Source: Phycisphaerae bacterium (lineage in GTDB: Bacteria; Planctomycetota; Phycisphaerae; UBA1845; PWPN01). From it: a stretch of DNA of 33,466 bases. The position numbers were made by a program, and so were the translations under genes. This document shows, piece by piece, positions 1 through 33,466 of the stretch. Positions within the stretch are counted from its first letter, which is position 1; the number at the start of each line of letters is the position of its first letter. The notes below the pieces were generated by a model. It was not told where the DNA came from, did not search any database, and saw nothing but the letters and a program-made list of their open reading frames with translations. The stretch lies in NCBI GenBank assembly GCA_018003015.1, contig JAGNEZ010000062.1, positions 1 through 33,466 on the forward strand, in the 5' to 3' direction.

Positions 1-806
1 TAGCCCTGCGGTTCGCGAACCTCACCGCCGGTGAACTCCGGGAGCAACGGCCGCCGGGCACGATTCGCCCGGCCGGGCCGTGCAATTCGGCACCTTCGTG
101 CTGGCTTTTATGCAACTGGGGGGTCTACTACATGGCCATCGAGCCGTATGCCCGCCGCTTCTGGCCTCATTCGCTCATTTCCTGGACGAGGGTGCTGACC
201 GGCCGCCTCGGCGACCCGCTGGTCGGCCGCGATATTCTCATCGGCTGTGCGTTCGGCGTGACGATCTTCGTCCTGCAGCAACTCAGTGCCTTGGCGGCGC
301 TCCACACACCTCGCCCCTGGTCGGCGATGGTAGGTCCGATTCTGGACTGGGAACTGGGCCAGTTGTCGGGATATCAGTTCATGGCCAGCTCGCTGGTCAA
401 TGCGGGCCTTCACGCGATCACGCGGAGCCTGATCATCCTGGCCCTCATGCTGATTCTCCGGCTTGTCTTCCGTCAGCGATGGCTGGCGGTTTCCGGCCTG
501 TTCCTTCTGCTGACGGCCGCTTGCGTCCTCGCGTTGGATCCTGCCAGCCTGCCAGCGTTGATTACGTGCGCCTTGCTGGGGGCCGGGGCCGCCTGTGCAC
601 TCGACGGTCCCGGATTCCTGGCCTTCGTGATCAGCCTGTTCGTGACCCGACTCCTGGTTCTGGCCCCGCTGACGCTCGATCGGCATGCATGGTACGCGAG
701 CCAAAGTTTGCTTTCCGTCCTGATCGTCGTCGGCCTGGTTGCGTGGTCGTTGAAGACAAGTCTGACACGAAGCAGCGGCGCGAGGCGCCCGTCATCGGCG
801 GCGTGA
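1..806 (+). CDS. C-terminal membrane part of a Ser/Thr-kinase-like protein (5' truncated, probable frameshift)
   Basis: From about 124 to 806 the reading frame encodes a hydrophobic protein that begins YYMAIEPYARRFWP and continues SWTRVLTGRLGDPLVGRDIL, followed by several transmembrane stretches and PLTLDRHAWYASQSLL near the end. I recognise this pattern from the C-terminal membrane region of acidobacterial and planctomycete Ser/Thr protein kinases; no kinase catalytic motif lies inside the window. Upstream, the membrane-like segment FGTFVLAFMQLG is in a different frame. The two join smoothly if one G of the G6 run at 118-123 is removed, giving FMQLGVYYMAIEP. This is therefore either a sequencing error or a real frameshift, and the 5' end lies outside the window. 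An independent start at the ATG at 132 is possible but less likely, because the homology starts before it. Confidence 0.6.
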   Translation, partial: ALRFANLTAGELREQRPPGTIRPAGPCNSAPSCWLLCNWGVYYMAIEPYARRFWPHSLISWTRVLTGRLGDPLVGRDILIGCAFGVTIFVLQQLSALAALHTPRPWSAMVGPILDWELGQLSGYQFMASSLVNAGLHAITRSLIILALMLILRLVFRQRWLAVSGLFLLLTAACVLALDPASLPALITCALLGAGAACALDGPGFLAFVISLFVTRLLVLAPLTLDRHAWYASQSLLSVLIVVGLVAWSLKTSLTRSSGARRPSSAA

Positions 807-1014
807 GCGTAACCCAGACGACCCCATGGTCGACGACAGAAATGGTCAGTGGACCGCTCTGCTATTCAATCCGGACCCTCGGCGCCAATTCGGCGTTCTG
901 AGGATGGGATACGCACTCCGCCTCCCCCTCAGCACGAGGATCGCTTCGGCTGGTTGATCTCTCGGGCTTCCCCCAGGTCCACCCTCACATTCTCACTGCC
1001 AGACCGCGCGGTAC

Positions 1015-1377
1015 TCATCCCCCAGTCCCACTCGAACCCGTCAGCATCGCAGGATCGTTGTTGATTTCGATGAGCCTGTCGAGCCGGGTGATCGTCAACG
1101 TCTCGCGCACCAGCGGCTGAAGACCGCTCAACACGAATCGTTGCCCCCGCGACTTGAACTCCCGGGTGAGCTGAACCAGTCCGCCTAACGACAGGCTGGG
1201 GACGAAGCTCACTTTGGTCATGTCCAGGACCACGGCCAGTTGCGGTGATTCCGCGCCGGCCGCCGAGGTCTCGGCCCGGACGGCGGCGAGATTCTTCTCG
1301 TCGAGACTCTCGTGTAGGACCCTGACAACGACGAAATTCGGGAGCCGTTCGACGATGGTGGAAGGTGAATCCGGCAT
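1015..1377 (-). CDS. STAS-domain protein (anti-sigma-factor-antagonist-like)
   Basis: A 120-residue single STAS domain. The pattern FVPSLSLGGLVQLTREFKSR followed by LSGLQPLVRETLTITRLDRL matches the helix-strand core of SpoIIAA/RsbV-like proteins. The usual Asp-Ser-Ser phospho-site is here Pro-Ser-Leu, so one Ser is kept while the preceding Asp is Pro. Proteins of this family bind partner-switching kinases or anti-sigma factors, and phosphorylation of the Ser controls binding. The ATG at 1377 is chosen because GGAG sits 7 nt upstream; a TTG five codons earlier overlaps that site. It is the last gene of the six-gene minus-strand run, 27 nt after the PilT-like gene. A SpoIIE-type phosphatase that might act on it is encoded at 11449-12648, which is inference only. 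Confidence 0.85.
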   Translation of the reverse strand: MPDSPSTIVERLPNFVVVRVLHESLDEKNLAAVRAETSAAGAESPQLAVVLDMTKVSFVPSLSLGGLVQLTREFKSRGQRFVLSGLQPLVRETLTITRLDRLIEINNDPAMLTGSSGTGG

Positions 1378-1404
1378 AGGTTGCTCCTGCAAGGCCTGTC
1401 AATG

Positions 1405-2484
1405 TCAGGCAATGCCTCCGATACGCTTGATGCCGCGCATGGCAATGGAAAGGGCTTCCGGATTGGTCGCCCAACGAAGCGCCTCCGTTCCGCTGATCTG
1501 TTCCTGCTGGTACATCGACAACAAGTGCTGATCGAAGCTCTGCATCCCAGCTTCGCCTCCCTGCACGTAGGTCGCCAGGTCGTTCAGCCGTCCCTCCATG
1601 ATGAACTTGGTGGTCACCGCGCCACCGCGGAGGATCTCGACGGCCGGCCGGCGCTTCTCGTCGTGGCCACTAATCAGTCGCTGGGAAATGATCGCCTCAA
1701 TGGAATTGGCCAGCTGCGAGAGGAGCACCTTGTGCTCGGCCGGAGGGAACATCGCAATGATTCGCTCTATGGTTTGCGGCGCGTTCGCGCTATGCACGGT
1801 GGAGAACACCTGGTGGCCTGTGTCCGCGGCGCGAAGGGCGATTCGCAGCGTCTCCACGTCGCGCAGCTCGCCCACAAGGATGACGTCGGGATCCTGCCGC
1901 AGGGCCTGTCGCAGAGCCTGGTCGAATGATGTCGTATCCGAACCCACTTCGATCTGAGTCACCAGGGCTTTCTTGTTGCTGTGGAGGTACTCGACCGGAT
2001 CCTCGACCGTAATGATCTTGGTGCGGTAGTTGGTGTTGATCAGATCGATCATCGACGCGAGGGTGGTACTCTTTCCGCTGCCGGTCGTGCCGGTCACCAG
2101 GGTCAGGCCTCGCCGGGCCATGGCGATGTCGTGAATCACCTGCGGGAGCTTGAGGGCGTCGATCGAAGGTATTTCGGTGCGGATCACCCGCATGGTCATT
2201 CCGAACCGCCCGAGCGTGCGGAAGGCACTGCAGCGGAAACGGACACCCGACGGGAGCGCGTGGGAGAAGTCCAGCCCGCTCGCCGCCGCGCCCACGAGAT
2301 CGTCGGTGAACCGTTTCGGAGCGATGGCCCGCAGAAAGGACAACATGTCGTCGTCAGTAATCAATGGACCTTCGATCACTCGAATCTGGTTACCCAGCCG
2401 CAGCATGGGCGGGGATGAGCACTGCAAATGGATGTCAGCAGCTCCATTGTCGACGGCAAATCTCAGAACGCGTTCAAAGTCCAT
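1405..2484 (-). CDS. PilT/PilU-family ATPase
   Basis: A 359-residue hexameric secretion-type ATPase related to type IV pilus retraction motors. Visible motifs are an N-terminal PAS-like region with GAADIHL, Walker A GTTGSGKST (about 132-140), the Asp box TVEDPVEY (about 159-166), Walker B VILVGELRD (201-209) and the His box TGHQVFSTVHS (222-232). The canonical C-terminal AIRNLIRE retraction motif is diverged: the equivalent stretch reads AVTTKFIMEG. This suggests a PilU-like or other divergent subgroup. The start is MDFER at 2484, supported by GGGAG 8 nt upstream; the longer frame to 2562 would overlap the preceding gene. No pilin or other pilus gene is adjacent. The neighbours are envelope hydrolases and a STAS protein, so the machine it powers is unknown. 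Confidence 0.93.
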   Translation of the reverse strand: MDFERVLRFAVDNGAADIHLQCSSPPMLRLGNQIRVIEGPLITDDDMLSFLRAIAPKRFTDDLVGAAASGLDFSHALPSGVRFRCSAFRTLGRFGMTMRVIRTEIPSIDALKLPQVIHDIAMARRGLTLVTGTTGSGKSTTLASMIDLINTNYRTKIITVEDPVEYLHSNKKALVTQIEVGSDTTSFDQALRQALRQDPDVILVGELRDVETLRIALRAADTGHQVFSTVHSANAPQTIERIIAMFPPAEHKVLLSQLANSIEAIISQRLISGHDEKRRPAVEILRGGAVTTKFIMEGRLNDLATYVQGGEAGMQSFDQHLLSMYQQEQISGTEALRWATNPEALSIAMRGIKRIGGIA

Positions 2485-2558
2485 GGTCACGCTCCCGCTG
2501 CCGGAGTTGGACAGACCGGCAGTATAACAGGTACCGCGACCCAGGGCACGCCTGCCCA

Positions 2559-3848
2559 TCATTTGCCCGGGCCGGCAAGATACTTGTCGTCGATCTCCCA
2601 GAAGCTGTCGCCGCGTCTGGTCAATGGCCGTCCGTTCTCGATTCCCGGATCGCGGTTGTCACGAAGAAGGAGGATGACGTCGGAGCTGACGGCCGGGCTG
2701 GCGTGGAAGTAGCTATGCCCCAGAAAGCCCGTGTTCACGCGAGCGTCGACGATCTGCATCTGAGAAATGGCGTTCAGGACCTTCCGCTGCTCAGGGTTCA
2801 GGTCGTCCCACCTGAGCTGCCCGATACGGCGCTTGCTGCCGAAGAGGACATCCGCAACTCCGATCGCCCGGTCCGTGGGGGACACGTAGACGGTCATGCG
2901 TTCGGGAACCAGGGGGAGAAGTTCGGCGGTAATCCTCTGACTGGTCACCTCGAAGTCAAGATCCGCCGCTGCCAGAATCACGTTGCCCAGTTTGAGTTCG
3001 GACCGCGTCTGCTTGCCGGCCGCTCGGCATTCGAGATTGAGTTCGCGGAGCGCCGTGGTGAGCACATCCGTTCCTCTGCTGTGCGCGATCAGGTGCATCT
3101 TCTCGAGGTCCGGGCAGGAAGCGACCGTCCGCAGGAACTGCCTCAGGTGGTATCCTGTGAACTGGCCCGATTCGCTGTCGTGTGAATAGCCGCCAAGCGC
3201 GCCTTCGGGAGAACCCGCCGGCCATGTGTAGATGATCGGAACGCCGGTGTGCCCCATGAAGTGCCACAGGCCCGCCATGACGAACGCGGCGTTCTCGAAG
3301 GTGTTGCTGAAACCATGCACGTAGATGTAGCACTCATGACGAGGCGTTTTCGCCAGACGCTCCGACAGAAGCGCCACCAGTCTCCGCTCGTTCTCCGACC
3401 GTTTCGCGACAGACTCCGGGCTTTCCTCGAAAGTGGCTCCGTGGATGCCCGCAAGGTCGGGAACGGAGGGAAAGCGGCCAAGTTCGCTGATCTCCGCCAT
3501 GTTCAGCGGAAGACTCCTGCCCCGCCGTTGCGTGCGGCTCTCGCGAACCAGATCGTCCCAGGACAGATTCCGGCCGATCTCGACGGTACACGACCCGAAC
3601 GCGAGCGACTTGGACCGCTCATGTCCATACCGCAGCCCGGCCTTCTTGTCCTGCACCGGCAGCCGGTCGGTCGCGTAGATCACCTCGATCCGGCTGCTCT
3701 GCAGCGCCGGCGGCACCGCCTGGAAGGGATTGTCCTTCGCTCCAATGTACAGATTGGGCGTCGGCATCAATTCCTGCTGGCACCCCGCGAGCAGGAACCC
3801 GCACGCAAGAGCGAGCGTTGTCGTCAGGCGAGTGTGGTATCTTGTCAT
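2559..3848 (-). CDS. DUF900-type alpha/beta hydrolase lipoprotein
   Basis: A 429-residue protein with a lipoprotein signal (hydrophobic stretch ending LLAGC, Cys about 22). It carries the DUF900 pattern: IEVIYATDR near the start, YIYVHGFSNTFENAAF (oxyanion region), IYTWPAGSP, the nucleophile elbow LIAHSRGTD, AADLD (probable acid) and a late His in FLGHSYFH. A complete Ser-Asp-His triad is therefore present, and the product is probably an outer-membrane- or periplasm-anchored serine hydrolase of unknown substrate. Its ATG overlaps the stop of the upstream DUF4105 gene by 4 nt (ATGA), so the two are probably translationally coupled. It follows the common order for secreted esterases, and no frameshift or truncation is seen. 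Confidence 0.88.
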   Translation of the reverse strand: MTRYHTRLTTTLALACGFLLAGCQQELMPTPNLYIGAKDNPFQAVPPALQSSRIEVIYATDRLPVQDKKAGLRYGHERSKSLAFGSCTVEIGRNLSWDDLVRESRTQRRGRSLPLNMAEISELGRFPSVPDLAGIHGATFEESPESVAKRSENERRLVALLSERLAKTPRHECYIYVHGFSNTFENAAFVMAGLWHFMGHTGVPIIYTWPAGSPEGALGGYSHDSESGQFTGYHLRQFLRTVASCPDLEKMHLIAHSRGTDVLTTALRELNLECRAAGKQTRSELKLGNVILAAADLDFEVTSQRITAELLPLVPERMTVYVSPTDRAIGVADVLFGSKRRIGQLRWDDLNPEQRKVLNAISQMQIVDARVNTGFLGHSYFHASPAVSSDVILLLRDNRDPGIENGRPLTRRGDSFWEIDDKYLAGPGK

Positions 3849-4897
3849 GGGCGTTTCTCCATCCCGGGCAAGCCCTCGCGGATACGTTGCGAGAACGCAG
3901 GATCCTTATCCAGCGCATTGGCCCGTTCGTTGACGTGGGAGCGGGCCTTCAGTTCGGCGAACGGCAGGCTCTGGTCCAACCGGCCGTTGGCGTACGCCAG
4001 TTCGTCTATTCGTCCGTTGAGCAGAATCCGCCAGTCCCACGGTGAAGCCACGTAGGCCCTGGCGTGGCCGCGGATGTTGGTCGTGCAGTTGCTGGTCAGG
4101 GCATTGTACCACTCGGGATGCTCTTTCAGGCTGTTGACGTGTCTCAGATAATCGAGGAACACGCTTCGCACCATGTCCGGTGTCGTTTGCAGGGCGTACA
4201 GGTAGACATCCTCGTGACGATAGTTTGTGCGGAGCCGCACGACGTCACGTTCATCGGCAACGACGTAGGTCAATTCGTACTGCCGGAAGAACCCTCTGAT
4301 CGCGGAATAGTCCTCGCCTTTCTCCTTCCGCGTTTCAATGGAGACGCAGAGATAGCCTCCCCCGTCGAATCCGAAGCTGAGCATGGTGTGGGCGATCATC
4401 GGCGAACCCCAGTAGATGAGGAACAGGTCCGCTGTCCGCAGCTTATCGAGCTCGTACGTCCGGTCGTAGTGGCGAACGCCGTAATCGGTTTCGCTCCGGT
4501 AATCGCAGTTGCGGATGTTGTGGATCGTGATCCGATCCCCGTCGATCGTAGCGAAGGGCAACACGGCCACATCGGGCTGCCAGTCACGGTCGTTCGACGG
4601 AGGGATCCTCAACCACCAGATGACGAGCAGCGCAAACACGCCAACGAAGACCAGCACGCCTCGGCGCCGCGGCCGTACACGCCACAGAATCGCCAAGGGA
4701 CCGATTCCAAACAACACGGCCGCGACGGGCCGGAGCCAGGCCGTCAGATTGGAGTAGTACAGGGCCAGCACCCCCCAGCCGATCATGCCCGCCAAGACAC
4801 ACGCGAGCGTAACCCGCCCCGCCCACACCAGGAGCTTTCTTCGCCTGCGCGGCTCGGCCGGTGTCTCGACGGCGAGGGTTGGAGCGGCGGTTGTCAT
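3845..4897 (-). CDS. DUF4105 (Lnb N-terminal periplasmic domain) membrane protein
   Basis: About 350 residues. Three hydrophobic segments in the first 110 residues are followed by a soluble domain with NIRNCDYRSE, LFLIYWGSPMIAHTMLSFGF and SNCTTNIRGHAR. These match the DUF4105 family, whose conserved His and Cys residues suggest a papain-like or NlpC-like enzyme; members include the N-terminal region of lacto-N-biosidase-associated proteins. The activity is not established for this gene. The ATG at 4897 is preferred, but a GTG two codons earlier (4903) is equally possible because neither has a strong Shine-Dalgarno site. The gene lies 32 nt after the upstream hydrolase and overlaps the next gene by 4 nt, supporting a common envelope-related transcript. 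Confidence 0.82.
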   Translation of the reverse strand: MTTAAPTLAVETPAEPRRRRKLLVWAGRVTLACVLAGMIGWGVLALYYSNLTAWLRPVAAVLFGIGPLAILWRVRPRRRGVLVFVGVFALLVIWWLRIPPSNDRDWQPDVAVLPFATIDGDRITIHNIRNCDYRSETDYGVRHYDRTYELDKLRTADLFLIYWGSPMIAHTMLSFGFDGGGYLCVSIETRKEKGEDYSAIRGFFRQYELTYVVADERDVVRLRTNYRHEDVYLYALQTTPDMVRSVFLDYLRHVNSLKEHPEWYNALTSNCTTNIRGHARAYVASPWDWRILLNGRIDELAYANGRLDQSLPFAELKARSHVNERANALDKDPAFSQRIREGLPGMEKRP

Positions 4898-4929
4898 CGG
4901 CACGCTGCTTTCGGGTTGGTGACTCGCTC

Positions 4930-6294
4930 CTACCGGAGCTTGTAGCCCACCACGCGGCCTTGGAACTCAAACGGCTGACTACCCTTGTTGGACTTCAGCC
5001 AGACTCGGGCCATCCCGCCGGGCAGGCTCTCGTTCTGCCACACCTTGGCGGAGACGCCCTGCCCGTATTCGGGGAAGTCACCGGCCGCCACCACGGTGCG
5101 GACCCGGCATTGGAAAGCCTTGCCTGCGACAGTGATGGTCTCCGCCGGGAGTTCGGTGATCTTCGCGTCCGGCTTGGTGAGCGGGTGCTCCGCCGGGTTG
5201 ATCATGGCGTCTACGAGGAACTGCTGCACGCGTGAAGGCTCCTTGTCGCTGCCCCCCACCGGAACGTAAGTGCGTTCAACCAGCAGCCGGTCCTCATGCT
5301 TGGACATCAGTTTCGCGGTCATACGCAAAGGCTGCTTCATACCGTCGGCCACTTGGTAGCCTTCAAAGGTGACCGAGGCGCCTGGGTTCAGGCTCGCCCA
5401 CCGCTCGTAGTCCGGGTTGCGCACCTTGCCGGCCACCGACGTCACCTTCTCCTGACGAGCCATGCTGGCCATCACCAACGGAGCCAGGTAATGCTGCACG
5501 AAGGGCGCCTTCAGCGCGTCGGTATGCCCGCCGAAATCGCCGTATTTCTCGAACTCCGGCCGCCAATGGATGTGCACGACCCTGGCATAGGCGGCCCGGG
5601 TCGCAGAGGACGAACGGGCCGGCATCTCGAAACCGCGCAGTCCGGCCGAGGGAACAGTGCCCGATTGCCGGTCGGCCGTGCCCGCCATGGGTACCAGGAA
5701 CGCCAGGACGCCGTCCTTTTCCGATGTGAAGACATACATGCGGTTGCGGAGGCGTTGAAGGGCTTTCGTTAGATCATAATCAGCACTGATGGACGCACCG
5801 CAGAGAATGACGTTCTCCACCGGGCAGGATGTCGGCAGGGCTTCGAGGACGAACACGGTAACAGCAGTCCCGGCGGACAAGCCGATCAAGGTCACCGGGG
5901 CGCCCGGATGATCCTTGACGTACTGCTGAATCCGCTGGGCGCATTCCTGGGCCTTGCCCCGCTTGTACTCGACGCTCGCGTTCTGGTCGGGCACCACGCC
6001 GAGGCCGGTGTTCCAGGGGAAGATCTCGCCGGCTCCGTTGTAACCGGCCTCGAGCATGCCCTGTTTCAGGCCTCCACTCCAGTTCGAGAACGCGCCGCCG
6101 CCGCCTGCACCATCCAGGTAGTAGACGTAGCCGCGAGTCATTCGTTCCGTCCGGTCCGGCATCTGTTGGCTACAACCGGCGGCCAGCAGGGCCAAGGCGA
6201 TCACAACTTCAGCCCCGCAGCTTCCGAGTAAGCGTACGGGGATCGCAGCACATGCGTGTAACGGTGTCTTCCTGGTAGCCATCTGGTTCGTCAT
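4930..6294 (-). CDS. Secreted alpha/beta hydrolase lipoprotein with C-terminal extension
   Basis: A 454-residue protein with a late hydrophobic signal ending LLAAGC (about residue 40). The hydrolase part shows YYLDGAGGGG (oxyanion side), LIGLSAGTAV (nucleophile GLSAG), TSEKDGVL (possible acid) and GGHTDAL (candidate His). A second domain of about 170 residues follows, starting near NPDYERWASLNPGASV and ending with ESLPGGMARVWLKS and EFQGRVVGYKL. It resembles a beta-rich domain I know only from secreted planctomycete proteins. The start at 6294 is supported by GGAGG 9 nt upstream, and it avoids the overlap with the porin gene that the longer frame would create. Substrate unknown: a surface esterase or lipase-like enzyme is the best guess. 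Confidence 0.8.
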   Translation of the reverse strand: MTNQMATRKTPLHACAAIPVRLLGSCGAEVVIALALLAAGCSQQMPDRTERMTRGYVYYLDGAGGGGAFSNWSGGLKQGMLEAGYNGAGEIFPWNTGLGVVPDQNASVEYKRGKAQECAQRIQQYVKDHPGAPVTLIGLSAGTAVTVFVLEALPTSCPVENVILCGASISADYDLTKALQRLRNRMYVFTSEKDGVLAFLVPMAGTADRQSGTVPSAGLRGFEMPARSSSATRAAYARVVHIHWRPEFEKYGDFGGHTDALKAPFVQHYLAPLVMASMARQEKVTSVAGKVRNPDYERWASLNPGASVTFEGYQVADGMKQPLRMTAKLMSKHEDRLLVERTYVPVGGSDKEPSRVQQFLVDAMINPAEHPLTKPDAKITELPAETITVAGKAFQCRVRTVVAAGDFPEYGQGVSAKVWQNESLPGGMARVWLKSNKGSQPFEFQGRVVGYKLR

Positions 6295-6308
6295 CGACGT
6301 TTCCTCCG

Positions 6309-7745
6309 CTAGAAAGTCATCTGCATTCTCAGGCCACATACCAAGGCCGTCTCTCGATCCTGGAAACCGCCGCCGGGGCGAACGATCACCTGCAGATCGG
6401 GACTGACGTGCAGCCAGGGCGTGACCTCGATGTTGTAGTAGGCTTCGACCCCCTGCTCGTCAGACGCGCTGAGGATCGCGGGCAGGTCGTTGCTGAGGTT
6501 CGCCAGGAAGTACCCGACACCGTAACTGTCCTTTGCGCGGGTCGGGATCAAACCCTTGCCGCCAAGTCCGAGGCTGTAGAACTGGTCGAAGGGGTTGGAC
6601 TCGCCGGTCGAGAAGCCGAAACGCCCGAAGAGGCCAAAGCCCTGCGCGGGGTCATCCGGCTTGGTGTACAGGTACTGGTCGAAGTTGTAGTACATCATCC
6701 AATCGTCCGGGCGGGTGTCGACCTCGAAACTCCTGGTTGCACCGGCCAGTCGGGCCAGCCGCATCAGAGGCCTGGATTTCGACAGGAACTGGCGAAACGC
6801 AATGGTGGGCAGGTTGATGCGGATGTCCTGGTCCAACAAGGCACGATCGCGCGAACTCCACGCCCAGCCGAACCGCTGGTGGCCCGTCTGACCAAACGGC
6901 TTGATCGTCAGTTCCCACTCCTGGCTTACTGAAAGCCAATCGCGCCCGTGAAACGTGGTGTTGAACCCGGTGCGCGTGGCCGCACCGTTGGGATCGTTGT
7001 CGCTGATCCCGCTGGTGACCTTCAGCCACTTGGTCGGCATGTAAACGGCCGCGGCGGTCATGGCCGTGTAGGGCGCGTAGAGCCCCAACATCGGGTTGAG
7101 TCTGAACCCGGTGTTCATGAACTGGGTCGTCTCGTTGGCGGCGAACTCGGTCATGTCGCCAAGTCCCAAGCCGTTGATCTTCCCCAAGACGACGACGAAC
7201 TGCTCTGAGAACGCCTGGGTAAGGTAGAACTCCGAGAGGGTGGTGAGTCCGCCGTCATCAGGAAGGGGCAGCAGAGCATCGAAATTCGGCGGGAGGACGG
7301 CCCCGGTCTTGCGCATGACGCTCTGGCCGAATTGCGTCTCACCGTGAAGCGTGAGGAGACCACCGGGCCAGAGATTCATCCGGGCCGAGTCCAGTTTCAG
7401 CGTGTAGTCCGCCGATCCGGCGTAGCGGAACCCGTTGTTCGTGTCCTTCCCGCCGTGAGCGTTGTCCTGCAGAATCTGCGTGGCACTCAACTCGAACAAG
7501 ACACCGTGTTCGGAAAGGTCCGCCCTCGCCCCACCCCAGTCGCCGGTCAGGTACTGGCGACGGGCCAAGTCGCCGGTGTAGTCCGGCAGTTGCTGGATGA
7601 TCGAGGGCATCGCGGCCTTGGCAGGGATCTCAGCGGCCTTCCCGCGCGATTCCGGCACCTTCCGGTCGGCCGGCTGAGTCGTCTGCCCCAAGACGCTACC
7701 GCTCAACCACGCGCACGCCGCCAACAGACAGATACGTTGAATCAT
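6309..7745 (-). CDS. OprB-type carbohydrate-selective porin
   Basis: A 478-residue outer-membrane protein. It has a cleavable signal (MIQRICLLAACAWL to VLGQ), then the OprB hallmark YLTGDWGGARADLSEHGV (about 62-79), then alternating beta-strand-like segments with many aromatic residues and a C-terminal Phe (MQMTF), typical of Bam-inserted barrels. Family members form pores for sugar uptake; the substrate here is unknown. The ATG at 7745 is chosen because GAGGAG lies 9 nt upstream and the signal peptide begins there, whereas a longer frame to 7826 adds an unrelated basic stretch. It is the first gene of the six-gene minus-strand cluster. Confidence 0.9.
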   Translation of the reverse strand: MIQRICLLAACAWLSGSVLGQTTQPADRKVPESRGKAAEIPAKAAMPSIIQQLPDYTGDLARRQYLTGDWGGARADLSEHGVLFELSATQILQDNAHGGKDTNNGFRYAGSADYTLKLDSARMNLWPGGLLTLHGETQFGQSVMRKTGAVLPPNFDALLPLPDDGGLTTLSEFYLTQAFSEQFVVVLGKINGLGLGDMTEFAANETTQFMNTGFRLNPMLGLYAPYTAMTAAAVYMPTKWLKVTSGISDNDPNGAATRTGFNTTFHGRDWLSVSQEWELTIKPFGQTGHQRFGWAWSSRDRALLDQDIRINLPTIAFRQFLSKSRPLMRLARLAGATRSFEVDTRPDDWMMYYNFDQYLYTKPDDPAQGFGLFGRFGFSTGESNPFDQFYSLGLGGKGLIPTRAKDSYGVGYFLANLSNDLPAILSASDEQGVEAYYNIEVTPWLHVSPDLQVIVRPGGGFQDRETALVCGLRMQMTF

Positions 7746-7861
7746 CACGGAGACTCCTCGGACAGAGAGGCCTTTCCGAACCCGCGCCTTGCACTGCCGT
7801 CCCATGTCGCCTTCCACGCCCCGCATGCTGAGACGGACGATTGCAACCCGCAGATCAGGAG

Positions 7862-8197
7862 TGCTATCATCCTGTCGTCAGCAGGAGCGAGACCTGCCCT
7901 GAAAGCCCAAGCACGCACAATGACCATTCCAGATTCGGCCCAGCCTCCTCCAATGTACTGCTGCCGCATATGGCCGTCCAACCATTCAGCAGTCCCCTGC
8001 CGAGACGCCTTTGCCTTTGACGCTGACATGAGGCCGCTTGCCCGCCGAGGACCGCCGAACTGACACCACCACTCATCTCCTTGCGCCGTCCGACGACCCC
8101 TTCGGGGAATAGCCAGGGCCAGCGCGCATCCCAGGGGCGCGACCCACACCGAGGACTCCATGAATCTCTGAAATCGATGTCGCTGAAGCCACGTCAT
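7862..8197 (-). pseudogene. Degenerate DUF2254-like membrane protein remnant
   Basis: An ATG at 8197, preceded by a GAGGTG ribosome site, opens the segment MTWLQRHRFQRFMESSVWV followed by hydrophobic residues. This resembles the N-terminus of DUF2254 predicted membrane proteins. Similarity then moves to another frame around 8090-8030, where GVSSAVLGGQAAS resembles the following conserved stretch (typically ARAVLGALASSM). After that nothing matches, and the several hundred remaining residues of a full-length member are absent. The start signals thus survive while the body is lost. The assignment rests on recognition by eye and is tentative. Confidence 0.35.
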
Positions 8198-8534
8198 TAA
8201 CACACCTCGCCGGGTGAGATCACATGCAAGCTCTTTCGGTTTTGCCAACACACCCGTCGCCGGACGAGAACCGACCGATCGAGGGCATACACCAACCCAC
8301 AAGGGCCGAACGATCACTCAACGCAATCTACTGAAAGACGCGATGCCCGACAATCGAGCGCTCCTGCCGGCCCCTATCCATCCCAACACGAAGCGGATCT
8401 AGCGTCGCCGGATCGCAGCCGCCAGGACCGCTCACGAGCCTCCTCCAACGACGAACAGGACAACACTGCCGCTGACATCATACGGCAACCCATGCCCCGC
8501 TTAGAAACACGCTCCCACCAGGTCAAGCCAACTC
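8198..8534. other. Gene-free stretch
   Basis: No convincing gene, RNA or terminator seen. The short frame running rightward through this interval has no ribosome site and resembles no protein family. The stretch separates the 3' end of the acetate-kinase fusion gene from the decayed remnant upstream of the porin operon and may hold its promoter, but no clear -35/-10 pair was found. Confidence 0.5.
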
Positions 8535-10856
8535 TCAATCCTGATTCTGAATCCCATCGATACAGCCGGTCACACCAGTCCTGATGTTGGCGGCATTGCC
8601 CTCGTCGGTGTCGATGTGCATCGCCAGGCGGAAGTTCGAATCCACGCGGACGCGGACATCGCCAAATACCAGTTCGCGGTCGCCGGGCACTCGTACGCGC
8701 ACGGTGGATTTGTCCTTGACTCCGTACCGGAGCGCGTCGGCCGGTGTCATGTGGATATGACGCAGGGCGCAGATGACCCCACGGTCGAGAACAACGCTGC
8801 CGGCCGGGCCCTCGAGCGTGCAGCCGGGCGTATCGCGGATATCGCCGGATTCGCGAATGGGCGGGTGGATGCCGAGCTTGAATTGCTCGGTCATCGCAAT
8901 CTCCACCTGTGTGGCTTTGCGCGTCGGCCCCAGCACGCGCACGCGTTCGATTCGGCCCTTCGGCCCGACGATCGTGAGCTGTTCCTCGCAGGCAAACTGC
9001 CCCCGCTGCGACAGATCGCTCTGGCGGGTGAGCTGGTGGCCCTGGCCAAACAGAGCCTCCACGTGGTCCTGGCTCAGGTGGATATGGTGGGCGGAAATCT
9101 CGATGAGGACCGGTTCGCCCCGCTGAGCTTCGAATACGCGCGTCAGGTAGGAGCGACTCAGGGCCCGCAACGTCTCGCGGGCGATCATCCGCTCCTCATC
9201 CGTCGGAACGACGAGCACGGTAACCCTGGAATCGTTCGTCGAGATACGACATACTTCGTCGAAGCCACGGGCTTCGCGATTCCGTACCTCATCAAGCTGG
9301 ATGCCCATGCACTCCAGGCCCTGCAACGCCAGAGACCGCACCCCCGCGCTGCCCTGCCCGATGCCGCCGGTGAAGATCAACACGTCCAGCCCGCCCATGG
9401 CCGCCAGATAGGCCCCGATGTACTTGCGGACCCGATAGCAGAACGCCTTCAGCGCCACCAGCGCCCGGGCGTCGCCCGCATCGGCGGCGCGCTCGACTTC
9501 GCGCATGTCACTGGAGACACCCGAGAGGCCCAGCAGGCCGCTGCGCTTGTTCAGCAGTTCATCGACCTGGGCATCGTCGAGGCCCGCCGCTCGCCGCAGG
9601 TACGAGATCGCTCCCGGATCGAGATCGCCGCAGCGCGTGCCCATGATGAGCCCCTCGCCAGGCGTAAACCCCATGGACGTATCCACCGACCGGCCATGGT
9701 CCACCGCACACAGCGAGGCACCATTGCCGAGGTGGCAACTGACGATCTCCAGTTCGTTGACGCGCTTCTGGAGGTACTGGGCGGCGCGCAGAACGACGTA
9801 GGAATGAGAGCTTCCGTGAAAACCGTACCGGCGCACGCCCTTCTGCTGGTAGTGCTCGTACGGAAGACCATACAGATACGCGTACGACGGCAGGGTGTGA
9901 TGAAACGCCGTGTCGAACACGGCGACGTGGGGCACCGACGGAAACACCTGCATGGCCTCGCGAATACCGGCCACGTTGACCGGATTGTGAAGCGGCGCGA
10001 GCGGACTCAGAGACTCGATCTCCGTGAGCACTCCCTCCTCCACAACCACCGCTTCGGAGAACCGTTCGCCCCCATGCACCACGCGATGACCCACGACGCT
10101 GATGTCCGAAGCCTCCCGAATCACGCCTGTCTGAGGCGCTGACAGCTCGCTCAGCATCGCGCGGAAGGCATCGCCGTATCCCCCCTTCGGCAACTCTCGC
10201 TTCACTTCGCCTCCGGGGCCGCGATGCACCAGGCAGGTACCGCCGGCTCCGATACGTTCCACCTGGCCGCGGGCCGTATTGGATTCTTTGGCCGTGTCGA
10301 AGAAGGTGTACTTGAGCGAGGAGGAACCGCTGTTGACCACGAGGATCTTCTCCGGCCGCTCGCCCTTGAGGCGCAGGCCGTACGGATCGTCGCTTTGGCG
10401 GAAGGCCGCGGCCGCCTTGGCCGGGTCGGCCATGACCTGCTTGAACCGCTCAGCAATGGTCTTGGAAATGTACTGGACGGCGCGGGGGTCGGTCATGATG
10501 GCGGACTGGAAGACGGTGACCGGGATGCGCAGCACGCGACAGCGGGTCTCGGCGATGAAGTCGGCCATGGTCTTGTCGCCGCTCATCAAGGCCATCTCGC
10601 CGAACGTATCGCCGCCTTTGAACCGCCCGATGACCTGACGCCGGCCGCCGTCGCCGAGAACGGAGACCGCCAGGTCGCCCTCGAGCAGAACGCCAAGGAA
10701 GGCGGCGTCCTCGCCGAACTCAACGACGGCCTCGTTGGGCTCATACGAGGCAACACGTGATTCGCTCACCAACCGATCAAGTCGGTCGTCGGAGAAGTGC
10801 TTGCAGAGACCGACCCGCTGCCTGAGGAACTCGACAAGTTGCGGATGTGTCATCAT
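8535..10856 (-). CDS. Fusion: cyclic-nucleotide-binding-like domain + acetate kinase + PduL phosphotransacylase
   Basis: A 773-residue three-part protein. Residues about 15-140 form a cNMP-binding-like fold (FGEMALMSGD; the phosphate-contacting Arg position appears to be Thr). Residues 169-565 are a full acetate kinase: VVNSGSSSLKY, VVGHRVVHGGERF, VAVFDTAFHH, RRYGFHGSSH, CHLGNGAS, GTRCGDLDPG, FTGGIGQGS and PTDEER, so the catalytic residues are present. Residues 582-773 are a PduL-type phosphotransacylase: ISAHHIHLS, ALRHIHMTPADA and MHIDTDEGNAA carry its metal-binding His residues. Together they would convert acetyl-CoA through acetyl phosphate to acetate, making ATP, or run in reverse. Normal acetate kinases are about 400 residues and stand alone. 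The ATG at 10856 has AGAGG 9 nt upstream. It is last in a run with GNAT, SpoIIE and V4R genes. No stop or frameshift lies between the domains. Confidence 0.93.
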   Translation of the reverse strand: MMTHPQLVEFLRQRVGLCKHFSDDRLDRLVSESRVASYEPNEAVVEFGEDAAFLGVLLEGDLAVSVLGDGGRRQVIGRFKGGDTFGEMALMSGDKTMADFIAETRCRVLRIPVTVFQSAIMTDPRAVQYISKTIAERFKQVMADPAKAAAAFRQSDDPYGLRLKGERPEKILVVNSGSSSLKYTFFDTAKESNTARGQVERIGAGGTCLVHRGPGGEVKRELPKGGYGDAFRAMLSELSAPQTGVIREASDISVVGHRVVHGGERFSEAVVVEEGVLTEIESLSPLAPLHNPVNVAGIREAMQVFPSVPHVAVFDTAFHHTLPSYAYLYGLPYEHYQQKGVRRYGFHGSSHSYVVLRAAQYLQKRVNELEIVSCHLGNGASLCAVDHGRSVDTSMGFTPGEGLIMGTRCGDLDPGAISYLRRAAGLDDAQVDELLNKRSGLLGLSGVSSDMREVERAADAGDARALVALKAFCYRVRKYIGAYLAAMGGLDVLIFTGGIGQGSAGVRSLALQGLECMGIQLDEVRNREARGFDEVCRISTNDSRVTVLVVPTDEERMIARETLRALSRSYLTRVFEAQRGEPVLIEISAHHIHLSQDHVEALFGQGHQLTRQSDLSQRGQFACEEQLTIVGPKGRIERVRVLGPTRKATQVEIAMTEQFKLGIHPPIRESGDIRDTPGCTLEGPAGSVVLDRGVICALRHIHMTPADALRYGVKDKSTVRVRVPGDRELVFGDVRVRVDSNFRLAMHIDTDEGNAANIRTGVTGCIDGIQNQD

Positions 10857-10876
10857 TGGTTCTGACCTCTCGATGG

Positions 10877-11416
10877 CTATGGCTTGTCAGTGAGGCTCAA
10901 CGTCACGTGGATGACGTCCTCGGCTTGCGTTTCCGTCATCGGGAGCCCGCTGCGCAGGAAGACGGAGAGCATCGCCCTGTTCTTCGTAAGCACTTCCGCG
11001 TCGAACCGGCTAACGCCCTTTTCTCGTGCGATGCGGGTCAGGTGTCTCAGTAGGCACCCGGCGATTCCTAGTCCCTGGTAGTCTTCCTCGACGATGAACG
11101 CGATCTCCGCCCCGCGCGAGCCGTTCAGGTCGAAGGCCACATAGCGACCACCGCCGATGATGATCTCTCTCCCGTCGGCGTCGATCGTCACCACCAACTG
11201 GACCACGCGCTCGAAATCGACATCCGTGACGGCTTTGAGTTCCGTATCCGTGAGCGACGACTTGGCCTGGAAGAACCGAGCATAGATCGACGCGGGCTCG
11301 AGCTTGTGAAATGCCTCGATCACCGCGGCCTTGTCGGCAGGCCGGATCGCCCGAATCGTGACAGCGAGGCCGTTCTTCAATGCTTCGATCCGGGAGAAGG
11401 TCCTCACTTCAATCAT
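10877..11416 (-). CDS. GNAT acetyltransferase resembling the Pat/PatZ catalytic domain
   Basis: A 179-residue single GNAT domain. The features TIRAIRPADK, EPASIYARFF, the acetyl-CoA loop EEDYQGLGIAGCLL and EVLTKNRAMLSVFLRSGL match the acetyltransferase domain of protein-lysine acetyltransferases such as PatZ and mycobacterial Pat. Those enzymes acetylate and switch off acyl-CoA synthetases. In Mycobacterium the same domain is fused to a cNMP-binding domain. Here a cNMP-like domain sits instead on the next gene's product, 20 nt downstream, so the two proteins may share a signal (inference). The start at 11416 has AGGA 10 nt upstream. The target is unknown, and small-molecule acetylation cannot be excluded. 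Confidence 0.82.
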   Translation of the reverse strand: MIEVRTFSRIEALKNGLAVTIRAIRPADKAAVIEAFHKLEPASIYARFFQAKSSLTDTELKAVTDVDFERVVQLVVTIDADGREIIIGGGRYVAFDLNGSRGAEIAFIVEEDYQGLGIAGCLLRHLTRIAREKGVSRFDAEVLTKNRAMLSVFLRSGLPMTETQAEDVIHVTLSLTDKP

Positions 11417-11448
11417 TGCAGTCGATCCTGACGAACGACCATGATCAG

Positions 11449-12648
11449 TTACTCAAACCCCATGGCCAGAATGGAGACGTCGTCTCTGAGATGGTCATCT
11501 CCCCGCCAAGCCGCAACCGTCCGGACAAGGGATTCCACGACTTCGCTCAGGCTAAGGTGCCGACCGGCCGCGATAGCGTCGAGCAATCGTTCATCACCGA
11601 ACAACTCGCCCTGAGCGTTGGCTTCCTCGGTCAGTCCGTCTGAATGCAGAATGAGGCGATCACCTGGCTGCAGCTCAATCACCGACTCCTCGTAATCGGC
11701 GTCCTCGACCATTCCAATCGGGAAACCGGACACCTCGAAACGCTTGGGGCAACCACACGCCGGAGCCAGAATCGGGCCGGGATGCGCCGCGACGGTGAAA
11801 CGGAACCGCCGGGTGCGCACGTCCAAGAGCCCGTAGATCATCGTGAAGTAGTAGTCACCATTCGACTCCATCGGGTACAGCGAGTTCAACCGCGATGCCA
11901 CCTGTACGGGATCCACGGCCTCCGGATTGGCACCCGGACCGGCCACGAGTGACGCACTTCCTCCAGCGCGAGGGTTTAGATTCCTGGTGACGGTTACCGA
12001 GAGCAACGCCGCTGGCACGCCGTGTCCGCTTACATCCAGACAATACATGGCGATGAGATCATCATTGATCCGAACAATGTTGAGAGCGTCGCCAGCCAGC
12101 TCGTCACACGGCCGGTACGACCAAGCGAAGCTGAGTCCTTCGACGTTGGGCAGATTCTCTGGCAGCAGCGTTTGCTGCACGCGGGCAGCAGCCTCCAGAT
12201 CCCGCTTCATGCGTTGATTGGCCTGCGACAGATCCTGATTCTGCCGGTCGATCCTGGCGAAAGCCTCCCTCAACTGTTGCGTCATGCTGTTGAAGGCAGT
12301 GGAGAAACCTCCCATGAAATCAACACGTTGGCTCAGGTCGCCTCCTGCGATCTGCTGAGTCTTCCATGTCAGGTGACGCAGGTTTGCATGGAGGTTCTTG
12401 CACGACTGCAGGACGTGCATCTTGCCTGTGGGGACGCTGAAGTCGAGCTCACCTCGAGACAATGCCGACATCGCATCGGCAAGGGCGCGGTATTCAGCGA
12501 TAAAGCGGTTGGCATACTCAGCGACCTGGCTGACCTCGTTTTTCGGACAATCCTCTGGCAACACAAGCGGCTGGGGCATTTCTCCCTTCAAGACGCGGTA
12601 GAACAGTTCCGTGATTCTATCGATGTCTTCTTCCCGTGCTTCGATCAT
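11449..12648 (-). CDS. SpoIIE/RsbU-type PP2C serine phosphatase with HAMP-like N-terminus
   Basis: A 399-residue cytoplasmic protein with no transmembrane segment. Residues about 60-150 look like HAMP-type helices (ALSRGELDFSV, QIAGGDLSQRVDFMGGF), followed by a coiled linker (FARIDRQNQDLSQANQRM). The PP2C domain (about 165-399) contains YRPCDELAGDALNI, CLDVSGHGVPAALLSV and LHSDGLTEE, with RDDVSILA at the end. The GD-x-LN form of the first metal motif occurs in one SpoIIE subclass as far as I recall. Such phosphatases remove phosphate from STAS antagonists. A STAS gene lies about 10 kb away at 1015-1377, but a direct link is a guess. The gene starts 10 nt after the V4R gene, so the V4R protein is a likely input sensor. 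Confidence 0.92.
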   Translation of the reverse strand: MIEAREEDIDRITELFYRVLKGEMPQPLVLPEDCPKNEVSQVAEYANRFIAEYRALADAMSALSRGELDFSVPTGKMHVLQSCKNLHANLRHLTWKTQQIAGGDLSQRVDFMGGFSTAFNSMTQQLREAFARIDRQNQDLSQANQRMKRDLEAAARVQQTLLPENLPNVEGLSFAWSYRPCDELAGDALNIVRINDDLIAMYCLDVSGHGVPAALLSVTVTRNLNPRAGGSASLVAGPGANPEAVDPVQVASRLNSLYPMESNGDYYFTMIYGLLDVRTRRFRFTVAAHPGPILAPACGCPKRFEVSGFPIGMVEDADYEESVIELQPGDRLILHSDGLTEEANAQGELFGDERLLDAIAAGRHLSLSEVVESLVRTVAAWRGDDHLRDDVSILAMGFE

Positions 12649-12658
12649 GGAACCATCT

Positions 12659-13186
12659 CTACCACACAGCCTTTACATCGAAACGGCATACCCGATCACC
12701 CGAACACCAGCAGTCCACTTCCTTCACCCGGAACTTCCTGCCGGTGTGGGCCGAAAGCAGGCCGCTGATGAAACCTTCATCGTACGTGCAGATCCGCTCG
12801 TCACAGGCGGGCAGACCGGAGCAGTCGAGGTCCTCGGCAACGGTTAGAGTGAAAGTAAGGTTCTCCATGTCCCCTCTTTCGATTCTCAGGATGCCAATGC
12901 CCATCTCCCTGAGAACATCCTGAAGCTCGGCCACGAACTCGGCGAAGGAACCTCGCTTGGTGATCAGGTTCTCGTAGAAGTGCTTTCCAGCCAGCTCGCC
13001 GGCATCATAGAACACACGATCGGCCGCCTCCACACCATGCTGTCTGATGAGTACGTCGCGGAGAGTAAACTGCATTAGGCGGTAGACGGCCACGTGCGCC
13101 GTGAAGCCGAGATTGGGCCGTCCGGTGTCCACCTTCCCAAGCATGGCCCATTCGAAGATCGGCTCAGTTCTCTCTTCTTTAAACAT
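12659..13186 (-). CDS. V4R (4-vinyl reductase) domain sensor protein
   Basis: A 175-residue single-domain protein. The C-terminal ICTYDEGFISGLLSAHTG and VDCWCSGDRVCRFDV match the V4R family, which binds small hydrophobic molecules or acts as a sensory module in regulators. The Cys pair in CWCSGDRVC could hold a metal. The start at 13186 has GGGAGG 8 nt upstream. It is the first gene of the V4R, SpoIIE phosphatase, GNAT and acetate-kinase-fusion run, with only 10 nt before the phosphatase. This supports a sensor-plus-output pair on one transcript. The ligand is unknown. Confidence 0.85.
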   Translation of the reverse strand: MFKEERTEPIFEWAMLGKVDTGRPNLGFTAHVAVYRLMQFTLRDVLIRQHGVEAADRVFYDAGELAGKHFYENLITKRGSFAEFVAELQDVLREMGIGILRIERGDMENLTFTLTVAEDLDCSGLPACDERICTYDEGFISGLLSAHTGRKFRVKEVDCWCSGDRVCRFDVKAVW

Positions 13187-13316
13187 TCGCGGGTCCTCCC
13201 GATTGGCAGTTACTCAGTTGGCTCATGTCCTTCGCTCCGTCGCTGAAAGGGGCCCGGTGACGCGGACAATCACGTTGCCGCCCCCCTGCCGCAGGCTTGT
13301 CCGACGCCACAACCGG

Positions 13317-14738
13317 TCACGTCACCTTGTGCACCTTGAGGAAATTGGTGCCACGAGGCTGCATGGCCGGGATGCCCCCGAGGATCAAGATTGTGTCGCC
13401 CGAGGCGACGAGCTTGCGCCCCTGCAACGTGGCTTCCGCCAGGGCATTCAGGCCTTCGAACGTATCCGCCTGGCGATCGATAAGCAGCGGCCGGAGCCCC
13501 CAGACCAGGTTCAGGGCGTGATACACGCGCGGCTGATTCGTGACGGCAAAGACCGGCGAGCGCGGCCGCTCGCTGGCCACCCGTGCGGCCGTGTAGCCGC
13601 TCGCGGTCAAGACCACGATGCAGCGCGGCTTGAGCACCTGCTCGACCGTCCGAATAGCCTCCGTCAGCGCCTGGGTCTGCGTATTCCCCGTCGGCGGGTA
13701 GTTCTTGAACTCGATCTTCTCCTCCACCTCCTCGGCGATTCGGACCATCATCTCGACCGCCTGGACGGGATGAGCCCCGACGGCCGTCTCCCCTGACAAC
13801 ATCACGGCGTCGGTTCCGTCGATGATCGCATTGGCAACGTCGCTGGCCTCGGCTCGCGTCGGGCGTGCCTCCTGAATCATGCTTTCGAGCATCTGCGTGG
13901 CCGTGATGACCGGCTTGCCGCGCCGATTGCATTTCTCGATGATCTGTTTCTGGAGCAGCGGGACCTTCTCCGGGCTCATTTCCACACCCAGGTCGCCACG
14001 GGCCACCATCACGCAGTGTGTCTCTTCAACGATCTCGTCGAGATGCTCGATCGCCTGCGGTTTCTCGATCTTGGCGACGACTGGCTTGAACAGGCCTTTC
14101 TCTGCGATGAGCGACTTGAGCGTCCGGATGTCTTCCGCGCTCCGGACGAAGCTCAGCGACACCACGTCGACATTCTGGGAAAGCCCAAACTCCAGATCCT
14201 CCTTGTCCTTCGGCGTCAGCGAGGGCAAACGAAGGCGTAGATCGGGGAAGTTGACGCCCTTGCGGCTCTTCAAGGCGCCGCCCTGAATCACCCTGCATTC
14301 CACGCCGCGGCCGACGACTCGAGCGATCCGAAGTTCGAAAGCCCCGTCGGCCAACAGAACCTGCATGTCCGCCTTGGCTTCATCGGCCAGATGGGGATAG
14401 TCGATCGGGATGGTACCAGCCTGACCTTTGAAGTCGTCAAGCGGAACCAGGGTGACAACCGACCCCGGATCCAGTTGAATCTCGCCCGGCGGCGGGAGCT
14501 GCCCCACCCGGATCTTGGGCCCTTGCAGGTCCTGCAGGACGGTGACCGGCCGATCCAATTCTCGCGATGCTTCGCGCAGACAGGCGAGTGTCTTGGCGTG
14601 GTCGTCATAGCTGCCGTGCGAGAAATTGAACCGTGCCACATCCATCCCGGCCTGAATCAGTTGCCGGATGACGGCCGCCGAGTTGCTGGCCGGTCCCAAT
14701 GTCGCGACGATCTTGGTGCGGCGGATGGAAGCACTCAT
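13317..14738 (-). CDS. pyk: Pyruvate kinase
   Basis: A 473-residue protein of normal length. It transfers phosphate from phosphoenolpyruvate to ADP, the last step of glycolysis, in the cytoplasm. Motifs seen are RRTKIVATLGPAS at the N-terminus, ARFNFSHG, VAKIEKPQAIEHLDEI, VMVARGDLGVEM, ITATQMLESMI (active-site signature) and SGYTAARVASERPRSPVFAV in the C-terminal domain. The ATG at 14738 is selected because GAGGA lies 9 nt upstream and the conserved region begins a few residues later; the longer frame to 14906 adds unrelated sequence. It lies 130 nt upstream of the V4R gene on the same strand, feeding the same pyruvate/acetyl-CoA node as the acetate-kinase fusion. Confidence 0.96.
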   Translation of the reverse strand: MSASIRRTKIVATLGPASNSAAVIRQLIQAGMDVARFNFSHGSYDDHAKTLACLREASRELDRPVTVLQDLQGPKIRVGQLPPPGEIQLDPGSVVTLVPLDDFKGQAGTIPIDYPHLADEAKADMQVLLADGAFELRIARVVGRGVECRVIQGGALKSRKGVNFPDLRLRLPSLTPKDKEDLEFGLSQNVDVVSLSFVRSAEDIRTLKSLIAEKGLFKPVVAKIEKPQAIEHLDEIVEETHCVMVARGDLGVEMSPEKVPLLQKQIIEKCNRRGKPVITATQMLESMIQEARPTRAEASDVANAIIDGTDAVMLSGETAVGAHPVQAVEMMVRIAEEVEEKIEFKNYPPTGNTQTQALTEAIRTVEQVLKPRCIVVLTASGYTAARVASERPRSPVFAVTNQPRVYHALNLVWGLRPLLIDRQADTFEGLNALAEATLQGRKLVASGDTILILGGIPAMQPRGTNFLKVHKVT

Positions 14739-14859
14739 GTTCGTATCCTCAAACGCACCGCACCCCCAATCACTGCGACACTCTTGCGTGACCCGCACGT
14801 CCCCGACAATAGTCTCTCGGCACAATTCTTGACCTGCGATCCCGGCGAATGGCCGCCCG

Positions 14860-15378
14860 TCAGGATTTACGTTTGGCGGACGGAGCCTGATCGAGAATCT
14901 TGCCAATCACCAGATCAAGGCGCTTACGACGAACATCCGGAGCAGCGGTGTTGTCGAGCTTCGCTTCGGCGCTGCCCGTCCAGATCATCTTTGAATTGCT
15001 GGGAGACGAGGCGACGATGTCCAGTCGCCCTTCCAGATACATCGGCTTCGTGAAGTCGTTCACGTCCGCGCGAGGGCGTTTCCTCGCCACATAGTCGATC
15101 CAGAAATCGGGTTTGCCATTCGCCGCGACCTTCTCAAGGCCTTTCTTCGCGAGGTGAGCGTCAACGACTTCCCGGATGAGGCGATCCGCATCAGGATTCT
15201 CCGGACGTCCCTCACCGGTGGTCCGTGAGGAGTCGGGGGCCCATGCATAGGAGTGCACCTCGTCCGCGAAGCGAACGCCGGGGCCATAAACGGAACTCAC
15301 ATTCACCCATTCGCTGCATCCGGCGGCCAGGATCATGACAGCCAGGAGCGCACCATGAACGATCCGTGTCTTCCCCAT
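14860..15378 (-). CDS. DUF4136-family lipoprotein
   Basis: A 172-residue lipoprotein with signal VMILAAGC (Cys about 21). The mature part has HSYAWAPDS, GLEKVAANGKPDFWIDYVAR and a C-terminal KRLDLVIGKILDQAP, matching DUF4136, a widespread periplasmic lipoprotein family of unknown function. In such proteins the final helix and the Asp-rich pattern are conserved. The start at 15378 has GGGAGG 7 nt upstream. It lies 121 nt before the pyruvate kinase start and is not obviously part of that unit. Confidence 0.82.
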   Translation of the reverse strand: MGKTRIVHGALLAVMILAAGCSEWVNVSSVYGPGVRFADEVHSYAWAPDSSRTTGEGRPENPDADRLIREVVDAHLAKKGLEKVAANGKPDFWIDYVARKRPRADVNDFTKPMYLEGRLDIVASSPSNSKMIWTGSAEAKLDNTAAPDVRRKRLDLVIGKILDQAPSAKRKS

Positions 15379-15830
15379 CGGTTTTCCTCCCGTATGAACA
15401 GTATTCCGGGCCTGCCACCGCGACGATTCCGCCGCACCTTACCTCCGGTCTTCGGCTCACTCCGTGGCCAAGCGGGCCTTCCCTCTCACCGGCGGGTCAT
15501 ACCGCGCCGTCGTGTCAGCCAAGTATCCATCCCGGCCTTGTTTGCGTTATCGGCTGCGGCCCCAAGGCAACCGCATGCTACAAGACGACGGGAGTCCGTG
15601 CAAACCACAAACCAGCGAACCGACGATCACCATGGTCGCTCCATCGTCGCTGCCAGAACGACCACCACCCTCGCTACGGCACGCCGGTCCCTTGGGCTTA
15701 CTTGGCCGCTACTCGCGCATCCCGACCGACACCCCCCATCTCCTCTACCGAGTCTGACTCATCGCCTTCTCCTCGCGCGTCGTTCTTTCCGACCGCTTCG
15801 ACAAAACCGCCATCCGTCGGCTGCCAACGA
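15379..15830. other. Gene-free stretch
   Basis: About 450 nt between the secreted protein of unknown function and the DUF4136 lipoprotein, both on the minus strand. Several overlapping frames are open here on the plus strand, but they lack ribosome sites and recognisable protein features. The interval may contain the lipoprotein promoter. I see no repeat, RNA gene or terminator. Confidence 0.5.
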
Positions 15831-17246
15831 TCAGAACTCCACCTTATAGCGGTTGGTCAATTCGATCCCGATCTTCCCCATATCCGCTTTGACACCCTTG
15901 AAAATCTCTTCGGCCTGGTTGAGAGTCTTGGCTCGTTCCTCCCGAACGACCTTCGCACGTTCCTCCTCCGTTCCGGTCGCCCGGCCATGAATCTGCACCA
16001 TCCCTTCGGTCATGGCCCGGGCCGCGTCGTTCAGCCGAGCGCTCACCTCGACCGCGAACTTGGCCAAGTCCGGATCGACGTTGAGGATGGGCAACCGGCT
16101 GATCTCGTTCGCATCTCGGTTGATCCACGTGGCCACGTCGGAAAGCACCCCCCCTCGTCCGCCCCGGGCCTTCGTCTGTAGCTTGTCAACGATCTCCTTC
16201 ACCGTCTTGAAGTACTGCTGCGAGGCCGAGATCTTCGCTTCCCTCTGGTCTCCGCCCGGCTTGCCGGACGCCGCCTGGCCTACCCCGCTCGGGGCCGGCG
16301 GGTCCACGACGCTGATCAGGCGTCGGAGACTTTCGGTGGACAGCTTCCCCTCAAACGAAATCTGCTTTCCTCTGGCTGCAACCTGCCAGTCCTCGAAGTC
16401 GTCGACGAGGGCTCCGGACCGCGAAAGCACCTCGAGCAGAAGAGGCTTGGCCACGCTGGCCAGAACGGCGACATCACCGTCGAAATCCACAACGCCCTTG
16501 CCGGTCGCCTCGGCCCCGATCGCTACGCGGAGAGTCACGCCCCGGATACCGCCGAGAGCCTGGCTGATCGCGTCGAAATCTTGAGTCTTGCCTTCCAGCG
16601 ATGCGAACGTCTCGGTCGCAAGTCGCCGGCGAACCTTGCTTGCACTGGTAACATCCTGCAGGTCCATGGCCATCAGAACAGGGGTGTCGGTCCCGGCCGC
16701 GAGGGCCGCGTTGCTCAGGTAGGCCGACAGCCGGTTACCCGACTCCCCGGATTTCCTGGTGGCCCATCGCGATGCAAACTGCCGGTTGGCCGGCCAGACG
16801 GCACCGAACATCGACGGGCTGACCTGAACGAAGTAGGCATCGACCCGCGACCAGGCCGCTGGGATCGAACCGAACTTGTCGAGGTAACCCCCTTCGTCAC
16901 TGACGATGGAGTCCAGAGACAGCGGCTTAGCCACGTCCATCACCGACACCGCCCAGACCGTCCCCATATTGCCGGGCTCGATCTGTGCCGCCATCACCAT
17001 GCGACTCGTATCCGGCGGAATAGCCAACGGCTTTCGTTCATAGGCGCTTGCCACCTTAGCCTTCCATCCTTCACGAACACCGAGCGGGCTGTTGATCATG
17101 CCGGCGACGTCAATCAGCACCAGCGCGTTCGCGTCGTTGGGCACCCGGCCAAGAAGACCCTTGAAGTCGGCCAAGGCCGGATTGCTCATTGACAGGGCAA
17201 CCACCAGACCAAGGAACGGAATCGGGTTCAAGCGCATCGCCACCAT
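15831..17246 (-). CDS. Secreted protein of unknown function
   Basis: A 471-residue protein with a signal peptide (MRLNPIPFLGLVVALSM to ALA) and then GLLGRVPNDANALVLIDVAG. This resembles the start of planctomycete exported proteins that I cannot assign to a named function. The remainder has alternating beta and helical stretches, and the last 90 residues are highly charged and helical (GTEEERAKVVREERAKTL), possibly a coiled coil. No catalytic motif is visible. The ATG at 17246 is chosen for AAGGAG 7 nt upstream; another ATG lies three codons later. The frame is open far upstream, but that part is the antisense/other-frame shadow of the neighbouring symporter remnant. Confidence 0.72.
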   Translation of the reverse strand: MVAMRLNPIPFLGLVVALSMSNPALADFKGLLGRVPNDANALVLIDVAGMINSPLGVREGWKAKVASAYERKPLAIPPDTSRMVMAAQIEPGNMGTVWAVSVMDVAKPLSLDSIVSDEGGYLDKFGSIPAAWSRVDAYFVQVSPSMFGAVWPANRQFASRWATRKSGESGNRLSAYLSNAALAAGTDTPVLMAMDLQDVTSASKVRRRLATETFASLEGKTQDFDAISQALGGIRGVTLRVAIGAEATGKGVVDFDGDVAVLASVAKPLLLEVLSRSGALVDDFEDWQVAARGKQISFEGKLSTESLRRLISVVDPPAPSGVGQAASGKPGGDQREAKISASQQYFKTVKEIVDKLQTKARGGRGGVLSDVATWINRDANEISRLPILNVDPDLAKFAVEVSARLNDAARAMTEGMVQIHGRATGTEEERAKVVREERAKTLNQAEEIFKGVKADMGKIGIELTNRYKVEF

Positions 17247-17293
17247 GGTAGTTCTCCTTGTGTACGGATTCGCCAGAATGGATCGCCCATCGA

Positions 17294-17956
17294 TCATGCC
17301 ACTGCAGCTCCCGAGATGGCCGTCTTGGACATGCCCCAGCGCCCCCATATTACGGCAACCAGGGCCATGATGACAGTCTGGAACAGACCATAAGCCAGCG
17401 CGGCAGTGACGGCCGGCGTACCGGCGAAGCTGCTGGTCGCGACAACCAGGCCGACACCGACGTTTCGCACCGATGTCGCCAGAACCATAGCCGTGCGGGC
17501 GTCCCTGCAAGCCCCGCCCAGCAGCCAGCCTGCAATCATCGTTGATACGAGCAGAGCAGTCATCCCCACGAAAGCGAACGGGCGAATGTCCGTCAGCGTC
17601 CTGTACTGGGCGATAACAACGAGGACCAACGTCGCCAGGTTGAGAACCGTGCAAAGCCGGTTCGCCGGCTTGTGCAGCTTCATCGCCAGCGCCGGCCGCC
17701 ATTATCGCACCAGTAGCCCGGCAAGCAGCGGAATCAGTTGCGTCATCAGGAGTGTGCCGGTCATCTTAAAGACATTGACCCGCAGCGAGTCGTTTCCCAC
17801 CATCACGGGCAGCAGGACACTCAGAAGGATCGGTGCCAGAATCGCGGATGACCCCGCGAGGATCACCATGAAGCCCAGCGCGACCCCCATGTTGCCCTTG
17901 GCCAGGCCGGTAAAGGGCGGGCCATACGGCGAACTTGCGAAAGGTATACACGATGC
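17294..17956 (-). pseudogene. Broken bile-acid:sodium symporter (SBF)-like membrane protein
   Basis: One frame carries SBF-type membrane sequence on both sides of an in-frame TAA at 17702-17704. Before it comes PPFTGLAKGNMGVALGF through LLMTQLIPLLAGLLVR; after it come MKLHKPANRLCTVLNL, AMVLATSVRNVGVGLVV and further helices. Members read straight through at this point, so the stop is a nonsense change. Another in-frame stop (17957-17959) sits just ahead of the recognisable region, and the N-terminal third of the family is missing. It is therefore a truncated, interrupted gene. Only a fragment starting at the ATG at 17683 could be translated. Sequencing error could explain one stop but not the missing N-terminus. 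Confidence 0.7.
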
Positions 17957-18386
17957 CTATCCATCGCGCCAGACCATCCAGTTTACCTAATTTATGCGCG
18001 CTGGCCCTGGCGTACTAGACTTACGTGAAAGAGCCCTATTCATCATAGCCGCTGTCCGGGGCGAGTGTCACAGCCTTGGCCGCCAATCTGGACATTCCCT
18101 CAACGTCAGGGGAAGCCGAGGATTGTCGTGGTACGAGCAGCGGACTCCATGGTATGCTCTCCCGCATTGGGGAGGATTGGGGCCACCTCCGCCGGGGACG
18201 ATGTCTGATCGTTGTGAGTGTTGAATGGGAGATGGATCGTGGCTACCAGCTCTATGCATGTCCATTGTCTGCGGGCAGCGAGTACCTGACGAGCAAGCCG
18301 ATTCGACACCGCAGTCAGTTCGGCCACACAACCTGTTCCCAGCGGTCCCGGTAGCGATCGAGGTGTTCCAGCCGAAAGGGACAACC
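17957..18386. other. Divergent intergenic region upstream of the polyphosphate kinase gene
   Basis: About 430 nt separating the symporter remnant (minus) from the polyphosphate kinase (plus). No credible gene was seen; the open frames here lack ribosome sites. It should contain the promoter for the PPK2-efflux unit, but I could not identify a confident -35/-10 pair. Confidence 0.45.
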
Positions 18387-19190
18387 ATGAGCGAGGAAAA
18401 AGCTGAACGTAGCAAACTGAGCCGCAAGGAGTATGAGCGCGAACTCCATAAGCTCCAGGTCGAGCTCTGCATACTCCAGGACTGGGTAAAGCAGGAGGGT
18501 CTTCGGATCGTCGTCGTCTTCGAAGGACGCGACGCCGCCGGCAAGGGCGGACTGATCCGCAGACTTGTGGAACGTGTCAGCCCGCGAGTCTTCCGCGTCG
18601 TCGCTCTGCCGGCCCCCACCGAACGCGAGAAGAGCCAACTCTACATCCAGCGTTACATCCAGCACTTCCCCGCCGCCGGAGAGGTTGTGATCTTCGACCG
18701 AAGCTGGTACAACAGGGCCGGCGTCGAACATGTGATGGGCTTCTGCTCCAGGGAAGAGCACAAGCGTTTCCTTGAGCTCTGCCCCGTGATCGAGCATCAT
18801 TTCGTCGAGGGCGGCGTTCGACTGATCAAGTACTGGCTCGAGGTCACAAACGAAGAACAGAAGCGGCGGTTCGCGGCCCGCATCGAAGATCCGCTACGGC
18901 AATGGAAGCTTAGTACCATGGACCTGCCTTCCCGAGAGCGATGGTACGAGTACTCGCGGGCTCGCGATCAGATGCTGGAGGCGACGGACACGGAATGGGC
19001 GCCCTGGTACATCGTTCCTTCGGAAGACAAGCGCCGCGCGCGACTGAACTGCATCGCCCACTTTCTGAGCCTCATCCCGCACGAGAAAGTGAAACGCAAG
19101 ACCATCGAGCTTCCCAAGCGGAACAAGGACAATGCCTACGACGACGTGGCGTCTATCGCCGGGCGGCGCTTCATCGAAGAGCGCTATTGA
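18387..19190 (+). CDS. ppk2: Polyphosphate kinase 2 (PPK2 family)
   Basis: A 267-residue single-domain PPK2. It shows Walker A GRDAAGKGG (47-55), Walker B with catalytic Asp IFDRSWYNRAGVE (102-114), and the lid region with RFAARIEDPLRQWKLS. The C-terminal WYIVPSEDKRRARLNC is also typical. The family transfers phosphate between polyphosphate and nucleoside mono- or diphosphates; whether this one prefers NDP or NMP cannot be read from the sequence by eye. The ATG at 18387 has an AAAGGG-like site, and the open frame upstream lacks family similarity. It lies 11 nt before the RND adaptor gene and is probably co-transcribed with it. Confidence 0.93.
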   Translation: MSEEKAERSKLSRKEYERELHKLQVELCILQDWVKQEGLRIVVVFEGRDAAGKGGLIRRLVERVSPRVFRVVALPAPTEREKSQLYIQRYIQHFPAAGEVVIFDRSWYNRAGVEHVMGFCSREEHKRFLELCPVIEHHFVEGGVRLIKYWLEVTNEEQKRRFAARIEDPLRQWKLSTMDLPSRERWYEYSRARDQMLEATDTEWAPWYIVPSEDKRRARLNCIAHFLSLIPHEKVKRKTIELPKRNKDNAYDDVASIAGRRFIEERY

Positions 19191-19201
19191 GGAGACCGAA
19201 C

Positions 19202-20440
19202 ATGCGTCTATCTAGCGGTATTGGCTACACTCTGATGATCCTGGCCGTGGCAAGCGGCTGTGACGGCGACAAGACCGGCCAGCAGGCGGCCGCACCCCCG
19301 CCACCCGAGGTGACGATCAGCCAGGTCGTCAGCCGGGACGTCACCGACTTCGGGGAGTTTACCGGCCGGACGAGCGCGACCGTGTCGGTGGACATCCGTG
19401 CCCGGGTCAGCGGCTATCTGGACGAGATTACCTTCAAGGACGGCCAGGAGGTCAAGAAGGGAGACGTCCTGTTCCAGATTGACCCTCGCCCGTTCAAGGC
19501 CGCCCTCGAGAACGCCCTCGGACAGAAGGCCCAGTGGGAGGCCAAGCTCGCCCGCGCGAAGGCGGATGTCCAACGCTATGAGAAGTTGGTGCCTACTGGC
19601 GCGGCCACGCCGCAGGATCTCGACAAGGCCAAGGCTGACATGGGTGAGGCCACCGCCGCCATCCAGTCCGCCGAAGCAACCATCGACACCGCCAAATTGA
19701 ACCTGGAGTTCGCCAGGATTGTAGCACCTGCCAACGGTCAGATTTCGAGCTCGGACATCTCCACGGGCAACCTGGTTCTCGCCGACAACGACAAGCTGAC
19801 CACGATCGTCTCGCTGGATCCGATGTTCGTCAACTTCGATGTCAACGAGCGAGATCTCCTGCGCCTTCGAGAATCCTCACGAGCGTCACGCCCGCCCGGT
19901 GAAGCCCTGCCCGATATTGGAACGCTGAAAGTGCCGGTTTTCGTTGGTTTGGCGAACGAGCAAGGCTATCCGCACCAGGGCGTCATCGACTTCGCCGACA
20001 ACCAGGTTGATCCCACTACCGGCACGATCAGCGCCCGCGGTACCTTCGACAACTCCAAGCGTATCTTCAAGCCGGGTCTGTTCACTCGGGTGCGGGTCCC
20101 GATCGGCGATCCTTACAAGGCCTTGCTGGTGGCGGAACGAGCGATTGCGATCGATCAGGGCACCAAGCACGTGTTGACCGTGGATGACAAAAACACCGTC
20201 CAGCAACGGTTCATCGAGCCGGGCCCCCTCCAGGATGACGGGCTGCGGGTGATCAAGTCCGGCGTGCAGGCGGGCGACTGGGTCGTCGTCAACGGCCTGC
20301 AGCGGGCTCGCCCCGGCAAACCAGTGAATCCGCAACGTGCGGAGATGCCCACCCGAGCAACCAGGGCCAACACTCCCGCCGGAAGCTCGTCCTCTACCAA
20401 CGCGGCCCAAAGCAAACCTGCGACACCCACGAGCCACTGA
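19202..20440 (+). CDS. RND efflux periplasmic adaptor (membrane fusion protein) lipoprotein
   Basis: A 412-residue lipoprotein (signal ending VASGC). Visible features are the biotinyl-lipoyl half-motifs VSVDIRARVSGYLDEI and FARIVAPANGQISSSD, the helical hairpin between them (about 100-165), the beta-barrel region with VNFDVNERDLL and a C-terminal membrane-proximal domain with LLVAERAI. This is the AcrA/MexA organisation. It links the inner-membrane pump to the outer-membrane channel. GGAG lies 8 nt before the ATG, and a Ser/Thr/Ala/Pro-rich tail of about 30 residues follows the conserved part. It sits 13 nt before the pump gene. Confidence 0.95.
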   Translation: MRLSSGIGYTLMILAVASGCDGDKTGQQAAAPPPPEVTISQVVSRDVTDFGEFTGRTSATVSVDIRARVSGYLDEITFKDGQEVKKGDVLFQIDPRPFKAALENALGQKAQWEAKLARAKADVQRYEKLVPTGAATPQDLDKAKADMGEATAAIQSAEATIDTAKLNLEFARIVAPANGQISSSDISTGNLVLADNDKLTTIVSLDPMFVNFDVNERDLLRLRESSRASRPPGEALPDIGTLKVPVFVGLANEQGYPHQGVIDFADNQVDPTTGTISARGTFDNSKRIFKPGLFTRVRVPIGDPYKALLVAERAIAIDQGTKHVLTVDDKNTVQQRFIEPGPLQDDGLRVIKSGVQAGDWVVVNGLQRARPGKPVNPQRAEMPTRATRANTPAGSSSSTNAAQSKPATPTSH

Positions 20441-20453
20441 CGGAGACTGAACG

Positions 20454-23400
20454 ATGTTCTCACGCTTCTTCATCGATCGTCCGATCTTCGCCACGGTGCT
20501 GTCGATCGTCATCCTGATCGTCGGCGGCGTGGCCCTGCGATCGCTACCCATCGCCCAGTACCCCGAGGTCGTGCCGCCGGTCATCCAGATCTCGGCCATA
20601 TACCCGGGGGCCAGCGCCAAGGTCGTCGCCGATACCGTGGCCACGCCGATCGAGCAGGAAGTCAACGGCGTGGAGAACATGCTCTACATGTTCTCCAAGT
20701 CCACCAACGACGGCCAGATGTACCTCGACGTGACCTTCAACGTCGGAACGGACCTGAACATGGCCCAGGTCCTCACCCAGAACCGAGTGTCGATCGCCGA
20801 GGCCAAGCTGCCCGAGGAGGTCAAACGCCAGGGCGTCACGACCAAGAAGAAGTCGCCGGCGATTCTCCTGTGCGTCAATCTGGTCTCTCCCGACAAACGG
20901 TACGACCAGCTTTACCTGAGCAACTACGCCACGATCCAGGTCAAGGACGCACTCGCCCGCCTCCCGGGCGTCGGCGACGTCGCCTTCCTGGGAGCACGCG
21001 ACTACAGCATGCGTATCTGGCTGGATCCCGAGAAGCTCGCGTCGCGCAACATGACCGCCGGCGACGTCACCAAAGCCTTGAAGGAACAGAACGTGCAGGT
21101 GGCCGCCGGCCGGCTGGGCCAGACCCCTGCCCCCCCCGGTCAGGAGTCCCAGCTCACGGTGAACACGCTGGGCCGGCTGCTCGAACCGGAGCAGTTCGCG
21201 GACGTGATCGTCAAGACCGGTTCGGACGGCCAGATTACCCGAGTCCGTGACGTCGGCCGCACAGAATTGGGCGCCAAGAACTACGACGTCGATACGTACC
21301 TGGACGGCCAAGCCTGCATCACCATGGCGGTGTACCAGTTGCCCGGCTCCAACGCTCTGGCGACGGCGGAGGCCGTGCGCTCCCGAATGGAGGAGTTGAA
21401 AGCCCGATTCCCCGCGGGACTCGACTATCGAATCGTGTACGACACGACCGTGTTCGTCTCCGAGTCGATCCACGAAGTCTACAAGACGCTGTTCGAGGCC
21501 TTCATCCTCGTGTTCATCGTCGTGCTCATCTTCCTCCAAAGCTGGCGGGCGACGATCGTCCCGATGGTCGCCGTGCCGGTTTCGTTGATCGGTACGTTCG
21601 CGGTCATGGCCGGCCTGGGCTTCTCGCTCAACAACCTCTCGCTCTTTGGCCTGGTGCTCGCGATCGGTATCGTGGTCGACGACGCTATCGTCGTGGTGGA
21701 AAATGTCGAGCGTAACATGGCCGCGGGCATGAACCCGCCCGATGCGGCCCGAAAAGCCATGGACGAGGTCTCCGGGGCACTGATCGCCATCGCTCTGGTG
21801 CTTAGCTCGGTCTTCGTTCCGACAGCCTTCATCACCGGCATCAGCGGCGAGTTCTATCGCCAGTTCGCCTTGACCATCGCCACCTCGACGATCATCTCCG
21901 CCTTCAACTCGTTGACCCTGAGCCCGGCCTTGTGCGCACTGATCCTCAAGTCCCACGGTCAGAGCGAGCACGGCCATGCCCACTCCGAGGCTCTCCCCCG
22001 CCTGGGCCTCGTCGTTCTCGTCGGTCTGGCGGCGTATAACCTGCTCACGCCCGTGCTGGCGCCTGTCTTCGGCGTCCAGTTACCAGCCGCACACGGTGAG
22101 GAAGCCGCCGCGGCAGCTCACGGGACACCCGCGATGCTGTGGGTTGCACGGGCCGTTGCGTTCGCCATTGGTGCCGTTGCCGGCTGGCTGCTCAGCGGGG
22201 TGGTCAACCATATCCTGGGCCTCTTCTTCCAGGGCTTCAACTGGGTCTTCGACCGCGCCATCGGCGGCTACGGCATGATCGTCAGCGTACTCCTGCGCGT
22301 CAGCCTCATCGTCCTGATTGCATACGGCGGGCTGATGTACCTGACCGCCAAGGGTTTCGCGACGGTTCCGGTGGGCTTCATCCCCGAACAGGACAAGGGC
22401 TACCTGGTCGTCAACGCCCAGCTACCCGACGGGGCGAGCCTGGAACGCTCCCAGGACGTCCAGGTCAAGCTGGTCGATATGGTCTCCAAGACGCCGGGCG
22501 TGGCCCACACCATCTCCGTCCCCGGCTACTCGATCCTGATGAGCACGAACATATCCAACGTCGGCGGCATGTTCGTCATTCTGGAACCTTTCGAGAAACG
22601 CAAGGAGGATCCGGACAAGTCCAGTTTTGCCATCGCGCGGCGATTGCGAGGCGAGTTCCAGCACGTTCAGGAGGCTGTGGTCAGCGTGTTCGGTGCGCCG
22701 CCGGTCGACGGCCTCGGCAACACCGGCGGCTTCAAGATGCAGCTGCAGGACCGGGCGGATGCGGGCCTGACCGCACTGCAGGAGAACGTCGACAACATGG
22801 TAACGGCCGGAAACGGCCAGCCGGGTCTGGTCGGTCTGTTCAGCAGTTTCCGGGCCAATCAGCCTCAGCTCTACGTGGACCTGGATCGTACCCAGGCCAA
22901 GTCGCTCGGTGTATCTCTGAATGACGCTTTCGAGACTCTGCAGACCTACCTGGGATCGACCTACGTCAACGACTTCACCCGCTTCGGACGCAACTGGCAG
23001 GTCAACGTCCAGGCCGACGCCAAGTTCCGGCTCGAGCCCGAGGACATCGGGCAGCTCAAGGTCAGGAACGCGTCCGGGAAAATGGTCCCCCTGGGTTCTC
23101 TGCTGTCCGTCCGCGATATCAGTGGCCCGGCCATCGTGAACCACTACAACATGTATCCGTCCGCCGAAGTCAGCGGCGGGACCGCCCCGGGAGTCAGCTC
23201 GGGCCAGGGCATCTCCATGATGGAGGGTGTCGCTGGCAACCAACTGCCTTCCAGCATGGGCTTCGAATGGACCGAACTGGCCCTGCAACAGAGACTCGCG
23301 GGCAACACGGCCATCTTCGTGTTCATCCTCGGCGCCATCTTCGTTTTCCTGGTGCTTTCGGCCCAGTACGAGAGCTGGTCGCTGCCGCTGGCCATCATCC

Positions 23401-23876
23401 TCATCGTGCCGATGTGCCTCCTGGCCGCGATCACCGGAGTCTGGCTCATGAAGATGGACAACAACATCTTCACCCAGATCGGTCTGGTGGTGCTGATCGG
23501 CCTGGCGGCGAAAAACGCCATCCTCATTGTCGAGTTCGCGAAGCAACTTCAGGATGAGGGCCGCCCCCGCCGGGACGCGACCATCGAGGCGTCGAAGCTG
23601 CGCTTGCGGCCGATCCTCATGACCTCCTTCGCCTTCACGCTGGGCGTCGTGCCCTTGGCGCTGGCCGCCGGCGCCGGCGCGGAAATGCGCGTCGCGCTGG
23701 GAGTGGCCGTGTTCAGCGGCATGGTCGGCGTGACGGCTTTCGGGATCTTCTTTACACCCGTATTCTATTCCGTCGTGCGATGGTTGACTGAAGGAAAGGC
23801 CTCGTCGAAGCCATCGGGGAGCGCGGCCGCGTCCGGCGCTTCACCGTCCACACAGAAAACCCTGGGAGGACACTGA
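20454..23876 (+). CDS. HAE-1 type RND efflux pump with extra His-rich membrane insertion
   Basis: A 1140-residue AcrB-like proton-driven exporter of the inner membrane. The N-terminus FFIDRPIFATVLSIVI, the proton-relay pair in GIVVDDAIVVVENVERN and the TM10 motif LAAKNAILIVEF are all present. It is about 90 residues longer than AcrB. The extra part (about residues 500-585) follows TM6 at ALCALILK; it has the His-rich stretch SHGQSEHGHAHSE, then two predicted membrane helices flanking a second His/Glu/Ala-rich loop. The C-terminus has a short Ser/Ala tail. GGAG precedes the ATG, and the stop overlaps the next start (TGATG), so translation of the outer-membrane channel is coupled. Substrates unknown. 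Confidence 0.96.
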   Translation: MFSRFFIDRPIFATVLSIVILIVGGVALRSLPIAQYPEVVPPVIQISAIYPGASAKVVADTVATPIEQEVNGVENMLYMFSKSTNDGQMYLDVTFNVGTDLNMAQVLTQNRVSIAEAKLPEEVKRQGVTTKKKSPAILLCVNLVSPDKRYDQLYLSNYATIQVKDALARLPGVGDVAFLGARDYSMRIWLDPEKLASRNMTAGDVTKALKEQNVQVAAGRLGQTPAPPGQESQLTVNTLGRLLEPEQFADVIVKTGSDGQITRVRDVGRTELGAKNYDVDTYLDGQACITMAVYQLPGSNALATAEAVRSRMEELKARFPAGLDYRIVYDTTVFVSESIHEVYKTLFEAFILVFIVVLIFLQSWRATIVPMVAVPVSLIGTFAVMAGLGFSLNNLSLFGLVLAIGIVVDDAIVVVENVERNMAAGMNPPDAARKAMDEVSGALIAIALVLSSVFVPTAFITGISGEFYRQFALTIATSTIISAFNSLTLSPALCALILKSHGQSEHGHAHSEALPRLGLVVLVGLAAYNLLTPVLAPVFGVQLPAAHGEEAAAAAHGTPAMLWVARAVAFAIGAVAGWLLSGVVNHILGLFFQGFNWVFDRAIGGYGMIVSVLLRVSLIVLIAYGGLMYLTAKGFATVPVGFIPEQDKGYLVVNAQLPDGASLERSQDVQVKLVDMVSKTPGVAHTISVPGYSILMSTNISNVGGMFVILEPFEKRKEDPDKSSFAIARRLRGEFQHVQEAVVSVFGAPPVDGLGNTGGFKMQLQDRADAGLTALQENVDNMVTAGNGQPGLVGLFSSFRANQPQLYVDLDRTQAKSLGVSLNDAFETLQTYLGSTYVNDFTRFGRNWQVNVQADAKFRLEPEDIGQLKVRNASGKMVPLGSLLSVRDISGPAIVNHYNMYPSAEVSGGTAPGVSSGQGISMMEGVAGNQLPSSMGFEWTELALQQRLAGNTAIFVFILGAIFVFLVLSAQYESWSLPLAIILIVPMCLLAAITGVWLMKMDNNIFTQIGLVVLIGLAAKNAILIVEFAKQLQDEGRPRRDATIEASKLRLRPILMTSFAFTLGVVPLALAAGAGAEMRVALGVAVFSGMVGVTAFGIFFTPVFYSVVRWLTEGKASSKPSGSAAASGASPSTQKTLGGH

Positions 23877-25498
23877 TGCCACGTTACACTCGAGAGTACC
23901 GATGCGGGTGCGCCCTGAGCATCCCCCTGTTGACGACCCTGATGATCGCGGGATGCCGGGTCGGCCCGAACTACACGCAACCGTCGCCGCGCCTCCAGCA
24001 GGAATGGATGGATGCAGGGCAGCCGGGCATACAGCGTGGACCGGCCGAACTCGCCAAATGGTGGGAAGGATTCAACGATCCCGTCCTCAACGACCTCGTG
24101 ACCCGCGCGTATCAGAACAGCCCACCGCTGCTGGCCGCGGCCGTGCGCGTATTGCAGGCCCAGGCAGCACGGGGAATCGCGGTTGGCTATCTCTTCCCTC
24201 AACGTCAGGAGGCAACCGGGGGATACTCCTGGAACCAGGCCAGCGAGAACAGCGGCGCGGTGGAGCAACACCAGAGCAAGTGGGCGTCGAGGATAAGCAC
24301 GCTCCGAGCCCTCCAGGCTCCGCTGGGTACCGCGGTCCGAAACGCGGTGGGTGATCCGAGCATCGACCCGTCTTATTCCAATTGGGCAGTCACCGGCCTT
24401 TCCGTCGGATGGGAGCTCGACATCTGGAGTCGCTTCCGTCACGGAATCGAGGCAGCCGACGCCGCCGTCCTGGCCTCGGTGGCAACTTATGACGATGTCC
24501 TGGTCAGCCTGATCGCCGAGGTAGCCACGAACTACGTCCAGGTCCGCACCCTGGAAGAGCAGTTGGATATCGTCCGCCAGAACTGCCAGATCCAGAAGGA
24601 CAGCCTGGCCATCGTGCAACAGCGGCGCGAGGGTGGGACGGCCACCGAGCTAGATGTTGCACAAGCTCAAACGCTGCTTCATGACACCGAGGCCCAGATT
24701 CCCGCAACCGAGGCGAGCATTCGGCAAACGCGAGTCGCCTTGTGTGTGCTCCTGGGCATGCCGCCGCAGGACATCACCCAGTTGCTCGGCGAGAAGCATG
24801 CGATCCCCGCACCGCCGGAGTCCATCGCCGTGAGTGTCCCGGCCGAACTCCTGCGACGTCGGCCCGACATTCGACGCGCCGAGCGTCAGCTCGCAGCCCA
24901 GAACGCATACATCGGTATCGCCTTCGCGGACTTCTATCCGAGCTTCTCTCTCGCCGGCGACATCGGACTCTCCGCCGAGCATTTCGAGGACCTGTGGCGA
25001 GGCAACAGCTTCCAGGCCTTTGCCGGCCCCTCGTTCCGCTGGGCGGTTCTGAACTACGGGCGAATCGAAAACAACGTTCGGGTTCAGGACGCGGCATTCC
25101 AGGCCGCCATCAGCGACTACGAGGGACTGGTCCTTCGGGCCCAGGGGGAGGTGGAGAGCGCCATCGCCGGCCTTGTGGGTGCTCAGCATCAGATCGCGCC
25201 TCTGACCGGTAGCACCGACGCGGCGTCACGCGCCGTCAACGTCGCGACGCAGCAGTACAAAGGCGGCATCGCCGACTATATCCGCGTTTTGGTTGCCCAG
25301 CAGAATCTGATCACCGAGCAGTCTCGGTTGATCTCAACTCGCGGTTCCGCCGCACAGAACATGATCACGCTCTATCGCGCGTTGGGCGGCGGTTGGGAAC
25401 TCCGCCAGGGCAACGATCTGGTACCGACCGAGATCAAGGACCAGATGCGCAAACGCACGAATTGGGGCGCAATGATCGACGCCGATCGCGTTCCATGA
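23876..25498 (+). CDS. RND efflux outer-membrane channel lipoprotein (OprM/NodT type)
   Basis: A 540-residue outer-membrane factor with lipobox LMIAGC and the typical N-terminus VGPNYTQPS. Helical repeats of the family are seen: LVTRAYQNSPPLLAAAVRV in the first half, then RRRPDIRRAERQLAAQNAYIG, FADFYPSFSLAGDIG, and in the second half AEVESAIAGL-type helices and TQQYKGGIADYIRVL. It is longer than usual because of an insertion around residues 120-160 (QHQSKWASRISTLRALQAPL). GGGAGG lies just before the ATG, inside the pump gene. The last gene of the tripartite efflux set. Confidence 0.95.
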   Translation: MPRYTREYRCGCALSIPLLTTLMIAGCRVGPNYTQPSPRLQQEWMDAGQPGIQRGPAELAKWWEGFNDPVLNDLVTRAYQNSPPLLAAAVRVLQAQAARGIAVGYLFPQRQEATGGYSWNQASENSGAVEQHQSKWASRISTLRALQAPLGTAVRNAVGDPSIDPSYSNWAVTGLSVGWELDIWSRFRHGIEAADAAVLASVATYDDVLVSLIAEVATNYVQVRTLEEQLDIVRQNCQIQKDSLAIVQQRREGGTATELDVAQAQTLLHDTEAQIPATEASIRQTRVALCVLLGMPPQDITQLLGEKHAIPAPPESIAVSVPAELLRRRPDIRRAERQLAAQNAYIGIAFADFYPSFSLAGDIGLSAEHFEDLWRGNSFQAFAGPSFRWAVLNYGRIENNVRVQDAAFQAAISDYEGLVLRAQGEVESAIAGLVGAQHQIAPLTGSTDAASRAVNVATQQYKGGIADYIRVLVAQQNLITEQSRLISTRGSAAQNMITLYRALGGGWELRQGNDLVPTEIKDQMRKRTNWGAMIDADRVP

Positions 25499-25643
25499 GA
25501 CCGTGAGCAGAAGCAACGCCGGCCGAGAAGCGGCAGTTGATGTCCTGAACCTGGTTTCAGCGTGGCGGGCATCCGCGGCGCGAGGCGGTTTCATGCGGAA
25601 CCGGTCGATGATCACCGATTCCAGTCGATTGGAGGATTGACAC

Positions 25644-26429
25644 ATGATCCAGTTACGACGACTTCTCTCATATGGCGCGATGCTCGGCATCGCCTCCGCG
25701 GCCATGTCGGCAGGCTGCGCGACTCAGGAAACGCGAGTACGCGAGATCGATCCGCAGGCAGACCCGATCTTCAAGCAGATGTGCGAGACCCTCGACGCGG
25801 CGAAGACATTCTGCGTTCGCGTCCAGGCGACGATCGACAGGCCCGTGCAGACCGGGCAGCTCGCTCAGTTCCACCGCACCAGCATGATCACCGCGACCCG
25901 ACCCGACCGGCTGCGAGCGGAAACCGATTCCGACGACGGTAAGTGGTCCGTCTGGTACCGCGGCAGCGCGCTGACGATACTCGACAAGGACGCCAACGCC
26001 TATGCGACTGAAAAGGTGCCCGGCCGCATCGGCGAAATGCTCGACTACATGGTCGACAATTACGATCTGGTCATGCCGCTGGCCGACTTGCTGGCCGGCA
26101 AGACCTACGACTCGCTGCTGGCCGATGTCGACTCGGGAGACTACTTGGGCCTTCACGCCGTGGGTGAAACAGAGTGTCACCATCTCCTGTTTCGCCAGGA
26201 GAATATCGACTGGCAGATCTGGATCGACGCGGGCAAGGTGCCGCTTCCGCGAAAGCTGCTGATCACGTATACCCAGGAAGCCGACCAGCCGCAGTACATC
26301 GCCACGATGGACGATTGGGATCTCGCACCCGCCGTCTCGGAACAGACCTTCATCTTCGCCCCGCCTGCCGGGGCAGAGAGCGTTCCGATGTCGGAACTGG
26401 TTACTGATGGAGAAGGAGCACAGCCATGA
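25644..26429 (+). CDS. DUF2092-family lipoprotein
   Basis: A 261-residue lipoprotein (signal ending AMSAGC). The mature protein, with CETLDAAKTFCVRVQATIDR, DKDANAYATEKVPGRIGEML, VDSGDYLGLHAVGETECHHL and RKLLITYTQEADQPQYIATM, matches DUF2092, an envelope-associated family related in fold to LolA-like lipoprotein carriers. The biochemical role is unknown. It starts 145 nt after the efflux channel with a strong GGAGG, and its stop overlaps the next ATG by 4 nt. The next protein carries a second copy of the same domain at its C-terminus, so the two are a paralogous, coupled pair. Confidence 0.87.
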   Translation: MIQLRRLLSYGAMLGIASAAMSAGCATQETRVREIDPQADPIFKQMCETLDAAKTFCVRVQATIDRPVQTGQLAQFHRTSMITATRPDRLRAETDSDDGKWSVWYRGSALTILDKDANAYATEKVPGRIGEMLDYMVDNYDLVMPLADLLAGKTYDSLLADVDSGDYLGLHAVGETECHHLLFRQENIDWQIWIDAGKVPLPRKLLITYTQEADQPQYIATMDDWDLAPAVSEQTFIFAPPAGAESVPMSELVTDGEGAQP

Positions 26430-28327
26430 CCTGTCGCAAATGCCAGTGGCTCACGTTGTTCTGCATGTTCGCCATCGCACTCATGGGTGACGCCGCATAC
26501 GCCATCGGACGCGGCGGTGGGGGCGGGCGTGGCGGTGGAGGGGGATTCCGAGGGGGCGGAGGCGCGTCGCGAGGCGGCGGCGTCAGCCGCCCATCCTACT
26601 CCGGCAGCGGGGGCATCCGATACTCGTCACCGCGTCCCTCTACTCCATCCTATTCCCGCCCATCGACGCCCTCGTATTCACGGCCGTCGAATCCAACTTA
26701 TCGGCCCAGTACCGCTGGAGGGAGCGTAGCACCCAGGCCCAGTACGGCGGGGGGCAGCGTAGCACCCAGGCCCAACACCGCCGCAGGCAGCGTCGCGCCC
26801 GGGCCGGTCAGCGCAGGAGGTTCTGCAACCACGATCCGGCGGCCAACACCGGGAACATCGGGGGCAAGCTCGATCTCGCGACCCGTCAGCCCCGCTCAAC
26901 TACCTGCCAACAACGGCTCACTCATCCACCGCGGTTCGGTCACGACACCCAGCGGTGCCACAATCAGCGGCATCAAAGGACCCGGTGGCGGAGGCGCTGT
27001 CGGCGTCCAGGGGCCTGGCGGCGGGAGCGCCGGTGCGATCAAAGGCCCAGGCGGTGGCGTAACGGCAGGCGTTAGAGGGCCTGAGGGCGGTGCGGCCGGA
27101 GCCGTGAGAGGCCCCGGCGGCGGTGCGGCCGCCGGTGTCGTCGGCCCCGGAGGCGGAGCTGCCGGCGCCGTGAGAGGTCCAAACGGCGGTGCGGCCGCCG
27201 GCATCCGAGGGCCGGGTGGTGCGGCCGCGGGAGCCGTCCGGGGACCCTATGGCGGCGGCGCGGCCGGCGTCAGAGGACCTTACGGCGGCGCGGCCGGAGC
27301 GGCTTGGGGGCCAGGTGGCTACGGCGTCGCAGGCGTGCGAGGCCCGTACGGCGGACGCTACGTTACCAATCTCCCCGCAGGCGCCATTCACTACCCGTGG
27401 CATGGAAACGACTACTGGCACTCGGGCTGGGCCTGGTTCACCGCCGGCTGGGTCGCCGGAGCCGTCACTTACAGCGTGGCATATCCGCCGGTCGGGTATT
27501 ACTACCCCACCCTGCCGCCTCAATACGAGACTGTCGTGATCAACAACACGACCTACTACGAGTCGGACAACGTCTACTATCAGGATGGCGAGCAGGACGG
27601 CAAAAAGGGCTACGTCGTTGCGGAATCCCCCGTGCCTCCCGAGGAGTCAACCCAGGCCAAAGGGCCGAATCCCTTCGAAGTTCTCAAGGGAATGTGTGAT
27701 TACCTCGCCGGCCTCGACAAGTTCAGCATGGTCGCCAATACGACTCGCGATGAGATCCGCGTGTCCGGAGACAAGGTCCAGGTCTCGGAGCGGCGAGCCA
27801 TCTGCGTGAGCCGACCGGATAAAGTGGCCATCGAAGTCACTGGCGACAACGGCGCCAGGCGAATGGTCTACGACGGCAAGACGGTCTCGATGCTTGATCG
27901 CTCCAAGAGCCTCTACACTGTCGTCGAGGTTCCCAACACGATCGACGCCGCGCTGGACACCCTCGCCGTCAAGTACGAGGTCATCGTCCCGCTCGAGGAT
28001 CTGATGTACAAAGACCTCTACGACAGGGTATTGACCCGTATCACCGCGGGTGATTACCTCGGAACAGCGACCGTCAACGGCCTCAAGTGCCATCACCTGG
28101 CCTTCGTGGCCGGTGACTCGAATTGGGAGTTCTGGATCGAGGCCGAGGGCAAGCCGGTTCTTCGTAAGATCACCATCGACTACGGGCAAAACGAGACCCG
28201 ATCGCGATATACGGCGGATATCGCCGGCTGGAGTGGCTCACCCTCGTTCAACGAGAGAACGTTCGCGTTCAAGTTGCCGGAGAACGTCAAACGCTTCGAG
28301 ATGTCGCCCGTGAACAAAGGAGAGTAG
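26426..28327 (+). CDS. Large secreted Gly-rich repeat protein with C-terminal DUF2092 domain
   Basis: A 633-residue protein with a signal peptide (LTLFCMFAIALMGDAAYA). In order it has a Gly/Arg stretch (about 28-50), a Ser/Pro/Tyr/Arg segment with SYSRPST repeats (about 55-95), AGGSVAPRPST repeats, a long RGP-GG-AAGV repeat (about 182-311), a Tyr/Trp-rich middle (PPVGYYYPTLPPQYETVVI, TTYYESDNVYYQDG) reminiscent of DUF6515, and a DUF2092 domain from about 415 with CDYLAGLDKFSMVANTTRDE, RITAGDYLGTATVNGLKCHH and RKITIDYGQNETRSRYTADI. GGAG lies 10 nt before the ATG. Because it overlaps the first DUF2092 gene, both are probably made together. Function unknown: an extended, perhaps surface-exposed protein. 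Confidence 0.87.
   Translation: MTCRKCQWLTLFCMFAIALMGDAAYAIGRGGGGGRGGGGGFRGGGGASRGGGVSRPSYSGSGGIRYSSPRPSTPSYSRPSTPSYSRPSNPTYRPSTAGGSVAPRPSTAGGSVAPRPNTAAGSVAPGPVSAGGSATTIRRPTPGTSGASSISRPVSPAQLPANNGSLIHRGSVTTPSGATISGIKGPGGGGAVGVQGPGGGSAGAIKGPGGGVTAGVRGPEGGAAGAVRGPGGGAAAGVVGPGGGAAGAVRGPNGGAAAGIRGPGGAAAGAVRGPYGGGAAGVRGPYGGAAGAAWGPGGYGVAGVRGPYGGRYVTNLPAGAIHYPWHGNDYWHSGWAWFTAGWVAGAVTYSVAYPPVGYYYPTLPPQYETVVINNTTYYESDNVYYQDGEQDGKKGYVVAESPVPPEESTQAKGPNPFEVLKGMCDYLAGLDKFSMVANTTRDEIRVSGDKVQVSERRAICVSRPDKVAIEVTGDNGARRMVYDGKTVSMLDRSKSLYTVVEVPNTIDAALDTLAVKYEVIVPLEDLMYKDLYDRVLTRITAGDYLGTATVNGLKCHHLAFVAGDSNWEFWIEAEGKPVLRKITIDYGQNETRSRYTADIAGWSGSPSFNERTFAFKLPENVKRFEMSPVNKGE
26969..27360 (+). repeat. Tandem coding repeat, units of about 10-12 residues
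   Basis: About eleven imperfect units of the type [V/I][R/K]GP-x-GG-x-AAG-[V/A/I], alternating between 10- and 12-residue lengths, inside the Gly-rich protein. Codon usage varies between copies, so the repeat is better conserved as protein than as DNA. Confidence 0.8.
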
Positions 28328-28329
28328 TT

Positions 28330-29712
28330 TTGCAGATCAAGTTTCACGGCGCGGCCGGCGGCGAAGTCACCGGTTCGGCGTACCTCGTACAAACGAAGAA
28401 CGCACGGGTCCTGGTCGATGGTGGCATGTCCCAGGGTGGCCGCGCCGCCGCAGCCAAAAACCGTCCACCCGAGACCGCCCGTCGAGGCAAACTGGACGCA
28501 GTCGTTCTCACCCACGCTCATCTTGACCATACCGGGCGCCTGCCGCTGCTGGCCAAGCTGGGCTACACCGGCCCGGTCTACGCGACCCCGGCCACCAACC
28601 AATTGACCGCCCGGATCCTCCGCGATTCGGCGAGGCTGCAGCTCCAGGACGCCGAACGCGACAACCGGAAGCGCGAACGCGCCGGCGAACCGCTCTACAC
28701 GCCCGAGCACGCCGAGGCGATCATCCCGCGACTCAAGGAGGTCCCCTATCAGAAACCGGTGACCGTCGCGCCGGGCATACGCGCGTGCTGGGCCGAGGCG
28801 GGCCACATGCTCGGCTCCGCCAGCATCCAGCTGCTTGTCGAGGAGGACGGTCGCACCAAGAACGTCGTATTCTCGGGAGACCTCGGGTCCAAGGGCGCAC
28901 CCATTCTGCGTGACTACGAGCCTTTCCAGCAGGCAGACAAGGTGGTCATGGAATCGCCCTACGGCGACCATGACCACCGGCCGTTCCGCGAAACGGTGGA
29001 GGAGTTCGTCGGGATCGTGAAGCATGCTGTCGAGAACGACGGCAAGGTGCTGGTGCCCACTTTCGCCGTCGGGCGCGCCCAACTGCTCACTCTGCTGATG
29101 AGTTGGATGTTCCGAAAGGGCAAGGTCAAGCCCTTCCCGGTGTTCCTCGACAGCCCGATGGCGATCGAGGCGACGCGGATCTACACCCGCCACGTCGAGC
29201 TGTTCGACGACGACATGCGAGCCTGCATGCGCGAAGGCCTGGTACGCGACGACCTCAAGACCATGAAAGCTACTGAGTCGGCCGACGACTCCAAGGCGGT
29301 CAACGGCGTCAAGGGGCCCTGCCTGATCATGGCCGGTGCCGGCATGTGCAACGCGGGACGCATCCTGCACCACCTGCGACAGAATCTCTGGAAACCCGAG
29401 ACCCACGTCATCATCGTGGGTTATCAGGCACGGGGCTCGCTGGGACGTCTGCTGGTCGAGGGCGAGCAATTCGTGGGTATTCACGGCGAGAAGATCGCCG
29501 TGCGGGCCCAGATCCACACGCTGGGCGGATTCAGCGCCCATGCCGGCCAGACCGACCTGCTGAGCTGGTTCAGCGCCATCGCCCCGTCAAAGCCGCGTGT
29601 GATCGTGGCTCACGGCGAAGACGGGCCGCGCAAGACCCTGGCCAAACTCATTCAGCAGCGACACGGCCTCAAACCGACCATGCCCGCGATTGGTGATGTC
29701 ATCGAACTCTGA
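28330..29712 (+). CDS. Beta-CASP metallo-beta-lactamase-fold hydrolase (probable ribonuclease)
   Basis: A 460-residue protein of the CPSF73/YSH1-like bacterial group. The N-terminal metallo-lactamase domain has FHGAAGGEVTGSAYLV, THAHLDHTG, AGHMLGSAS and SGDLG; the beta-CASP insert has VPTFAVGRAQ and LIMAGAGMCNAGRILHHL; the final part has GGFSAHAGQTDLL and IVAHGEDGPRKTL. The metal ligands are present. Family members process or degrade RNA; the substrate here is unknown. The start is a TTG at 28330 with GGAG upstream, 2 nt after the previous stop; no ATG or GTG lies nearby that keeps the conserved N-terminus. Probably translationally coupled. Confidence 0.93.
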   Translation: MQIKFHGAAGGEVTGSAYLVQTKNARVLVDGGMSQGGRAAAAKNRPPETARRGKLDAVVLTHAHLDHTGRLPLLAKLGYTGPVYATPATNQLTARILRDSARLQLQDAERDNRKRERAGEPLYTPEHAEAIIPRLKEVPYQKPVTVAPGIRACWAEAGHMLGSASIQLLVEEDGRTKNVVFSGDLGSKGAPILRDYEPFQQADKVVMESPYGDHDHRPFRETVEEFVGIVKHAVENDGKVLVPTFAVGRAQLLTLLMSWMFRKGKVKPFPVFLDSPMAIEATRIYTRHVELFDDDMRACMREGLVRDDLKTMKATESADDSKAVNGVKGPCLIMAGAGMCNAGRILHHLRQNLWKPETHVIIVGYQARGSLGRLLVEGEQFVGIHGEKIAVRAQIHTLGGFSAHAGQTDLLSWFSAIAPSKPRVIVAHGEDGPRKTLAKLIQQRHGLKPTMPAIGDVIEL

Positions 29713-29730
29713 CCAAGACCCGAGGAGACC

Positions 29731-30525
29731 ATGGCGAAGCGACAGACCATCGATCAATGGGAACGCAGTTGGCAGAAGTACTGGGCCAAGGCCGGTACGA
29801 CCTACGAGTTGCCCCCCGAGCGCGCAGAAGAACGTAACTTCCTCATGCAGACGCGCACGCCTGCGGCGGAGAAAGCCCGCCTGCGACGCATTCAGGCCGA
29901 GTTCAAACGCGGATTCGGCCGGTTGCACAAGCTCGGCCCGGCGGTCACCGTCTTCGGCTCGGCTCGCTTCAACGACGGCCATCGCTACTACAAGATGGCC
30001 GTCGACGTCGGTCAGGAGCTGGCCAAGGCCGGCTTCGCGGTCCTGACCGGAGGCGGCCCCGGCATTATGGAAGCGGCGAACCGCGGCTCTCACGAGGCCG
30101 GCGGCACCTCGATCGGCTTGAACATCATCCTGCCGTTCGAACAGGAGCCGAACCCGTACGTGGACGAGAGTATCGAGTTCCACTACTTCTTCGTCCGCAA
30201 AGTGGTGCTGGTGAAATATTCCTGCGCATTCGTGATCATGCCCGGCGGTTTGGGGACGCTCGACGAGATGTACGAGGCCGGAACTCTCATCCAGTGCCAC
30301 AAGATCGGCCCCTTCCCGGTGATCGGTATGGGCAGGAGCTTCTGGCAACCCCTGAAGCCGTTCACACGGCACCAGATCCGGGCCGGCGCGGTCGGCAAGG
30401 AGGAACTGGGCTTCGTGCGCGTAACCGATTCGCCGCAGGAGGCCGTCGATCTCATCGTGCGCAGCCAGCCGCCGGCCCTGCGCGCCCGGCTCAAACCGAT
30501 AGCGTCCGGCAAGAACCGCAAATGA
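29731..30525 (+). CDS. LOG-family (TIGR00730) protein
   Basis: A 264-residue protein with a Rossmann-like fold. The signature motifs are GGGPGIMEAANRG and PGGLGTLDEMYEA, as in LONELY GUY phosphoribohydrolases and related nucleotide-binding proteins. Family enzymes remove ribose 5-phosphate from nucleoside monophosphates; many bacterial members have other or unknown roles. The N-terminal 60 residues (WERSWQKYWAKAGTTYEL) are an extra charged segment before the conserved VTVFGSAR. AGGAG lies a few nt before the ATG, and it follows the beta-CASP gene by 18 nt. Confidence 0.9.
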   Translation: MAKRQTIDQWERSWQKYWAKAGTTYELPPERAEERNFLMQTRTPAAEKARLRRIQAEFKRGFGRLHKLGPAVTVFGSARFNDGHRYYKMAVDVGQELAKAGFAVLTGGGPGIMEAANRGSHEAGGTSIGLNIILPFEQEPNPYVDESIEFHYFFVRKVVLVKYSCAFVIMPGGLGTLDEMYEAGTLIQCHKIGPFPVIGMGRSFWQPLKPFTRHQIRAGAVGKEELGFVRVTDSPQEAVDLIVRSQPPALRARLKPIASGKNRK

Positions 30526-30593
30526 TGCCATCCAGGTGACGAGGGCGGCCTCTCGCATGGCGGGCGGCGATTGCGCACCGAGGAGTGTTGCGG

Positions 30594-31262
30594 ATGATCG
30601 GCAAAGAGACGTTCATTCACAGGTACCTGGAGCCGGCCGACCGAATCAACGAAGTGCTCTTCGGGCTGATCATGGTCCTGACCATTACCCTCACCGCGGG
30701 ATTGGCGGTAGAGGACACGGCCCAGGGAGAACGCGAGCTGCTCATCGCGACCGTCGGCTGCAGTATCGCGTGGGGTATCATCGACGGTGTCATGTTCATG
30801 ATGGGCAACATGCTCGACCGAGCCCGCAGGGCCAGGTACCTGATGGCCGTTCAACGAGCACCCGACGAAGCCGCCGGGATGGCCGTTGTCGAACAGGCGT
30901 TGGACGGAACGCTGGCGTCACTGATGACCGAGGAGGAGCGGGCGCGCGTGCGCCGCTCGGTGTACACAACCGCCCTTCGCACCCCGCCGGAACGTACCGG
31001 GCTCCACAAGGAAGACCTCCTCGGCGCCCTTGCCAGTTGCTTGTTGGTAATCGTCTCCACCATTCCCGCCGCTGTCCCGTTCCTGTTCATCAGCCGCACT
31101 CACGTTGCCTTGCGGGTCTCCAACGCCCTGCTCGTCGCCATGCTCTTCCTCACCGGTTACCAGTGGGGCAAGCACGCCAACGCCAACCGCTTGGGAACGG
31201 GCCTGGCGTTCCTTGTTGCCGGCCTGGCGCTGGTCGGTATCACCATCGCACTCGGCGGATGA
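30594..31262 (+). CDS. VIT-family (CCC1-like) membrane protein
   Basis: A 222-residue membrane protein. YLEPADRINEVLFGLIMVL at the N-terminus, GIIDGVMFMMGNMLDRARR and a three-helix C-terminal part resemble the VIT1/CCC1 group of iron/manganese transporters; the middle region is soluble and charged. Transport activity and metal are not shown by the sequence. The ATG at 30594 is preferred because AGGAG lies 8 nt upstream; a GTG at 30585 overlaps that site. It closes the plus-strand run. Confidence 0.72.
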   Translation: MIGKETFIHRYLEPADRINEVLFGLIMVLTITLTAGLAVEDTAQGERELLIATVGCSIAWGIIDGVMFMMGNMLDRARRARYLMAVQRAPDEAAGMAVVEQALDGTLASLMTEEERARVRRSVYTTALRTPPERTGLHKEDLLGALASCLLVIVSTIPAAVPFLFISRTHVALRVSNALLVAMLFLTGYQWGKHANANRLGTGLAFLVAGLALVGITIALGG

Positions 31263-31303
31263 CGATGATGTTCGCATGCTCCTCGGGTGGATCCACGCCC
31301 GAC

Positions 31304-31381
31304 CTACTTCAACCGGCAACGCGTGGCGCTCAGCCCGTGAAGCTTCATGTCCTCGATCATTCTGCGGCTGAGTTCGGTCAC
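31304..31381 (-). pseudogene. 5' remnant of an IS91-type tyrosine recombinase (integrase)
   Basis: A GTG start at 31381 with GGAGG upstream encodes MTELSRRMIEDMKLHGLSAT and then stops. This matches the start of IS91-family site-specific integrases, which usually continue into a SAM-like DNA-binding domain. Only about 20 of roughly 300 residues remain before unrelated sequence and a TAG. It marks an older mobile-element insertion next to the IS1634-like element. Confidence 0.5.
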
Positions 31382-31408
31382 GATACACCTCCGTTTCGAT
31401 GCGAACGC

Positions 31409-31427
31409 CGCTCCCCCAACGGGAGCG
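31409..31427. other. Small perfect hairpin
   Basis: CGCTCCC and GGGAGCG form a 7-bp stem around the 5-nt loop CCAAC. It lies between the integrase remnant and the IS left end. There is no T-run, so a Rho-independent terminator is unlikely; it may belong to the old mobile element. Confidence 0.5.
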
Positions 31428-31457
31428 TATGAAACGAAGGTACGACCTCACCTCAGG

Positions 31458-31470
31458 CTCATTTTCGACA
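31458..31470 (+). repeat. Left terminal inverted repeat of the IS
   Basis: CTCATTTTCGACA, the exact reverse complement of the sequence at 33313-33325. Confidence 0.85.
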
Positions 31471-31586
31471 GTTGCCGCATTGTTGGCCTGCCCGAAACCC
31501 TGCTGGCGGCCCCGAGAACGCGGCTGGGACTGTTCCGGGGCTCGGAATGTAGTGCCTAAATAGTTGCGTCCGATGGCCGCAGGCTC

Positions 31587-31615
31587 TTGACATTCCTTTT
31601 TTTTTATGGTATTAT
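31587..31615 (+). promoter_or_regulatory. Sigma-70-like promoter of the transposase
   Basis: TTGACA (31587-31592), 17 nt including a T9 run, then TATTAT (31610-31615). The transposase ATG begins 6 nt after the -10, so transcription would start at or next to the start codon, giving a leaderless message. There is no Shine-Dalgarno site. This AT-rich promoter stands out in the GC-rich surroundings. Confidence 0.75.
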
Positions 31616-31621
31616 TTGGGC

Positions 31622-33364
31622 ATGTTTGTCCGCACCAAGCGTAGTGTCCAGAACGGTGTCACCTACGAATACCTGCAGATCGTCCGGTCGTATCGGGACG
31701 GCCCCCGGGTCCGCCAGCAAGTGGTGGGCACCCTGGGGCGGCGCGACGACGTGGTGGCCTCCGGCGAGTTGGATGGGTTGCTCCGCAGCCTGAGCCAATA
31801 CAGCCAGGCCTTGCGGGTGGTCGAACGGACGCGGGAGGACCTGCGCGCCCGGGCCGCCCGCCCGTGGGGTCCGGCGCTGGTGTTCGGCCGGTTGTGGGAC
31901 CGCCAGGGGGTTCCCGAAGTGCTCCGGTCGCTGGCCAGAAGGCGGAAGTTCGAGTTCGACGTGGAGCGGGTGGCTTTCGCGATGACCTTGCAGCGTCTGT
32001 GCCTGGGCGGTTCCGACCTGCAAGGCTCGCAATGGATCCGCACGGTGGAGTGTCCGGGCACCGACGGGCTGGCCCTGCAGCACTTCTATCGCACCACCGG
32101 TTTTCTGGCCGACGTTCGTGACCGCCTGGAGCAGGGGCTGTTCGACCGGGACCGCGACCTGTTCAGCGAGGACTTGGATCTGGTCTTCATCGACACCACC
32201 CGCGTGTACGTCTACCGGGACACACCGACGGCCTACCGCAAGCGGGGCTACTCGCGGGATCGCCGCCCGGACCTGGCGCAGTTCGTGCTCTGTGTGGTGG
32301 TGAACCAGGACAGCTGGCCGATCGCCTGGGAGATCTTTCCGGGGAACACGGCGGACGTGAAGGCCTTCGAGCAGGTGGTGAAAGTCCTGCGCGAGCGGCT
32401 GAGGATTCGTCGGGGGGTGGTGGTGGCCGACCGCGGGATGATCTCGAAGCAGACGATGACCCTGCTGGCGGATCATCCGCATCAGCCGTTCGACTATGTT
32501 CTGGGCTGCCGGCTGCGGCAGAACAAGGAGGTGGCCGAACAGGTACTGACTGATCCGGGCGAGTATGCGCCGGTGGCCCCGAACCTTCAGGTGAAGGAGG
32601 TCCGGGTGGGCTCGCGTCGGTACGTGGCCTGCCGCAACCCGATCGAGGGGGTCAAGGATGCGGCCGCCCGGGAGGCTCTGCTGGCCAAGCTGCAGGACAC
32701 GCTGTCGCGTCACGGCCCCAAGGCGGTGATCGGCAACCACGGCTTCGCCCGCTTCGTGAAGGTGGTCAAAGGCGGGGTGACTATCGACCCGGAGGCGGTT
32801 CAGCGGGACAGCCGGTTCGACGGCCTGTTCGTGCTGACCACCAGCACCGACCTGCCCGTGGACCAGGTGGCCCGGACGTACAAGAGCCTGTGGCGGGTGG
32901 AACGAACCTTTCGCGAGGAAAAGTCCACGCTGGAGGTTCGCCCGATCTACCACCATCGCGACGACACTTCGATGGGGCACATCGTGGCCAGCTTCCTGGC
33001 CCTGCGGCTGGAGGTGGATCTTCAGCGTCGCCTAGATGATCGGGGCGTGGGCCTCTCCTGGCCGGACCTGATGCGGGATCTATCCGCCGTTCAGGCCGTG
33101 ACGGTGGAGATGAGCGGCCGGCGCTATCGACTCCGCACGGACCTGCAGGGCAGCGCCGGCCAGATCTTCGCCGCGGCGGGCGTCCGGCCGCCGGCCACGG
33201 TCACTCTGCTGGGAGACCTGACCGAGCCGCAGTCGGAGATGAGGCCATGTAGTGCCAAGCCCGATCGCTGCGCGCGTAAGTCGTTGTCAACAAACAAGCC
33301 CGCGAAGCACGGTGTCGAAAATGAGTCAGAAGGTCCCAATCCCAGTTCCCCAGGTGCGCGATGA
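31622..33364 (+). CDS. IS1634-family transposase (DDE type)
   Basis: About 580 residues. N-terminal FVRTKRSVQNGVTYEYLQIV is typical. The catalytic Asp residues lie in LVFIDTTRVYVY (about 190) and GVVVADRGMIS (about 270), and the Glu in WRVERTFREEKSTLEVRP (about 427), followed by YHHRDD and membrane-unlike basic sequence. The reading frame continues through the right inverted repeat and stops at 33362-33364, 39 nt into flanking DNA, so the last 13 residues are not from the element. An altered C-terminus or read-through is likely. The ATG at 31622 is used because it sits at the promoter start point; a TTG two codons earlier is open but has no support. Confidence 0.92.
   Translation: MFVRTKRSVQNGVTYEYLQIVRSYRDGPRVRQQVVGTLGRRDDVVASGELDGLLRSLSQYSQALRVVERTREDLRARAARPWGPALVFGRLWDRQGVPEVLRSLARRRKFEFDVERVAFAMTLQRLCLGGSDLQGSQWIRTVECPGTDGLALQHFYRTTGFLADVRDRLEQGLFDRDRDLFSEDLDLVFIDTTRVYVYRDTPTAYRKRGYSRDRRPDLAQFVLCVVVNQDSWPIAWEIFPGNTADVKAFEQVVKVLRERLRIRRGVVVADRGMISKQTMTLLADHPHQPFDYVLGCRLRQNKEVAEQVLTDPGEYAPVAPNLQVKEVRVGSRRYVACRNPIEGVKDAAAREALLAKLQDTLSRHGPKAVIGNHGFARFVKVVKGGVTIDPEAVQRDSRFDGLFVLTTSTDLPVDQVARTYKSLWRVERTFREEKSTLEVRPIYHHRDDTSMGHIVASFLALRLEVDLQRRLDDRGVGLSWPDLMRDLSAVQAVTVEMSGRRYRLRTDLQGSAGQIFAAAGVRPPATVTLLGDLTEPQSEMRPCSAKPDRCARKSLSTNKPAKHGVENESEGPNPSSPGAR
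33313..33325 (-). repeat. Right terminal inverted repeat of the IS
   Basis: TGTCGAAAATGAG, pairing exactly with 31458-31470 in inverted orientation. It lies within the transposase reading frame. Confidence 0.85.
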
Positions 33365-33466
33365 GCTGGGCTTCCGCCAAGCGGTCCACATGCCGCCGGA
33401 TCTCAAGGTCGGCACGCATCCGTGCCAAGGCGCCCCCGAGCAGTTCGCCGACCAAGCGGATTCGGC
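33326..33466 (-). pseudogene. Truncated PAS-domain sensor protein (probable histidine kinase)
   Basis: Reading leftward from the window edge, the frame encodes LVGELLGGALARMRADLEIR followed by DRLAEAQLIAHLGNWDWDLL. This is a familiar linker-to-PAS-domain pattern in sensory histidine kinases (LAEAQ-IAHLG-W-WD). It ends at the IS right terminal repeat, about 10 residues into the PAS fold. The frame is open to the window edge, so the 5' part lies outside. The 3' part is not found on the other side of the IS, so the gene has lost its end by rearrangement or the junction is an assembly join. Confidence 0.6.

Follow-up and report, generated by a model that had tools for sequence, protein, structure and literature searches.

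The window, by which we mean the whole 33,466-nucleotide stretch analysed here, is the entire contig C62 of a 6.86-Mb genome in 144 contigs (G000). Its minus strand carries a row of four genes, which encode, in order, a V4R protein, a SpoIIE phosphatase, a Pat-like GNAT, and a cNMP-AckA-PduL fusion (Table 1). Successive genes are separated by 10, 32, and 20 nt. All of the ORFs are located where the initial annotation had placed these four consecutive genes, and their domains were confirmed by Pfam. The last product, described there as an acetate-kinase fusion, does contain an acetate kinase domain, but is more exactly a triple fusion of cNMP, Acetate_kinase, and PTAC/PduL domains. A pattern scan for a sigma-70-type promoter and a minus-strand terminator found neither. 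The row probably forms one transcription unit.

Table 1. Features of the gene row and of related genes in the window.
Feature	Position	Strand	Basis or remark
V4R sensor protein, 175 aa	12659..13186	-	Pfam V4R E=3e-14
SpoIIE/PPM-type phosphatase, 399 aa	11449..12648	-	Pfam SpoIIE 8e-42, HAMP 2e-6; catalytic Asp motifs; model
N-terminal helical HAMP-like module of the SpoIIE phosphatase, ~residues 1-165	12154..12648	-	Alignment and blastp against V4R-linked HK, GGDEF, and cyclase proteins
Pat-type GNAT, 179 aa	10877..11416	-	Pfam Acetyltransf_1 7e-10
cNMP-AckA-PduL triple-domain fusion, 773 aa	8535..10856	-	Pfam; homologues across the phylum
cNMP-like domain of the fusion	10491..10748	-	Pfam cNMP_binding 1e-16; KTMA in place of the canonical phosphate-binding Arg
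Acetate kinase domain of the fusion	9177..10349	-	Pfam Acetate_kinase 4e-145
PduL-type phosphotransacylase domain of the fusion	8583..9104	-	Pfam PTAC/PduL 9e-78; HHIH and RHIH motifs
Pyruvate kinase (pyk), next gene upstream, 130 nt before V4R	13317..14906	-	Kept in G001
STAS protein, Ser S61 at the anti-anti-sigma phosphosite position	1015..1377	-	Candidate SpoIIE substrate, not exclusive

The V4R protein resembles the sensor domains of phenol-responsive activators. The best Foldseek matches of its AlphaFold model (pLDDT 74.5) are the phenol-sensor domains of MopR, PoxR, and DmpR (E 1e-7), and 42 columns are invariant in 11 homologues. C133, E156, C159, and C167 are the zinc-site residues, and C122 is a further invariant cysteine. 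The zinc cysteines are spaced by 26 and 8 residues, as in DmpR (C151/C177/C185), while the zinc Glu is numbered two residues earlier in the DmpR paper than by this alignment. In MopR, PoxR, and DmpR, the V4R domain is fused to an AAA+ activator, whereas the protein described here, with ~21% identity, is separate and presumably acts in trans. The protein thereby has both the fold and the Cys/Glu/Cys/Cys zinc ligands of the phenol sensors, which supports its prediction as a small-molecule sensor with a structural zinc and favours small-molecule over redox sensing. Of the two signals proposed in the initial annotation, the hydrophobic ligand gains from the Foldseek matches, and the redox signal is weakened because three of the four invariant cysteines, plus one Glu, match the zinc site. 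A match to the NCBIfam MsvR model, which would have spoken for cysteine redox sensing, is below the cut-off; the zinc site does not account for the invariant C122.

V4R homologues are scarce, as they occur in only 12 of the 294 genomes of the phylum sample. In 10 of the 11 non-self matches, the next gene starts with the N-terminal module of the window SpoIIE protein, and in the eleventh (G322), the V4R lies inside a longer protein. The output domain behind the shared module is a histidine kinase in G427 and G533, a class III cyclase in G518, and GGDEF in G575, G483, and G543. The SpoIIE output is seen only in G000, G001, and G010, which belong to the window genus and to a second genus of the same family. 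By sequence, the V4R and the helical module at the N-terminus of the following gene product are a portable two-gene cassette, present across the phylum with its output domain swapped. We consider this exchangeable cassette to be the most interesting element of the row. The G518 protein, with its class III adenylate/guanylate cyclase output, is encoded at L091:84-1130.

How might a separate sensor control the phosphatase? The metal-binding Asp motifs of the SpoIIE protein are kept (GD 186-187, DVSGHG 205, SDG 336, and DD 389-390). In the model, the chain is all helical up to residue 161 (helices 6-20, 38-64, 78-101, and 114-161), and the PPM domain follows. The phosphatase domain (residues 123-397) is closest, at 47-49%, to SpoIIE proteins with other N-termini, and therefore the protein is a chimera. 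Baral et al. reported that the binding of a partner to such a helical linker activates RsbU, and argued that N-terminal parts are swapped among PPM phosphatases, histidine kinases, and GGDEF proteins (PMC12143880). By analogy, the V4R cassette fits this scheme. As in the RsbT-RsbU and RsbQ-RsbP pairs (PMC12143880), a partner protein is combined with a helical linker and a PPM phosphatase, and the sensory part is exchanged; in contrast to these pairs, the partner here is a V4R protein, a class III cyclase also serves as the output, and the system is known from its sequence.

The genome encodes 12 STAS proteins and 3 clear RsbW-like ATPases. One STAS gene resides on the window contig, ~10 kb from the row, and in G001 comes shortly after the row, while the RsbW-like genes are located elsewhere. 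With 12 STAS proteins in the genome, the window STAS protein was rejected as the unique substrate of the phosphatase. A gene for a T2SSE/PilT-like ATPase (1405-2562) precedes the STAS gene in the window, and the order is the same in G001.

The best NCBIfam model for the GNAT is the Mycobacterium Pat, although its 74 bits are far under the 460-bit cut-off. Its best solved matches (PDB) are all protein acetyltransferases: SlPatA, Salmonella Pat, and mycobacterial Pat. The Streptomyces structure among them was deposited as an “acyl-CoA synthetase”, and we take it to be SlPatA, with the GNAT part of the Pat enzyme as the matched region. In a small tree, the GNAT groups with SlPatA, the GNAT-first Pat of G435, and mycobacterial Pat (support 0.95). 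Glu104 is kept at the catalytic position, as is the CoA loop, Q114-G-L-G-I-A119; according to a review, the Glu at this position of GNATs is not always essential (PMC8556138). The protein therefore unites a Pat-clade sequence with the acetyl-CoA loop (QGLGIA), and its sequence, catalytic-position Glu, and CoA loop are like those of SlPatA, SePat, and MtPat. In contrast to these enzymes, it stands alone with 179 aa, without an acyl-CoA synthetase, ACT, or cNMP domain; lacking a fused cNMP domain, it is not a mycobacterial type III Pat (cNMP-GNAT). The genome also encodes one AcsA above the cut-off, with a PKTRSGKIMRR motif that makes it a candidate target of the GNAT, and one sirtuin (SIR2). 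The Pat-like nature assigned in the initial annotation is thus borne out by the solved matches and by the presence of an AcsA with PKTRSGK and a sirtuin in the genome.

Proteins of ~630 aa in which an acetyl-CoA hydrolase/transferase carries a Pat-like GNAT at its C-terminus abound in the class (~120 of 298 class genomes), and G000 also has one at C48:37269-39158 (L069:4270-6159). In these proteins, a homologous GNAT is likewise linked to an acetate/acetyl-CoA enzyme, but is covalently joined to it, whereas the window GNAT is separate. A literature search on such acetyl-CoA hydrolase-GNAT fusions found no account.

The nearest relatives of the cNMP-AckA-PduL fusion are those at L111 (83%) and L110 (77%), both in Planctomycetota MAGs, and we accordingly regard the host of the window as a planctomycete. 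As compared to the pathway of AckA with a PduL phosphotransacylase, both enzymes are complete in sequence, but here share a single polypeptide with a preceding cNMP-like domain; a literature search found no published account of such a fusion. In CRP, E72 and R82 are the Glu and Arg of the phosphate-binding cassette. The Arg is replaced in 14 of 14 fusions, while the Glu is kept in nearly all, and the binding of cAMP in the usual mode is therefore doubtful. The initial annotation had suggested a relocation of the cNMP domain, with the acetyltransferase as its source and the kinase as its new place. This transfer from Pat was rejected, because the best 60 PDB matches of the domain are CRP-, PKA-, and channel-type, with no Pat among the matches listed, and because the triple fusion is found phylum-wide without an adjoining GNAT. 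Triple fusions are encoded in the window, at G000:C1, and at L101-L108, L110, and L111, and two-domain AckA-PduL forms are present in G562 and G436. G000 also has separate pduL/ackA genes at C18, besides its two full fusion copies.

Next, we compared the gene order with that of relatives. All four genes occur in order in the window genome only. In the congener G001, the succession of genes is again pyk, V4R (94%), SpoIIE (93%), and GNAT (73%), and the intergenic sequences are nearly identical, while the fusion is cut to ~66 residues, an N-terminal remnant still located after the GNAT. The remnant is followed by the T2SSE and STAS genes, which in the window lie some 8-9 kb further downstream. 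In G010, the V4R-SpoIIE pair (90/82%) sits at a contig end and adjoins a sigma-54 activator gene, not pyk. Among 61 close relatives, this V4R is found in G000, G001, and G010, and is absent from the other 58. No GNAT, V4R, or SpoIIE gene resides beside the nearest fusion relatives, L110 and L111; a GNAT next to the fusion was not found outside this genus, and the V4R-SpoIIE pair has no recurrent link to acetate genes. Conservation of the order therefore extends to V4R-SpoIIE-GNAT, which is kept in G001, but not to the four-gene operon, which is conserved in no relative. Over a divergence of ~0.7 synonymous substitutions per site, as measured in the flanking genes, V4R, SpoIIE, and GNAT have retained their order and spacing. 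Since this order, these gaps, and the near-identical intergenic sequence recur in G001, with dN/dS of 0.09-0.25 between G000 and G001, the arrangement is beyond chance. The assembly that contains the window also includes C139, a 3.9-kb contig on which GNAT residues 71-178, fusion residues 1-105, and pieces of downstream genes are joined in a mosaic relic; positions 474-1883 of this locus (L036) combine several window stretches, with 84-92% identity and internal deletions, and represent either a relic copy or a contaminating strain.

As the gene orders of the relatives differ, the four-gene row consists of known parts that were put together at the genus level, with the fusion as its unstable last gene. 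From the comparison, the row looks less like one fixed circuit than like two separable units that came together in one genus. Is there a sign that the last two genes work together? In one pairwise comparison of G000 and G001 (NG86), the dN/dS of the GNAT is 0.25, as compared to 0.07-0.10 for pyk, V4R, and SpoIIE; the YN00 dS of this pair is saturated and unreliable for pyk and the GNAT. The GNAT seems to be still under purifying selection, yet relaxed or adapting, in a pair where G001 has lost the fusion, consistent with a link between the GNAT and the fusion. This single comparison is the only sign of their functional coupling.

We propose, with about evenly balanced confidence, that the row is one transcription unit built of two functional units: a V4R-SpoIIE split receptor and a GNAT-fusion metabolic unit. 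The proposal starts from the directly observed domains, gene order, cassette swapping, Pat-type sequence, and zinc-site conservation. In the first unit, the V4R protein would bind a small hydrophobic molecule and act in trans, through a putative contact, on the helical HAMP-like/coiled-coil N-terminus of the SpoIIE protein. This would alter the SpoIIE dimer state, and thereby the phosphatase activity. The phosphatase would most likely dephosphorylate a STAS anti-anti-sigma protein, leading to a change in transcription. In the second unit, the Pat-type GNAT probably acetylates the acetyl-CoA synthetase AcsA, which would shut acetate activation, while the AckA-PduL fusion would meanwhile convert acetyl-CoA to acetate and ATP. 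With AcsA shut off while AckA-PduL makes acetate, a futile cycle would therefore be avoided. Against AcsA as the sole reading, the substrates of the GNAT could be many proteins. Beyond shared expression, any signal from the first unit to the second is hypothetical. If functional, the GNAT-fusion neighbourhood would link acetate overflow to the reversible acetylation of lysines, in a group for which we found little literature on either topic.

A somewhat unlikely alternative is that the genes are neighbours without a shared signal path: the V4R-SpoIIE pair would run a general stress regulon via STAS, and only co-transcription would join the GNAT and the fusion. The 12 STAS proteins and RsbW-like kinases, and the same-contig STAS gene that in G001 follows shortly after the row, are consistent with this alternative, as is the distinct synonymous divergence of the pair. 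At four-fold sites, G000 and G001 diverge by 0.23 in V4R plus SpoIIE and by 0.36-0.42 in pyk, GNAT, and T2SSE (p=3e-5), as would be expected from a separate history of the pair, which also speaks for the two-unit proposal; a constraint on codon usage could instead account for the lower value. However, V4R, SpoIIE, and GNAT have stayed unseparated across the synonymous divergence of the flanking genes given above, which speaks against this alternative.

It is unlikely that the window fusion is a redundant copy, decaying as in G001, with its paralogue on G000:C1 as the main enzyme. This second full-length fusion (C1:197173-199473) is 72% identical and has orthologues in G001 and G010, and two truncated versions of the window-type fusion exist, in G001 and C139. 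The window fusion is nevertheless full length, 83% identical to that at L111, and keeps its active-site motifs. We regard as rather improbable that the V4R proteins, together with a common helical docking module, form a Planctomycetota two-gene receptor family with various outputs, of which the phosphatase version was recruited in this genus to control the Pat acetyltransferase and AckA-PduL. Finally, the single wired module of the initial annotation, in which SpoIIE relays a V4R signal to both the GNAT and the fusion enzyme to set the acetyl-CoA/acetate flux, agrees with the common strand, the tiny gaps, the V4R-SpoIIE-GNAT order with the N-terminal fusion remnant in G001, and the relaxed GNAT constraint in that genome without the full fusion, but is hardly probable, as the full order occurs in one genome, the fusion is reduced to ~66 residues in the only congener and ~105 in C139, V4R-SpoIIE is a separable cassette found elsewhere without pyk, the nearest relatives of the fusion stand without the other three genes, and a PPM phosphatase is not known to signal to a GNAT.

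The fusion of the two-unit proposal has varied neighbours in other genomes. It lies next to a phosphoketolase gene in G409 and two genes from an acetyl-CoA hydrolase-GNAT fusion in G341. A different pyruvate kinase gene is directly upstream of the fusion orthologue at L111 (L111:7467-8891; product 41% identical to that of the window), and pyruvate kinase is thus found near the fusion twice. The window also carries beta-CASP nuclease and LOG/lysine-decarboxylase-like genes at 28330-30525. A beta-CASP nuclease gene adjoins the fusion gene in G010 (L035:9651-11057), and a LOG/lysine-decarboxylase-like gene adjoins the fusion genes in G454/G513 (L101:5631-6407; L104:9324-10100).

Follow-up and report, generated by a model that had tools for sequence, protein, structure and literature searches.

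A recurrent pair of DUF2092 genes, one of them fused to glycine-rich repeats and DUF6515, as a candidate LolA-fold envelope module in Phycisphaerae

Introduction

What could two overlapping genes be doing in a bacterial envelope when both encode the same domain, once in a short protein and once behind a long stretch of low-complexity repeats? The question is raised by a locus on contig JAGNEZ010000062.1 of a Phycisphaerae bacterium (assembly GCA_018003015.1), the whole 33,466 nucleotides of which are called the window here. A preliminary description, made from the sequence alone, had proposed that a lipoprotein and a repeat protein that extends outward act there as one unit, possibly on lipid-like ligands or as a surface layer. 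We analyzed the domains, predicted folds, genomic distribution and neighborhood of this pair (Table 1) and weighed several explanations of its role.

Table 1. Features of the gene pair and of its surroundings in the window
Feature	Position	Strand	Basis or remark
Tripartite RND exporter operon, directly upstream	18941..25498	+	Pfam-type profile match
HlyD/CusB-type adaptor	18941-20440	+	
AcrB-type pump	20454-23876	+	
Outer-membrane factor	23876-25498	+	
Short gene, 261 aa, DUF2092	25644..26429	+	Signal helix ends at Cys25 (SAGC), probable lipoprotein
DUF2092 domain of short protein, aa 39-248	25758..26387	+	Pfam; predicted LolA fold
Long gene, 633 aa, ATG start	26426..28327	+	Start inside short gene's stop (ATGA)
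Signal peptide, aa 1-26, probable cleavage AYA/IG	26426..26503	+	Read by eye
RGGG tract, aa 29-52	26510..26581	+	Sequence
SGGIRYS motif, aa 61-67, variant of [GA][STA][IVLMF]R[YNHF]	26606..26626	+	Sequence
Ser/Pro/Arg/Thr-rich repeats (SYSRP, GGSVAPRPSTA)	26630..26920	+	Sequence
Twelve units of 11-residue repeat GPxGG(A/G)A(A/G)(G/A)(V/I)R, aa 185-316	26978..27373	+	
DUF6515, aa 302-399	27329..27622	+	Pfam; predicted two four-stranded meanders
Second DUF2092 domain, long protein aa 418-623	27677..28294	+	Pfam; predicted LolA fold
Beta-CASP metallo-hydrolase, downstream	28330-29712	+	
LOG-type protein, downstream	29731-30525	+	

Results

The short and long genes share the four bases ATGA, and both products match DUF2092 (PF09865) over nearly its full length and far above the Pfam cut-off of 21.2 bits (short protein: E = 1.6e-66, 224.2 bits; long protein: E = 1.3e-59, 201.5 bits). 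The open reading frames and the common domain are thus as the preliminary description had given them. It had also relied on the kinship of the two domains, and these are indeed paralogous, since a single direct BLASTP comparison aligned them at 31% identity over 229 residues (E = 5e-39). Other sequence searches added little: NCBIfam gave no usable match for the pair, and the PDB sequence search yielded no useful relative, its matches being three designed proteins that align to the N-terminal region and one nonsignificant entry (9lc0, E = 0.33).

Structural models were more informative. AlphaFold2 models were built from alignments of 26 sequences for the short protein and 13 sequences for residues 311-633 of the long protein, with mean pLDDT values of 90.1 and 85.3, respectively. 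LolA (4mxt) was the best match of the short model (Z = 16.5, rmsd 2.9, 178 aligned residues), and it was likewise the best match of the long C-terminal model (Z = 16.4, rmsd 3.1, 178 aligned residues). RseB, MucB, LppX and LprG came next for both models at Z values of about 11-15 (for the short model, 12.7 against LppX and 11.6 against LprG), and the best Foldseek E-values were 1.2e-11 (short) and 4.7e-10 (long). Identity in these fold alignments was about 10-15%. The DUF6515 part was modeled jointly with DUF2092 as two four-stranded meanders, and the PDB matches there were filled by the LolA domain. On the basis of these models, both DUF2092 domains appear to belong to the LolA-fold superfamily, with its unclosed beta-barrel and helical lid. 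The predicted folds agree with a published homology study, which already assigns DUF2092 to LolA and describes the hydrophobic nature of the cavity as conserved (PMC4520260). The lipid-like ligands proposed earlier would therefore fit the fold predicted for both domains; a shared fold by itself shows no ligand.

The short protein is probably a lipoprotein, which is likely and not certain. A Gly-Cys pair closes the signal helix in 11/11 short proteins of the window's clade, but the strict lipobox pattern fits only three of these 11, and SAGC, the sequence in the window, is not among them. Outside this 11-member clade, most short proteins have no good lipobox and many have no Cys at the signal end. 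Start codons were taken as the first possible ones, and some N-termini (e.g., L038, L041 and L058) are probably too long.

The long protein runs from its signal peptide through the RGGG tract, the sequence GGIRYSS, Ser/Pro/Arg repeats and GPxG units to DUF6515 and DUF2092. The three kinds of repeats reported in the preliminary description (Gly-rich, SYSRP-type and RGPxGG) are all present: the RGGG tract at residues 29-52, SYSRP-type together with GGSVAPRP-type repeats at residues 69-165, and twelve GPxG units at residues 185-306, whose eleven successive spacings are each exactly 11 residues. Its Tyr-rich segment is likewise present, but it overlaps a known Pfam family that had been overlooked, DUF6515 (PF20125; cut-off 24.9 bits), which the long protein matches partially over profile positions 84-176 of 179 (E = 7.5e-8, 32.9 bits). 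We consider the repeat region a putative flexible or extended stalk. Close relatives do share the repeat: at least four 11-residue spacings occur in eight of the 16 fused proteins (window, L042, L034, L035, L037, L038, L041 and L105), and few or none occur in the other eight. Over 63 units, the consensus reads G-P-x-G-G-A/G-A-A/G-G/A-V/I-R, and the number of copies differs even between otherwise close proteins such as those of the window and of contig C27.

A short motif, [GA][STA][IVLMF]R[YNHF], recurs in proteins linked to DUF2092, mostly as GS(I/V)R(Y/N/H) and often shortly after the RGGG tract. It was counted 33 times in 31 related DUF2092-linked partners against 1.6 expected from shuffles, with at least one occurrence in 22 of the 31, an enrichment that is descriptive and no proof because of the kinship among the proteins and because L043, L110 and L113 joined the set after SxRY-type motifs had been noticed there, so that the set is not a blind sample. 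The set leaves aside the next genes of L048, L053, L054, L057 and L059, where DUF6515 was not seen, and those of L065, L066 and L090, which were not extracted. None of 18 DUF6515 proteins without an adjacent DUF2092 presented the motif (0.56 expected). The window's long protein reads GGIRY and fails the strict pattern.

The pair is not confined to the window. The whole pair occurs once more in the same genome, on contig C27, the long proteins being 91% and the short proteins 88% identical. Among 61 genomes (the window's own and 60 relatives), DUF2092 was detected in 30 and DUF6515 in 13, and all 15 DUF6515 matches lie beside DUF2092 or in frame with it. Nine of these 13 genomes hold both domains in one reading frame (11 genes); in the other four (G031, G039, G052 and G057), a separate DUF6515 gene follows the short gene. 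Coupling is tight, with a 4-base overlap in 10 of the 18 pair loci measured and a gap of at most 31 bases in 17. Genes at the relatives' loci were picked with a crude heuristic. The proposal of a two-gene unit is supported, and we rejected chance pairing or a local oddity, given that both genes were copied jointly within their own genome and recur as a pair in many others. Two genomes, G010 and G002, are of the same family as the window. Neither DUF2092 nor DUF6515 was detected at the thresholds used in G001, which is of the window's own genus, or in G018, which shares the genus of G022; the module is therefore dispensable.

We then considered broader samples. An evenly drawn sample of 298 Phycisphaerae genomes, which overlaps the 61-genome set, contained DUF6515 in 17 genomes and DUF2092 (E <= 1e-20) in 26. 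Sixteen of the 17 also carry DUF2092 at this threshold and 15 read as adjacent by coordinates, the exceptions being G714, with DUF2092 on another contig, and G737, with none (Fisher p = 7e-19 for co-occurrence, the genomes being related and so not independent). Across 392 genomes of the phylum, DUF6515 was present in nine including the window's; of the other eight, five have DUF2092 and four have it adjacent. Of 117 Desulfuromonadia genomes, 19 have DUF6515, and only three of these have DUF2092 (adjacent in two), leaving 16 without it; the DUF2092 search covered all 19 DUF6515-positive genomes and 20 of the 98 negative ones. These counts indicate that the link between the two families is tight in Phycisphaerae and looser outside, and the frequent absence of DUF2092 in Desulfuromonadia implies that DUF6515 has other jobs. 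An unfused form, in which a DUF2092 gene precedes an RGGG-type DUF6515 gene, is found in Deltaproteobacteria/Desulfuromonadales (L055, L056 and L058). At L043, L110 and L113, no DUF6515 lies beside the short gene, and the product of the next gene is of low complexity and bears SxRY-type motifs.

A tree of 48 DUF2092 domains (16 fused and 32 separate) suggests how the long protein arose. The 16 fused domains form one group, which at weak support also takes in a single cyanobacterial separate gene, and the fused and separate labels need two changes on the tree compared with 13.6 in shuffles. Eleven short genes whose contigs carry a fused gene as well make up one clade (support 99/97). Among the fused and among the separate domains alike, the two copies from the window's genome are sisters, and the pair was therefore duplicated as a pair. 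A single fusion event is probable and is the simplest reading. The long protein is a fusion specific to its lineage; it builds on a pair of DUF2092 and DUF6515 genes that is found elsewhere in unfused form, and it adds a second, fused DUF2092.

The neighborhood of the pair is partly recurrent. Of the eight fused-pair loci whose upstream sequence is readable, four have an RND gene no more than 6 kb away (window, G010, G016 and G047) and the other four have none (C27, G022, G029 and G041); this count omits the fused loci of G605, G662 and G446 as well as G002 and G036, where the contig ends. Under a rough expectation of 0.029 per locus, four of eight corresponds to P = 4.6e-5, and counting the related window and G010 once gives three of seven (P = 8e-4). 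A universal RND partnership was rejected, RND genes being near only half of the readable loci. Two of the four positive loci, those of the window and G010, share both pump type and pair, and these genomes are rich in RND genes. Genes for a beta-CASP hydrolase and a LOG-type protein follow the pair in the window and L034; in L037 both are close to it, and in L038 LOG is. Other neighbors are acetate kinase (window and L038), PPK2 (L037 and L110), DUF3141 with PTA (L038) and DUF4136 (window, L036 and L041). We read these neighbors as putative genes of energy limitation or stress.

Discussion

In predicted fold, the pair appears closest to LolA/LolB, with which it also shares the side-by-side presence of a probably anchored and an unanchored copy. 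It differs from LolA/LolB in that its genes overlap, its distribution is patchy, the LolA profile misses it and Gly-rich repeats and DUF6515 precede its second copy. In gene arrangement, the closest analogs would be the mycobacterial LprG and LppX, lipoproteins of LolA fold that act together with an exporter. The likeness covers the fold match (Z of about 11-13), the probable lipoprotein form and, in some loci, the adjoining exporter gene. In contrast, the exporter here is a tripartite AcrB-type RND system (in the window), with an RND gene at four of eight loci, and not MmpL or Rv1410c; the pair also has a second, fused protein. Stand-alone DUF6515 proteins of Desulfuromonadia and other Planctomycetota share the DUF6515 segment, but most of them have no adjacent DUF2092 gene, and they lack the RGGG tract and, in the 18 inspected, the short motif of the DUF2092-linked partners. 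A report on a LolA-like export cluster of Borrelia describes an exporter that differs from that of the pair (PMC13078400).

Our preferred reading, which we hold tentatively at a probability somewhat short of one half (about 0.45), is that the pair is an envelope carrier module built on the LolA fold for lipids or lipoproteins, with one anchored and one stalk-borne domain and, in some genomes, an exporter beside it. A membrane anchor would hold the short protein, a LolA-type lipoprotein, in a position like that of LolB, LprG or LppX. The long protein would be secreted and carry its LolA-type domain at the end of a flexible region rich in Gly, Pro and Ser and of the DUF6515 segment, which together would either space this domain away or link it to a further layer of the envelope. 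A hydrophobic ligand, either a lipid or a lipoprotein's acyl chains, may then pass from one LolA-type domain to the other, in some genomes in step with the neighboring RND exporter. A more specific version is quite unlikely in our judgment: a two-protein periplasmic relay in which the anchored LolA-type lipoprotein passes acyl ligands to a LolA-type domain on an extendable stalk of 11-residue repeats. The stalk would extend as far as the outer layer, and the SxRY-type motif would serve the partners as a common docking signal. If true, this relay would be a tethered LolA-LolB hand-over whose carrier never diffuses freely.

Alternatively, the long protein could be a matrix at the cell surface or in the periplasm, its LolA-type domains being only folded modules that bind the anchored short protein. 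About half of the long protein is indeed low-complexity repeat in a strict 11-residue register, and the low-complexity neighbors with SxRY-type motifs at the three loci lacking DUF6515 point the same way, as do the Desulfuromonadia proteins, where DUF6515 is often followed, without DUF2092, by a presumed SH3-like segment. We nevertheless find a matrix doubtful: half of the 16 fused proteins lack the repeat wholly or nearly so while keeping both folded domains, and two LolA-type domains exceed the needs of an anchor. It is very unlikely that the LolA-type domains instead detect mislocalized lipids or lipoproteins and signal envelope stress, like RseB or MucB. Both proteins are among the good fold matches (Z of about 12-15), and some loci lie near presumed stress or energy-limitation genes (beta-CASP, LOG, PPK2, acetate kinase and DUF3141). 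However, the likeness is limited to the LolA-like domain. RseB has a second domain after it, whereas DUF2092 ends at residue 623 of 633 in the long protein and at residue 248 of 261 in the short one with no second domain following, and no sigma or anti-sigma gene was noticed in the annotated part of the scanned neighborhoods.

The pair could also replace LolA/LolB as a general lipoprotein-sorting route where LolA is unrecognizable. The LolA profile (PF03548, E <= 0.001) matched nothing in the window's genome, the pair included, or in 20 relatives, and it matched in six of 14 control genomes, E. coli among them. By this profile, neither protein belongs to the LolA family proper. A probable LolB-like anchor on the short protein would also fit such a route. 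We still regard a general sorting role as highly improbable, because a distribution of DUF2092 (E <= 1e-20) over 26 of 298 Phycisphaerae genomes is too scattered for a route that is essential, and a divergent LolA may have escaped the profile. The carrier module remains the reading that we prefer.

The preliminary description did not recognize this architecture as a described one, which is consistent with our literature searches on DUF2092, DUF6515, PF09865 and PF20125. We found no description of the DUF2092/DUF6515 pair or fusion in the literature searched and no mention of either accession; DUF6515 came up in the context of plant bZIP genes, as judged by title. Searches for an 11-residue Gly-rich repeat in an outer-membrane context and for LprG, LppX, LolA and MmpL jointly returned nothing. 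By their titles, papers on LolA/LolB in Planctomycetes and on acetate kinase, PPK2, DUF3141 and beta-CASP contained nothing on a DUF2092/DUF6515 module. Each fold or family is already known; the pairing, the fusion and the putative repeat stalk are new.

DUF2092 and DUF6515 are families without known function, and their linkage and fusion tie them together. DUF6515 thereby gains the first functional context that we found for it, as the partner of a protein predicted to be LolA-type. The conservation of the pair across many related bacteria suggests a module for envelope transport or anchoring. If the carrier reading is true, the pair would represent a second architecture, a tethered one, by which lipids or lipoproteins cross the envelope of bacteria that yielded no standard LolA.

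Partner genes and a conserved cysteine

In three relatives (L110, L113 and L043), the short DUF2092 gene is found without an adjoining DUF6515, and the small low-complexity proteins encoded there by the gene that follows, with SxRY-type motifs, are perhaps a reduced form of the partner. Among the short DUF2092 proteins, C178, located next to His residues and ahead of the DWQIWI segment, is nearly invariant (alignment A3). This lone Cys is putatively periplasmic.

Features in the window and in the compared loci
Locus	Position	Strand	Feature	Source
L110	2172-2708		small low-complexity protein, SxRY-type motifs; next after short DUF2092 gene	
L113	2174-2734		as L110	
L043	10034-10777		as L110	
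L044	2604-3683		partner fusing DUF6515 and a YscW-matching domain (E 1.6e-25)	Pfam
Window	25644-26429 product, aa 178-193		region with nearly invariant C178 beside His residues	alignment A3
Window	15831-17702	-	protein-coding ORF; relatives adjoin short DUF2092 gene elsewhere	comparison with L037, L038
Window	14860-15378	-	DUF4136 protein	domain match
Window	8535-10856	-	cyclic-nucleotide-binding, acetate kinase and PTAC phosphate propanoyltransferase domains, single 773-aa ORF	domain matches
Window	1405-7826	-	consecutive genes: T2SSE-type ATPase, DUF900 hydrolase, Lnb_N-domain protein, ORF, OprB porin	Pfam

Other genes of the window

The Pfam search of the 15831-17702 product returned nothing significant (best E 0.035); in both L037 and L038, the gene immediately upstream of short DUF2092 encodes one of its relatives. 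DUF4136 genes also lie close to the DUF2092 pair in L036 and L041. In the row at 1405-7826, the ORF between the Lnb_N-domain protein and the OprB porin had no Pfam match. Finally, the acetate kinase fusion would unite kinase and transferase within a single, possibly regulated, chain.
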